Positions 1 to 64,000 of a stretch of 64,000 nt of DNA are shown piece by piece. Origin of the DNA: Chlorops oryzae (Eukaryota; Arthropoda; Insecta; Diptera; Chloropidae); NCBI GenBank assembly GCA_020466095.1, contig CM035806.1, forward strand, positions 128,727,679-128,791,678, given 5' to 3'. Position numbers and translations under genes: made by a program. Positions within the stretch are counted from its first letter, which is position 1. Each line of letters starts with the position of its first letter. The notes beneath the pieces are model-generated. The model was not told where the DNA came from. It was given only the letters and a program-made list of their open reading frames with translations, and did no database searches.

Positions 1-1348
1 TTTCATGGTAAACGGGTTCCAACAGCGAAGCTAATATTTTTATGGACTCTTTTGGCTTCTATAGAGACTTTCTGACGCCTACTGATGCTTATGACAAAAA
101 CTGCCGTATCCTCTTGGGTCATTTTCGCCCAATTAGTCCTCTTTTTCTTAGGAAACTGCAATTATGATCGATAGAGATCACATTAGAGAACTGCGAAGGT
201 GTATGTGATTGCTGCGGGAAGTCATACAAGAGCCATTGGCGGACAGTACACCTCTACTATGCAACCACCAATCACTACGTTTTCCCCAGCATTTCTTAGC
301 CGTGGAATCGAATTTCTCTCATTCATGTCATTGTTGGCTTTTCCCCATATGTAGTCCGAATTCGTACATATTTTGTTCTTAAATAAAAATTCCTAATCTT
401 TATTATTTCTATAAAAAAATTTACACTTTGGAGTTTTAATTGGGAAAAAATAGTAGTTTTGTTGAGAAGTTCAAAGTGCGCGTAAACTTTTTGTGCGTCT
501 GAAACTCATCACCTAGTAAAATATGTATGTATAACGACGATAAACTCAATAGAAACGGAGATATAGCACGATAAGTTTAATAATTTGTATGTAATCTCCT
601 GTAAAATTTGTTTTTTGTTGCTTACATCAATTTGGCGGTTAGGGCTCGATGTATTCTGGACTGGTCTCAAAATAGACACTAAGGATTTCTTTGCAAAATG
701 GCGTTTGAAATGGAAAACTTGTTAGGATTGAAATGATGTCGCAAACGCATTGTGCGCCATCAAGTTGATATTCAAGCGTATATTCGCACATCGGCAACTA
801 AAGTGGCACAAGTCAAAAATTCTCAATTTTGAGTTAACACATGAAACGTGTTGGCAATACTTCTCTCCACTAGCCTAACTAAGTTTAAACAGTTTCTATT
901 ATTTTAGACTGTTGCCAAACGGCGATACAATTCTCCTTAACCACCAAAACTACATTGAAATTCGCCAGAGCTTTTTGTGTTTTCGGATAGATTGTAAATT
1001 TCGACTTATGCCACTTTAGTTGCCGATGTGCGATATATGAGTATAAAGAAGAAAGGGCAGAGAAAATTAAGTTTGGCGAAGGCTTATTAGCACTGAGTGT
1101 GGGCCCGAAATTTTTTGTACATACATACATACATAAATATTGGAGATTGAAAAATAGCCTTGGAAATTTGTATTAAGTTTCCAAATATGTATCAAGGTCG
1201 AGGTCTGATGAGAAAGTTTAGATTGCTGCATTTAAATTCGTTTGAAAGGATGTGAGAACGTGCAGCAACTTTGATAACAACCGGGGTAAACTAAATATTA
1301 TTGATGGCGACTGGTTGGTGGCAATCATGCTTGCGAGGTGTACCAAGG
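1..1348. other. AT-rich DNA without a recognised gene
   Basis: No reading frame here has a recognisable domain, and the longest frames are short and low in complexity. I compared the reverse strand of 1-400 with Tc1-like transposases and could not make a convincing match. It may be intron or intergenic sequence of the host gene at 23.1-23.5 kb. Confidence 0.4.
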
Positions 1349-1356
1349 GGTATGTA

Positions 1357-1833
1357 TTACGTGACCAACTGTACCGATTTTTCCGGTATTGTACCGAATT
1401 TTGAGGCAAGATACGAAATTTGGCAATTTGGCAATTTGTACCGAATTTTACTACTGGCAAAATTAAATAAAAACAACCGAAATTAGTAGAAAAATCAGTT
1501 AAACTGGTAAATATACATTCAAAAATCAAAATAGGAAATAATGATTTTAATAGAATGAAAAAATAATTTAAAAATATATTGTTTTTAAGAGAAGAATTTT
1601 CGAAATTGCTAGGGTTTTTGAGGTCTGAAATTGAGGACCCGTTTTTGTTTTTTTTTTTTGTGCTCTTCAATTTTGAGGAAAATTACTCAGGTAAAATGAA
1701 AAAAATTATTAGTTGAATAAATAAAAAACACATTTAATGGTATTGTTTTCTTTCTTTTATGTGTACCGATTTTTCACATGCAATTCCGGTATTTGTACCG
1801 ATTTTTGGTAAAAAAAAGAAGTTTATCACGTAA
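1357..1833. mobile_element. Non-autonomous DNA transposon with 8-bp target duplication
   Basis: A 477-bp element is flanked by an exact 8-bp direct repeat, GGTATGTA, at 1349-1356 and 1834-1841. Its ends are inverted repeats: TTACGTGACCAACT on the left and TTACGTGATAAACT on the right strand. The subterminal parts carry repeated GTACCGA motifs on both sides. There is no transposase ORF, so it must be moved in trans. An 8-bp duplication fits hAT, P or Merlin elements, but the TTACGTGA terminus does not clearly match any of them. The superfamily is left open. Confidence 0.8.
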
Positions 1834-1841
1834 GGTATGTA

Positions 1842-2258
1842 TAAACCGCTTTTAAGCTTGAAAGCATGTGACATAAGAAGGGCTGATGATATTACAATGA
1901 AGCTCCTAGACACTCAATGTTCACGTAATAAGAGCAATCCGGGCAGCATTTTTTTCAGCAAAAACAAAATCAAACCAACTGATAGATAAATTAATCATCG
2001 TGGCATATAACTGGTATTGAAGCAGGTGCAGAAATTTAAGTGCGCAAAGCTAGGACTGGGAAATTTTCCACATTTTCTTTAAAACCCAGCGGAAACATAT
2101 TGATAAATTTGTTCTTTTTTTTGGACATGTTATATACCTAATAAAATCAAACTTTCATGAAATTCATTGATTTGACCATTAAGTTGGCTTACTTTAATTT
2201 TGCTGATAGTCATTACTGGTGGACACTAAATTTGTTTTAACTAACAGGCTACCAGTCG
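1842..2258. other. Spacer, nothing recognised
   Basis: AT-rich sequence between the 8-bp-duplication element and a tRNA-like SINE head. I see no ORF, RNA or repeat signature. Confidence 0.4.
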
Positions 2259-2330
2259 GTCTCTGCGGCTTAGTTGATTGAGATGCCAACTTATGATGCG
2301 ACAGGCTCTGGTTTCAACTCCCAGCTCGGT
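2259..2330 (+). repeat. tRNA-derived SINE head (Pol III A and B boxes)
   Basis: The stretch GGCTTAGTTGATTGAG resembles a Pol III A box, and GGTTTCAACTCC resembles a B box about 40 bp downstream. A short stem CTGG/CCAG brackets the B box like a T arm. No full cloverleaf forms, and a T-rich tail follows at about 2338-2400. I therefore read this as a SINE head or tRNA pseudogene rather than a functional tRNA gene. Confidence 0.45.
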
Positions 2331-3248
2331 AGTGGATCTTTATTGGGTCGTTTTTTCTTTTTTCCGTTCTCCTTTGTTTTCCCTCTTTTTTTTTTTTTTG
2401 TATCACAAAGGGCCCATGTGGAGCCTAAATGTGTCAGCCTTCATGGTGGAATCCACACCAACCAACAGACTATAGAACAGACTTAAGAACATTTTGAATT
2501 CTTTCAAACAAAATAAAGAAAAAAAGTAATTTCTTAAAGTCGAACTCAAATTCATTTGCTCCCGATTTTCTGGGTGCCTGTTATGTATTTTTCAAATATT
2601 ATATTTATCTTACTTAGTATACTTGATGGTTTATAAGCATATGTAACTCTGGCAGTGAACTTCGTTGGAATTAAACGCGAAGATTTTAATTAGAGGTGAA
2701 TCGCGAATCGATTAGTTCATTTCTATGCAGTATCGCACATATTTCACAGCCCAGAGAAAGGTGAGAAGTTTCAGGGACCGCGGAAACTACTTTTCATTCT
2801 CAAACAAGTTTCCGAGCTCGCGAAATTTGCGAGGTTGGACATTATGCTTAGCTACTGGAATACCACTTCGAGCTCTGAATGTAAGAAGAAAGATTCAAAA
2901 CAACAAAAACCTAACGGCAACAACAAGAATGCTGAAATGTCGCAATGAGCTTTTAAAGCAAATACTATCAGACTGGCACGTAGCCAGGATTTTAAGACGG
3001 GGGGTTTTTATATTTCAAATTTTTTGCTGCGTAATAATTTACCTTCTTTCGAAACAATACGACGATGAAACCGATTGTCGTAACAAAACCAAAAAAAAAA
3101 AAGTTACAAAACATACAGAAAGACTCTTAAATTAAAAAATCCGTCAAACAGATTTACCATAGGGTGCGTACCTATAAAAAATCGCTGAAAATTTTACAAC
3201 TTAAACCGAACCTAACAGTCATTGTTGATTTAATTAATTAATAGTGAT
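2331..3248. other. No gene recognised
   Basis: Contains a T-rich tract (about 2338-2400) that may be the tail of the preceding SINE. An open frame at 2725-3135 encodes a basic, domain-free sequence. I see no start context, splice signal or protein motif supporting a gene. Confidence 0.35.
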
Positions 3249-3420
3249 CAGGGCCGTTTCTAGGCTTTTTGCGCCCCTAAAAAAAAAGGTCACTGCTATG
3301 CAAACATATCGTTTGCGCAGTGAAAAACCAAAAGGCAATACCATTTTGTGGTGCAGGCCCCCTTTGTGGTGCGGGCCCATAGGCTGCAGCCTATGTAGCC
3401 ACTACCTAAAAACGGCCCTG
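3249..3420. mobile_element. hAT-type MITE, 172 bp
   Basis: The ends are inverted repeats beginning CAGGGCCGTTTCTAGG on the left and CAGGGCCGTTTTTAGG on the right. The element is flanked by ATAGTGAT (3241-3248) and ATAGTGAG (3421-3428), an 8-bp duplication with one difference. CAGGG termini plus an 8-bp duplication are typical of the hAT superfamily. It is too short to code for anything. It appears to have landed at the edge of the ATAATC-rich foldback sequence that follows. Confidence 0.8.
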
Positions 3421-3428
3421 ATAGTGAG

Positions 3429-3700
3429 ATTATCTTTTACAATCGATGCAAATTATCATTGTATTTGATTATCTGCATACACAACTGCATATTAAATGAT
3501 TACGATTACGAAATCATTCAAAGATAATCGGGATTAGTTGTGATTAATGAAAAAATGCAAATTATTAAAAAATAATCTGATTATTTCCTTTTTGTTATTT
3601 TTTGAATAATTTGCATTTTGTCATTATTCGTAGATAATCCCGACTATTTTTTAATTATTTCTTAATCGTTCTCATAAGTAATTAGTAATTCAATATTTCA
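3429..3700. repeat. ATAATC-rich imperfect inverted repeat
   Basis: Sequence around 3525-3580 is repeated in inverted orientation at about 3600-3650. The shared core is built on ATAATCGGGATTA and ATGCAAATTATT, and looser symmetry extends outward on both sides. The motif composition resembles the arms of the larger foldback element at 9319-11068, so this may be a degenerate relative. I could not fix its ends. Confidence 0.5.
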
Positions 3701-4139
3701 CATAAATGAAATTAATAATGATAATTTTTTTAAACATTATATATTATTTAATGGATCACTGCTTTAGGATAGGAGGCTATCAATAATTTTTAAAATCTTA
3801 CACCTAATTTAACACAATTACATATCACAGAGCATATTCCGACTTATAGAATCGTTTATGAATGTAATTTTTTTGTAATTACGGGCCTCGGCTTAAGAAG
3901 ACTGGGCTTTTATGATGTGTGTGTAAGATCACATGTAATTGTGTCAGTGTTGGAGAGCATAGAAAGCCCGATAAAATAAAGTAAAGCAGTTGATTATACG
4001 CGGGAATTGCTGATGTGTGAAAAAACACATGTATTATTGACTGTGTTGTTTGCGGAAACGACGATTTTAAGCAGCATAGAGGTGCATAGAGTGCACCCAC
4101 CGAGTTGACGATCAGCTAGGAAAGCTGAGTTGATGGATG

Positions 4140-5678
4140 TGCATGGAATGCACCTGCTGTTATAGAAGGATTTATAATTGCTGGCCGGTCATTTCTTTTC
4201 AATCTCGAAGAGTACGATGTGTTCGATAATCCACGGGCAAGTGGATTTACATGTCTGCGCAATTTATTGAAGTATTTCTCTTTGATATTGGTGAACGCTG
4301 TTCTACGTTGAGCTCTTTATGGATCTGTTCATTCGAAACAAACCAAGGAGCTCCTGTTATACTTAGTCCTTAGGATCTTAGGCTCTGCTTTTTGAAGGAT
4401 TTCTATATTCGAAGTGCTGGCATTTCCATACAATTGTAAACCATACGTCCATATTGGTTTTATAACTTGGTTGTATAGAAGGATTTTATATTCAAGCTTT
4501 AGAGGAGAGCGGATATTTATTAACCAGTGCAGGCTGTTGGCTTTAAGCTTCATTTGGATTCTCTTCGCTTCGATATGCTTATGCCATGTTAGTCTTTTCT
4601 CCAAATGAATACCGAGATATGTGACTTCCTCACATTGGGGGATGCGTACCTTATTAAGGAAAATGTCAGGAGAAGCTTTTCTATTTAGCGCGAAATTAAT
4701 GTGTTGACATTTAAGCTCATTAATTTTGATACGCCATTTAGATAACCAGCTTTGGATTTGGCTCAAGTGATCTTGGAGCTGAGAAGTTGCGAAACTTATG
4801 TCCTTGTGCCGACTAAGTACCGCTGTGTCATCAGCAAATGTTGAAATCAATATTCTATCGTTATTTGGAATATCTGCTGTGTATACAAGGTAAAGAAAAG
4901 GCCCAACAGCACTCCCTTGGGGGACTCCCGCGTTTATTTGAAAGGTTTTTGTAATAAATGAGTTATGTCTTACTTGAAACGTTCTATGTTTTAAGTATGA
5001 CTCAAAGATCACGTGAAGATTAATGGGAAGTAATCATCTGATTTTGTATAACAGTCCGTTGCCAAACTTTATCGAACGCTTGTTGCACATCAAGGAATAC
5101 TGCAGAGCAGTACTCCCGATTTTCATAGGCAAGTCTAATTTCATTTGTAATCCGATTTACTTGTTCAATAGTACCGTGTTGTTTTCTAAACCCGAATTGA
5201 TGTGGAGGGATAATATTTTGCTCTTGCAGATAAGGTGTTAATTTAGCTATGAGTACCTATTCGAATAATTTTGAGAGACAAGGCAGGAGGCTAATTGGTC
5301 TATAAGAGGATGTTTGGGTAGGATCTTTTCCTGGCTTAGGCACCATTTTAATAACCGACCGTTTCCAATCTTTTGGGAAGTAGCTGAATTTAATAATTGA
5401 ATTAAATAAGACTGTTAAAAACTGAACTGCTACGGATGGTATATTTTTTAACATTTTTGGAGTGACAAGATCAAGTCCCGGGGCTTTTTTGCAGACAAGT
5501 TCATTTTTTATGATACCGGCAATTTCTCTTGAACTGATTTGTATGGAAATTCTACGAGTGTTTTCGGACAAAGTTGTGAGAACATGCTCAGCATTGCTCG
5601 TATTTGGTTGGAATACTTTATTGAGGTGCAAAGCAAAAACCATAGCATTCTCTTCATCTGAGCGCGCCAATTTTATAG
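4140..5678 (-). pseudogene. Jockey LINE reverse transcriptase (broken)
   Basis: The minus-strand frame 5257-5685 carries the RT fingers (SSYRPISLLPCLSKLFE), and 4329-5012 carries the palm and thumb (GVPQGSAVGP, then FADDTAVLS with the catalytic DD). The enzyme copies the LINE RNA at the nicked target. Frames between 5012 and 5257 disagree: compared with the second copy at 47.3-50.1 kb there is a small extra insertion in the text near 5053, plus point changes. The C-terminus is also frameshifted near 4350. This copy cannot make a full RT. Confidence 0.88.
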
Positions 5679-5863
5679 CAGTCAAACTTCCTTATAATGA
5701 AGTCGCACGGGACCAGAAAATCACTTCATTATATAGAAATTTCATTTTACAGAAATTATTATCACGTGCACTGAAAGTGAAACGAAAAAGCTGTGCGTTT
5801 GAAATTATTTCATAGTAGGGAGAACTTCATTGTATAGACGTTCACTATACGGAAGTTCGACTG
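5679..5863. mobile_element. pogo/Tigger-like MITE inside the LINE
   Basis: A 185-bp insertion with inverted ends: CAGTCAAACTTCC at the left and CAGTCGAACTTCC read from the right. The subterminal sequences are also mirror-like (TATAATGAAGT against TATACAATGAAGTT). It is absent from the other LINE copy. The LINE around it also lacks about 390 bp present at 49204-49586 of the second copy, between endonuclease and RT. CAGT-type ends resemble pogo/Tigger elements, but a target duplication could not be read unambiguously. Confidence 0.65.
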
Positions 5864-6620
5864 TAGTATGAATATGCGCACTTATGTGCTTTTTGTATGT
5901 TAACCAATTTGTGCCTGCATCTGTTAAGCTGGGTTTAATTGATTTCGGATATTTGTTCAAAACGAATACAACCGGGGAATGATCTGAGGAGAGATCGGTT
6001 GTTGCTTTTGCGGAAATAAGCACTCTTGAAATACCTTTAGTTATTCCAAAATCTAAGAGGTCTGAACTTTTTTGGAGATCTGTTGGCCAATAAATTGGCT
6101 GTCTGGGAGATACAAAGTCTAGAGAATTGTTTTTATTGACAATTGCTTTGTATAATTGCTGACCCTTTGGATTGCACGTTTTGGAACCCCAGAAAGTGTG
6201 CTTTGCATTATAGTCTCCTGCTGCTAGAAACTTTTCACCTAATGTCTCAAAGTATTCCACGAAAATTTTTTCCGTTACACTAAGCCGAGGTCGGCAATAA
6301 ACCGCCGATAAAGCCAGATGTTTACCTCTCAATATTACGCAAAGCGTTGTTGCCTGAAGGAAATCATAACTGTACGAATATAGAAGAAAATGTTGTATTC
6401 TTCTATCAATAAGTATACCCGTGCCTCCATGCGCCTTGCCATCTGGGTGGTTGGTTTGATAAAATATATACCCGGGGATTGAGAAGAAATTTTTGTTTGT
6501 TAAATGAGTTTCAGAGAGAAGCATAACGTCAACTTCTTCCTGATTTAAGAAATTCTGAAGTTCAAGCTTATGCTTGGGTAATCCGTTCGAATTCCAGGCA
6601 CACATTTTTAGGAAATTCAT
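5864..6620 (-). pseudogene. Jockey LINE AP-endonuclease (partial)
   Basis: The start of LINE ORF2. The protein begins MNFLKMCAWNSNGL and shows the apurinic-endonuclease signature in order: an Asn in WNSNG, Glu in SETHL, Asp and Asn in GDYNAKH, and the Asp-His pair in SSDHSP. It would nick target DNA to prime reverse transcription. The frame leaves the LINE at the MITE junction (5863), so the link to RT is lost. The ATG at 6620 overlaps the gag stop in the sequence ATGA, a stop-restart arrangement. Confidence 0.88.
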
Positions 6621-7376
6621 ATTTTAGCCAAAAGTGCTGTCATTAATTGTGTTTGCATTTGCACAATTCTGTCGAGTGAGCTTTGCATTGTTTGCATAAA
6701 TTGGGACAAACTTTGAGTTAGAGTAGATATCATTATCTCAAGACTACTGTTGTTGTTAGTAGGAGCACTAATAGGGGTCGCGGGTTTTAGTGCATTTGCA
6801 TAAGAAACTCGTGGAGTTACGGGGTTCAAATTAAGGTTGTCAGAGGATAAAGGTACCGAAACAGTAATATTTTTTGTAGGATTACGAGCTGATTCTTTTT
6901 TAATATTGATTCGTTTTTCAGATCTTGATAAACTAGACAACCTCTGAAATTTGCAGAATGATTTCCTTCGCAGTTACTACATTTAAGTAAATTGCGATCA
7001 TTTTTTGATTTTTATCACAGACTGAGCTGTGATGAAGCTCGCCACATATTACACACACGGTCCGCAATGTACAATACGATTTTTTGTGTCCAAATTCTTG
7101 ACAGTTGGCACAATGTATGGGACCATTTCTTTTGTGTGGCTCTTCTACCGTTATTTTACGATGCAACAGGAATTGCAAATTGTATATCGGATGGATTTCG
7201 TTTTTTTTTTTTTTAAGTTTTAAGCTGTCCGGCAACAAATCAACTTTTAACATAGGCTGAGGAATTTTTGCTTTGTTAAATATATTTATAACCGATCTTG
7301 CGTGAAACCCTTTTTCTTCTAGCGCACTCTTTATTTCGTTTGTGTCAACATCTGCTTCAATACCTTTGATCAACAC
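6617..7376 (-). pseudogene. Jockey LINE gag, C-terminal part, frameshifted
   Basis: Two overlapping minus-strand frames (6933-7376 and 6617-6940) together give the C-terminal part of a Jockey-type gag. The first has an RRM-like stretch, then zinc knuckles CANCQEFGHKKSYC and CVICGELHHSSVC. The second continues to the end of gag. The frame change near 6935-6940 is a single-nucleotide shift. The N-terminal part of gag is absent. Its role is RNA binding and assembly of the LINE RNP. Confidence 0.85.
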
Positions 7377-7393
7377 GGGAATACCTTTGCCAC

Positions 7394-8061
7394 ATATTTA
7401 AAGAATATGTTCTTAGAGTGACTGCGAGCTAAATCATAAAATTCTAGGACACTGTTGACGATGGCTTTCAGCATATATTATTAGTAAGGGCATATCAAAA
7501 TAACAAAATATGTAGTAAATCGCACAAGAAGGTTAAATGACAAACAGTTGCACCCGCGATCTGACATCAAAATCGCGGGTGCAACCAATTTAAATTATCG
7601 ATTATTTTAACCTAGCAATCACTACACTTTTAAGAACGATTAATTTATGTTAAGTTTTAGTTTCTGCTTACTTTCACAAAGTTTCAGAATGTTAGCTCTT
7701 TATTTCGGTGAAAAAAGTAAACTTTTACACTTTTTGTGCAACAAGTCAACAGTGTATTTTAGGAATCAATAGTTCTTTATAAATAAAAACATATACGTAC
7801 ATTTTTTGCAACGCGAGAATAAATTAATATTTCTACTTCAATTTAGTCGGTAAAATGTAACCTCAAACTGTCGGCAACGGCTGTTTTGTGACAGTTTAAA
7901 AAGGTATGACTTTAAAGTTTGGCCAGGATTTTTGAATAGTAATATTTTCAAACGCGCCAAATGAAATATGGAGTTAAATCAAATATAAATAAATTTCATA
8001 TTAAATTTCGACTTTCTTCTTTGTACTATTGACAAAAAAAAAACACTTATCGTAAATAAAA
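7394..8061. other. Spacer with one perfect hairpin
   Basis: AT-rich sequence between the LINE and a Helentron-like element. The only structure I see is the hairpin at 7547-7585, annotated separately. No coding frame is supported. Confidence 0.4.
7547..7585. repeat. Perfect 14-bp hairpin
   Basis: GTTGCACCCGCGAT at 7547-7560 is followed by an 11-nt loop and its exact complement at 7572-7585. The GC-rich stem stands out in AT-rich surroundings. Further out, AAGGTTAAAT (left) and ATTTTAACCT (right) add weaker symmetry, so it may be the core of a small palindromic MITE (about 7529-7614). Confidence 0.6.
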
Positions 8062-8944
8062 AACAAGTAAAAAAGCTAAAGTCGGTCAAGCCCGACTTTG
8101 AAATACCCAGCGTTCCCACATAATTGGCGCTCTATGTTACGAAAAATCTCCTTTTGTGAGCGTGGCAGTGGGCGGGCCAGTTGAATTTTCCCCTACACCG
8201 TTCATTTGCCTTGGTCAACCTATGTTGCGAATTTGAAGCGTCTACCCCTATTAATTCGGAAGTTACGAAAAATTCCATTTGTGGGCGTGCCATATAAATT
8301 TTTTCCTACACCTTTCATTCGCCTTGGTCAACCTGTGCTGCGAATTTGAAGCTTATACGCCTTTTACTTCGGAAGTTAAGAAAAATCTTCATTTTTGGGC
8401 GTGGCAGTGGGCGGCCCACATAAACTTTTTTCCTACACCTTTCATTAACTTTGGTTAGCCTACGTTGCGAATCTGAAGCTTCTACGCCTTTTACTTCACA
8501 AGTTACGATAAACCCGTATTTGTGGGCTTATTTGTGGGCGTGGCTTGAACAGGGCGACGTCCATTCTTTGCCAGGATATGAAATTTTTTGTAATTTACCA
8601 GCACACCAAATATCAATGAAATGTGTTGAGTGGTTCGCAAGTTACAATCATTTTGTTGAAAACACATTATATTCATTTGTGGGCGTGGCAGCGGGCGGAT
8701 GTCTCCCATTTTCACTTAGGATCATACTCGGATCCCGATATACCTGTGTGCCAAATTTCGACTTGATTGGTCCAGCCGTTTCGGAGGAGATCCGACCACG
8801 GACGGACGGACAGACGGACATGTCTAAATCGATTCAGTTTTTGATCCTGATCATTTCTATAACATATGTCTATAACTCCGGAGCTTAGTTTTCCCTGTTA
8901 CAAGATTTGCACAAAACTAATATACCCCGCTTACGCTGGGTATA
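8062..8944 (-). mobile_element. Helentron-like interspersed element, family B copy 1
   Basis: One end is AACAAGTAA followed by a stem-loop (AAAGTCGG/CCCGACTTT). The other end is a TATACCC/GGGTATA stem. Between them lie repeats of a unit containing TGTGGGCGTGGCAGTGGG, a GACGGACG microsatellite and GATCAGGATCA. These are features of the DINE-1/Helentron-associated non-autonomous elements of flies. The short frames in it are not genes. Strand is given so that the TATACCC end is 5'. Confidence 0.8.
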
Positions 8945-9318
8945 ATTATTATCGGAAGTCGTGTATATCGGCATCGCCCCTAACAAACTTCATTAGAAGT
9001 AAGGGTTAGTAATGCGAGTAGTCGCAGTATGAATTTTCACCACTTCGGAAGTACTGCAGAAGTAGTGAAATTTTCGGCTGGGAAACAATTTTCAATCTAC
9101 CACTTTTAAAAAAATCTATCACTTAAAATTTTCAAGTCCGAGCACTACTGCTACCTAATACAACAACAACACACACACACTATTCGGTAGGGTGCTCCCT
9201 TAGATTGCGAAAGGGTCTGGCGGATTAAGCAAAGGCATGCGGCATCATGAAAGGAATTTTTAAATTTTGTTGATTTTTCGATAGGGGCCATCTAAAAATT
9301 GTGGAGACTAGTTTTTAG

Positions 9319-11068
9319 CAGACCTGTTAAATCCCGATTAAGATTAATAATCATGAATTATTGTTCTTTTTTTAATCCATAATCATTATTAATTTAACTT
9401 CTTGAAATTTTTGATTATTAATGATTGCGATTACCAAATAATCGTGAAATAATCAGGACTATTTCAGATTAATAAAAAAAATCAGAAAAAATCAAAAATA
9501 ATCAAAAAAATAATCCCGATTAATTTTAGATTATTTTTGAATATTTTTGAGTTTTTATACCCGACACACTCTGTGTCGAGGGTATATTGCGTTTGTGTGG
9601 TTGTGTGTAACACCCAGAACTAGTCGAGATAGACCATTCAAAATATATATAGAGATGATCAGGGTTGCCAGGAGATTCGATTTAGACATGTCCGTCCGTC
9701 TTTCCGTGTGTTTGTATACAGTTTTCTTATCGCAGAAGTTGAGCTATCTTGACGAAATCTGGTATGCGTGCTCATGAGGACATGGTTAAGAGCAAGTTTG
9801 AGAATGGACCTGATCGGACCATTTTTAGGGGTACCTCCAGTACTAGGGTCTGTTATGAAAATCATGAAAACTGCTCTAAAACCGATGTTTTTTCAAGATA
9901 TTTTGATGAAATTTGATATTTGATCATATTTAAAGGCCAGTAATATTATTTCCGAAAATTGGAAAATTGGGCGTGGCAGAAGGGCGGTTTTTCGAAAATT
10001 GTCTCCTACACCCGAAATTCAAATGGGACTTGAACGAAATTTGGCACTTATGCTTCCTTTGTAGCCTTAAACATCCTTCCAAAAAATTTTCTTGATCGGT
10101 CCATTTTTAAGGGTACCTCCAGTACTAGGGTCTTCACAAAAAATCCCAAAACTGCCTTAAAATCGGACTTTTTTCGCAATATTTTAATGAAACTTAGAAT
10201 TTGAGCGTATATTCAAGCCCCCGATTAGAATTCAAAAAAATTGGAAAAGTGGGCGTGGCAAAAAGGGCGGTTTTCATAAAAAAAATCTATCAAAGGTCGG
10301 TATATTGGGGCCTCTACTGGCCTTAAACACCTCTGGATATTAAATGTTATTTGAACATGTGTGTCGTGTCGGGTATTCTATTGTCAGGCTCGCCTGACTA
10401 TAACACCCTTACTTGTTTTGATTATTTTTGATTTTTCCTGATTATTTTTGGGTTTTTTGATTTTTTTTGATTATTTTGATTTGTTCTGATTTTTTTATTA
10501 ATTTTAATTATTTTCAATTTGTAATTGAATATAATTAAATGTAGTACAGCGAGGGCCCATATGTCCTTGCCTATGACATCGCAATGTAAAATTCGCCTCT
10601 CCAAAGTATTGCCGGTGGTTTGACGAGGGGTGGTCCTAACCACAGGTGGCCGGTGAATTCACTTGTCCGGTGCCGGTCCCACGGACTATAGGGAAACTTT
10701 GGAAAAACGATGTTATTCAATTACAAATTGAAAATAATTAAAATTAATAAAAAAATCAGAACAAATCAAAAATAATCAAAAAAAATCAAAAAACCCAAAA
10801 ATAATCAGGAAAAATCAAAAATAATCAAAAAAAAATCAAAAATATTCAAAAGTAATCTAAAAATAATCGGGATTATTTTTTGATTTTTTCTGATTTTTTT
10901 TCATTAATCTGAAATAATCCTGATTATTTCATGATTATTTGGTAATCGCAATCATTGATTAATATAGGTCATACAAAAATAATCATTAAATAATCACTAT
11001 TTCACTCATAAGAAAAAAATAATCTGATTAATTAATCATTAATTAAATAATCATTATTTAAAGGTCTG
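9319..11068. mobile_element. hAT-type foldback element with long AATC-rich arms
   Basis: The element starts CAGACCTGTTAAAT, ends with the inverted repeat CAGACCTTTAAATA, and is flanked by exact 8-bp duplications GTTTTTAG at 9311-9318 and 11069-11076. Its arms are long inverted repeats built of AATCAAAAATAATC-type units. The inner arms, about 10420-10526 and 10717-10828, differ by only about one base in roughly 95. A GC-richer core of about 190 bp (10530-10716) sits between them. The left arm was later split by a Helentron-like element (9556-10418). No transposase is encoded. Confidence 0.8.
9556..10418 (+). mobile_element. Helentron-like interspersed element, family A copy 1
   Basis: It starts with TATACCCGACACACTCTGTG, a stem-loop pairing TATACCC with GGGTATA, and ends with a GTCAGGC/GCCTGAC stem followed by CTTACTTGTTTT. 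Internally it has ACACCCAGAA, ATGTCCGTCCGTC and two copies about 281 bp apart of the block GGGTACCTCCAGTACTAGGG. It lies inside the left arm of the foldback at 9319-11068, so it is younger than that element. It is non-coding. Confidence 0.82.
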
Positions 11069-11211
11069 GTTTTTAGATTTTTTATTTTGAACAGTCCTTG
11101 AAGTATCCTTGAAAATCCTTTTTAATAAGCCTTTTGGTCAAAATTTTATATCTCAAGAACTAATTAAGATAAGAAGATGAAAAAACGTTGGTTGATTGCT
11201 AATATAACAGG

Positions 11212-11723
11212 TGTTGTGAGGATTTTACCGAAATCCCTCACTCGCCTATCGGACCGAATTTTCTAAAGAAAACGCTCTTTAGTTTTATAATTTATCATTA
11301 TTTATTAAACGATTATCTACAACTGTTAACTGCAACTTATATTTAGCAACTGATTTCAACTGACTCTTAGTTTAGAATACAAAAGCTTATATACTAATTA
11401 TTCTATATATTTAAACCTAAGTCTGCGCTCTGCAGACGCTGATTTGTTCTTCGGGAACGGTGTCATGGGCCTGCTGACGCATGCTGATCTGTCCAGGTGT
11501 GCTTCCGGGTTTGTTGGTCGTTTTGTTCCCACGAACATTCGATTCTCATATTCCATAATTCGCATGCTCGGCGATTCTGCGTAAGGTCACCTATGTTGTA
11601 AAGTTGCACTTGGCACGCTTGTATGAAGGTCCAAAATGCCAGCTTGCATTTTTGGCCGTCTGCCGTCGCTAGCGGTATTTCGTAAGCTACAAGATGAGCT
11701 GCTCTGCTGTTTGACTCATAACA
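11212..11723 (-). repeat. 3' LTR of the gypsy-type element
   Basis: It matches the repeat at 20901-21414, beginning TGTTGTGAGG and ending CATAACA as written on the plus strand (TG...CA ends). The element is transcribed right to left, so this is the downstream LTR. The polypurine tract abuts it at 11724. Confidence 0.93.
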
Positions 11724-11737
11724 TCCCTCCCCCTTTT
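11724..11737 (-). other. Polypurine tract of the gypsy-type element
   Basis: On the minus strand the bases immediately before the 3' LTR read AAAAGGGGGAGGGA. This is a classic polypurine tract that would prime plus-strand DNA synthesis. Confidence 0.8.
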
Positions 11738-12199
11738 GAAGACGATGCCACGTTTTGGCATTCAAATTAACGGTGGAAGGTAAGTTTGTCATTGCTATTG
11801 TAAGGATTGCCGCAAAAGCCATCTTAGTGTTTTGAGTCATCTGTTATAGGAAGATTGGCTGCTTGTTGGGATCCGACAGGAAAACTATTTATTTGGTCCC
11901 AAAATTTTAAGTGGTTTAACTTTCATATTTTTGTTGGTGCAACTCTGGAACTGCTCGAACTTCCGACTAACGTTTTGAGTTTTCTTGTTTCTGGTTCTGG
12001 TAGGTGAAACCTTACGCCATATTGGTTAATTACGAAGCTTGTGGTCAGCATGGTCAGCATCCCATCGATGTCCTCTCCTGCGTCATTCTGCTATAATTCG
12101 ATTGAGACAGTTGGAGTGTGTTTTTATCACTATTTAATTTTTAATTTGATTTTTTTTTTTTTTTTTTTTTTTTATAATTCTTTTTTTTTTTGCATACTT

Positions 12200-12248
<49 letters not shown>

Positions 12249-12847
12249 ATGGGTTTCTCATGTTCAATTTATTTATTATTTTTCTTTCTTTTCTTTTTTT
12301 TCATTAAATATTTTCTTTGTTTCAACTGTCTCCCACCTGTAATTTACAAAAATTTTACTTACAGATTATAATCTATATTTTAATTTTATAATATATTAAT
12401 TGATAATATTCTTAATTATATAATTCAGTTTTAAGCTACTAATTTTTCGATTTTTCTTACAACTATATACATATATGTTATCGAAATTTTAGTCTTTTAT
12501 TGCAATTTAAATTTTACTATTAGTATGATCTATTTAAATTTCATGATTTCGAACATTTTGAATTTTAAATTTTGTATGTTTTTCCTCAGAATATTTTTCC
12601 ATTCAAATATTATATTTTTTTTAATAATTTTGAATGATTTTATATATTTTTATATTTATAATTTGTTGGAATAATTCGCTTTTCTTTTCTTTAAACTTTG
12701 AAGTGCAACTAGTGGGAAATTACTCCTTTTTTATGTGAAGTGTAATGTCAAATTTTGTTAATTTAGATACTTGATTTTTTTTTTTTTTTTTTTATTATTA
12801 TTATTATTATTCTTTTTTTTTATATGTATATCTCCAATTTCCTCTTA

Positions 12848-12878
<31 letters not shown>

Positions 12879-13516
12879 AATTTTTTCTTACCAATCACTC
12901 TTCCCCTCTTCTTAGTTTGGAAACTAAATTAAATTTAGAAATTTCAACACTTTCAATTGAGTTTCCAAATTTTAGAAGGGAAATTTTACGTCTGATATCC
13001 ATCGTTAAGCCTCATTGGTCTTCCTGAAAAGAAAAAGAAAACATGAAATTATTCCCTACCTGTGTTACAACTATTCTCGTGTCCCTACCTTTATTTCGGC
13101 TGTTCAAATTGAACTTGACAGTTTTTAATTTTTGCATAACTACTTTCGAACTTGACCTATTTATTTTTCTTTTGACTGTCTTTTGGTGGTTTGAGTTTAA
13201 TTATTATTTTCTTATTTTTCCGATATTGCAATGTCAAGTGCACTATATAAAAGAAATTGTGTTTGCTCATCAACATTTACTTCGCGGCTGGCTTTAACTG
13301 AACAGAATAAACAAAAAAAATTATTTTGCTTTTATTGTGTCTTCGCTTGTTTTGATATGCGAGCACTTTTGTCTTGAACAGAAAATTGTTAATTTTTTTA
13401 TTTTTTAAAGATATGTAATTGTCGCGTGGTGGAGCTTAATTTCTGGTAGCGCCAGTTTGAAATAGGATCGCTTCGAAAATAAGAAAAAGCAAAGAATGAA
13501 TTTATTCTATAAATTT
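11738..13516 (-). other. A-rich 3' region of the gypsy-type element, no env
   Basis: About 1.8 kb between the end of the phosphatase domain and the polypurine tract. Long T runs on the plus strand (12149-12244, 12779-12795, 12848-12875) are A runs in the sense direction. Frames here are homopolymer artefacts such as poly-Phe. I see no envelope-like ORF, signal peptide or fusion segment. Confidence 0.6.
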
Positions 13517-13640
13517 TCATTTAAGTAGTACTTTAAGGGCCTGGTAACAAAATATGTATTGTGTGGCGTTTGGAATTGCTTGCGCCCTTTGTGCACGTAT
13601 TTTGTTTACTATTTCCGTACCTTTATGTTCTTTTTATTTT
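13517..13640 (-). pseudogene. C-terminal end of the phosphatase domain, out of frame
   Basis: The main ORF stops at 13609, just after the catalytic loop and its following helix. In another frame the sequence continues to a stop at 13517-13519 and encodes the usual end of a classical tyrosine phosphatase, including QYIFCYQAL and the Gln that corresponds to the catalytic Q-loop. One inserted or missing base in the A-rich run at 13628-13640 explains the break. The domain is therefore essentially complete in content. Confidence 0.8.
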
Positions 13641-15147
13641 CTTTCAAATCTAAGGCGATATTTAAAGCTATAAAAACGCATGTTCTACCTATGCCTGCAG
13701 CGCAATGAACTATCATCGGCGGCGGATTTGTTATATTAGTAGTTAACCTCTTTTGATTTTCCTTAACTAATCTTATAAATTGCCATAATAATTTAGCATT
13801 TGGTATGCCTTGATCGGCCCAACACTTAAATTGCCAATGGTAAATTTTTCTAGAAGTTTCTGATTTTTGATCGTATAGTTCTAATTCCGTACAAACAAAA
13901 TTCTTGTTTTCATTTTTATTGAGCGTTTTAACGCGAAATTGGGAAAATATTTTGGTGGAATTTACGTCAGCTTCCCAGTATCTAGCACATTCTCTCGACT
14001 TCGTGAGCATAACTATGGTATTACAATTTTGCTCCCATACCATTTGCCAGAAGTCTTGTATAGAATTTTCGAGAGGTCCCTGCGTAGCTATATATGACTT
14101 CGTCTTTTTGTATCCATCCACAAAACTAGCATGAATATATCCTGATATATTCTCCTGATGTGGTGATAATTTTACACGACTGTGGTCAAAACAAGGTACG
14201 TTCTTATAGCGATTCTTTTCTGAATTTCCTAAAAAATGTTTAAAAGATCCCTTGACTGGAATTCGAATCAATTGTGCATGCTCTTCGGTTAGCTTGCGGT
14301 TAATATCTTCTGCCTCTTTCCCTGCTTTTATATATTGAATGTTCGTTTTTTCCTGATTGACTTTTAACAAATTTCTGTGGAATGTTTTTTCTTTGCCCTT
14401 GATTAAAATTCTAGCATTTACAGAAGTGGGAAGTGATACGACTCTATAAGGTCCCTCCCAAATAGGCGAAAATTTATTCTTTCTGGTTTGGTTTTTCAGC
14501 CAGACCTTATCTCCTACCTTAAATTCTCTAATTTTCGATCCCTTATCATAGTATATTTTCGAATTTTGCTTTCCTTTTTCTTGATTTTGTCGAACTAATT
14601 CATGCGTTCTTTGAATCTGGTACTTTAATATTTTCGAATAATCATCAATATTGTATAGAGGAGCGGGCTTCCTTTTTAGATTAACAGGTACATCAAAGTC
14701 GAAACCAAAAAGTGTTTTGCTAGGCGTTTGTTTCGTAGTGCTGTGTACAGTATTATTGTGTACATGCATGGCATGATGAAGCCAATCATCCCAATTTGTA
14801 CCGTCTTCTTTCGCAAAAGTTCTTAAAAATTCGGCTAATGGTCTATGGCTTCTTTCTAAAGCACCATTGGCTTGCGGATGATATGGAGAAGTTTCTATTT
14901 TCTTAATTCCCATTAGCTTGCATACTTCCTTAAAAAGTTTTGAAGTGAAGTTTGTGCCATTGTCAGTGACAAGAATTCGTGGAATATTGAATTTTGAAAT
15001 TACTTCGTTAAAAAACGCTTTTGCTACTGTCGATGATTCTGCATCGGGAATGCCTGTACATATGAAAAATTTTGAAAAATCATCTAGAAATGTAAGAATA
15101 TATTTATTACCGCTTGAAGTGACTGGTAGGGGACCCACCATGTCCAT
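13609..15147 (-). CDS. Integrase fused to protein tyrosine phosphatase
   Basis: A 512-residue frame. Residues about 1-270 are a retroviral-type integrase: catalytic Asp2, Asp62 in VTDNG and Glu98 (35 residues between the last two), then a GPY module near 231. From about 281 the same frame is a classical PTP domain: KNRYKNV at 311, YIATQGPL at 352, the WPD-loop position as WADQG (Asp445 kept, Pro replaced by Ala), and the P-loop HCAAGIGRT with Cys482 and Arg488. Such a domain would remove phosphate from phosphotyrosine (or RNA/lipid, as some viral homologues do). It lies where env would be. The true start is upstream, because a one-base shift near 15178 separates it from the zinc domain. Confidence 0.93.
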   Translation of the reverse strand: MDMVGPLPVTSSGNKYILTFLDDFSKFFICTGIPDAESSTVAKAFFNEVISKFNIPRILVTDNGTNFTSKLFKEVCKLMGIKKIETSPYHPQANGALERSHRPLAEFLRTFAKEDGTNWDDWLHHAMHVHNNTVHSTTKQTPSKTLFGFDFDVPVNLKRKPAPLYNIDDYSKILKYQIQRTHELVRQNQEKGKQNSKIYYDKGSKIREFKVGDKVWLKNQTRKNKFSPIWEGPYRVVSLPTSVNARILIKGKEKTFHRNLLKVNQEKTNIQYIKAGKEAEDINRKLTEEHAQLIRIPVKGSFKHFLGNSEKNRYKNVPCFDHSRVKLSPHQENISGYIHASFVDGYKKTKSYIATQGPLENSIQDFWQMVWEQNCNTIVMLTKSRECARYWEADVNSTKIFSQFRVKTLNKNENKNFVCTELELYDQKSETSRKIYHWQFKCWADQGIPNAKLLWQFIRLVKENQKRLTTNITNPPPMIVHCAAGIGRTCVFIALNIALDLKENKKNIKVRK

Positions 15148-15775
15148 AAATATCTTATCAAAAGGCGTTGGGAAATTTTTGTGAGAACCATCGGCATTTT
15201 CTCGACTTTTGAACTTTTATTTTTCTGACAGAGTTCACATGTTTTCACGTAATCTTTTATTTGTTTTTGCATGCCTTGCCACTTAAATTGTTTTCTAATT
15301 CGCAAAAACGTCTTCATTGTCCCTTTATGACCTCCTATGGGTGAATCATGAAATGTTTTAAGGACCTTTACAATCTCCTTTGGGTCAGTTAAAACTTGTG
15401 CCATGTCTTCTTCAATATTTTCATCAGTTATTTCATCAGGGTTTTCTTTAGCCTGAGCTCTTGTTACTACAGATATTGTGCTGTCGATATGTGGAATTCT
15501 ACTCAAAGCGTCAGCGTTTTGATTATTTTTTCCCGGCTTATAAAAAATTTCAAAATCGTACTCTAAAAGTTTAAGGCGAAAACGACCTAGTCTCGAATCT
15601 TGTTCCTTTAAATTGGCTATACCTTTTAATGGCTTATGATCGGTGTATATTTTGAAAGGTCTCCCCAATAAATAGGTCCTAAAATTTTTCACAGCCCAAA
15701 CTATTGCCAAAAATTCTTTCTCAATTGTAGAATACCGTTTCTCAGTTTCACTTAACGCTCTGCTGGAAAATAAAT
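15084..15775 (-). pseudogene. RNase H C-terminus and integrase zinc domain of gypsy-type pol
   Basis: The frame 15084-15710 begins within RNase H (IYTDHKPL, then DALSRIP) and continues into the integrase HHCC zinc finger (His in FHDSPIGGHKG, then CELCQKNK). RNase H sequence upstream to about 15775 is readable in this frame without an ATG. Frame breaks at about 15770 (to RT) and about 15178 (to the integrase core) are single-base shifts. Its roles are RNA removal during reverse transcription and integrase multimer binding. Confidence 0.85.
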
Positions 15776-16648
15776 AGGCAAATCTTCCCCTGGTTCTCCT
15801 TGCGAGAGAACAGCTCCTAAGGCTTCATTACTAGCGTCTGTTGTTAGAACAAAAGTTTTCGAAAAATCTGGATATTGAAGTAAAGGAGGTGAGGTTACCG
15901 CAGCTTTAAGCTGTTCCATGGCCTTCTGACAATCATTATTCCATTCAAACTTAACGTTTTTTCTTAATAATTTGTTTAGTGGAACTGAAATTTTTGCCGC
16001 ATTTGGTATAAATTTGCGATAATAATTGATTAATCCAAGGAAAGCTTGTAACTCTTTTACATTTCTGGGTGGTGATATTTTTTGTACACTTTCTACCTTT
16101 AGTGGATCTGGCAGCACGCCTGATTCCGAACATTTATGCCCTAAATATATAACTTCTTTTTTAAGAAATTGACATTTCTCTGTTTGAAGTTTTAAACTGT
16201 TATGTCTTAAGACTTCAAAAACCTTACATAATCTTTCTTCATGCTCTTCTAAATTCCTAGCATAAATAACGATATCATCAAGATAAACAAAACAATCAAT
16301 TCCCTGCAAACCAGTGAGAATGCTATTCATTATGCGTTGAAAGGTTGCAGGTGCTCCCGTGAGCCCAAAAGGCATTCTGGTAAATTCAAAATGTCCCATT
16401 CCCGTGCTAAATGCTGTTTTCTCTTTATCTTTTTCTTCGATAAGCACTTGATGGTATCCGCTGGCTAAATCTAAAGTTGAAAAATACCTACTGCAACCCA
16501 ACTGATCGAGAATTTCATCTATTCTCGGTATCGGAAAAACTTGTTTAACGGTAATATCGTTCAACTTTCGGAAATCTACCACAAGTCGCCATTTCTTTTC
16601 CCATCGGCACCGGCCTTTTTCGGTACTAACAATATCGGAGAATTCCAA
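15752..16648 (-). pseudogene. Reverse transcriptase of gypsy-type pol
   Basis: A 298-residue frame with the RT core: VVDFRKLND, TLDLASGYHQ (Asp60), FTRMPFGL, and the active site VYLDDIVIY (Asp124-Asp125). It continues through the connection domain to the start of RNase H (LTTDASNEALGAV). It is joined upstream to the protease ORF by a one-base shift in an A run near 16600, and breaks downstream near 15770. The catalytic residues are intact. Confidence 0.92.
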
Positions 16649-18367
16649 GGAGACTTGCTTGGAGAAATAATGCCATCTTTAAGCATTTTGTCAACCTGTG
16701 AGGTTATTTCTGTTTTATGCACTTCTGGTAGTCTATATTGCCTAATATTAACTGGTGGCTGCCCTGGTTCTGTTGCAATTTCGTGTTTTAGAACTGTCGT
16801 ATATGAAAGCTTATCCTCACTCAAATGAAAAATATCAGAATATTCTCTGAATACACTCTTTATAGATTTTAATTCTTCTTCGTTTAAATTATTATCTAAA
16901 CGTACTGTTTCCATAATCAATTGAAAACGATCATTCATTTTCTCATCTTTTTTGACAAAATTTATCCCTGTTTTTCCTAACTCCTCATAATCCCTAAGAA
17001 GAGTGTAATTTAGCTCCTTTAACTGTCCAAATTTTACATTTTTTCTACTTGCATTCAGAACTGGTACAAATCCCTTTCCCTTTTTGATTCTTGTTATTAC
17101 ATTTCCAACGTATACTCCTTGCAAAATTTCTTGCTTATGTACCACTATATCTCCTGATTCAATATTAACCTTAATTGGAATTATTTTTGAAGTTCTAGCG
17201 TTTATCGTAATTGACTCAACTACGCATATTCTTCTAGTCTCTTGCTCTGAACAAAGTGGTAATCTTGCGATTTCCTTGCTATTTGCGAAAAATGAAATCG
17301 TCTTATTAACTCCATTCGTAACCGAACGGGTCCACAGTTCATCTCTACCCAAAAGTCCATCTGCTGGTACTTTGCTACCAAATGGAAGTACGTGCATATT
17401 AAAATTTAATGCTTTGTTTTCTTGGTGAGATATCCTTACAGCTCCCTCTGTACTAATACTACCACCAAATGCTCCACCTAATTGCTTAACCTCTGACCTG
17501 TCAACTTCAACTTCTTCTTTTAAGACTTCAGATTTGAGCAAACTAGTGTCTGCCCCTGTATCGATAAGCAGAGTTAATTTATCATTTTTAGCTTGTCCAC
17601 ACGGAAATACTATAAATGCATCATCTGATCGACATCCCTCATCTATGGTTAAAGAATTTGTTGAACTGTCAAAGTTGTTTAGTTTTAGGTCTTTGAGCAG
17701 CCTTTTCTTCTTAATTGACTCTGACTTACTCAATTTTCTATTTAAATGCAATTCCATTATTTTTCTTTCTAAAACAACTAAACCCTTTGAAAGCGACTCT
17801 TGTAGACTAGTACACAAAATAATCAACATACTTAATAGTATGATCCATCCCTTGGTGAAAAATTGCTTTACACATGAATCACTAGAATATGATATTTCAT
17901 AAACATCTCTTGGATAGGTATACTCAACAACTTGTTCAGAAAATGTAACCTTCTTATTATTTTCTTTTCGCTTTCTAACGGAACATATAGGCTCGCTTAG
18001 CCTAACGTATGTTTTTTTCATTCTCCTTCATCTGCTCACTGCTACACAGTGGCTGACTTTTGTTTATTTTAACAGTGGAGTCTTCGACTTCAATTTTATT
18101 TATATCCAGTTCCAATAGCGACTGTGACTGACAAGATAAGCTTGATTTTTCCTCTGTGCTTCTTTTCATATTTTTTAATTCTATTTTCTTAAGTTCATTT
18201 TTCTGCACATTGCCGCCACCGGGTACTGGAATAGGCCTTAATTTTTCTAATCTATTATCGGCTTTCCGGTCTACTGGCCTTGACCGGGCCGTGTATAGTT
18301 TCCCTGACTCTGAGTTGCGGACGGACAATTTGGTGAAATATGGCCAAACTGTTTGCATTTGTAGCAC
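16576..18367 (-). pseudogene. Pol N-terminus with aspartic protease, gypsy-type element
   Basis: Two frames (18002-18367 and 16576-18021) belong together across a shift in an A7 run at about 18010. The first overlaps the end of gag by about 100 nt in a different frame, as expected for ribosomal frameshifting into pol. The second (481 aa) carries the retroviral protease LLIDTGADTSLL (Asp154), the flap region and GLLGRDEL, then the N-terminal RT fingers (SPWNSPILLVPKK). Oddly, residues about 58-73 form a hydrophobic, membrane-like segment before the protease. Confidence 0.87.
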
Positions 18368-20372
18368 TGCCTATTATCAATTCTAAGAGCCCCTTGACCA
18401 TTTTTGGGTACATTTTGACGATCGTTAAACCTGCTTTGTCCTCTATTGTCGTACGTAGTAGTGTTTTGACTTTGTGTTTGATTGCTATTCTCTCTACTTA
18501 GATTCTGTGTTTGAAAATTATTCGCCTTCATACTGCAAAATTTATTAGCTAGGTGCCCGCCAATACGACATATGTGGCAATACATTTCTCTCAACTTTAC
18601 TAGACAATTTTCGGTAAATGGCCTTGTTTTTTACAAAAAGTACAACTTAATTTCTGGCGTTCCTCTTGGCCGCATTGCGATCCTCTTTCATGACCGTAAA
18701 TGCTACATTTTTCGCAAAAAGGAGTATTTAATCTTGTCTTACAGTGTGCATAAAAATGTCCTGATTTTTTGCAAAAACTACAAACGCTATCCTCTTTGAG
18801 CAGATCCTCTACTAAATTGATTTCGTTTACTTTGCAGCCTATTCGTGACTGGATTCTTTCGACAAAATCTACTAACTGACCAATGGAATCATTTTCCCTT
18901 CCAGCTAACATTTGCTCAAGTGATCGATCTCGCAATCCTTTAATAAAGGCATTTACCCCAAGATCCTTAAAAAAGACCTCCATATTATCTAATCCATAGG
19001 TTTCTTTTACGAATTCATTCGCTTCTTTTAATAATTCCTCTATCCTGCTACCAAAAAGGACCACTGGCTCACTTGGGCCTTGCCTAATGTTATCTAAGTC
19101 TGCCCTTATTTGGTCTAGAGTCCTTGCTTTAGCATAATTTTGTTTTATAAATTCGCAAAATTCGTCTATTGATGAAAATTTTTTCTCCCCAACCCGCTTA
19201 TGCGCCTTTCCAAACAATCTCAGCTTTATGCATTCTATTGCGAGCTCTGTGTCTCCAGGTGAGACTTCTCTCTTCAACAATTGACACCCTTGTATAAATT
19301 TATCTACTTCTATTTTAAGCTCTGGACAAGATGTTCCTGAAAAGATTGGCACTAGCATGTCAACTACCTTTTTCATTTCACTGACTAATGTTCTCATTGA
19401 AGACACGTGTATGTGGCTCGGACGATTATATTCTCTGACTGCGATGGGCTCATTTACTTTTGGAATGTTACCGAGGTGTGAAACTCTCTCTTGTGGACTG
19501 TTATCTCTCAAACTATTGTCATTTCTTTGGTTGGCACCAAATTGAAAGAAATGTTCTAAATTAGCTCTCGCGGCTGAAAAATTTGAATCTGATTTGGTAT
19601 GTTTGTTCTGCATCATATCAGTTTTTGGTCTTAACTGATTTGATTGACCTGCTGAGGGTGGAGGCGGGGGTGGCGGTATTTGTGTAGGTGTTGGCTGTGG
19701 AGTCAACGAAGGACTTAATGAATGTTCCCCTGAATATTCTATTTGACTTGGAGTCAGTTTTGAGATTTCGATACCAGCTTCTGATAATTCTTTTGATAAT
19801 GGTGTTAAGTTACCGGTCGCTTCGATATGTAATGTTAATTCGTTATTGTTAGACATTTGAGGACGACCAATGTTACTATTTTCGTGGTTGGCACAACGTA
19901 ATCTCTCCTTCAAATGCTCTATTTCTGCTTTCTGTTCAACGATCGTTTGTCTATTTTTTTCAAATAGGTTTAACTGTCCTGCGCTAAAATTTTCTTTTAA
20001 TAAAAGTTCCCTTAGTCTGTCGTTTTCTAGTTTTTGTTCTTCCAAGGATGAATCTGAACCCGCTAACGCGTCCTTTAATTTTTTGTTCTGTGATTTCAAT
20101 AATTTATTGCTAAGCTGTAATTTTTCTAATTCTTTTTCGAAAGCTTTACTCTTTTTATCACTTGCGCTTTCTCTTATATGTTCAAGTACTATGTCAAATT
20201 TCTCTTCTTGAGTTTTACCTTCTATTTCACTGCGAACTGAATTTAAAAATGATCTTTTCTTATTTACTGACTCTAGGACTTCCCACAATTGTCTAAAATA
20301 ACTAGCAGTTAAACGTTCATAAGTGAATACTTCTTGCTTTAAATTTTCTATAATTGCGCTATTTCCTTCCAT
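18271..20372 (-). pseudogene. Gag of the gypsy-type element
   Basis: The main frame is 590 aa from an ATG at 20372. It has a long coiled-coil-like region (about 85-175), a proline-rich stretch (PTPTQIPPPPPPPS), a capsid-like middle, then zinc knuckles CSFCKKSGHFYAHC, CEKCSIYGHERGSQC and a third starting CTFCKKQGHLP. Inside the third knuckle, near 18603, a one-base deletion shifts the frame. Frame 18271-18594 continues with CHICRIGGHLANKFC and CYKCKQFGHISPNC. Five knuckles is high for a gypsy gag. Its role is RNA packaging and particle assembly. Confidence 0.87.
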
Positions 20373-20884
20373 TTGAATTTTAATAAATTAATATGGCTTT
20401 TCATGTACTTACCATCGTGCTTGTGATAGTTAAATTCTATGTCCGATGCGGCGGCTTCGATGAATAAAAAGTTTATTTCGCGGATAATTTTTCGCGGACA
20501 ATTTTTCGCGGATTATTTTCGTGGATTATATTTTTTTTTTTTTTTCGCGACGAAAAGTACGTTTTACTCTTTAATATAAAAACAAAAGTCCATTTAAAGA
20601 TTAATTCGCCAAGGATTCTTTATTCTCCAAACAGGGAAAACCATGCGCTCTATAAATATAGCAATACCCTCGGTGCCTGAACACAATTCCCGGGCTCTGT
20701 TAGCAGTGCCTGAACACACATCCAACAGTTAGCAACATTTAATAGTGCAACAAGGCTTACTCTTGCGGAAGAATTTTATTGAATACCAAGGACTATTAGT
20801 CTTTTTAATGTCCCTAAAAGTGCAATACTTCGCGGACGCGATGGTGTACTCGTAGGACGTCAACTACTTTGAGTAGTTGTAAAA
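20373..20884 (-). other. 5' leader of the gypsy-type element
   Basis: About 510 bp between the primer-binding site and the gag ATG. It contains no ORF and probably holds packaging signals. A run of TTTCGCGG-type repeats lies at 20475-20560 on the plus strand. Confidence 0.6.
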
Positions 20885-20896
20885 ACCGGCTGCGCC
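20885..20896 (-). other. Primer-binding site, tRNA-Ser type
   Basis: On the plus strand the sequence CCGGCTGCGCCA ends four bases before the 5' LTR (20901). Read on the minus strand it is TGGCGCAGCCGG, complementary to a tRNA 3' end including CCA, most like tRNA-Ser. The tRNA assignment is from memory of fly elements and was not searched. Confidence 0.7.
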
Positions 20897-20900
20897 AATA

Positions 20901-21414
20901 ATGTTGTGAGGATTTTACCGAAATCCCTCACTCGCCTATCGGACCGAATTTTCTAAAGAAAACGCTCTTTAGTTTTATAATTTATCATTATTTATTAAAC
21001 GATTATCTACAACTGTTAACTGCAACTTATATTTAGCAACTGATTTCAACTGACTCTTAGTTTAGAATACAAAAGCTTATATACTAATTATTCTATATAT
21101 TTAAACCTAAGTCTGCGCTCTGCAGACGCTGATTTGTTCTTCGGGAACGGTGTCATGGGCCTGCTGACGCATGCTGATCTGTCCAGGTGTGCTTCCGGGT
21201 TTGTTGGTCGTTTTGTTCCCACGAACATTCGATTCTCATATTCTCATAATTCGCATGCTCGGCGATTCTGCGTAAGGTCACCTATGTTGTAAAGTTGCAC
21301 TTGGCACGCTTGTATGAAGGTCCAAAATGCCAGCTTGCATTTTTGGCCGTCTGCCGTCGCTAGCGGTATTTCGTAAGCTACAAGATGAGCTGCTCTGCTG
21401 TTTGACTCATAACA
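20901..21414 (-). repeat. 5' LTR of the gypsy-type element
   Basis: 514 bp, matching 11212-11723 except for a 2-bp difference near 21243. It would contain the promoter and start of transcription for the element. The target duplication CAGG follows at 21415. Confidence 0.93.
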
Positions 21415-21446
21415 CAGGAAATCAAAAAAAATTTTTTTTTAATTTT

Positions 21447-21508
21447 TACACTGAGAAAATTTTTCCCACAAAAGTAAAAAAACAATTTTAACAAATTTTT
21501 TCAGTGTA
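21447..21508. repeat. Short palindromic MITE-like sequence
   Basis: TACACTGAGAAAATTTTT at the left is mirrored by AAATTTTTTCAGTGTA at the right. Similar CACTGAGAAAA ends occur near 33010. The length (62 bp) and lack of a clear target duplication keep this tentative. Confidence 0.4.
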
Positions 21509-21586
21509 TTCCCAGTTTGACGCCAAGAGTGGTTTTGAAAAGTTGAAAAACATGTTATCAGAATTTTTACTAACTAACAAAAAGAA

Positions 21587-22295
21587 AACAAGTAAGGGTG
21601 TTATAGTCAGGCGAGCCTGACAATAAAATACCCGACACAGACACACATGTTCAAATAATTTTTAATATCAAGAGGTGCTTAAGACCATAAGGGCCCCCAT
21701 ATACCGACTTTTGATAGATTTCTTTATGAAAACTGCCCCTTTGCCACACCCACTTTTCCAATTTTTATTGAACTATAATCGGAGGCTTAAATATTCGCTC
21801 AAATTTTAAGTTTCATTAAAATATTTCGAAAAAGTCCGATTTTAAGGCAGGTTTGGGATTTTTGTGACAGACCCTAGTACTGGAGGTACCCTTAATAATG
21901 GACTGTTCAAGGAAATTTTTTGGAAGGATGTTCAAGGCTACAAAGGAAGCATAAGTGCCAAATTTCGTTCAAGTCCCACTTGAATTTCGGTTGTACGAGA
22001 CAATTTTCGAAAACCGCCCTTCTGCCACGCCCACTTTTTCAATTTTTGGAAATAATACTACTGGCCTTTAAATATGATCAAATATCAAATTTCATCAAAA
22101 TATGTTGAAAAACTTCGATTTTAGAGCAGTTTTTGTGATTTTCGTAACAGACCCTAGTACTGGAGGTACCTCTAAAAATAGTCCGATCGGGCCATTCTCG
22201 AACTTGTTCTTACTCATGTCCCCGTGAGCACGCATACCAAATTTTGTCGAGATAGCTCAACTCCTTCGATAAGAAAACTGTATACAAACAGACGG

Positions 22296-22337
<42 letters not shown>

Positions 22338-22486
22338 GGACGGACATGTCTAAATCGAATCTCCTGGTGACGCTGATCATTTCTATATAAATATATTTTG
22401 TATGGTCTATCTCGACTGGTTCTGGGTGTTACACACAACCACACAAACGCAATATACCCTCGACACAGAGTGTGTCGGGTATAAAA
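21587..22486 (-). mobile_element. Helentron-like interspersed element, family A copy 2
   Basis: It begins AACAAGTAAGGGTGTTATAG with a GTCAGGC/GCCTGAC stem, and ends GTGTCGGGTATAAAA with the paired TATACCC stem. It has two internal CCTAGTACTGGAGGTACC blocks and a GACAGACA microsatellite at about 22290-22345. It is non-coding. It lies between the gypsy-type element and the host exon, in opposite orientation to copy 1. Confidence 0.82.
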
Positions 22487-23101
22487 AGAAGTTTACATCG
22501 GCTAAGCCGATTGCACACATACCTTTTCCTCAGCCTAAAATATGTTGAAACATAACCCTAACAAAAATTCCTGCAGTACAAAATTTTTGCGAATGGTGGT
22601 CATGGTCAAAGTTTAACCATAAGTGACGACTTTATTTGGTGGCTAAATACACAATCAGAAGAAGCAGCAAAAAAAATCATTTTTGTATACAGATATGAGA
22701 ATAAGAGAAAGAGTGTATTTTTTCTAATGTGTAGGATAATGACCATAGTTATAGCGATGTCGCAATTTCTTTTCAGCCAAAGCTTAAGTCTACTAGCTTA
22801 AGTCCGAACGGAGAGGTAGCCCGACAACTTACAAATTTAGGAGCACGCTAACATTCTGTCTCGTCACACCAAACTGAGGCGACTTGCGTTCACACAATAC
22901 ATTAATTCAGTTATTAATTTGATCACAGCGTTCAATTTCAGGACATGCAAATGAATGTTGAAAGTTCAACGATGCGAGATCAATTCTACCAGTCTCCCCA
23001 AGCTCAAAATATTTCAGATGGATGTTAGCTCCGTGGAAAAATAAGAAAAACAACGCCATCCACACGTGCGTATTCTTTTCAATCAAAGTAGGTACATTCC
23101 A
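22487..23101 (-). other. Intron sequence of the host gene (inferred)
   Basis: The exon at 23108-23492 ends at a splice donor, so this stretch is the start of its intron if the gene is real. No further exon is recognised between here and position 1. Confidence 0.4.
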
Positions 23102-23107
23102 ACTTAC
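23102..23107 (-). promoter_or_regulatory. Splice donor GTAAGT
   Basis: On the minus strand the exon ends ...TTACTCG and is followed by GTAAGT, a consensus 5' splice site. This is the main reason for cutting the coding exon here rather than at the downstream stop. Confidence 0.65.
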
Positions 23108-23492
23108 CGAGTAATGGATTTGATGCATTCGGATTTCCAATTACAACACCACCGCCAGGGTAAGTGATACTGTTTGCCGCCGTATTTGAATTGCCGACAA
23201 GACTCGGAAGCATGACGGAGACTGGCCCACTGCCAAAGAGATTAGCACCAGATGTGCTGCTTCTATTGCCACCAGCGTTAACAGGCACCAAAATATTATT
23301 TCCGATTGCAGGTGACGGCTGCAATGCGTTGACACCAACAATAGCGCCAGGAACAGAACTAGAGCCACCCCCTGCCCCAGCACGATCCTGTTCGCCGGAT
23401 TCCTGACGCGATAACGAGAAACGGCGATTGCCCAAACCAAGACTAGAGATGCCACTCGTCACATATTGCTGCATTGAGCTTAGAAAACTCAT
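23108..23492 (-). CDS. First coding exon of an unidentified host gene
   Basis: A minus-strand frame starts at ATG 23492-23490 (context GGCGCCATGAG) with MSFLSSMQQYVTSGISSLGL and runs 128 codons plus one base to a consensus donor. The protein is rich in Ser, Gly and Asn and contains RFSLSRQES, a plausible kinase site (RxxS). There is no transmembrane segment or signal peptide. An upstream in-frame ATG at 23561 exists but has weaker context. The composition is unlike the transposon ORFs nearby, and codon use is GC-richer. I do not recognise the family and give no name. Confidence 0.55.
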
Positions 23493-23561
23493 GGCGCCGT
23501 TATGTGCAGTGCAGTGTCGTTTTATCGGACGAGGCGTGCCGGCGTGTGCCACTGAAACCAA

Positions 23562-24866
23562 ATAAGCCCAACCGTTTATGTCTGCTCCAAAAAGTGATTA
23601 TCTTTCTCTTCTCAATTTGGGCGATTTAAATTTCTCACTGCACAACGTTCGGCATGGCTTGTTGAGCTCCTATTCGGGATTCAATCTGATTTGAAATTTC
23701 ACTAAAAGTCGAGCGAGTCGGTGCGAGTTTTTTGTTTTTTGTATTGATCTCGCTGGCTTCGTTGCATGTAATGCATCGAACGCTTTCGCTCTGATAAATT
23801 TTAATTTACTCTAGTCATTTGATGGCGTCCAAGAGTCCTGCAGTTATTCTTTTCTTAGCTTTTCTGATTTTTACTAATTAGCTTTTTCTTTTTTGTTTTG
23901 TTTTGTTTCGTTTTGTTTTGTTTAGCCTTGCTTTGTTTTGTGTATAGTTGTTATCTTTTCTTTCGCTCAGTGGTCCTTGAGTTGCTGCCCTTTTTGTGCT
24001 ATTCAAATTGATTTCAGATTTGGTTTCGGTTTTCAATCAGCCAAAAACAGGTTGCCATCTACCCTCGACGTCTTTTCAAAATTCAAATCGTTGCTAAGTT
24101 TCGGTTTCTGTAAAGAAAAATATTTTTCGTGATGGGTATTTTTATATACATACGAATGTATTATATAGGTATACAATAAAAAGAACAATGTTAGTAGAGT
24201 ATAAAATGGAAGGATAACTAACTACTAGATCAATGCAGTTCGTGCAATATGGCCTACTTTTCCGATCCGATCCGGAAATTGACGTTAAAGTGTTTTTCAT
24301 ACAGTTGTCGGTACCTTCAAACAGAATAGATGCAATGTAAAAGTATAAAGTCGAAACTCCATAATCAACGGTTTCGACGGCACGCGGTTCGCACGAAACG
24401 CATGAAATTGGAATCAATGTTCCTATTTAAATGGATGCAGCTACATTGATTCCGCAGATACCGTGTGATGCGCCTGAAAGGCTGAAATTTTTGCAACTTT
24501 ATCTCGCAGCTATGATGAAAACATTGTATAGCACATGTGCTTCAATAGCTTCACAGCTCAAAATTTTTCAAATTGGGGTTAATGCAAGGATTGTGTTAAA
24601 AGGACAGACTTTTCAGAGAAAATCAAAGATATCTATGATTATAAATTTGAAAATGTATAAGTATTTTGTAGAATCCTTGCAGTTACTTTGAAGATGTTTT
24701 GCTTAACGTGACTACTCACTGCACTAGAAAAATATGAACTAGTTGAAATGAAGATAGAGATTATTGCAATAAGAAGTAGAACATAATTAGATACAAGATG
24801 GGTGGTATATTTCGATTGACATTGCCAATCACTCATTTGATATATTTGCTGCGCTCGTATCAGAGA
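23562..24866. other. Upstream region of the host exon; simple repeats, no gene
   Basis: Upstream of the minus-strand exon, so 5' UTR or promoter would lie here, but no core promoter motif is certain. A TTTTG simple repeat lies at about 23890-23940. Short frames at 24142-24902 show no motifs. Confidence 0.4.
23886..23940. repeat. (TTTTG)n simple repeat
   Basis: About ten imperfect TTTTG units (GTTTTGTTTTGTTTCG and so on). It is low-complexity sequence upstream of the host exon. Confidence 0.75.
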
Positions 24867-24932
24867 GGTCGTTGGCCTAGTGGATGCATTTTCACCCAAC
24901 AATTTGAAGGTTGGAGGTTCAAATCACAGCGT
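24867..24932 (+). repeat. tRNA-derived SINE head or tRNA pseudogene
   Basis: TGGCCTAGTGGATGC matches a Pol III A box, and GGTTCAAATC (24916-24925) matches a B box at the usual spacing. Acceptor and T-arm pairing are poor, so a functional tRNA is unlikely. Confidence 0.45.
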
Positions 24933-24990
24933 TCGCAGAACAAACGTGATAATATGGTAATATTTGAAATCTAAAAATAATTTATAAGTA

Positions 24991-25862
24991 AACAAGTAAG
25001 GGTGTTATAGTCAGGCGAGCCTGACAATAGAATACCCGACACAGACACTTATGTTCGAATAATTTTTAATATCAAGAGGTGTTTAAGGACATATTGGGCC
25101 CATATACCGACTTTTGTTAAATTTCTTTATAAAAACCGCCCATTTGCCACGCCCAATTTTTCAATTTTTTTGGGATTCTAATCGGACCTTTATATATACG
25201 CTTAAATTCTAAGTTTCATTGAAATATTTCAATAAAGTCCGCTTTTGAGGCATTTTTGGGATTTTTGTGACAGACCCTAGTACTAGAGGTACACTTAATA
25301 ATGGTTCTATCGAAAAAATTTTTGGGGAGGACGTTACTGGCTATCAAGGAAGCATACGTGCCAACTTTCGTTCAAGTCCCATTTGTATTTCGGGTTTAGG
25401 AGACAATTTTCGAAAAACGCCCTTATGCCACGCCCACTTTTCAAATTTTTTGAAATCATATTACTTGCCTTTAAACATGTTCAAATACCAAGTTTCATCA
25501 AAATATCTTGAAAAACTCAGGTCTTAGAGCAGTTTTTGTGATTTTCATAACAGACCCTAGTACTGGAGGTACCCCTAAAAATGGTCCGATCGGGTCCATT
25601 CTCGAACCTGTTCTTACTCATGTTGCCGTGAGCACGCATATCAAATTTTGTCAAGAAAGCTCGACTCCTTCGATAAGATAACTGTATACAGACAGACAGA
25701 CAGACAGACAGACGGACAGACGGACATGTCTAAATCGAATCTCCTGGTGACGCTGATCATTTCTATATACATTTTGTATGGTCTATCTCGACTGGTTCTG
25801 GGTGTTACACACAACCCAACAAACGCAATATACCCTCGACACAGAGTGTGTCGGGTATAAAA
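24991..25862 (-). mobile_element. Helentron-like interspersed element, family A copy 3
   Basis: It opens AACAAGTAAGGGTGTTATAG, has the GTCAGGC/GCCTGAC stem, and closes GTGTGTCGGGTATAAAA. The internal GTACTAGAGGTAC and GTACTGGAGGTACC blocks and a (CAGA)n tract near 25690 match copy 2. Non-coding. Confidence 0.82.
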
Positions 25863-26026
25863 AGTGTTTTACGGTCAGAGATGAGAAAACAAATTACGCA
25901 CAAAAAAGCTTCAAATAAAAACTCGCATGATTTGGATTTATTTTTTCTCATAAAGATTTTTGTTGGCCTGTTTGGTTTCTTAATTAGTATCCAACTTATA
26001 CAAATTTATAAAAAAGACAAAATAAA

Positions 26027-27354
26027 ACAAGTAAGAAAGCTAAAGTCGGTCAAGCCCGACTTTGAAATACCCAGCGTCCCGACATTATGAGCGCACTATG
26101 TTTTGCTTCTCTATTTGTGGGCGTGGCAGTGGGAGGGCAACATAAATTATTTCCCTACACCTTTCATTCGCCTTGGTGAACCTATGTTGCGAATTTGAAG
26201 CTTCTACGCCTCTTACTTCGGAAGTTAGGAAAAATCTTAATTTGTGGGCGTGGCAGTGGGCGGGCCAAAAAAATTTTTTCCTACACCTTTCATTCGCCTT
26301 GGTGAACCTATGTTGCGAATTTGAACCTTCTACGCCTTTTACTTCGGAAGTTACGAAAAATCTTTATTTGTGGGAGTGGCAGTGGGCGGGCTACAAAAAT
26401 TTTTTTCCTACACCTTTCATTCGCCTTGGTGAACCTATGTTGCGAATTTGAACCTTCTACGCCTTTTACTTCGGAAGTTACGAAAAATCTTTATTTGTGG
26501 GAGTGGCAGTGGGCGGGCTACAAAAAATTTTTTCCTGCACCTTTCATTCGCCTTGGTGAACCTATGTTGCGAATTCGAAGCTTCTACGCCTTTTACTTCG
26601 GAAGTTACGAAAAATCTTCATTTGTGGGCGTGGCAGTGGGCGGGCCACAAAAAATTTTTTCCTACACCTTTCATTCGCCTTGGTGAACCTATGTTGCGAA
26701 TTTGAAGCTTCTACGCCTTTTACTTCGGAAGTTATGAAAATTCTCTATTTGTGGGCGTGGCAGTGGGCAGGCTACATAAATTTTTGTTCCTACACCTTTC
26801 ATTTGCCTTGCTCAACCTATGCTGCGAATTTGAAGCTTCTACGCCGTTTACTTCGGAAGTTACGATAAGACCTTATTTTTGGGCTTATTTGTGGGCGTGG
26901 CTCGAGGAGGGCGGCGTTAATTTTTTGCCAAAAAATGTCCCTTTTCGTAGTTTACCAGCACACCAAATATCAATGGAATGTGTTGAGTGGTTCGCAAGTT
27001 ACAAGCATTTTATTGAAAACACAATAAATTCATTTGTGGGGGTGGCAGTGGGCGGATGTTTCTTATTTTTACTTAGGATCATACTCGGATCCCGATATAC
27101 CTGTGTGCCAAATTTCGACTTGATTGGTCCAGCCGTTTTGGAGGAGATCCGACCACGGACGGACGGACAGACGGATAGACGGACGGACGGACGGACGGAC
27201 GGACGGACAGACGGACAGACGGACATGTCTAAATCGATTCAGTTTTTGATCCTGATCATTTCTATATATATATGTCTATATCTCCGGAGCTTAATTCTCC
27301 CTGTTACAAGATTTGCACAAAACTAATATACCCCGCTTACGCTGGGTATAAAAA
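26027..27354 (-). mobile_element. Helentron-like element, family B copy 2, long tandem array
   Basis: It runs from AACAAGTAAGAAAGCTAAAG to GCTGGGTATAAAA. Between the ends, TGTGGG(C/A)GTGGCAGTGGG recurs at 26116, 26243, 26369, 26496, 26623 and 26750, a 126-127-bp period, giving six units. A longer (GACGGACG)n microsatellite lies near 27157-27220. Frames that repeat the same peptide in each unit are translations of the repeat, not genes. Confidence 0.85.
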
Positions 27355-27365
27355 ATTTTGTAACG

Positions 27366-27445
27366 AATCTCATGCTTGTCTGGGATTTGGACGCGCGGAA
27401 TTCGGACTGCTAAGCAAGCACTCACCGCAATGAGGCACCATGTGC
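27366..27445 (-). repeat. Possible tRNA-derived SINE head
   Basis: On the minus strand, TGCGGTGAGTGCTTGC could be an A box and CGTCCAAATCCC a B box. The match is weaker than for the other tRNA-like segments in this window. Confidence 0.3.
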
Positions 27446-28784
27446 TTACAATAACCCTTCTTATTGACGTTCTAAAATATATGTAAAACATAAATAGGTC
27501 AGCATGTCAGCATTATGTTTACATTTCTAATTTTGAGCAGAATTTGCTGGCAGCTTTCATTCAGGGCTACTAAACATCAAATTCGTCTTACAGTTTCTAG
27601 TATGTCAAGAGTCATTGCGTCACTGGTAGGTTCGTAGGACAACACAATGTTAACTGTGGATTGGCGAAAGCATTGCAGCGTGGATAAAATGGAACTTATT
27701 ATGTTCAAATTAAAACTTCTTTACTTTTAAACTACTCACGCTTCCTGCAGGGATATACAAAATGGCATTCAAAATTGCATCCTAGTTTAAAGTATTATAA
27801 CTCCATAGCAGTACCTCGTAGACAAGTGTTGCAAGAACAAAAAATATGACATAAGCTATGGCATAATAAAATTTTTCAGTTCCCCTGTAGTAAACAGTTG
27901 TGGAATCATATGAAAATAACTAGTACTTTTACCATAACAAGAAGAACCAGTGCAATTTTTTGATTAAGCTTGCACCATAAGTAGATATGCTGGAATAATC
28001 ATATGGGTATTTCCAGAAAAAAGTAAACTTTTCCTCACGTCCGAGCATATCTAATTGCCTTTCTGATCTGCATAAAAATTTGATAAATATAAAAGTCCGG
28101 AAGAGCTGCGCGATAATAGTAAGAAACAAAATTATTATTTTCCAAATTCTCTTCAATTCGGGACTTAAAATTGCTAAAGTTACTGTCACATCCGTTTGGA
28201 AATACCCATATGCGATTATAAAAGTTGAACTACAAATCAATCGATGGTGAATGAACATAAATGTTCCCATGATGTACTTAAGGAAAGCGACAAAACCATC
28301 AACGATTCTGGTGCCTTTTTCCCAAAAACAGCACTAGTATTTAACTGGTGGAAATTTACTCAATTGCCTAAAAAAGTACTAAAATAATTCTGGTACATAC
28401 TGCACTAATGTTTTCCGGTAGGTAGGTAAATATGTTATACTGATTTTCTACAGAATTTTATATGGGCAAGGGTATAGAAAAGAACTTGTACTGGTGACGT
28501 TTGCACCAGTAGAGTACTAGTACAGCAATAGTTGAAATTTCTGTAGGGTCGTTAACAAATGTCACACTTTAAGGAAAAACAAATGAAAAATGCGAGCTCA
28601 AAGTGAATGCTGAAATTACCGACAAAAAAAAGAGTATCATTTAAATTAAACATTTCAACCACCTTTCCAGAAGGAGAGCTGGAAAAACAACACTTTTCTA
28701 AAACTTCGTAGACATAACACTAGTTTACAGAATTTACGACTTTCGCGAGAGCAGAGACGAAATGATGGTTTTTAGACTAAATTG
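27446..28784. other. No gene recognised
   Basis: A minus-strand frame at 27929-28270 (113 aa) is hydrophobic, with two membrane-like stretches. It has no family motif, no splice context and no neighbouring exon that I can identify. It could be a fragment of a membrane receptor but I do not claim it. Confidence 0.35.
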
Positions 28785-29181
28785 TAGTGTCCGACCGAAG
28801 GTTCGGCTTCAGCTTCGGCAATTGGCATGATCGGCCAATTCTTAATCTTCGGCTTCGGCTGAAAAAAGCCGAATTCTTTAGCCGAATATTTTTGCATTTT
28901 AATGGAAGTAAAAAAGTCACGATAGATTTTCAATTGCTTCATTGAGACCTTTTACACTAGTGAATTATTGCCGTAAATTCTCACTTTGTGGGCGACTAAA
29001 GCGAAAGAATTTAGAGAAAATTTGAGCGGTTTTTTTGTGCTTGTCAAATGAATAAAGACTGATTTTGTTTCCTTACTGTAAAATTTTTTGCATTCGGCTT
29101 CGGGCTTCGGTCTTCGTCCGAAGTCTTCAACTCTGCCGATTGTTCGGCTTCGACTAAAAATCCACCTTCGGTCGGACACTA
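28785..29181. mobile_element. hAT-type MITE, 397 bp
   Basis: Perfect 18-bp inverted ends TAGTGTCCGACCGAAGGT are flanked by exact 8-bp duplications CTAAATTG (28777-28784, 29182-29189). TAGTG termini with 8-bp duplications indicate hAT. The interior is full of TTCGGCTTCGG motifs in both orientations, which could be subterminal transposase-binding repeats. No ORF. Confidence 0.85.
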
Positions 29182-29189
29182 CTAAATTG

Positions 29190-29711
29190 GGGTCGCTGAT
29201 CACGAAAATGGCTTCCGTTTTTTTTTTTTCCAAAGAATAGTTTTTGAGATATACGCAAAAAACGTGTTTTTTGGATACTTTACGAGATTTTGCCAAAGAA
29301 CTCCAAAACTGCTCGCCTAAATAAAATAAAATTTTATCAGTATGGAGCAGAAAACTTTCCCCTTTGCAACGATATATTATTTGTTACAATCGGTGTCTTA
29401 GATTTTGAGCTATAGACATTTGAACTTGCAAAAACTTTTTTTTTGTAATTTCCAAAATTTCATGTGGACTTTTAAGTACTAAAAAATTTAAAAAAATTTT
29501 TTTCGGTAACTAAAAATGATAAACATATATTTAGCGTATATAAAAAACTAAATTTCTGCAAAATCGGTTGAAAAATAAAGAAGTTATAAGAGATTTTCCA
29601 CAATTATAATCAGTAGTATCAACGGTGACCAGGAAGAAACAAGAAACGTGTGCTCTTTTCCTTTACTACTCAAAACGAACCGTCATCATACAATCTATTT
29701 CCGGCGATTTT
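29190..29711. other. AT-rich spacer, nothing recognised
   Basis: T- and A-rich sequence between a hAT MITE and a Helentron-like element. I find no coding potential. Confidence 0.4.
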
Positions 29712-30632
29712 TATACCCGACACACTCTGTGTCGAGGGTATATTGCGTTTGTGTGGTTGTGTGTAACACCCAGAATAAGTCGAGATAGACAATACAAAAT
29801 ATATATAGAAATGATCAGCGTCACCAGGAGATTCGATTTAGCCATGTCCGTCTGTCTGTCCGTCTGTCCGTCTGTCTGTCTGTCCGTCTGTCTGTTTGTA
29901 TACAGTTTTCTTATCGAAAGAGTTGAGCTATCTCGACGAAATTTGGTATGCGTGCTCACGGCAACATGAGTAAGAACAAGTTCGAGAATGGACCCGATCG
30001 GAAGATTTTTAGGGGTACCTCACAGGCATATGAGTAAAAACAAGTTCGAGAATGGACCCGATCAGACCATTTTTAGGGGTACCTCCAGTACTAGGGTCTG
30101 TTACGAAAATCACAAAAGGCCAGTAATACGATTTCCAAAAATTTTAAAAGTGGGCGTGGCAGTAGGGCGTTTCTCGAAAATTGTCCCCTACACCCGAAAT
30201 TCAAATGGGACTTGAACGAAATTTGGCACTTATGCTTCCTTTGTAGCCGTTAACATTCTCCCAAAAATTTCTTTGGTCGGTCCATTATTAAGAGTACCTC
30301 CAATGCCAAGGTCTGTCACAAAAATCCCAAAACTGCCCCAAAATCTGACATTTTCAAAATATTTCAATGAAACTTAAAATTTGAGTGTATATTTAAGCCT
30401 CCGATTAGGATTGCAACAAAAATGGAAAAGTGGGCGTGGAAAAGGGGCGGTTTTTATAAAGATATTTAAAAAAAGTCGGTATATGGGGCCCCTAATGGCT
30501 TAAAAACTTCTTGAATATTCTTACTTAGTGGTCCTGTGTTTTGGGCGTGGTTCAAAAATTATTTAAACATGTGTGTCTGTGTCGGGTATTTTATTGTCAG
30601 GCTCGCCTGACTATAACACCCTTACTTGTTTT
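29712..30632 (+). mobile_element. Helentron-like interspersed element, family A copy 4
   Basis: TATACCCGACACACTCTGTG at the start and GCCTGACTATAACACCCTTACTTG at the end. A GTCTGTCC microsatellite lies at 29845-29895. Part of the block around GAATGGACCCGATCGGA is duplicated at 29985-30075. It sits 13 bp before a family B element in the same orientation. Confidence 0.82.
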
Positions 30633-30645
30633 AATTAGTTTTTTT

Positions 30646-31316
30646 TATACCCAGCGTAAGCGGGGTATATTAGTTTTGTGCGAATCTTGTAACAGGGAGA
30701 ACTAAGCTCCGGAGATATACACATATATATATAGAATTGATCAGGATCAAAAACTGAATCGACTTAGACATGTCTCCGTCTGTCCGTCGTCCGTCCGTCC
30801 GTCTGTCGTCCGTCGTCCGTGGTCGGATCTCCTCCGAAACGGCTGGACCAATCAAGTCGAAATTTGGCACACAGGTATATCGGGATCCAAGTATGATCCT
30901 AAGTAAAAATGGGAGACATCCGCCCACTGCCACGCCCACAAATGAATATAATGTGTTTTCAGTAAAATGCTTGTAACTTGCGAATCACTCAACACATTCC
31001 ATTGATATTTGGTGTACTGGTAAACTACGAAAAAGGACATATCCTGGAAAAAACTGGACGCCGCCCTTCGTGAGCCACGCCCACAAATAAGCCCACAAAT
31101 AAGGGCTTATCGTAACTTGTGAAGTAAAAGGCGTAGAAGCTTCAAATTCGCAACATAGGTTCACCAAGGCGAATGAAGGGTGTAGGGAAATAATTTATGT
31201 TGCCCTCCCACTGCCACGCCCACAAATAGAGAAGCAAAACATTGTGCGCTCATAATGTCGGGACGCTGGGTATTTCAAAGTCGGGCTTGACCGACCTTAG
31301 CTTTCTTACTTGTTTT
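30646..31316 (+). mobile_element. Helentron-like element, family B copy 3, short array
   Basis: It starts TATACCCAGCGTAAGCGGGG and ends with the CCGACTTT-type stem and TTTCTTACTTGTTTT. It has only about one complete GTGGGCGTGGCAGTGGG unit, against six in copy 2. Non-coding. Confidence 0.82.
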
Positions 31317-33602
31317 TTCTTACATAACTTTTGGCTGTTTCTTTCTTTTTTCAATCTGAGTATGGTTTCTTTCGTTCACTTTATTATTATGTTAAGAGCA
31401 TAGCCATTTTGATTTTACCATTGCATCGGCTGTCCTTCGGGGTGGGAAACTTATTCAAGCTGAGCGCTACTTTTCAATTTAAGTTCAAGTAAATTTGATG
31501 GAACAAAAATTCGTTCGTGGACGAAAAATCAACAAATTTTATATAAAAGAACGAAAATTCAATTTTCTTTTGTCGCACCGAAAATATTTATAGAGGAAGG
31601 TAGTAAAGGTTATAACTCAAGTACGTCCAATTGATTCAAGTACCCAATTTATTGAAGTATTTCGTATTTTCCAAGAAGCGTTTTCTTTTATGTTCACTTT
31701 CACTGTGTTGAGCGACTGACAGGTTGATGTTATGTCTCTTATGATGACGCAGCGGCTATTATTGTTAAAGCGAATGCTTTAGGGTGTTCCTTGTTTTCTC
31801 GCTTTTCCATTTTCTTGAATAACAACAAAAACAACATACATATTGATTAATCGAAGAATAAAAACAACGACCGTCGGCAGATCCAAAATTAGGTGTTCAG
31901 TTCAATAGTAAATCATGATTGCCAGTAAAAAGCTAAGCCCTAAAAGGGGCGAAGCGTGAAATCAACTTTGGAAAAGTTAAAAGTATTATGAAAAGTTGGA
32001 AAACTATAAGTCGTATTTGGGTAAAGTAAAAAAGGGACCAGGAAAATGAAGGAAACGAAACGAGTTATTCCAGCACACGAGTTCATGAGCACTTGATATT
32101 CGAGGGAGTGTAGCCGTGTCAGGAATATTCTTCGTATGGTTAGCGCCATAATTTGAAAAGTTTCCACCGAACGACACGATGCGACGCACGACAAACACAC
32201 ACAACGAACGACGAATCATTACGGAGACCATTCGGCGTATTAGTGGCTTTTAATTAATACAAAGTGCCTGGAAGAAAAGCGTCGGTCTGTCGTTCTGCGT
32301 GTTGGTTTCAATGTTTGTATGTATGTAGATATGTCAATAAGCCAATTCCTTTTGTTCGTATGAAGGAAGAATTTTTGTTTGCCCTATTAATATGGTTCCA
32401 TGGATCGATGGCTAGATGAAGCTTTTAAGTTCGACTCCTGATTTGTTTTTTTTTTTTTATATTATCCTTGCATCACATAGGTTGATTGCTTTTAATATAA
32501 TGAATTTCAACAAAAGTCAATTAAAGTCGATGAGTTGTTTGCCACGATTGTGACAGGTGTCATTGAATAGATAATTATCTATCAAAAGAAGATATGTACT
32601 GGCAATGGAAATAAGGCACAATAAATGAAGGATAAGTAGGGCTTTGGATTTATTTTGAGTATCTATAAGACTCACACGCCATTACCGAAGTCATTTACAT
32701 TTTTCATTATGTTATGATCTCGATTAAAGGTTCTTTTGTGGCATTTCGAAATCCCAATTACACCATAAACGTTTTCCGATTACATAAATCATGATAGCAA
32801 CTTGACACGCGCACGCGTTCTAAAGCGTATTGAAGCAAACCGACTTGCACCTACAAAACTTAGGGATATTTTGAAGCTTCTCTTGTTTTCTGGAGAAACA
32901 CTTCAGCATTAAAACAACAAAATACTTCGATTTTTCATAGCTCTTTACGCAGCAATAAACACTCTAGTTTGGCGATACAAAAAACGTTTTGTTATAAAGA
33001 ATTGCATACACTGAGAAAAAATTCAACCAGAAAATTGATTAATTCAAAAGGACAAACACAAAACAGCTTCAATAAGGAATATTTTTAATTTTAACAATTT
33101 TTCTTGTTGGAAAAAATAAAGATTTTTCCTTTTGAATGAACGTTATCTGTGGCAATATGGAAGAGTAGCTTAAATGGAAATTTCTTGTTTTGAGATTTTC
33201 GAATTTTTCTATTTATTATAATTTATTTCAAGTTCAAAGCAAATGGCCACAGAGCTTTCTGCTGAACATAACACCGTCGGGTTGACTTCACTGGAATTTG
33301 TCACTCCGTTGTCGTGACTGCTTTCGAAATGCTTCAAAAGTTGTATCGTCCTATTTTATAAAACAAATGACATTGAGTTATTATTTTACCTTTACCCTCA
33401 GTACGCAGTTGACGGTTTCAAGAAATTTTGATCAAACCCATTCAAAATGCTATCAAATTTTTTCTTCAAAAATTCAACAAACTTTCGTTAACATGATACA
33501 TGTTGGCCTGAACTTATAATTGACATTTGCATTTTTGGAGCAATTTAATAGCAAACGACATTAGAATTTTTTAAAACAGATGTCAACATTTTGAAACGAT
33601 TA
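31317..33602. other. No gene recognised; one SINE-like segment
   Basis: About 2.3 kb with no supported gene. The frame at 31940-32231 lacks motifs. A possible tRNA-derived segment lies at 32392-32440, and a CACTGAGAAAA terminus at 33010 recalls the small palindrome at 21447. This could be host intergenic or intronic sequence. Confidence 0.4.
32392..32440 (+). repeat. Truncated tRNA-derived SINE
   Basis: GATGGCTAGATGAAG (A-box-like) is followed by AAGTTCGACTCC (B-box-like) and then a T run at about 32446-32458. It is shorter than a full tRNA head. Confidence 0.35.
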
Positions 33603-33730
33603 AGGCCCATTTGCTACTGTTCCGGTTAAAGTTTATCGTCACGATATCCTCTTAGAATGTGAACATTTTCATAAAAATTTTTTTGTTTTTCGGAACGAAA
33701 ACTTTAATCAGAACAGTAGAAAACTGGCCT
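33603..33730. mobile_element. Palindromic MITE, 128 bp (copy 1)
   Basis: Inverted arms: AGGCCCATTTGCTACTGTTC on the left and AGGCCAGTTTTCTACTGTTC on the right strand, flanked by TA at 33601-33602 and 33731-33732. A related copy lies reversed at about 44255-44395. The TA target suggests the Tc1/mariner group. Confidence 0.7.
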
Positions 33731-34034
33731 TAATGGTGAACATTTTCTGTTAAAATTCAATACTAAACTGCGGGTTATGAGATAAATTAATTTTTCTAAA
33801 AATATTCGCTTGATAGCTATTGTAAGATTTTTATTAATACTAACGCCCGAATTCACCAAACTATTTAATGAATATTTAATTTATTTTTAATTTTAAATAA
33901 AACAAATATTTAAAAACATGTTATCTGTTTTTGTCTTTCACCAAAACTTTATTTTTGACAGTTTCAAAAAGTGGCAGCGTCTGCAAATATATGTAAATAC
34001 TTTTGTGGAAAAATCAGCTGTACGTATGTATTTC

Positions 34035-34165
34035 AGAATGGACAAGAGAACAAAAAACTTTTCATGTGAAGAAGTGGAATTATTGCTTGATTTAGAAAAG
34101 AGTAAAGAGAAACAGAAAAATATTAGAAAACAAGACCACTTGAAGAGTTACGCAAAACCAAAAGG
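34035..34165 (+). pseudogene. N-terminus of a SANT/Myb-like transposon protein, truncated
   Basis: The ATG at 34035 opens MDKRTKNFSCEEVELLLDLE, an acidic-aromatic start like the Myb/SANT (MADF-type) DNA-binding ORFs of Harbinger-type elements. The frame continues about 44 codons and is cut by the Helentron-like insertion at 34166. Codons after that belong to the insertion. No continuation was recognised after 35080. Confidence 0.4.
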
Positions 34166-35080
34166 AACAAGTAAGAAAGCTAAAGTCGGTCAAGCCCGAC
34201 TTTGAAATACCCAGCGTCCCGACATTATGAGTGCACTATGTTTTTCTTCTCTTTTTGTGGGCGTGGCAGTGGGAGGGCCACATAAATTATTTCCCTACAC
34301 CCTTCATTCGCCTTGGTGAACCTATGTTGCGAATTTGAAGCTTCTACGCCTTTTACTTCGGAAGTTACGAAAAATCTTCATTTGTGGGCGTGGCAGTGGG
34401 CGGGCCACATAAACTTTTTACCTACACCTTTCATTCGCCTTGGTGAACCTATGTTGCGAATTCGAAGCTTCTACGCCTTTTACTTCGGAAGTTACGAAAA
34501 ATCTTCATTTGTGGGCGTGGCAGCGGGCAGGCCAGTTAAATTTTTTCCCTACACCTTTCGTTTGCCTTGGTCAACCTATGTTGCGAATTGGAAGCGTCTA
34601 CGCCTTTTACTTCACAAGTTACAATAAGCCCTTATTTGTGGGCGTGGCTCACGGAGGGCGGCGTCCATTTTTTGCCAGGATATGTCCCTTTTTGTAGTTT
34701 ACCAGTACACCAAATATCAATGGAATGTGTTGAGTGGTTCGCAAGTTACAAGCATTTTACTGAAAAAACATTATATTCATTTGTGGGCGTGGCAGTGGGC
34801 GGATGTTTTTTTTACTTAGGATCATACTCGGATCCCGATATACCTGTGTGCCAAATTTCGACTTGATTGGTCCAGCCGTTTCGGAGGAGATCCGACCACG
34901 GACGGACGGACAGACGGACGGACGGACGGACGGACAGACGGACAGACGGACATGTCTAAATCGATTCAGTTTTTGATCCTGATCATTTCTATATATATAT
35001 GTCTATATCTCCGGAGCTTAGTTCTCCCTGTTACAAGATTCGCACAAAACTAATATACCCCGCTTACGCTGGGTATAAAA
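34166..35080 (-). mobile_element. Helentron-like element, family B copy 4
   Basis: From GAACAAGTAAGAAAGC to GCTGGGTATAAAA, with about three 127-bp units and a GACGGACG microsatellite at 34898-34950. It interrupts the SANT-like ORF of the surrounding element. Confidence 0.83.
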
Positions 35081-35108
35081 ATGCTGGGGTACCATAACAT
35101 AATGCTAT

Positions 35109-35132
35109 GTTCATGCTTAGCCCTAAAAGCGC
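35109..35132 (+). repeat. 24-bp repeat, left copy (inverted partner at 39883-39906)
   Basis: The 24 bases starting GTTCATGCTTAGCCCTAAAA recur exactly in inverted orientation at 39883-39906. In the reading frame of each copy's own strand both encode MLSPKSAF. The partner copies flank the mariner/Transib nest. Confidence 0.6.
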
Positions 35133-35879
35133 ATTTACGGTTTTCGAAAAGCGATTTTTCGAAGAGTGTTCATATTGCCGCATTAAGTAAATGTGCTTTT
35201 ACACACAACATATGTTCTCGACTTACAAAACAACTGTCCTGTTTTAATTTGATGAAAAAGAAATCGAAATGCGTCGGCTGAAATTCATTTTATTAATTGT
35301 GCAGATATACCTGTCCATTCTGTTCAATTTAAACAAAATTGAACAATTAAACACATCGATATGTGCTATAAACAAAAAGCGTGCCAGTTTTTTGCAACTG
35401 CTCGCTTTATACAAAGGTGTGCAAAATTGTGTAATGAACTACATAAACATTAGACTATTAACTAGGAATAGAATTTGTGCGTGACGACTAGTGTTGAAAC
35501 AAAATGAGTAAATACTACTTGATATCGAATACTTTAAGTCGATACTGAGTATATTTTGTACTCAATACTTACCACCAAGTATTTTCGCGGTATCGATACT
35601 TTAATATCAGTATTTACTCATAACATTATTCCTTGTATTAGTGCTGTAAATTTAAGGGGTTTTTCCCTTTTTGAGGGACTTTTTCGATTTCATTTTGAAA
35701 TGGATTTTTCGTATGCATTTTCCGAGGAAGCGAAAGGGAATTTTATAAATTTTCTAAAGGTTAAACCTACGCCAATTTATTGGCAGCACTGACAAGAAAC
35801 AATAATTCAAACTCCCACTCTAAAAACCTCTTTTTCCACCCTAGAAAAATCAGTAGAACTTCAAATTTACTAAACCAAC
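35133..35879. other. Interior of the nested element, no gene
   Basis: Contains an imperfect palindrome at 35503-35627 (ATGAGTAAATACT and its inverse) and inverted GTGCTG/CAGCAC ends at about 35641-35789. These may be further small MITEs. No supported ORF. Confidence 0.35.
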
Positions 35880-36339
35880 AGGTATATCATATAAATATAT
35901 TAGTTGTAGTAAAAAGAAATCCATTATTTTTGCATTAAATTGAGGGCTTTATTTAAGATAGTTAGAATGACCCGATTTAGGTCAAATATGCGCCGTTTTG
36001 TTCGATAACTTGTTGCCATTTTAAAGGTAATTTCATTATGCCTCTCTCATAGAAGCCCTTGTTCCTATTAGCAAAAAATTGAGAAAGTCGAATTTCAGAA
36101 GCCTCTCTTGAAGCGAATGTTTCACCAGCAAAATTGTTCGCCATGGACAGGAACAGATGGTACTCACTTGGTGCCAGGTCCGGACTATAAGGTGGATGCA
36201 GAAGAACCTCCCAACCAAACTCCCGGAGCTTCTGGCGAGTCACTATCGATGTGTGTGGCCTGGCGTTGTCCTGATGGAACACAATTCTTCTCCTATTGGC
36301 CAAAGCTGGCCGCTTATGGGCGATTGCTTCCTACAGACG
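35880..36339 (-). pseudogene. mariner transposase, C-terminal part
   Basis: The minus-strand frame 35977-36303 has the mariner signature FHQDNARPH (second catalytic Asp) and PPYSPDLAPSEYHLF. There are 34 residues between that Asp and the third catalytic position, but the residue there is Glu instead of the expected Asp. The upstream frame reads EAIAHKRPALANRRR after an in-frame TAG. The rest of the gene lies at 39719-39866, on the far side of the Transib insertion. This copy is dead. Confidence 0.88.
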
Positions 36340-36383
36340 CACACTGGGGTATTTGACATCGATTTTGGCGATTAATTCAAAAA

Positions 36384-37281
36384 ATGAAGTGTAAGGTATG
36401 CTTAAGTGTTTCGTACCTTGCGAAAGAGAATAAAATGCTACATAATAAACTGAAAGAAAGAGTGGAAATCAATTTACCGTTTACTTGGAATTCTCTTTCA
36501 AAGTTACAAAATTTTGCATTTTTGTATGTGCATCGGAAGAAACGCGCCTTTTATTTGCATTTCAAGCGCTTAATTTTTATACTCCAACTAAAAAAAAGGT
36601 TAAAGTGATAATGGAGCCCACTTGTTCAGGTATTTTAACAACATAAAATTGATTCTGAATTTTAAAAAAAAGTTTATTAATATTTTTTTTTAATTTTTGT
36701 TGTTGCGTATACAAAAAATACTCAGTTTTTCATATATATGTATTCATATAGTTGTGAGTTCCGTGGAGTTCGGCAAATTTGTTATTATTTTTAAAAAGAT
36801 GAAATATTAGTGTTCCTATTCTGTAAAAAAAAAGATGCGGCTAGACTGCGCACTTTCGAAATATATCAGTTTTTCTGCATTTCGTTAAAGCTGAAATAAG
36901 ACAAAATTTTTAAGGAGAAAATGGAATATAGTAAATAGAATAATTAATAAAACTGAAAAAAAAAAATTTTAGCCGGTGCGTTTTTATGTTTATGTTTTGA
37001 TCATTGTTTATGTACCCTACATTTTGGCAGGCGGAATTTTACGTGTAACAATTAGTTGTAACTGACAGTATGTTGTTTTAAGATTTCCCCGTTTATCATT
37101 GAAAATGTGGCTTGTGCATTGTGTATCGTCTTTACATACATAGCAAAGGTGATGTGTATTTAATTATCTCGGTAGAAAAAGAAAAAATAACGATTCAATT
37201 TTAAGTTCAACCCTTACTTCCTCTATTTTAGGCACGAATGAAAATTTAATTTTTCTTACTCGATCAAGCCTTTACGAAGCA
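36384..37281 (+). other. Transib 5' region, possible non-coding exon and intron
   Basis: Between the left terminus and the transposase ORF. A short frame at 36384 starts MKCKVC and contains a donor-like AAGGTATG at 36392-36399. A TATTTTAG acceptor-like site precedes GCACGAATG at about 37224-37232, and the frame is open from there into the main ORF. An intron is plausible but unproven. Confidence 0.35.
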
Positions 37282-39324
37282 ATGAAAAACTCCGGGTTAA
37301 GTGAACTCTCTGAGAAAGCTAGTTTCTTAAAAGATCAAATAAAGGAACGCATTAAGCCTATGGAAAAAGATATGAAAAAATTCGATACTGTAATGAAAAA
37401 GTTTATTTATGACTTCAAAACTCGTTGGAATAAGTCATCTAGACATGAGGAACGTTTTCTTAGTGCGAACCAAAGCTGGTTAAATTTTTCAATAGCTTTT
37501 CCCGGTTCGGTTGATATAGCAAAAAACAAACGTGGTCGGAAAGAAGCTTCATTTGAAGAATGCTGCGAAAAAACAAAACAAAAAAGAACTAAAACCTTAA
37601 GAAATAATACGTCCTTTCAAGAGTTAGCCTTTGCAACTCAAATGAGCTTGAGAGCTGCTGGGAAGATAGATGCATCAAAGGTAGTAAAAAATATAGGAAC
37701 TACACCATCTGTAGCAAAGAAATATCGTCAGAGTTTTTCAACGTTCAAACAAACAACCAAAATGTCAAAAGAAGAAGCTTTGTCCATATTAGTTGAAGCC
37801 AAATTATCACGATATCAATACAATATCATCAAGCAAGCCGATCCAGAAAAATTTCCTTGTTACAGTGAGGTCCAAAAAGCCAAAAAAGATTGCTATCCAA
37901 ATAAAGAGTCTATCGAAATATGTGAAACTTCAGCCCGAGTTAGCTTGCAAGGTCTTCTAAATCATACAGCCGAGCGTTTAATTTTGTTGCAAAAGAATGT
38001 TTTGAACACTTTTCATGGCGAAGACATGGACAATTTTTGTCTACATACGAAGTGGGGCTTTGATGGAAGCTCTGACCATAACCCATATAAGCAAGCTTTT
38101 CTAAATACACAAGCAAGCGATTCATCAGTTTTTATAACATCCATTGTTCCAATAAGAATTACTTGTGGAAATAAAATAATTTGGCAGAACCCTCGAACTT
38201 CATCAACCAGATTCTGCAGACCCTTGAAAATAGAATTCATCAAGGAGTCTTCAAGTGTATCGAAAAATGAGAAAGATAGGGTTGAAAATGAAATTAAAAA
38301 TCTTTTATGTACGACTGTGAGCTTTGGAGATAAAATTATTAAAATAAAGCACAATTTACTTTTGACCATGATTGATGGAAAAGTTTGCAACGCGCTTACT
38401 GAAACAACGTCCACACAAAAATGCTACTTATGCGGTGCTACTTCAAAAGCTTTCAATGACATTGACAATATGCTTAATCGATTTGTGAAAGCCGAAAACC
38501 TACAATTTGGACTTTCTATATTGCATGGATGGATTCGATTTTTTGAATGTTTGCTCCATCTTTCCTATAAACTTCCAATAAAAAAGTGGCAAGCTCGATC
38601 AGAAAATGACAAATTGCAAGTTGCTGGAAATAAAGCTCGAATTCAAAAAGAATTTAGGGAAAGAATGGGGTTGATTGTTGACCAACCGAAACCAGGGTTT
38701 GGAAACTCAAATGATGGCAATACAGCCCGGAGATTTTTTTAAAAACCTGAGGTCTCAGCATCGATCACAAAAATTGACCTTACTTTAATAAAACGTATGC
38801 ACACAATTTTAATAGTTCTGTCTAGTGGATACCAAATCGAAGTCGAAAAATTTCGAAAATTTTCAATTGATACTGCAAGATATTTTGTAAAGTGTTACCC
38901 GTGGTATAACATGCCCCCAACTCTTCACAAATACTTTATTCATGGGCCGGAAATAATCTCGCAATTCTTGATACCAATCGGGCAATTATCAGAAGAAGCC
39001 CAGGAAGCTCGAAACAAAGACTTCAAAAGTTTCAGAGAACATTTTTCCAGAAAAATGAGCAGAATTGAGTCAAATCAAGACATATTTAACAGATTTTTAA
39101 TAAGTTCAGATCCATATATTTCAAGTATAAGAAAACTTCCACAAAGAAAAGTACAAAATATGCCGAAGGAATCATTAGATTTGCTCAAAACAGAAATTGA
39201 TGATAAGCTTCCACAGAGTGTCGATAAAGATTTTTCAGAGGACGAAGAAGGAGGAGGAGGAGGAGGAGAAGAAGAAGAAGAAGAAGAAGAAGAAGGAGAA
39301 GAAGAAGAAGAAGAAATTTTTTAA
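37282..39324 (+). pseudogene. Transib transposase, RAG1-like, one in-frame stop
   Basis: A single frame of 681 codons interrupted only by TAA at 38740-38742. Catalytic candidates are Asp261 in KWGFDGSS, Asp365 in TMIDGKVCN, and the Glu in SEEAQEARNKDF near 571-572. About 206 residues lie between the last two, the long spacing described for Transib and RAG1. A CYLC zinc motif follows Asp365 and NDGNTARRFF precedes the stop. The enzyme would cut at its CACAGTG-type ends by a hairpin mechanism. The C-terminus is a Glu-rich tail from a GAA/GGA repeat (39240-39320). The stop at codon 487 removes the third catalytic residue. Confidence 0.92.
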
Positions 39325-39718
39325 GAGCTTCGTTTTTTAAAAAACCAAGTTTATTTTCTATCAAAATAAAGAAACACCGAAAAAAACTCAATTTAATTCA
39401 AAAGAGTTTATGCATTTTTATTTTCTCTGTTCTGCATGTAAATGAATTGACCTCCATTTTTATACTATTTTGCCCTTTTTTCATGATATTAGGTCCAATT
39501 TATTTTATAAAAATAATTCCGTAAGTCAGAATTGTCGCAATACAATTTCCCACCAAGAATTTAGATAATTGAGTCCAGGGGGCGTGGCAGTTGGCGGATA
39601 TTGTTCATTTTTGGTCCTAAGCATATACTCACTTGTGACAGCATGTGTGCCAAATTTTGGGCCCGTAGCTCATCCCGTTTAATTGATCTCCAAAATTTTT
39701 ATCAAATACCCCACTGTG

Positions 39719-39866
39719 AGACGGTCCAATTGTTGACAGTAGAGTTCCGAGTTAAGAGTTTTGCCGTATGGGAGCAGCTCATAGTAGATAATTCCCTGCC
39801 AATCCCACCAAACACACAGCAAAACCTTCCTGGCCGTCAATCCTGGCTTGGCCACCGTTTCCGCCG
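39719..39866 (-). pseudogene. mariner transposase, middle part
   Basis: Minus-strand sequence encodes KPGLTARKVLLCVWWDWQ and LLPYGKTLNSELYCQQL, typical mariner text that includes the first catalytic Asp region (WWDW). It ends near 39866, where it joins the palindromic repeat. It continues across Transib to 36339. Confidence 0.88.
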
Positions 39867-39882
39867 GTTATATGCGCTAAAA

Positions 39883-39906
39883 GCGCTTTTAGGGCTAAGC
39901 ATGAAC
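39883..39906 (-). repeat. 24-bp repeat, right copy
   Basis: Exact inverse of 35109-35132. Here it is part of a longer half-palindrome, CTAAAAGCGCTTTTAG. On the minus strand it is read through by a short ORF starting MDSDLSDAETLKELKS at 39962. Confidence 0.6.
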
Positions 39907-39962
39907 CCAGCATAAGACTTTAACTCTTTTAATGTTTCCGCGTCACTTAGATCTGAATCCAT
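39907..39962 (-). pseudogene. N-terminal fragment of a transposon ORF
   Basis: The minus-strand ATG at 39962-39960 opens MDSDLSDAETLKELKSYAG and continues through the 24-bp repeat before meeting mariner sequence. It lies about 530 bp inside the right terminus of the 33843-40490 element and may be the start of its second gene. I do not recognise the family. Confidence 0.3.
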
Positions 39963-39997
39963 TTCTATCGAAATTGAAAAACTTCTTATACCGTCGG

Positions 39998-40321
39998 CAG
40001 ACGTATATAGTTAATCGCGATTAAATTTTTTTAATCCACTTTTCCAAAAAACCCTGACAGACGACAAATGGTGGATTAAAAAATGTATGATCAAGCAACC
40101 AGCTTTTTTATGTGTCAACAATTTTGATTCCACTCAATTAAATTTATTATTTAAATTCTATTTGACAGCTATCACCAAGGTTTCTTTGTCAAAAAGAACG
40201 ATTATGAATATAATCGCGCTTCTAAAAGTTCGATTAAAATGCAATTGATCCTACTTTTATCTATACATAATTCATCTTTAATCTGCAAAACGGAGATAAT
40301 CGCGATTATGCTATACGTCTG
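39998..40321. mobile_element. Inverted-repeat MITE with TAATCGCGATTA ends
   Basis: The left arm starts CAGACGTATATAGTTAATCG and the right arm, inverted, CAGACGTATAGCATAATCG, so about 28 bp pair with few differences. The 324-bp element lies inside the 33843-40490 element. No clear target duplication was read. Confidence 0.6.
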
Positions 40322-40495
40322 TCTAGGCTATTACGTAAATATACAATTAGCTGTTTTCATATCGCACTAACAAATTTTCAAATCTACTACTGAGGTGCTT
40401 TAAGTATTTGTTAAATCAAATTGTGAAACGAAAAAAGAGAAAAATTGATTTAAATAGGTATTCATTAAATAGTTTGGTGAATTCGGGCGTTATAT

Positions 40496-41537
40496 GGCAT
40501 TCAGACGGCATCGAAATCCCGGGATTTCGGCACTTTTGAGGATTTCAGCCGATATCCAGTCGAAATCCAGCGGATTTCCCATACAAATGAATGTCAAACG
40601 AAATCCGCTCAGAAATTGGATTTCAACGAAATCCCACGAGAAATCCGGAACAAACTGAATGCAACTCTGCGTTTTTCGATATGTATCGAAGAAATGCTGC
40701 AACACTACTGTCAAATTTTGAAAAAACCAAAGTAATCAAACAGGCAATGCTGCCACACGCAAACAAAAAACTCCCTACAAACTAAAAAAAAAAATCCCCC
40801 ACAATTCTTTACGTTTTTCCCTACCACAAATATCGTTATATTTTTTTTTTAATAATTTGCCTCTTGCCTACAAAAATGTATGAGTAGCCATGAATATAGT
40901 AGGCTAATATTTTTGAGAATCTTTCAGGGTAGTCTGGAACTCCGAATCGTACTAAATTCATTTGAAATTTTTTTTTTTTTTTTTTTCAAAAATAAAAAGT
41001 TTCTTTCAAAATTTAAGTTTTTTTTGTTGTGGTTCAAGTAAAAATGATTTCATTAAAATTATGAATATGCCTTATCTTGTAGCGGTAAATAAAACAGTTT
41101 TCAATTTATTCAAAAAAGCCTATACAAATACTATTTCAATTTTCAAATTTGTAGACTATCGACGCTTGGCGATAGCTTCGACCGAACTTTTTCATATAAA
41201 GACAGGTTGGCATAGTTTTTATTTTGTCTTTTTAATTTTATGACAACCAAATTTATACAAAATTTATTAAATATTTTGGAATACATCACAAATTCTGTGC
41301 ATTTGCCGATTAATAAGATATCTGTACTTTTGTCCCTACAAGGGATATTTTGTTTAAAAAATTCCCTAAAATTTTTAAAGGAAATTTCCCTACAATTGGC
41401 AGCACTGCAAACAGATAAATAGCTGTCAAATCAATTCCTCTCAAGTCGATATTGTCCACGATATTGTCGTGTGAACGCTTGGATTTCACGAAATCCAAGT
41501 GCCGAAATCCCGGGATTTCGGTGCTCGTCTGAATGGC
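40496..41537. mobile_element. 1-kb foldback-like element with GAAATCC motif arrays
   Basis: Inverted ends of about 40 bp (starting GGCATTCAGACG on the left and GCCATTCAGACG on the right) each contain the 20-bp palindrome CCGAAATCCCGGGATTTCGG or a one-base variant of it. ATAT flanks both sides. Within 40511-40650 I count nine GAAATCC/GGATTTC heptamers, a likely set of subterminal binding sites. A frame at 40962-41243 is low in complexity and not supported as a gene. Confidence 0.7.
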
Positions 41538-42705
41538 ATATTAGTCTCCAAACCAAAATCGGGCTACCTTGTAGGAAATTTAACTAGTGCAGACGTACTA
41601 TTCGACTACTCCCCAAATCAACTGTACTACTCGCTCGTAATTTCCCCGCCAATGCATTGCACTGTAAACTTTTACTCTGAGGGGCCATTCGAAAATCGAC
41701 ACTCGCGTTTGAACAAGTGCAGAATTAGAAGCAACGGGCCAATTCAGTACACTTGATATACATACATACTACGTTAATAGCTGGGAGACCGGCCCGAGCT
41801 GCCGTAGCCCACAGCGTAGCGCGTGCACCCCACGATCCGAAGGGTTCAATTCCCCGGCAAAGCAAATGCCAATTTTTTTTTAGAACGAAGTTCTTTATGA
41901 AACGATAGCGACAGGGGACCTAGTCGAGAAAAAGTGAAAAACCGCTATAAAATCCGCGTTACCTAAATTGAAGTTCGCAAAAAAGGGTATAATAACCTTA
42001 GCAAAAAGAAAGAAATATACATATATTTACGTAAAATGACTTCCTGATGCGGCCGAGATATTATCCTTTTTTAGGCGACACTTATTTCCGACGATATCCC
42101 GAAAAAACAATTAATTATTAAATTCAGAAACTACACAGACACATACAAGCATAAATGCATTCAAACAAAACAAAACAATATGTGGTGCTGCCAGACTGAA
42201 CGTTTTCAGAATAACTCCGATTAGTAGGTTTTTGCAAATATATAAGGGCATTCTAGGTAGCTTATAATTTTTTTGCGCTATCAGAGCATACGTCACTTCG
42301 TACATAATTAAAACATATTTAAAATCATCGTCTGTACTCCGGGGGCTGCGGATGTAATATCGGTGTGAAAAATATCGATACTTTAAAACATCTTTATGTA
42401 TGAAAATTCGCATTTTCGAGACTATCTCATTTGCCATGGAAAACCCTTTACACGTATGCTTTTTCAGTTCCAGTATATTCTGCTTATCTAACTTAGCACT
42501 TTGAGGGCTCAACGCTGTTAAAGTAAATTGATAGGAAGTAACGAACTCACTACTTTGAAGAAAGGAAATCAGAGCTGAAATTTCGATGACAGGTTGACAG
42601 AAATATAGGAAATGTGTGACTCAAATGCAACCCTGTGAGTCCGATTACTTGTAATAAGCGTATGCGTTCAAGTAGCGAAAGTAAGTCAAAGTACTTATTT
42701 GTTTT
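41538..42705. other. No gene recognised apart from a tRNA-like segment
   Basis: A minus-strand frame at 42111-42512 has no motifs. A tRNA-like segment lies at 41800-41859. The rest is AT-rich. Confidence 0.4.
41800..41859 (+). repeat. tRNA-derived SINE head
   Basis: TAGCCCACAGCG resembles an A box and GGGTTCAATTCC a B box. The ends TGCCG and CGGCA can pair as an acceptor stem, and GGG/CCC brackets the T loop. The segment is a little short for a tRNA and has an irregular anticodon arm. A T-rich tail follows at about 41873. Confidence 0.5.
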
Positions 42706-43839
42706 TATACCCAACGTAAGCAACGTATATTAGGGTATCTTCTAACAGCCAGAATAATGCTCCGTAGATATAGACATATATATATATATATTCTTGATCA
42801 GGATCAAAAATTCGATTTAGACATGTCCGTCTGTCCGTCCGTCCGTGTCCGGATCTCCTCCGAAACAGCTGGACCAATCAAGTCGAAATGTGGCACACAG
42901 GTATATCGGGGTCCGAGTATGATCCTAACTAAAAATGGAAGACATCCGCTCACTGCCACGCCCACAAATGAATTTAATGTGTTTTCAGTAAAATGCTTGT
43001 AACTTGCGAACCACTCAACACATTTCATTGATATTTGGTGTACTGGTAAACTACGAAAAGGGACATATCCTGGAAAAAAAATGGACGCCGCCCTCCGTGA
43101 GCCACGCCCACAAATAAGGGCTTATCGTAACTTGTGAAGTAAAAGGCGTAAAAGCTTCAAATTCGCAACATAGGTTGACAAAGACGAATGAAAGGTGTAG
43201 GAAAAAATGTTATGAGGCCCGCCCACTGCCACGCCCACAAATGGAGATTTTTCGTAACTTCCGAAGTAAAAAGCGTAGAAGCTTCAAATTCGCAACATAG
43301 GTTGACCAAGGCGAAGGAAAGGTGTAGGAAAAAATTTTATGTGGCTCGCCCACTGCCACCCCCACAAATGAAGATTTTTCGTAACTTCCGAGGTTAAAGG
43401 CGTAGAAGCTTCAAAATCGCAACATAGGTTGACAAAGGCAAATGAAAGGTGTAGGAACAAAAATTTATGTATCCCGCCCACTGCCACGCCCACAAATGGA
43501 GAATTTTCGTAACTTCCGAAGTAAAAAGCGTAGAAGCTTCAAATTCGCAACATAGGTTCACCAAGGCGAATGAAAGGTGTAGGAAAAAAGTTTATTTGGC
43601 CCGCCCACTGCCACGCCCACAAATGAAGATTTTTCGTAACTTCCGAAGTAAAAGGCGTAGAAGCTTCAAATTCGCAACATAGGTTCAGCAAGGCGAATGA
43701 AAGGTGTAGGGAAATAATTTATGTGGCCCTCCCACTGCCACGCCCATTAATAGAGAAGCAAAACATAGTGCGCTCATAACGTCGGGACGCTGGGTATTTC
43801 AAAGTCGGGCTTGACCGACTTTAGCTTTCTTACTTGTTT
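42706..43839 (+). mobile_element. Helentron-like element, family B copy 5
   Basis: It starts with a diverged TATACCCAACGTAAGC end and finishes TTTAGCTTTCTTACTTG after the CCGACTTT stem. About five 127-bp units are present. The left-end stem is degenerate (AACGTATATT instead of GGGGTATATT), so this copy looks older. Confidence 0.82.
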
Positions 43840-44254
43840 GTTAATAAAATTAATATTTGGACGGCGTTCTTTTAAGAATTCAAATGTTGTTAAAGACATT
43901 CTGATATGTTACTCAAAAATACAGCAAAAAATTTCGGGTAGGTGCGTTTTTCGCGTAAGTGCATAAAAATGTCTGGAAAATAATTGAATGCAGCTAAGCA
44001 GAATATACTGTATCGCATTTTCGCTTGTTAAAAACAGTTGAAAACAACAAACAGCCGTTTTGTATACATATATTTTTCGATTAATAAAAACAATTGAGTT
44101 TTGCGAAAAACCTTGCTGCGAATTATATTTACTAACATTTATAAATACCATAATGAACTTCGTTCTTATCTGGTGTCCTATGACACAACTCAACTTGTTT
44201 TATTCAATTAGGAGTTAAAATTGAAATACTAATGTCCCTTTCAGACTATTGCAT
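43840..44254. other. Spacer, nothing recognised
   Basis: AT-rich sequence between a Helentron-like element and a MITE copy. The frame at 43909-44193 has no motif. Confidence 0.4.
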
Positions 44255-44395
44255 TTAACTGATTTAAGCTGTTCTGCTTCTGTTCTGATTAGAATTTTCG
44301 TTCCGAAAAACAAAAAAAAATTTGTATGGAAATGTTGACATTTTGAGAGGATATCGTGACGATTAACTTTAACCGGAACAGTAGCAATTGGGCCT
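44255..44395 (-). mobile_element. Palindromic MITE, copy 2
   Basis: The reverse complement matches the 33603-33730 MITE over GGTTAAAGTT, ATCGTCACGATATCCTC and TTTTTCGGAACGAAAA. The left boundary is uncertain. Confidence 0.6.
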
Positions 44396-44420
44396 AAGAT
44401 GAATCAAAAGCAAATATATG

Positions 44421-45626
44421 AACAAGTAAGAAAGCTAAAGTCGGTCAAGCCCGACTTTGAAATACCCAGCGTCCTGACATTATGAGCGCACTATGTTTTG
44501 CTTCTCTATTTGTGGGCGTGGCAGTAGGAGGGCAACATAAATTATTTCCCTACACCTTTCATTCGCCTTGGTGAACCTATGTTGCGAATTCGAAGCTTCT
44601 ACGCCTTTTACTTCGTAAGTTACAAAAAATCTTCATTTTTGGGCGTGGCAGTGGGCGGGCCGCATAAAATTTTTTCCTACACCTTTCATTCGCCTTGGTG
44701 AACCTATGTTGCGAATTTGAAGCTTCTACGCCTTTTACTTCGGAAGTTACGAAAAATCTTTATTTGTGGGCGTGGCAGTGGGCGGGCCGCATAAAATTTT
44801 TTCCTACACCTTTCATTCGCCTTGGTGAACCTATGTTGCGAATTCGAAGCTTCTACGCCTTTTACTTCGGAAGTTACAAAAATCTTCATTTTTGGGCGTG
44901 GCAGTGGGCGGGCCATAAAAAAAATTTTCCTACACCTTTCATTCGCCTTGGTGAACCTATGTTGCGAATTTGAAGCTTCTACGCCTTTTACTTCGGAAGT
45001 TATGAAAATTCTCTATTTGTGGGCGTGGCAGTGGGCGGGCTACATAAATTTTTGTTCCTACACCTTTCATTTTCCTTGGTCAACCTATGCTGCGAATTTG
45101 AAGCTTCTACGCCTTTTATTTCACAAGTTACGATAAGCCCTTATTTTTGGGCTTATTTGTGGGCGTGGCTCGAGGAGGGCGGCGTCCAGTTTTGGCCAGG
45201 ATATGTCCCTTTTCGTAGTTTACCAGTACACCAAATATCAATGGAATGTGTTGAGTGGTTCGCAAGTTACAAGCATTTTACTGAAAACACATTATATTCA
45301 TTTGTGGGCGTGGCAGTAGGCGGATGTCTCCCATTTTTACTCAGGATCATACTCGGATCCCGATATACCTGTGTGCCAAATTTCGACTTGATTGGTCCAG
45401 CCGTTTCGGAGGAGATCCGACCACGGACGGACGGACGGACGGACGGACGGACGGACGGACGGACGGACGGACAGACGGACAGACGTACAGACGTACATAT
45501 CTAAATCGATTCAGTTTTTGATCCTGATCATTTCTATATATATTTTTCTATATCTCCGGAGCTTAATTCTCCCTGTTACAAGATTTGCACAAAACTAATA
45601 TACCCCGCTTACGCTGGGTATAAAAA
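44421..45626 (-). mobile_element. Helentron-like element, family B copy 6
   Basis: AACAAGTAAGAAAGCTAAAG to GCTGGGTATAAAA with about five tandem units and a GACGGACG microsatellite of about 50 bp at 45425-45475. The repeated frames are not genes. Confidence 0.84.
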
Positions 45627-45756
45627 GAAAGGTTTCAAATTGGTAGGAAATTGTGAGCAAATTTTTGCCCAAAGTTCTGAGGCAGCATTGGCAAAGCTTG
45701 ATTTTCGATCAAACTTTTTGATTTTTTCGAATATTACCATTTCTCCAAATTTTTTC

Positions 45757-45828
45757 GCCTGCGACAGGAATAGAACTCGAGCCCTTCAGATTGCCAAGCG
45801 AATACGCCTCCACTACGCCACGGATCTA
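45757..45828 (-). repeat. tRNA-derived SINE head
   Basis: On the minus strand, TGGCGTAGTGGAGGCG matches an A box and GAGTTCTATTCC a B box. No full cloverleaf. Confidence 0.45.
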
Positions 45829-46108
45829 TCTGACTCACGCGCAGCAAACATATTAGATTAATGTATGAGCAAAATTGAGCTGTAGACGCCTCGTTCACCA
45901 TGCCACTAGTTAGGTTCTACTATCCGTGTCTCTACTCGCGCACTAGTTATTTTTATTATACTCGAGAGCTACTCGCTAGGGCTCCAATTTTCCCTACTCT
46001 TCCTACAGAGTAGGTAGTCAGGTTTCTTTTTAGGTTTTTTATTCCTATGAAAGACTGCGGAGCCGATTGTGAAGAAAACTTTGACCCCTATTATGAAAGG
46101 CGACTGTC

Positions 46109-46292
46109 AACAAAGTTGATAGTTGATACTTTTTGTACGGGTCATAAAGTCGTTCGTCGCAGGTGGACGGAGTTGATACTTTTGAAATATGTAAAGACAA
46201 GCATGGTCTACAATGTAAATAAGTTTCAACTGAGTCCACCTGCGACAAACGACTTCATAGCCCGTACAAAAAGTATCAACTATCAACTTTGT
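46109..46292. mobile_element. Palindromic MITE with ~70-bp arms
   Basis: The left arm starts AACAAAGTTGATAGTTGATA. The right arm is its inverse with only a few differences across about 70 bp (GTCGTTCGTCGCAGGTGGAC against GTCGTTTGTCGCAGGTGGAC). The 184-bp unit would fold into one long hairpin. No target duplication was resolved. Confidence 0.75.
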
Positions 46293-47345
46293 TCTCAATT
46301 AAACGATTAAGCGTCGAAAGAACCTCGTCTGAATTTGATATCATACATACGTCGTTCGGGAGATAATAGCGACGAAATAATCCGAACGAATATACGCACA
46401 GCCATGACACTGAAAACGTTGAATATGGGTTCTAAAAGATTCAAAACCTGGAGATATGCAAAAACTGGCGATTCAATAAATACAAAAAATAACAAAATTT
46501 GGGAAAAATTCGAAATATAATATAAAGCGACTGATACACGATATGTTTTTTCTTAAATAATGCCGATGTGAAGGCTTTGTGGTCGAACAAATTGGAATAA
46601 AACAGCTCCAAAGTTGAAAAATTTGGAAAAAGTTCAAACAAATTTACTTTGTCATTGAAAAATTCCAATAAAGTAATTTAGTTTCAGCAAGCTGTTTATA
46701 TTTCTGGAAAGAGCATTCTTTGACTTTTTATAGACGTAAAAGAAATTAAAATCGGTTGATAACAACGAGGTTACAACTTACAGCGATTCAATGTCCTAAA
46801 TAACGGTTTTTAGTCCATATCTCCGAATCTAGAGCCAATCTTAAAAACCCGTTAGAATATTTGAGTTCATCACTAAATTACGTCAAAAACAACTGTCCGA
46901 TTCTCAGATCGAAAACCGTGTATACTTGTGTTATTAACTTTGGCCAAAGTATGTAAATATTTTTTTAAGTTTTATATATAAAACTTGCTTTAATTTTAAG
47001 TTTTTATTGAATTCCGGTGCACACGTGACACTAGAATATCAAGGAAAACAAATTGAGAAATGACAGCTACATTTCTTTCGCTTTGCTCTTTTCGCATTTT
47101 TTTAGTTTGTTGGTGTTGTAACTATTCAAACTATTTGGAAATTAGTGCAATCATAAACAATGCATTTTTAAAAGTAACCATTAAAGAGTAAATTCGGTTA
47201 AAAGTAAGCGAACGCAAGTAACATTTTTGTTTTAATTTTACTAACATTTTTCTCATTATGGGTTTTAAGTAAAGGTATAAATTCATTAAAATTACAAAAT
47301 TTGAATATCTTTCTTTCATAACATTGGATAAAAATAATTGTTCAA
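46293..47345. other. No gene recognised
   Basis: AT-rich spacer with short frames lacking motifs, ending at the poly-T that marks the LINE 3' end. Confidence 0.4.
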
Positions 47346-47668
47346 TTTTTTTTTTTTTTTTGTAAACGTTTTATTATTTATTGGATCACTCCTCTAATAT
47401 AGGAGTCTAGCAATAAGTTTTTAAATCTTACACCTAATTGGACAATATTACAAATCACAAAGCATTTTCTTAATTGAAAAGTTTATGACTTAGTAATAAG
47501 TTCATTGCGGGTCTCGGATACCGAAAACTGGGCTTTGCTGATGTGTGAAGAAACACGTAAAATATTGACGGTGCGGAAACGAAGATTTTAAGCAGCTAGG
47601 CTGTGCGTGGATTGCACGGGTGCATGGAGTGCACCCACCGAGTAGACGATCAGCTAGGAAAACTGAGT

Positions 47669-49107
47669 TTATGGATGTGCATGGATTGCACCAGCTGTTG
47701 TAGAACGATTTATAATTGCTGGCCGGTCATTTCTTTTCAATCTCGAAGAGTACGATGTGTTCGATAATCCACGGGCAAGTGGATTTACATGTCTGCGCAA
47801 TTTATTGAAGTATTTCTCTTTGATATTGGTGAACTCTGTTTTAACCAGTTCTACGTTGAGCTCTTTATGGATCCGTTCATTCAAAACAAACCAAGGAGCT
47901 CCTGTTATAGTCCTTAGGATCTTGGACTCTGCTCTTTGCAGGATTTCTATATTCGAAGAGCTGGCATTTCCATACAATTGTAAACCATACGTCCATATTG
48001 GTTTTATAACTTGGTTGTATAGAAGTTTCATATATTCAAGCTTAAGAGGAGAGCGGCTATTTATTAACCAGTGCAGGCTGTTGGCTTTAAGCTTCATTTG
48101 GGTTCTCTTGGCTTCAATATGCTTACGCCATGTCAGTCTTTTGTCCAAATGAATACCGAGATATGTGACTTCCTCACATTGTGGGATGCGTACATTATTA
48201 AGGAAAATGTCTGGAGAAGCTTTTTTTTGAGCGTGAAATTAATGTGTTGACATTTAGGCTCATTAATTTTGATACGCCATTTAGATAACCAGCTTTGGAT
48301 TTCGCTCAAGTGATCTTGGAGCTGAGAAGTTGCGATACTTATGTTCTCGTGCCGACTAAGTACCGCTGTGTCATCAGCAAATGTTGAAATCAATATTCTA
48401 TCGTTATTTGGAATATCTGCTGTGTATACAAGGTAAAGAAAAGGCTCAACAACACTCCCTTGGGGGACTCCCGCGTTTATTTGAAAGGTTTTTGTAATAA
48501 ATGAGTTATGGCTTACTTGATACGTTCTATGTTTTAAGTATGACTCAAAGATCGCGTGAAAATTAAAGGGAAGTAATCTTCTGATTTTGTATAACAGCCA
48601 AACTTTATCGAACGCTTGTTGCACATCAAGAAATACTGCAGAGCAGTACTCCCGATTTTCATAGGCAAGTCTTATTTCATTTGTAATCCGATTTACCTGT
48701 TCAATAGTACCGTGTTGTTTTCTAAACCCGAATTGATGTGGAGGGATAATGTTCTGCTCTTGCAGATAAGGTGTTAATTTGGCTATGAGTAACTTTTCGA
48801 ATAACTTTGAGAGACAAGGCAGGAGGCTAATTGGTCTATAAGAGGATGTTTGGGTAGGATCTTTTCCTGGCTTAGGCACCATTTTAATAACCGACCGTTT
48901 CCAATCTTTTGGGAAGTAGCTGAATTCAATAATTGCATTAAATAAGACTGTAAAAAACTGTACTGCTACGAATGGTATATTTTTTAACATTTTTGGAGTG
49001 ACAAGATCATGTCCCGGGGCTTTTTTGCAGACAAGTTCATTTTTTATGATACCGACAATTTCTCTTGAACTGATTTGTATGGAAATTCTACGAGTGTTTT
49101 CGGACAA
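47669..49107 (-). pseudogene. Jockey LINE reverse transcriptase, copy 2
   Basis: The frame 48133-49107 covers SSYRPISLLPCLSKLFE, the QAFDKVW motif, GVPQGSVVEP and FADDTAVLS. The frame 47669-48148 continues through the thumb to the C-terminus (IINRSTTAGAIHAHP). A frameshift near 48225, in a T run, separates them, and another lies between 49107 and the endonuclease. Confidence 0.9.
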
Positions 49108-49152
49108 AGTTGGGAGAACATGCTCAGCATTGCTCGGATTCGGTTGGAATAC

Positions 49153-50070
49153 CTAATTGAGGTGCAAAGCAAAAACCATAGCTTTCTCTTCATCTGAGCG
49201 CGCCCATCCACTGTTGAGACACCGAACGGGTGTTTCACTCTGTACTGGGGTCTTCATAGAGCGGCTTGCCAACCACAAGGAACTACGATTTGAGCATCTG
49301 GGCGTAAGGTTCTCGACAAAGTTGCGGGTTTTACATTCTTTCTCCCTATTTAAACTTGCTCTTAGCTTGTTTTCTACTTCTTTTAGCTTGTTTTTGGCCA
49401 ACGGAGAACGGACCCGCTGCCATTCGCGCCTGAATCTTCGTTTTTCTGCGACGAGATTTTCAATTTCCCTATTAGAGAAGGCGTGTTTTGTTCTATATTT
49501 AGTATGAGGAGTCGATTTTTGCGCTGCTGATGCCAAATAAGAGTTAAAAACAGTTACGGCATCGTCAATATGATCAATGCATTCAATTTTATAGTTAGTA
49601 TGAATATGCGCACTTATGTGCTTTTTGTATTTTAACCAATTTGTGCCTGCATCTGTTAAGCTGAGTGGGCGTTCTACTGGTTCCGGATATTTGTTCAAAA
49701 CGAATACAACTGGGGAATGATCTGAGGAGAGGTCGGTTGTTGCTTTTGCAGAAATAAGCTCTCTTGCAATACCTTTAGTTATTCCGAAATCTAAGAGGTC
49801 TGGAATTTTTTGGAGATCTGTTGGCCAATAAGTTGGCTGTTTTGGAGATACAAAGTCTAGAGAATTGTTTTTATTGACAATTGCCTTGTATAATTGCTGA
49901 CCCTTAGGATTGAACGTTCTGGAACCCCAGAAAATGTGCTTTGCATTATAGTCTCCTGCTGCTAGGAACTTATCACCTAATGTCTTAAAGAAGTCTAATA
50001 ACATTTTTTCGGTTATGCTAAAACGAGGTGGGCAATAAATCGCCGATAAAACCAGATTTTTACCTCTCAC
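49153..50070 (-). pseudogene. Jockey LINE endonuclease, C-terminal part, copy 2
   Basis: A 305-residue frame. It begins inside the AP-endonuclease and shows GDYNAKHIFWG and SSDHSPVVFV, then the linker toward RT. The N-terminal Asn and Glu motifs are missing because of 5' truncation. Confidence 0.88.
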
Positions 50071-50096
50071 TATTACGCAAAGCGTTGTTGCCTGAA

Positions 50097-50760
50097 ATTC
50101 AAGATATTAATCTCTTGCAAAGCAAACCCTAAAATTGTTAAATTTCCAACTGTCATTGCAGTACAAAAAATATCTTGACTACGAAATATAGACTTCAAAC
50201 GCACCTTTCAGGATTCACTAAGCAATTCAGTGCCGTGTCGGGTTCGCCTTATAGACCATTGATATTCACAGCACAAAACTAAAGGCGTTGTCAATACGCA
50301 TTTACATGTTAAGACATTTCAATATTCTAGAGTCAAACTCACGAACAAATATTTTGAGAAAATTAAGTAAGTAGAGAAAGACGTAAGAAGAAAAGAGACG
50401 GTGTTTGTTAACTGTTCCGAAACAATCTTCTTCATAGTTCAATCAATGCTTCTCTTTCTTTCCCATGTATTCAAATGGGATAATTTCGAAACATGTTTCA
50501 CAAATCTGACCCGGCGTACAGTGAAAACAATTTTCGTCAGCAAGGGACGCACGGAGAGGGAGAAAGGCACTTGCGTGACAGATCCCCTCGCGCCTGGCCT
50601 ACAAAAAATGTGTTTCATAATCGATATCTCTTAACGTGTAAATGCGTACAAACCTTATTTATTATGTTTGTGCCGAGAATCTAAAAGCTTCCAAAAGGTG
50701 TATCTTTGGCTGAAGTTAGGACATGATGTAAGATGTGGCTATTTTTTTTATCGTCATTTA
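50097..50760. other. No gene recognised
   Basis: Frames at 50401-50684 overlap each other without motifs. No repeat signature seen. Confidence 0.4.
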
Positions 50761-50913
50761 CCATGTTTACACGACCCGCTAGATACGTGTTCACTCGACA
50801 CACTTAAGTTTAACTGTCTCTGTTTGCCCACACGATTTTTACTGGTGGCAAAAATAGACAGATAGTCTTAAACGTGTCGAGTGAATACGTATCATGTGGT
50901 CATGTAAACATGG
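50761..50913. mobile_element. Palindromic TA-flanked MITE, 153 bp
   Basis: Inverted arms start CCATGTTTACACGACC and CCATGTTTACATGACC and continue for about 45 bp. TA lies on both sides (50759-50760 and 50914-50915). It is a Tc1/mariner-type hairpin MITE by target choice. Confidence 0.75.
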
Positions 50914-50932
50914 TATGTAATTGATTAAGAGT

Positions 50933-51080
50933 CACATTAACATTGACTGAATGAGTCAGTTAATTGTTTTAGTGAAAAAAGCTCGTGTGCGGCACGCCGA
51001 CGCTTGAATGGAAATGTATAGGCAAGAGTACATAAACACGCACACGTGTGACTGATCAGTCAGACTGAATGTTAATGTGG
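50933..51080. repeat. Inverted-repeat MITE-like sequence
   Basis: CACATTAACATTGACTGAAT on the left mirrors CACATTAACATTCAGTCTGA on the right. TTAA lies just outside on both sides (about 50925 and 51085), but the exact ends are unclear. Confidence 0.55.
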
Positions 51081-51398
51081 TCCATTAATGAGCGACCATG
51101 AAATAAATGAAATTTTGGGGAAGATGTTGGAAATTGTTTCAGAAATAGTTTCGAACCGGTTTTGGTCTTTCGGTTTCGATTCGGGAACCGGATTACAAAA
51201 AAACAAAATATCGGTTTCGGTTTTATTTCGGTTAGGAAAATTAACCGGTTAAAATCGGCTACGATCACGGTTTCGGTTCCGGTTGCACCGTTATTATTAT
51301 TATTATAAACGTTCTTTAAAGTTTCGTGTCGAAGCACACGAAGCACCGCTTGCGACTTGACTTTGCATCTTTTCTGTATCCCCGTTATTATCTGTAGG
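51081..51398. repeat. CGGTTTCGG-rich low-complexity stretch
   Basis: 51150-51290 is dominated by GGTTTCGGTT/AACCGG motifs on the plus strand, ending at a TTA microsatellite (51290-51306). It may be the remnant of another MITE. Confidence 0.35.
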
Positions 51399-51784
51399 CA
51401 GTGCCGGATTAAGGTAGGGCTAGCTGGGGCTATAGCCCCGGGCCCCAACTGGTAACGGGCCCCGAGCGTCCAAATAAAATATGATCAAAATATTTCAAAA
51501 AAAATTTTTCCCGTAAAATTGCTTTAAAATTAAAAATTTTATGAAATAAAAAATTTAATTATATGATATCTTAATAAAATTTTTGACTTTTACCACTTTT
51601 AAAATCAAGGGCTCATATATAAAATGTTTCCTTTGTGGTTCATTCCTTTGAAAGAATTTATATTGTTCTAATAAAAATTGACTTTAGCAGCTATTCCTTA
51701 TTTCAAAAAACTGCACCAAATATAGCATCAGGGGCCCCATCACTATATAAGCCCCGGGCCCCATGACACTCTAATCCGCCACTG
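51399..51784. mobile_element. hAT-type MITE, 386 bp
   Basis: The left end is CAGTGCCGGATTAAGG and the right inverted end CAGTGGCGGATTAGAG. Exact 8-bp duplications TCTGTAGG lie at 51391-51398 and 51785-51792. GGGCCCC-rich subterminal segments surround an AT-rich middle. No ORF. Confidence 0.85.
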
Positions 51785-51792
51785 TCTGTAGG

Positions 51793-53869
51793 GGAAGAAC
51801 CCTGCGGGGCTGATGAATCCAAAAGTAAATTATTGTTGGTTATTCTTCTGCGATACATTCCGCAGATACCGCTTCCCATTCTCCGTTGATTCTACAGTCA
51901 GCTCGGACCCAATCCATCCCTTCAATTTTGATTGCCTTCGCTCTTCGTTTTCCATCTGTTTATTCTGAAAATCATTTGAAATCATCCGAAAGTCACTTGC
52001 GGTATTATTTACTCAGGCTGAGTAACTCAGCCAGTCGATTGCGATCCTTTCGAAAATTTGCTTTTAACGGGAGACCCACTTACGACACGACACGGCGCGG
52101 AGCAAACAGCCCCAACGCCACATTTATCCACCCCTGACTCAAGTTGGCAATTCGATGAAGTGGCGAGCTGAAAAAATTAAGATTGGCAACCCTGCTACCA
52201 ACAACTGCTACCTTGGGGAATTGAAAGCGAAAGAAAATCATCTTTTTTCACGTTCAATAGTTTGCGAAAACTGGAATGGCAGCTATTGGCATCGAATCTT
52301 AACATATGTTTGACATAATTGAGTAACGAATATTTCTTAGTATCACCCTCAACGGTACCTTGCGGAACCTTGCAACCTTTTGCTCACTCGAGAGAAACTT
52401 TCAAAACTTCAATAAGCAAACCTTTTGAATCTTTGGTGCTTTTATTTCGGCGAGATCTTTGAAATTTAATAATGTTTTCACATATATCTTAAAGAACTTA
52501 TTTTTTTGAGTAGAAACTAGAGATATATTTTTACAATAGCAATAACTTCGTGAGTGGGGGTGTTTGCTATTCAGGCATGGTTACGCACGACACAAAAAGT
52601 TTAAATCACGGTCACGCACGTCTCACGCACGTCTCACGCACGAAAACCGATTTCCACTCACGCTCACATCGTGACACGACGTGTCACGCGTGACACTGTC
52701 AAAAATCACGGCACGCGCGCACCTCTACCATATACATACATATGTATCTAAAAAAAAGTTTTTACCCAATTCAATCCTTGTCCACCATTTATAATTCTTT
52801 GGTGCCTTCTCATAGCCCTCGTCACTTGTCGTATAAATAATAATAATAAAAAAATAAAGATAAACTTTTGGCGGCACAAGAATCCTTAAGTAATTAAGAT
52901 TTGGCATGCAAGACTTGACTTTGCCCTTCAAAAACTAACTTCGCTTTCATTATGCTTGCACTCAGTTATTTGACCTGACCAAGTCGTTTGTGACTGAGTC
53001 ACAGCAACACTGATAGCCTTTCGCTGGTCTTTCACTGCTCGCTGCGTTCCAAAAAAAAAACCTCGGGCTTAATCTAATCCCTAAAGCTGAAGTGTTCTAT
53101 TTTTATTTAAGTTCTCTTTATCCCTTTTCTATTTATTCGTTGGCGTTGCTGTTTATAATATTATTTCTCGTTCGATTTCTAGCTTCGTTCTCATTTCTTC
53201 TCCCATTTCCGTTTCTATTACCGCTTTGCGAACGATACGAACATCTTACTGCCGGTGAATGAATGAATCCATCAAGCTTATTGCAGCTAAGACAAGAATT
53301 TCGTCTTTAGTGACCTCGCTTTCATTGGCAATCCATTCAATGTGCATTCTGCGATCACAATTGGCAATAGTACAAACTCTTGAGAGACCAAAGGGAATCG
53401 TTTTATTTTTTTGTTGTTTTTATTTTCTCTTGATTTATTTTTAGTTACTAACGTCGCATATTAAGTCGTTTATCAAACCAGTGTTAGGTAGGAAATTTTC
53501 TTGATTCGTCTTGGGCTTGGGTAGGCCCGTAGCAACCCAGGGGCTAGGACGAGCTTTGCCCCGCACGCGTAAATTTTTAGCTGCTAGACGGAGTGTTTTC
53601 GGGTCAATTCGTACTAGAACTACTTATTTTTAATGAGTGCAGGGCTAAACATTTTTCATAGTTAATAAATTAAAATGTTGAACGTGTTACGAGATTTCTT
53701 CATAAGAAAGTGCGCAGCTTAATTATCGGTGAGGCGTTTTGAGATCATTAAAAAAAACCAGACCCAATGTAACTAAACCAAACATGAGGCGTTGCTACAC
53801 TCACCCACTCAATAGTTTCAGGAACTGCAGCCAAATTTTTGTTTACTCAAAACCATATATGTATAACTA
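51793..53869. other. No gene recognised; CACG-rich tract inside
   Basis: Two kilobases with short frames only. The notable item is a dense CACG tract at 52575-52720, annotated separately. It may be host intergenic sequence. Confidence 0.4.
52575..52720. repeat. CACG-rich tract
   Basis: Dense CACG motifs: TCACGCACG repeats in tandem (52614-52645), followed by GTGACACGACGTGTCACGCG. The GC-rich character contrasts with its flanks. It could be part of an unrecognised MITE or a cluster of protein-binding sites. Confidence 0.4.
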
Positions 53870-54025
53870 AGGACTGTCCCAGAAATAACTGTCCTTTTGT
53901 TTTTAGGCTATTTATGAAAAAGTGTTAACTCTATAGCAACATATTATATTTGGTACCGAAATAAAGTATAAATATTGCAGATAAAAAAAAATACTCATCC
54001 GTAAAATAAAAGAGCTACTGAAAAG

Positions 54026-54771
54026 ATGTCGTCTCAACAAGAAGAAAAGCGGAAAGCAATTATTTACAAACACCTGGAAAATCCAAACACCACGTACAAA
54101 ATGATCGCTAAGGAAGTTGGCGTGTGCGAAAAAACTGTCGGTAGGACCATAAAACGATACAGACAGCTTACCCCTATATCAAAAACATCAGGATCAGGGA
54201 GAAAAAGTGGTCCAGCGAACCAAGTGGTGGCCCAGAACGTTAAGCGGCTGTTTACTCAGAATCCAGGCACTTCGGTTCGTGATATGGCAGCAAAGCGGGA
54301 ACATCGAAGTCAAGTGTTCAACGGATTAAAAAACTTTACAACCTAAGGAGCTATAAAGTACAAAAAGGACCTGATAGGTCAGAAGAAAAGGACGCCGAAG
54401 CCAAGAGGAGGGCTCGAAAACTGTATCGCGATTACCTGGCAAAATTTGATTGCGTGATCATGGACGATGAAACGTATTGCAAAGCAGATTTCAAGCAGTT
54501 ACCTGGACACGGATATTATACTGCGGTTAGAAGGGGTGGAGCATCCTCTAAATTTACCACCGAAAAACATACCAAATTTCCAAAGAAATACATGGTGTGG
54601 CAGGCCATTTGCAAATGTGGCCTTCGAAGTAAGGAATTTGTGACGGATCGCACAATCAACACCGAAATTTACATCAGAGAGTGTCTGGACCGGCGTTTGC
54701 TGCCTTTTATACGTCAACACCAAGATTCAGTACTATTTTGGCCTGACCTAGCAACATCTCACTACGCCCAG
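54026..54771 (+). pseudogene. DD37E transposase, N-terminal part
   Basis: The frame 54026-54346 holds a helix-turn-helix domain (AKEVGVCEKTVGRTIKRYR). A one-base shift near 54298 moves to the frame of 54454-54777, with the first catalytic Asp in VIMDDETY, KYMVWQAI, and the second in FWPDLATSHYA. The gene is interrupted at 54771 by the BEL LTR. The remainder is at 63363-63617. Confidence 0.88.
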
Positions 54772-55322
54772 TGTTAATGTGAGGGGCAAGGGAGCAAGTG
54801 GACGTACCTGGTATTCCGCTGCGGGGGTTTTTGGTTGGAGGCTGCCGAGCACGTAGAATTATATATTGTTGTTATATATTGTCTTTTTTTTTGTTTACGC
54901 GACGCGGTTGTGTGGTGTTTTGGTGAGTTGGAAAAAAAATCTGCCGTCTTGGCGTATATATATATATAAAAAATTAATTTAAAAAAAAAAAAACTTAAAC
55001 CAATTTGCCTTCTTGGCGGTGGGTTTTTTGTTGTTTATGTAGTTCACGCTAATGCACTTGAGTTCTTTTGGTTTTTTTTTTTTTTTTTTATTTTTAGTTC
55101 ATTAAATTTCGATTTAGATTTTTTTTTTTTTGAATTTTAACTTATTGTTTCGGTGCGCGCACAAACGGTCAGGGCGATATTACTTTTTCGAATGTTCTAC
55201 CTTGAACGGCCAGAACTCGCTCGAGCTCGAACTTTAAGTTGTACCAAGAAAAAAAGGGAGATTTGACTAATTCGCCGCGCTTTAAAGGGTCGGCTGCGTA
55301 GTTGCGGCGGCGAACACGAACA
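54772..55322 (-). repeat. 3' LTR of the BEL element
   Basis: Near-identical to 62804-63357. It contains long T/A runs and an ATATAT tract that differ slightly in length between copies. A polypurine-like stretch, GGCGGGCAGTA, abuts it on the minus strand at 55323-55333. Confidence 0.93.
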
Positions 55323-55360
55323 TACTGCCCGCCTTGCGCTACGCAACCATAATTCCCTGC

Positions 55361-56140
55361 TTACCTTTCCCTCTGCAGCAAGAACTCCTGGACCTCCCGC
55401 AGCGCCTCCCGCACACTCTCGCGGTCGATGGCCCTTACCGGATATCGGGAGGGACTTCCACTCGATATTGAAGACGTCGAGGGCGAACGGCGGAAGGGAG
55501 ACAGGGCGAAGCGGACTCGAGGTCTCTGCCGAGACAACGCCCCGCGCGCAGTTCCCCTGGTGAGATGGCGATGACGCTCGGGCCCCGGCCCTGCACGACC
55601 GGAGGATGGTGACGGGTGATGACGGTCTGAGCTCGGTGCTTGCTGTCGGGGAAGTGAGGCTGGCCGGCGTGGATGATTACGCAAATGGCGGCGTCGCTGT
55701 CCCCCTCGTTGCGCTCCGGCGGGCGATCGGCGGCGGGGGCTCTCCGGGCTGCGCTCTCGAGAACGGCGGCGTGTAGAGTGGGAACGACGTCGGGAGCGGC
55801 GCCGAGCAGATCGTGCCCCATACGCATTGGGCTCTCGGGCCTCCCTAGGACGCCACGGACCGGAGTCATCGGGCGAGACGGACCGGGCCTGTTGGTGGAT
55901 GAGAGTGTGGTGGCGCTCCCCACAGACCTTGCAATTCTGCCGCGCCGCACACTCTCTCCTCAGATGGCGCGACGACAGGCAGGAGAAGCAGCATTTATTC
56001 TGCTGGACTGCGAGCAGACGCCTTGCCGTGGTCCAGCGTCGAAAGCGCCGACAGCGGGCGAGCCCGTGATTGCGGCCACATATCACGCATTGCCGTTGGT
56101 GCTCCATGATGTATGTCTGAAACGAATAAGAGATCTTCAT
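55361..56140 (-). CDS. BEL third ORF: zinc-knuckle plus Arg-rich protein
   Basis: 259 residues, downstream of pol. The N-terminal part has three Cys/His clusters: CVICGRNHGLARC, CCFSCLSSRHLRREC and CKVCGERHHTLIH. The same arrangement is found in this element's own gag (CPLCNGNHPLRQC to CARCQQRHHTLLH), so it is a second, diverged nucleocapsid-like domain. The remainder is Arg/Ser/Pro-rich (RRRSRRRSHSTRRRSRERS), resembling RS domains. An acceptor-like TTATTCGTTTCAG ends just before the second ATG (MEHQRQC), so expression from a spliced RNA is possible. A role in RNA binding is inferred. Not an envelope: no membrane segment. Confidence 0.75.
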   Translation of the reverse strand: MKISYSFQTYIMEHQRQCVICGRNHGLARCRRFRRWTTARRLLAVQQNKCCFSCLSSRHLRRECAARQNCKVCGERHHTLIHQQARSVSPDDSGPWRPREAREPNAYGARSARRRSRRRSHSTRRRSRERSPESPRRRSPAGAQRGGQRRRHLRNHPRRPASLPRQQAPSSDRHHPSPSSGRAGPGPERHRHLTRGTARGALSRQRPRVRFALSPFRRSPSTSSISSGSPSRYPVRAIDRESVREALREVQEFLLQRER

Positions 56141-56209
56141 GAGCGGACAAATCGTGATATACAGAGAGAGGGGGAGGAGGGGGTGTTGCGATTGGATGAC
56201 GAATATTAG

Positions 56210-59200
56210 TCATAAAGCTTCGGAAAGGTCTACAGGAAGCAGGCAGAGTTTCGTGATAGGTCTTGTGACGACGCCGAACTGTGTCTTGACCTCGACGATG
56301 CGTACGAGGCCATCATCTCCAGGATGCACTTGAATGACTCTCCCTTTTCTCCATTCAAACGGGGGCAATTGAGCATCCATGACGACGACAAAATCATCGA
56401 CCTTCATATTTGGTTGTGGTACCTTCCATTTATCCCTTTTGTGGAGACTCAAGAGATATTCTGACTTCCAACGTTGGGCGAAGCGATGATGAAGAATTTT
56501 CACCTTTTCCCATCTCGTAGTGAGCGGCAAGTCTGCTTGAGGTTCTTCGGGCCAGGCGGTGAGAGGGGCTCCTCGAAGGAAGTGACCGGGCGTCAATGCC
56601 AGCAGATCTGAAGGATCATCGGACATCGGAGTGAGGGGACGCGAATTTAAAACCCCCTCTATGCGGGCCAGCAGGGTGGCGAATTCCTCGAACGAGAACT
56701 TATGTGGCCCGGCAACTTTCACAAAATGAAGCTTGAAGCTCTTGACCGCCGCTTCCCATAGTCCACCCATGTGAGGCGCGTGGGGCGGGATCATATGCCA
56801 TTCGAAGCCGTGCAGTGAATATTTCTGTTGAAGGTCGTCAGCAGCGTTCGAAAGAAAACTTGCAAATTCAACATCCAGAGCGTTTTTAGCCCCAATGAAA
56901 TTTCGACCGTTGTCGGAAAAAACCCGTTTTGGCAGGCCTCGCCGTCCGACGAATCGATCGAACGCGGCTCGGAAAGACATCGTGGATAATTCTGAACATA
57001 ATTCGAGGTGCACCGCCTTGGTGGCGAAACACACGAAAACGCTGACATAACCTTTTAGATATGGTGCGGTCCGAAGAGCAGAGGTCTTGATGTCGAATGG
57101 TCCGGCGAAATCGACGCCGGTATGCGTAAATGGTAGCGACAACGTCGATCTCTCAGCTGGTAGTGCGGCCATCATCTGGGTTTTTAATCGTTGCTTATGG
57201 ATCGTGCACGTATGACACCGGGTGATACAGCTCTTAATTTTCCGTTTCAAACGTGCGATGTAGAAGTTTTGTCGAACCATGCGAAACATGAGTTGCGCAC
57301 CGCCGTGCAGGAGTGTTTTGTGGACGAAATCCAGATAAAGGCGGCAGAACGTTGACGCAGCCGGTATTATGATCGGATATCTCTCATCGGGCGTAAGATC
57401 TGCATGTATCAATCGGCCATTGACGCGCAGAAGTCCATCGTCATCGAGCATGGGGTTCAAGGGTAAAAGTTCGCTCTTTTTCCCGAGCGGCTTTCCTTCG
57501 CTCAGGTCCTGATATTCGAGTGGATAGTGAAATGTTTGCGAAAACAAAATTAGACGATTTCTCGCAACCGTCAGCTCGTCTTGTGAAAGTATGAGTGTGG
57601 TCGGCCTCGGCGCGAGCTCTCTTCGCGCTTGCTTGTAAAATCGCAGTACAAATCCGAGTACTCTCAAAGCTCGGTCGTAAGATGAGAATCTGGCTAGGAG
57701 ATCCTCAGTCTCGGTGATGGTAGTGAAGGCGATCGTTTTTCGTTCTTCGATAATGGAGGCTGGTGGCGCCTCAATTTGGGGCCATTTTGTGGGTGGCTCC
57801 ACAAGCCAGGACGGTCCATGCCACCAGAGCATATTCTCATGTAGATCTTGCGCTAGCATCCCGCGCGTTCCCAGGTCAGCCGGATTTTCCCGCGATCGAA
57901 CATGGTGCCATGGAGTACTCCCAATATTGGTCAGAATTTGGGAAATTCTGTTCGCGACGTAAGTTTTCCATGCATTTGGAGGGCGCTTCAGCCAAGCCAA
58001 CACGATCGAGGCATCAGTCCATAAAACTGTTTGATGTTCATGAATATGTAGTTGAGCTTTGACCGCTTTGATCAGCTTGGAAAGCAGAACTGCGGCACAG
58101 AGCTCGAGGCGCGGCAAGCTGACAGTCTGAAGCGGCGCCACTTTGGATTTCGCCGTAAGCAAGTGGGCGTAGACTTGATTGTGGCTCTCGATGCGAAGAT
58201 AAAGGGCTGCACAATATGCTCGCTCCGAAGCATCGCAGAATCCGTGAAGTTGAACGGAGGCGGTGGGGTCGTAGTGGACCCATCTCGGAATAAGGATTTG
58301 CTCGATGAATGGCAAATCAGTTACAAAGGCCTGCCAGCGCTCCAAAGCTTCATTTGAAGCTCGTTGATCCCAGTCAGTGCCTTCGAGCCACAGTTGTTGC
58401 ATCAGAACCTTGGCTCGAATGACGATCGGAGTCAGCCATCCCGCTGGATCAAACAATTTCGCGATGTCGGATAGGATCTGGCGTTTGGTGGTGGACTTCG
58501 CGGCGGAATGAGTACTTAACTTGTAGGAGAAACAGTCCGTGACCGCATTCCACCGAATTCCTAACATTTTTGCATCACTGGCAGATCTGATCTTCAAAAA
58601 CTCGGCGTCGAGAAGATGCGAGGGGGCGACGTCTTCCAATAACGTTGGATGATTCGCAGTTATTTTCCTCAATGGAAATCCGGCGGATCCGAGCGTACGT
58701 ATGAGCTGCTCCTTTGCCACACAGACTTCTTCCAGCGTATGTCCGCCGGCCAGGACATCATCGACATAGGTTTCGTTTTTCAAAATGAAGGCTGCCTGTG
58801 GAGCATCTTCAATGGAGTCGTTGGCGAGCTGATGGAGCGTGCGAATGGCTAAAAATGGAGCACAGTTGACGCCAAATGTGACCGTTTTCAGCTCATAGTC
58901 CCGGATCGGCGCCGTCTCATTTTCGCGGAATAAGATGCGCTGGAATGCCCGATCCTCTTCATGCACTCGAATCTGTCGGTACATCTTTTCAATGTCCCCA
59001 TTGAAGACGAAACGGTAGAGCCGCCAATTGAGCAAGAGGATGACTAGGTCTGATTGCAACACCGGTCCCACGTGAAGTATATCATTCAGCGACAGGGCGG
59101 GAGATGTTTTCTGCGACGCGTTGAAAACGACTCGTACCTTGGTGGAGGTGCTCTCAGGCTTCATCACCGCATGGTGCGGTAGATAGAACGAACGGAAATT

Positions 59201-59620
59201 ATTTTCTCGTGTGATCTCGAAATCAGGGCATGGTCCCATATGATCGTATGTGAGATACTCGGACAGAACGGAATTATAGGTGTCGCGCATAAGTGGCTGC
59301 TTTGCGAGCCTTCTCTCCAGGCTCCTATACTGCGTCAGCGCTCCAAATCGTGACGAGCCCAAGCGAAGAGCGGCTTTGGAGAATTCATCCTTAAATGGTA
59401 GACGCACGACGTATCTACCATCCGAATTCCTAATGGTGGTTTGAGTGTAAAATTCTTCACAATAGATGTCTTCTGGAAGAAGAGGAGGGGAGGTCGTGAT
59501 TTCTTCCTGCTCCCAAAACGATTTGAGTAACTCGTGGAGTGACTCGTGGGGATCTCCGGAGGAGACTTGCGTCGTAAACGCGTCGGTGGTTTCGCTGGCG
59601 ATCGGCCCACTCAATATCAA
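56210..59620 (-). CDS. BEL pol: RT, RNase H, integrase
   Basis: 1136 residues, uninterrupted. RT shows VVFNASQKT, FNGDIEKMYRQI and the active site ETYVDDVLAGG (about 285). RNase H (LCAAVLLSKL, WTDASIVLAWL) and a BEL-type middle domain follow. The integrase has the H2C2 finger (HGGAQL to CHTC, about 750-780), the core with DFAGPF, FSDNGRNF and GGLWEAAVKSFK, and the C-terminal domain ending ITKLCLLP. Upstream, gag-protease is in another frame: the natural junction FGW/ILSG lost one base near 59620, so the ATG here is probably not a real start. Confidence 0.93.
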   Translation of the reverse strand: MILSGPIASETTDAFTTQVSSGDPHESLHELLKSFWEQEEITTSPPLLPEDIYCEEFYTQTTIRNSDGRYVVRLPFKDEFSKAALRLGSSRFGALTQYRSLERRLAKQPLMRDTYNSVLSEYLTYDHMGPCPDFEITRENNFRSFYLPHHAVMKPESTSTKVRVVFNASQKTSPALSLNDILHVGPVLQSDLVILLLNWRLYRFVFNGDIEKMYRQIRVHEEDRAFQRILFRENETAPIRDYELKTVTFGVNCAPFLAIRTLHQLANDSIEDAPQAAFILKNETYVDDVLAGGHTLEEVCVAKEQLIRTLGSAGFPLRKITANHPTLLEDVAPSHLLDAEFLKIRSASDAKMLGIRWNAVTDCFSYKLSTHSAAKSTTKRQILSDIAKLFDPAGWLTPIVIRAKVLMQQLWLEGTDWDQRASNEALERWQAFVTDLPFIEQILIPRWVHYDPTASVQLHGFCDASERAYCAALYLRIESHNQVYAHLLTAKSKVAPLQTVSLPRLELCAAVLLSKLIKAVKAQLHIHEHQTVLWTDASIVLAWLKRPPNAWKTYVANRISQILTNIGSTPWHHVRSRENPADLGTRGMLAQDLHENMLWWHGPSWLVEPPTKWPQIEAPPASIIEERKTIAFTTITETEDLLARFSSYDRALRVLGFVLRFYKQARRELAPRPTTLILSQDELTVARNRLILFSQTFHYPLEYQDLSEGKPLGKKSELLPLNPMLDDDGLLRVNGRLIHADLTPDERYPIIIPAASTFCRLYLDFVHKTLLHGGAQLMFRMVRQNFYIARLKRKIKSCITRCHTCTIHKQRLKTQMMAALPAERSTLSLPFTHTGVDFAGPFDIKTSALRTAPYLKGYVSVFVCFATKAVHLELCSELSTMSFRAAFDRFVGRRGLPKRVFSDNGRNFIGAKNALDVEFASFLSNAADDLQQKYSLHGFEWHMIPPHAPHMGGLWEAAVKSFKLHFVKVAGPHKFSFEEFATLLARIEGVLNSRPLTPMSDDPSDLLALTPGHFLRGAPLTAWPEEPQADLPLTTRWEKVKILHHRFAQRWKSEYLLSLHKRDKWKVPQPNMKVDDFVVVMDAQLPPFEWRKGRVIQVHPGDDGLVRIVEVKTQFGVVTRPITKLCLLPVDLSEAL

Positions 59621-61452
59621 CCGAAAACAGAATTATGGGCAATAAGGCTTCCTCCGACATTCATCTTGACGCCCGGCCGCAATAATTTCGGCATGATATC
59701 AGACCCGATGACCATATCGATGCGGGCTGGATTCATAAACCGGGGATCGGCGAGCTCCAACGATGAGATCTCGTGGGGATCCAAATTGGAGACCCTTTTG
59801 GCCGGAAGCCAATTGGTCAATTTCGGCAACACCACGGCGTCGATGTCTTCCTCGAACGAAGAACGAGGCGATGCGAGCGTGATGGTGCACTCCTTTTTCG
59901 CGATTTGGGTGCATTGGCCACCCATGCCGGATACGTTGCAGATTTTATGAGTCGTCGGCAAATTCAACTGCAGCTGCATGCGTTCCGTTAAAAATGTTCT
60001 CTGCGAACCTTGGTCTAAAAGCGCCCGGACTAGGAATCGTTCTCCATTATGTAGGATCTGCGCGATGGCCGTTGGCAAAAGCACCTGTGTCTGACTGATG
60101 GAGACGTGTGCGTGTGTCTGAGACGTGGAGGGGATGCTCACGGAGCTCGAGGCCTCTGGTTGCGCATGGAAATGCGGCGGTTGGCTCGTCGGAGACGGGC
60201 CCATCTCCGGAAGAGATGTCAAAGAGGGGGTAGAGGCTTTCGTGTCCGTTGTTGCAGCCGCGCTCGCAAAATGCAACAAAGTGTGATGTCGCTGTTGGCA
60301 CCTCGCACAGTTGTGTGTACTGGGGCATTTGGACCGTTGGTGATTGATAGCGAGACAGTTGAGGCAGCGCTTCGATTTCGTAACAAGTTTAAATCGCTCC
60401 GCGACTGGCATCTTCAAAAATTGGGCGCATTGGCGTAAGGGATGGTTTCCGTTGCACAAGGGGCACGACCCTGGAGTCTGATCCTGAGTGTGGAAAACGT
60501 TGGTCGATGAAGTTGATTGGTTTGCAGATAGAACCGGCGCTTTCACCTTCGTGAAGCTTGAAAGGCGTTCGACGACCTCATAGCGGTTGCTGAGAAATTC
60601 GTTCATCTGTTTCCAAGTCGGCAGCTCTCGATGCGATGAGAGTGACTGCTCCCAATGTGCGATCGTAGCGGCTGGCAGGCGGCTGGAGCAAAAATGAACG
60701 AGCATGGCATCCCAAAAATCGACCACTCCTTGGCTTCTCATCATGGTGATACAATCGTTGACTGTCGTCTGAATTTTCAAAATTCCTTCGCTGGTCTCGT
60801 CTTCAATCGCTGGCAGATCAAACAAGGTCTTCAATTGGTGATCGATTAAAATGCGCTTGTTCTCGTACCGCGCTTGGAGAGCCTCCCAGGCGTGCGAAAA
60901 ATTCGATCCACACAGGGGGTATCCTTTGACAATCGTTCCGGCGGCGCCTGTCGTTTTATTGTGCAAATAATACAGCTTTTGTACAGGTGGCAGTCTCGGG
61001 TTGTTGATGTACACGGCCGTAAACATGTCACGAAATGCTGGCCACTCGTTGTATCCTCCGGAAAAATTTGCAACGTCACATGGGGGCACTCGAATAAAAT
61101 GATCTTCTGGCGGCATCTCAGCGGATGGGGGAGACGTCCTTGTGCTGGATAGTGGTGGATGGGAGTGAGAATGCATCCGTAGCAGATCCTTCAGCTGAGC
61201 GCGCACGATAACTTGGAGGTCGCGACATTCATTATACGTCCCTTGAGCCAGAGCGGCAACTTCATCATGCCATGCGTCGTTTGAGCGGGCCGCGTCGTAA
61301 GTCTCTTGAACCCGCTTCCAGCAATCCTGAATTTCCTCAAATTTAATCTCGAGGAGTGACTCTGTTTGATTCAAGGGGTCAGACTGCATGATAATATCGC
61401 AGTAGCTCTTAAGCTGCTGTACCGCATCGTTGAATTTCAAATCAAAAGACAT
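59617..61452 (-). CDS. BEL gag and protease
   Basis: 611 residues from ATG 61452. A gag domain of the BEL type (PKL-rich middle, VANFSGGYNEWPAFRDMF) is followed by a knuckle region (CPLCNGNHPLRQC, CLNCLAINHQRSKC, CARCQQRHHTLLH) and a retropepsin-like protease with ALLDQGSQRTFLTE near 480-490. The active-site triplet is DQG instead of the more usual DSG or DTG. The frame ends at 59617 with SVFG, exactly where the conserved W-I-S/L-G junction to pol is expected, so gag-pol was probably one ORF before a one-base loss. Confidence 0.92.
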   Translation of the reverse strand: MSFDLKFNDAVQQLKSYCDIIMQSDPLNQTESLLEIKFEEIQDCWKRVQETYDAARSNDAWHDEVAALAQGTYNECRDLQVIVRAQLKDLLRMHSHSHPPLSSTRTSPPSAEMPPEDHFIRVPPCDVANFSGGYNEWPAFRDMFTAVYINNPRLPPVQKLYYLHNKTTGAAGTIVKGYPLCGSNFSHAWEALQARYENKRILIDHQLKTLFDLPAIEDETSEGILKIQTTVNDCITMMRSQGVVDFWDAMLVHFCSSRLPAATIAHWEQSLSSHRELPTWKQMNEFLSNRYEVVERLSSFTKVKAPVLSANQSTSSTNVFHTQDQTPGSCPLCNGNHPLRQCAQFLKMPVAERFKLVTKSKRCLNCLAINHQRSKCPSTHNCARCQQRHHTLLHFASAAATTDTKASTPSLTSLPEMGPSPTSQPPHFHAQPEASSSVSIPSTSQTHAHVSISQTQVLLPTAIAQILHNGERFLVRALLDQGSQRTFLTERMQLQLNLPTTHKICNVSGMGGQCTQIAKKECTITLASPRSSFEEDIDAVVLPKLTNWLPAKRVSNLDPHEISSLELADPRFMNPARIDMVIGSDIMPKLLRPGVKMNVGGSLIAHNSVFG

Positions 61453-62786
61453 GTCGGCAACTTTGATGAAATTGTGTCACAAAATCAGGTGCCGTGCTTC
61501 CGGAATAAAGGTAAAAATTATTAAGTAATATCTCAGCAAATTAACGAATATACTCGCCCACGCTTAAATTTGATTTTGCCAAACGCAAAATTATCGATGT
61601 GACGATGGATAAGCTAAGCGTTGTCAGGTGCGGAAAATACCGGTCGTAGGGCACTATGATGATCGAAGGCGTACGAGCACCCTTCAAGTCCGTCGCAAAC
61701 GGACGTGTGGAAAATGCTTCGCAAAAGGAAAAAAAATAATAAATTTGCAGCCGTGGCAGCGAATCGTTCTAAATTCCTGCGCTGCAATATAAATTTATGT
61801 TGACAATACAGTGCGAACGATGCCGACGGTAGCGCACTTCAGTTCCAGACCTTTATTTTCGCAACACCCCCACAGATTCCTGCAACCCCAGATTCAATAT
61901 TAAAAAATCCAAACGAATTAATAAATTTTATTAAAATCAAATTCCAATCTTTCAAAATATCAGTAAAAATCAGTAATTCCAATTTAAGAAAATGCAATAC
62001 GCCAAGAGACAAATTCGAATGATTTTTTTCTAATGTTTGCCCACTGTCGCAGAATTTCATGCACGCTGTCTAAGCCAATTTCTCATACGCACGGGCAGAG
62101 CACAGACTGCGCGTAAGCAGCGCACAAGCAGCAGAGGAAAAGTGAGACTTTCAATAGCGATCGACAGAACGACCGAACGACCGAGCTTCAAAGCGACGCT
62201 TTCAGTTGCCTTGTCACTGCGGCGAAAAGCGTAAAAAACGAGAGCTTGTGCGTGTGTGTGGTTGCAGGCGAACCGCGATTCCAATAGCTGTGGCAAGTTC
62301 GGCCGCACAAATTCCACTCGATCACGTTTGATGTTCGATGCGACACACTGCGTGGCAACTGACCAGCTCAACAATTGTCCCGTACGAAGTTTGACTAGAA
62401 GTACAGGCGCTATTTCAAAGCAAAGCAATGAAACAAAAAAAAGGAAAAACAACCGCAAGGCCTTGATGCTGGCTGTGTTCGTTCGCAAAAAAAAGGGAAC
62501 GAGAAATCTAACGCGGCTGGCAGACCCGTTATATGGCTGTTGGTTTGCGATATTCGTTGTGCACAAAAATCACCACCAAAGGCGACACGGATGTGCGAGC
62601 GAGATAGGTGATACGAATATGAAGGGAAAGGATGAGTCGAAACGGTGATGTGTGTCACGTGCCTGGATCGTGCTGCCCTTGACTTCTCTGAAGGGCAAAT
62701 AGCGGTAAAGGGTGACACACACGTGGCCTATTTTCTCGATTCTTCCTTGCAAGGATTGGTCCTCCAGAACCTGTTTCCAGGCTCCT
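61453..62786 (-). other. Long 5' leader of the BEL element
   Basis: 1.35 kb between the primer site and gag. Frames exist (for example 62057-62566) but carry no recognisable domain, and their composition is not convincing. An AT-rich block at 61845-62035 inside the GC-rich leader could be a small foreign insertion. Confidence 0.5.
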
Positions 62787-62801
62787 GGCACGGGATCGCC
62801 A
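62787..62801 (-). other. Primer-binding site of the BEL element
   Basis: Two bases inside the 5' LTR, the minus strand reads TGGCGATCCCGTGCC, which would pair with a tRNA 3' end reading GGGATCGCCA. I cannot say which tRNA without a search. Confidence 0.6.
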
Positions 62802-62803
62802 AA

Positions 62804-63357
62804 TGTTAATGTGAGGGGCAAGGGAGCAAGTGGACGTACCTGGTATTCCGCTGCGGGGGTTTTTGGTTGGAGGCTGCCGAGCACGTAGAATTATATATTG
62901 TTGTTATATATTGTCTTTTTTTTTGTTTACGCGACGCGGTTGTGTGGTGTTTTGGTGAGTTGGAAAAAAAAATCTGCCTTCTTGGCGTATATATATATAT
63001 AAAAAATTAATTAAAAAAAAAAAAAACTTAAACCAATTTGCCTTCTTGGCGGTGGGTTTTTTGTTGTTTATGTAGTTCACGCTAATGCACTTGAGTTCTT
63101 TTGGTTTTTTTTTTTTTTTTTTTATTTTTAGTTCATTAAATTTCGATTTAGATTTTTTTTTTTTTTGAATTTTAACTTATTGTTTCGGTGCGCGCACAAA
63201 CGGTCAGGGCGATATTACTTTTTCGAATGTTCTACCTTGAACGGCCAGAACTCGCTCGAGCTCGAACTTTAAGTTGTACCAAGAAAAAAAGGGAGATTTG
63301 ACTAATTCGCCGCGCTTTAAAGGGTCGGCTGCGTAGTTGCGGCGGCGAACACGAACA
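62804..63357 (-). repeat. 5' LTR of the BEL element
   Basis: 554 bp, matching 54772-55322. It should contain the promoter. It is followed by the CCCAG duplication and then the second half of the Tc1-like transposase. Confidence 0.93.
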
Positions 63358-63362
63358 CCCAG

Positions 63363-63617
63363 AGAACGATGGATTGGTACCAAGCCAAAAATGTCACTGT
63401 GGTACCAAGAGAAGCAAATCCTCCGAATTGCCCCGAACTTCGTCCAATCGAAAAATATTGGGCTTTATTGAAAAGGAACCTTAAGAAGACCAAACAAACT
63501 GCAAAGAACATTGAAATATTTCGACATAAATGGCGTCGGGCATACACTAAGGTGAACAAAAGGTCGGTAAAAAACCTAATGGAGGACCTTAATAAAAAAG
63601 TGTATAATTTTTTTTAA
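63363..63617 (+). pseudogene. DD37E transposase, C-terminal part
   Basis: Continues the gene broken at 54771. It encodes NPPNCPELRPIEKYWALLK with the catalytic Glu in RPIE, then a basic tail ending KKVYNFF and a stop. Reading across one copy of CCCAG restores the same frame as 54454-54771. Confidence 0.88.
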
Positions 63618-63761
63618 GTGTATTTTTTTCAGTGTAATTAAAATTTTTATTTATTTTTTAATGTTCACTTAATAATAAACTGAAAGAATTTTTAAAAAAC
63701 ATCATTGGTTTTTTTTGCAATAAAAAAAACAAAAGGACAGTTATTTCTGGGACAGTCTTTA

Positions 63762-64000
63762 GTACCTTTCAATTTTCGTCAAGCTTAACATAATAAAAAT
63801 ATCTATGAAAATCCTACACAGCTTTTTTTTTACAAACTTCTGTTGTCGGATTTATAATGTATCTCAATTAAAGAAGATGAAAACAGCAAACAAAAACAAA
63901 AAATAAAAAATGCAAATCAAATTCATCATTTAACAACTTCGCACTGTTAATGGGACTTATTCACATCTGTAGAAGCATAGTTTTTGCCAGCTGTGCACGT
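63762..64000. other. Flank of the Tc1-like element, no gene seen
   Basis: AT-rich sequence after the TA duplication. The window ends here. Confidence 0.4.

What the first reader, a model, noticed from the sequence alone, without database searches (positions are those of the whole stretch)
13517..15147. Protein tyrosine phosphatase domain fused in frame to a retrotransposon integrase
Seen: one open frame runs from a DD35E integrase and its GPY module straight into a classical PTP domain with KNRYKNV, YIATQGPL, a WAD-type loop with the general-acid Asp, and HCAAGIGRT. The end of the domain (QYIFCYQAL) is in a second frame one base away. Known: PTPs of this kind occur in insect cells and in some insect viruses (bracoviruses, baculoviruses). 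I know of no Ty3/gypsy element that carries one. Inferred: a host or viral PTP was captured at the position of env and kept its catalytic residues, so it may act on host signalling, RNA 5' ends or particle maturation.
Basis: partly seen in the sequence, partly recalled or inferred. Interest (0 to 1): 0.93.

Follow-up and report, generated by a model that had tools for sequence, protein, structure and literature searches.

The report
Retrotransposon integrase fused to tyrosine phosphatase
An insect-like genome holds many copies of retrovirus-like jumping genes whose integrase ends in a conserved, host-derived tyrosine phosphatase, and several families also carry an envelope gene and a SUMO-cutting protease, so these elements may interfere with host protein modification.

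Summary
The window holds a young Ty3/gypsy element (LTRs 512/513 identical, 4-bp duplication) whose last pol frame runs from integrase into a classical tyrosine phosphatase (PF00102, E 2.9e-62). In the same 442-Mb genome I sampled 68 of the 150 best PTP hits: 61 of 68 have a related integrase just upstream on the same strand, and 41 of 68 have both in one unbroken frame. Element PTPs plus a relative from an unnamed source form one clade (100/98) beside PTPN9/MEG2 (100/99). Catalytic Cys and Arg are kept in 63 of 63; dN/dS between close branches is 0.26-0.40. The PTP is the C-terminal domain of Pol, where chromoviruses carry a chromodomain. It did not replace env: a Baculo_F-like env lies downstream in 9 of 13 branches and a SENP/Ulp1-like protease in 8 of 13. 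The window's branch has neither. One supported tree conflict (branch I) points to some shuffling between families. The window copy alone breaks before the PTP's Q-loop; its 19 sampled sister copies do not. Phosphatase activity and function are inferred. Ten searches of the held papers found no precedent.

The parts
20902..21414 (-). 5' LTR
   Evidence: 512/513 identical to the 3' LTR, TG..CA ends
11212..11723 (-). 3' LTR
21415..21418 (.). target-site duplication CAGG, 5' side of the element
   Evidence: flanks printed
11208..11211 (.). target-site duplication CAGG, 3' side of the element
   Evidence: flanks printed
20886..20898 (-). probable primer-binding site TTGGCGCAGCCGG
   Evidence: sequence right after the 5' LTR; the same stretch follows the 5' LTR of branch E
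11724..11737 (-). polypurine tract directly before the 3' LTR
18600..20372 (-). gag ORF, 590 aa
   Evidence: Retrotrans_gag PF03732 E 2.5e-4, 21.6 bits, under its cut-off of 24.1
18271..18594 (-). zinc-knuckle part, another frame
   Evidence: zf-CCHC PF00098
16576..18021 (-). protease part of pol
   Evidence: RVP PF00077, 21.9 bits, cut-off 20.7
15752..16648 (-). reverse transcriptase and start of RNase H; frame differs from the protease part
   Evidence: RVT_1 PF00078 E 8.4e-36
15084..15710 (-). RNase H and integrase zinc domain
   Evidence: PF17917, PF17921
14362..15147 (-). integrase core and GPY module, in frame with the PTP
   Evidence: PF00665; aligned to relatives through the GPY module
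13618..14226 (-). PTP domain as far as this copy's frame goes (profile 1-204 of 234)
   Evidence: PF00102
13517..13612 (-). last part of the PTP domain in a different frame
   Evidence: three-frame translation; in frame in the sister copies
11738..13516 (-). AT-rich stretch between PTP and 3' LTR without env or Ulp1-like match
   Evidence: tblastn with env and Ulp1 proteins of other branches, none

Best explanation
A Ty3/gypsy lineage captured the catalytic domain of a PTPN9/MEG2-type tyrosine phosphatase and fused it to the C-terminus of integrase, after the GPY module. It has kept the domain while it split into at least 11 families in this genome. Shown: fusion, copy number, a PTP clade beside PTPN9, retention of catalytic Cys/Arg, dN below dS between close branches, and a separate env-like and Ulp1-like gene downstream in many branches. 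Inferred: the PTP is made as part of Gag-Pol, enters the particle with integrase, and removes phosphate from tyrosines of host proteins (or of the element's own Gag or integrase) near the particle or pre-integration complex, to favour replication or integration. Where present, the SENP/Ulp1-like protease would strip SUMO from host proteins in the same way. The window's own copy has a broken PTP tail and several frame breaks in pol, so it is probably inactive.
For: Fusion and domains. LTRs and duplication. Independent relatives with the same fusion: P0002 (integrase plus PTP start) and P0010 (GPY plus full PTP). Genome: 596 first-look candidates, 150 scored; 33 of the 150 listed rows lie in open frames of 1500 aa or more, 31 of these 33 without a stop in the match (my recount of a typed list). 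61 of 68 sampled loci have integrase upstream; 41 of 68 have one frame, and in 40 of those 41 the frame ends 0-10 residues after the matched PTP (in L022 that stop lies inside the domain). Cys215 63/63, Arg221 63/63, WPD Trp 63/63, WPD Asp 60/63. dN/dS of the PTP: H1-H2 0.069/0.270, C-D 0.295/1.080, A1-A2 0.033/0.083. Neutral simulation of the window-P0010 divergence: 0 of 300 runs free of stops, mean 7.6; observed mean BLOSUM at mismatches -0.05 against a neutral maximum of -0.13. Trees: element PTPs plus P0010 one clade 100/98, with PTPN9 100/99; PTP-bearing integrases plus P0002 one clade 96/89. Fold: the 11 best Foldseek hits in the PDB are all PTPN9. Env and Ulp1-like genes.
Against: No activity, expression or particle evidence. 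The 68 loci come from the best-scoring 150 of 596 candidates, which favours intact PTPs. PTP dN is several times that of integrase (C-D: 0.295 against 0.056), so constraint is weaker or selection is different. The window's branch has WAD for WPD, lacks 5 residues of the E-loop with the Lys120 equivalent, and has Gly at the Asp48 position (20 of 63 rows); Q262 is not Gln in branches C, D and G. PTP and integrase trees disagree on branch I: with G+H in the PTP tree (94/91), with F in the integrase tree (100/98), so domains were shuffled at least once or one tree is wrong. In the PDB search, two-domain receptor PTP chains scored higher in total (up to 266 bits) than PTPN9 (162 bits). The structure model is of middling confidence (mean pLDDT 68.9, pTM 0.60). 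A systematic search for integrase copies without a PTP could not be run.
Confidence: 0.6

Rival explanations
1. The fused PTP works mainly as a phosphotyrosine-binding or chromatin-tethering module that steers integration, like the chromodomain of chromoviruses, rather than as an enzyme.
For: Same place at the C-terminus of Pol after the GPY module (chromodomain position from passages of PMC12440569). The window's branch departs at WPD Pro, E-loop Lys and the Asp48 position, and Q262 is replaced in C, D and G.
Against: Cys215 and Arg221 are kept in 63 of 63 and the WPD Asp in 60 of 63, which binding alone would hardly need.
Confidence: 0.2
2. The PTP is a passenger: an ancient fusion carried along without benefit, kept only because breaking the end of Pol can harm integrase.
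For: PTP dN is much higher than integrase dN. The window copy has lost the PTP tail and yet sits between near-identical LTRs, so it may have been mobilised in trans.
Against: Catalytic residues kept across branches whose PTPs differ at more than half of their residues; dN/dS 0.26-0.40 between close branches; 0 of 300 neutral runs kept the frame.
Confidence: 0.15
3. One-off chimera or assembly artefact in this copy.
For: The window copy has frame breaks in pol and in the PTP.
Against: Recurs at dozens of loci, in two unrelated database proteins, and near-identically in 19 sister copies.
Confidence: 0.01
4. The PTP came from a virus (bracovirus or other) rather than straight from a cellular PTPN9 gene.
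For: Bracoviruses hold large families of single-domain, intronless PTPs (passages of PMC3573978).
Against: The nearest named relatives found are cellular PTPN9 of Pomacea and Cimex, and the tree joins the elements to PTPN9; but no bracovirus PTP was in the tree, so this is not a test.
Confidence: 0.15

Closest known systems
Env-bearing insect Ty3/gypsy elements (errantiviruses, insect endogenous retroviruses)
   Same: LTRs, gag-pol order, and in many branches of this lineage a Baculo_F-like env
   Different: A PTP fused to the end of Pol and, in many branches, a SENP/Ulp1-like ORF; the window's branch has no env match
Chromoviruses (Ty3/gypsy with a chromodomain at the C-terminus of Pol)
   Same: An extra host-type domain at the C-terminus of integrase
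   Different: The domain is a tyrosine phosphatase; no chromodomain found by Pfam
Bdelloid rotifer LTR elements Vesta and Juno with captured enzymatic ORF3 (PMC5408684, passages)
   Same: LTR elements that took up enzyme genes: GDSL esterase, DEDDy exonuclease
   Different: There they are separate ORFs with other enzymes, and no departure from neutrality was seen within genomes; here a Pol-fused PTP with kept catalytic residues
PTPN9/MEG2 (cellular)
   Same: Catalytic domain, by tree and fold
   Different: No CRAL-TRIO/SEC14 domain in the fusion; integrase in front instead
Bracovirus PTP families (PMC3573978, passages)
   Same: Single-domain PTPs in an insect-associated mobile or viral genome
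   Different: Not part of a Pol protein; sequence kinship untested

Membership tests
Ty3/gypsy LTR element (Metaviridae) | Protease, RT, RNase H, integrase in this order between LTRs with TG..CA ends, PPT and short target duplication | tested here: met
Ty3/gypsy LTR element (Metaviridae) | Place within a named insect lineage (Gypsy, Mdg1, Mdg3, Mag, CsRn1, Osvaldo) by RT tree | not tested
   no reference RT set was used
Env-bearing insect retrovirus (errantivirus-like) | env gene after pol in the window copy | tested here: not met
   no env match in window 11701-13520
Env-bearing insect retrovirus (errantivirus-like) | env gene after pol in related families | tested here: met
   14 of 28 copies examined, 9 of 13 branches (G remnant only); PF12259 above cut-off in F and C, just under it in H2, not found in D although D is 69% identical to F; no LTR pair was shown around an env-bearing copy
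Classical PTP, PTPN9/MEG2 type | Groups with PTPN9 in a PTP tree | tested here: met
   100/99, 96, 100/100; nearest folds PTPN9
Classical PTP, PTPN9/MEG2 type | CRAL-TRIO/SEC14 domain | tested here: not met
   only rve and PTP-type matches in the 512-aa ORF
Classical PTP, active enzyme | Cys, Arg of the P-loop and WPD Asp | tested here: met
   63/63, 63/63, 60/63; position names by PTP1B numbering are recalled
Classical PTP, active enzyme | Phosphatase activity | not testable with these tools
   needs an assay
Chromovirus | Chromodomain at the Pol C-terminus | tested here: not met
   no chromodomain match in Pfam scan
Bracovirus-type PTP | Groups with bracovirus PTPs | not testable with these tools
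   no bracovirus sequence reached; three viral-contig scans gave no relative
SENP/Ulp1 (C48) protease, for the downstream ORF of other branches | C48 profile and His-Asp-Gln-Cys residues | tested here: met
   PF02902 E 5.2e-14 (D) and 9.2e-14 (B); nearest PDB chain SENP5; residues aligned in branches B, C, D, F, K; triad roles recalled

The most novel reading that the evidence does not exclude
This is a lineage of complex insect retroviruses (gag, pol-PTP, env, Ulp1-like) that took two eraser enzymes, a PTPN9-type tyrosine phosphatase built into Pol and a SENP-type SUMO protease, and uses them against the host: the SUMO protease against SUMO-dependent piRNA silencing, and the phosphatase, carried in with integrase, against tyrosine-phosphate signalling at infection.
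Probability: 0.25. Interest if true: 0.95.

Novelty: new variant of a known kind. Interest (0 to 1): 0.86.

Why it matters
Retroviruses and LTR elements seldom carry signalling enzymes as a fixed part of Pol. A high-copy lineage with a kept phosphatase domain and, in many branches, a SUMO protease would be an animal retroelement with accessory enzymes aimed at host protein modification. SUMO is needed for Piwi-mediated silencing in Drosophila (passages of PMC8733420), so the protease makes a direct, testable link to escape from transposon silencing. It also shows that the C-terminus of integrase can host enzymes, not only chromatin readers.

Tried and rejected
Rejected: one-off chimera and assembly break; the PTP as a replacement of env; RNA 5'-phosphatase (classical PTP fold and tree; the baculovirus comparison is recalled).

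Led nowhere: viral-contig scans with three queries and the phage collection gave no relative. The genome-contig scan gave 43 loci, all under bacterial or archaeal record titles, 21-37% identical over the PTP, none studied further. The second protein search was swamped by two-domain receptor PTPs. Protein searches list only lengths of 0.55 to 1.75 times the query, so full Pol-PTP proteins of about 1600 aa from other species could not appear; distribution in other hosts is therefore open beyond P0002 and P0010, whose sources are unnamed. LTR pairs were sought for 11 other copies: clear for E (759/759), partial for B (155/155), unclear for J (692 nt, 99.6%, ends not TG..CA, and a second integrase-PTP start in the stretch), none found for A2, F (two copies), H2, D, C, I, G. 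NCBIfam gave no match for the three proteins tried. A patch of 8.3% A1-A2 difference at the start of the PTP against 0.8-2.5% in the neighbouring integrase and PTP windows was not explained. The host's own PTPN9 gene was not located, so introns and source could not be compared. Ten paper searches found no report of a PTP in an LTR element; only open-licence papers are held.

Full report
What is in the window. On the minus strand lies an LTR element from 21414 to 11212. Its LTRs match at 512 of 513 positions (one gap), begin TG and end CA, and are flanked by CAGG on both sides. A probable primer-binding site follows the 5' LTR and a purine tract precedes the 3' LTR. Pfam finds zinc knuckle, protease, RT, RNase H, integrase zinc domain and integrase core in the Ty3/gypsy order; gag is only a sub-threshold match. 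Pol is broken into several frames in this copy. The last frame, 13609-15147, runs from the integrase core through the GPY module into a PTP domain (PF00102, E 2.9e-62) and ends at profile position 204 of 234; the rest of the domain follows in another frame.

It is not a one-off. A protein search returned 437 proteins, 120 of them listed; two are diverged forms of the same fusion. P0002 has integrase plus the start of a PTP (50% identity over 355 columns), and P0010 has the GPY module plus a complete PTP (43% over 328 columns). A PTP search of the window's own assembly (442,144,510 bases, 1044 contigs) had 596 first-look candidates, of which 150 were scored; 33 of the 150 listed rows lie in open frames of 1500 aa or more, 31 of these 33 without a stop in the match (recount). 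I examined 68 of the 150 rows: the best 8 and 60 spread down the list. In 61 of 68 an integrase related to the window's lies upstream on the same strand. In 41 of 68 both are in one unbroken frame, and in 40 of the 41 the frame ends 0-10 residues after the matched PTP; in L022 that is because a stop cuts the domain. Five of the 68 look like host PTP genes (L001, L002, L040, L061, L068), and two (L060, L064) are element-type PTPs without integrase in the stretch. The sample is biased to good PTP matches.

Where the PTP came from. In a tree of 42 rows the element PTPs (27 rows of this genome) and P0010 form one clade (bootstrap/SH-aLRT 100/98), and with three PTPN9-type references a clade of 100/99. 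A wider quick tree gives 95 and 96 for 64 and 67 rows. Among single-domain PDB chains PTPN9 scores best (162 bits), though two-domain receptor PTPs score more in total, and the 11 best fold matches of a model of the GPY-PTP piece are PTPN9 (model mean pLDDT 68.9). The nearest named proteins to the junction piece of P0010 are PTPN9-like proteins of Pomacea and Cimex. Bracovirus PTPs could not be included.

One capture, some shuffling. In the integrase tree 30 rows of this genome (branch K absent) plus P0002 form one clade (96/89) apart from 14 other integrases. Most of those 14 have ORFs that end soon after the GPY module without a PTP, but what lies beyond in other frames is unknown. PTP and integrase trees agree on A against the rest, C with D, and G with H. 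They conflict on branch I: with G and H by PTP (94/91), with F by integrase (100/98). So one capture followed by at least one exchange between families, or a tree error, is the reading.

Selection. Cys and Arg of the P-loop are kept in 63 of 63 element PTPs, the WPD Asp in 60, the KNRY Tyr in 59, and the Q-loop Gln in 51. Between close branches dN/dS is 0.26 (H1-H2), 0.27 (C-D) and 0.40 (A1-A2). Within branches it is about 0.36-0.7 and mixes in decay; between distant branches dS is saturated or undefined. Integrase is far more constrained (C-D 0.056/1.277). In a neutral simulation to the window-P0010 identity, 0 of 300 runs stayed free of stops. The window's branch (A) has an Ala in WPD, a 5-residue gap in the E-loop and Gly at the Asp48 position, so its activity is doubtful.

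More than a PTP. In 30 stretches downstream of the PTP from 28 copies, an env-like gene was found in 14 of 28 copies (9 of 13 branches, only a remnant in G) and a Ulp1/SENP-like gene in 13 of 28 (8 of 13 branches, a short remnant in E); 8 copies have both. Baculo_F passes its cut-off in F and C, is just under it in H2 and is not found in D, which is 69% identical to F. The Ulp1-like ORF matches PF02902 (E 5.2e-14 and 9.2e-14), is nearest to SENP5 in the PDB, and keeps the residues I take for the His-Asp-Gln-Cys set in the full-length copies. pN/pS between branches is 0.22-0.32 for env and 0.35-0.56 for Ulp1-like. In branch B the Ulp1-like gene lies before a polypurine tract and a 3' LTR start that matches the 5' LTR (155/155). 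For env no LTR pair was shown; that it belongs to the element rests on its recurrence at the same place (3 of 3 copies of D, 2 of 2 of C, 2 of 2 of F). Branches A and J, and the window itself, have neither gene in the stretch examined.

How it may work. Shown by sequence: a C-terminal Pol domain, so it should be made with Gag-Pol and enter particles. Inferred: tyrosine dephosphorylation of host or element proteins near the incoming complex. The Ulp1-like gene suggests a second eraser; SUMO is required for Piwi-mediated silencing in Drosophila (passages of PMC8733420). Nothing here shows activity.

Compared with what is known. Chromoviruses have a chromodomain at this place, and errantiviruses an env likely from baculoviruses (passages of PMC12440569). 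Rotifer LTR elements took up a GDSL esterase and a DEDDy exonuclease as separate ORF3s (passages of PMC5408684). In PMC13172572, PMC12992720 and PMC3026039 a word search for phosphatase and ulp1 found nothing. Ten library searches found no PTP in an LTR element; subscription journals are mostly not held. Verdict: a new variant of a known kind, with high interest.

Noticed in passing
L117:1395-2909, L119:368-1849, L125:37-1581, L127:1176-2711: Env-like genes of about 500 aa, 58-70% identical between branches, downstream of the Pol-PTP frame in other families of the same genome.
   Followed up: partly
L125:1970-2806, L115:434-1324, L133, L137, L138, L148, L150: Ulp1/SENP-like (C48) protease genes in the same elements, with the likely catalytic residues kept; a separate finding in its own right.
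   Followed up: partly
9417-10219 and 21829-22487: Long inverted repeats (88-97% in the better pieces) flank the LTR element nearly symmetrically, as if it had landed inside a larger inverted-repeat element.
   Followed up: no
55361-61452 (-): Two long ORFs of 1136 and 611 aa that read like a BEL/Pao-type element (by eye, no profile run).
   Followed up: no
4329-7376 and 48133-50070 (-): Endonuclease- and RT-like ORFs of two related non-LTR elements (by eye).
   Followed up: no
L027/L028/L045 against L034/L041/L047, about 1200-1400 of the aligned stretch: A sharp patch of 8.3% difference between sub-branches A1 and A2 at the start of the PTP while the flanking integrase and PTP windows differ by 0.8-2.5%, perhaps gene conversion.
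   Followed up: no
L121:76-912: A second integrase end plus PTP start just downstream of the branch J PTP, a nested or tandem copy.
   Followed up: no
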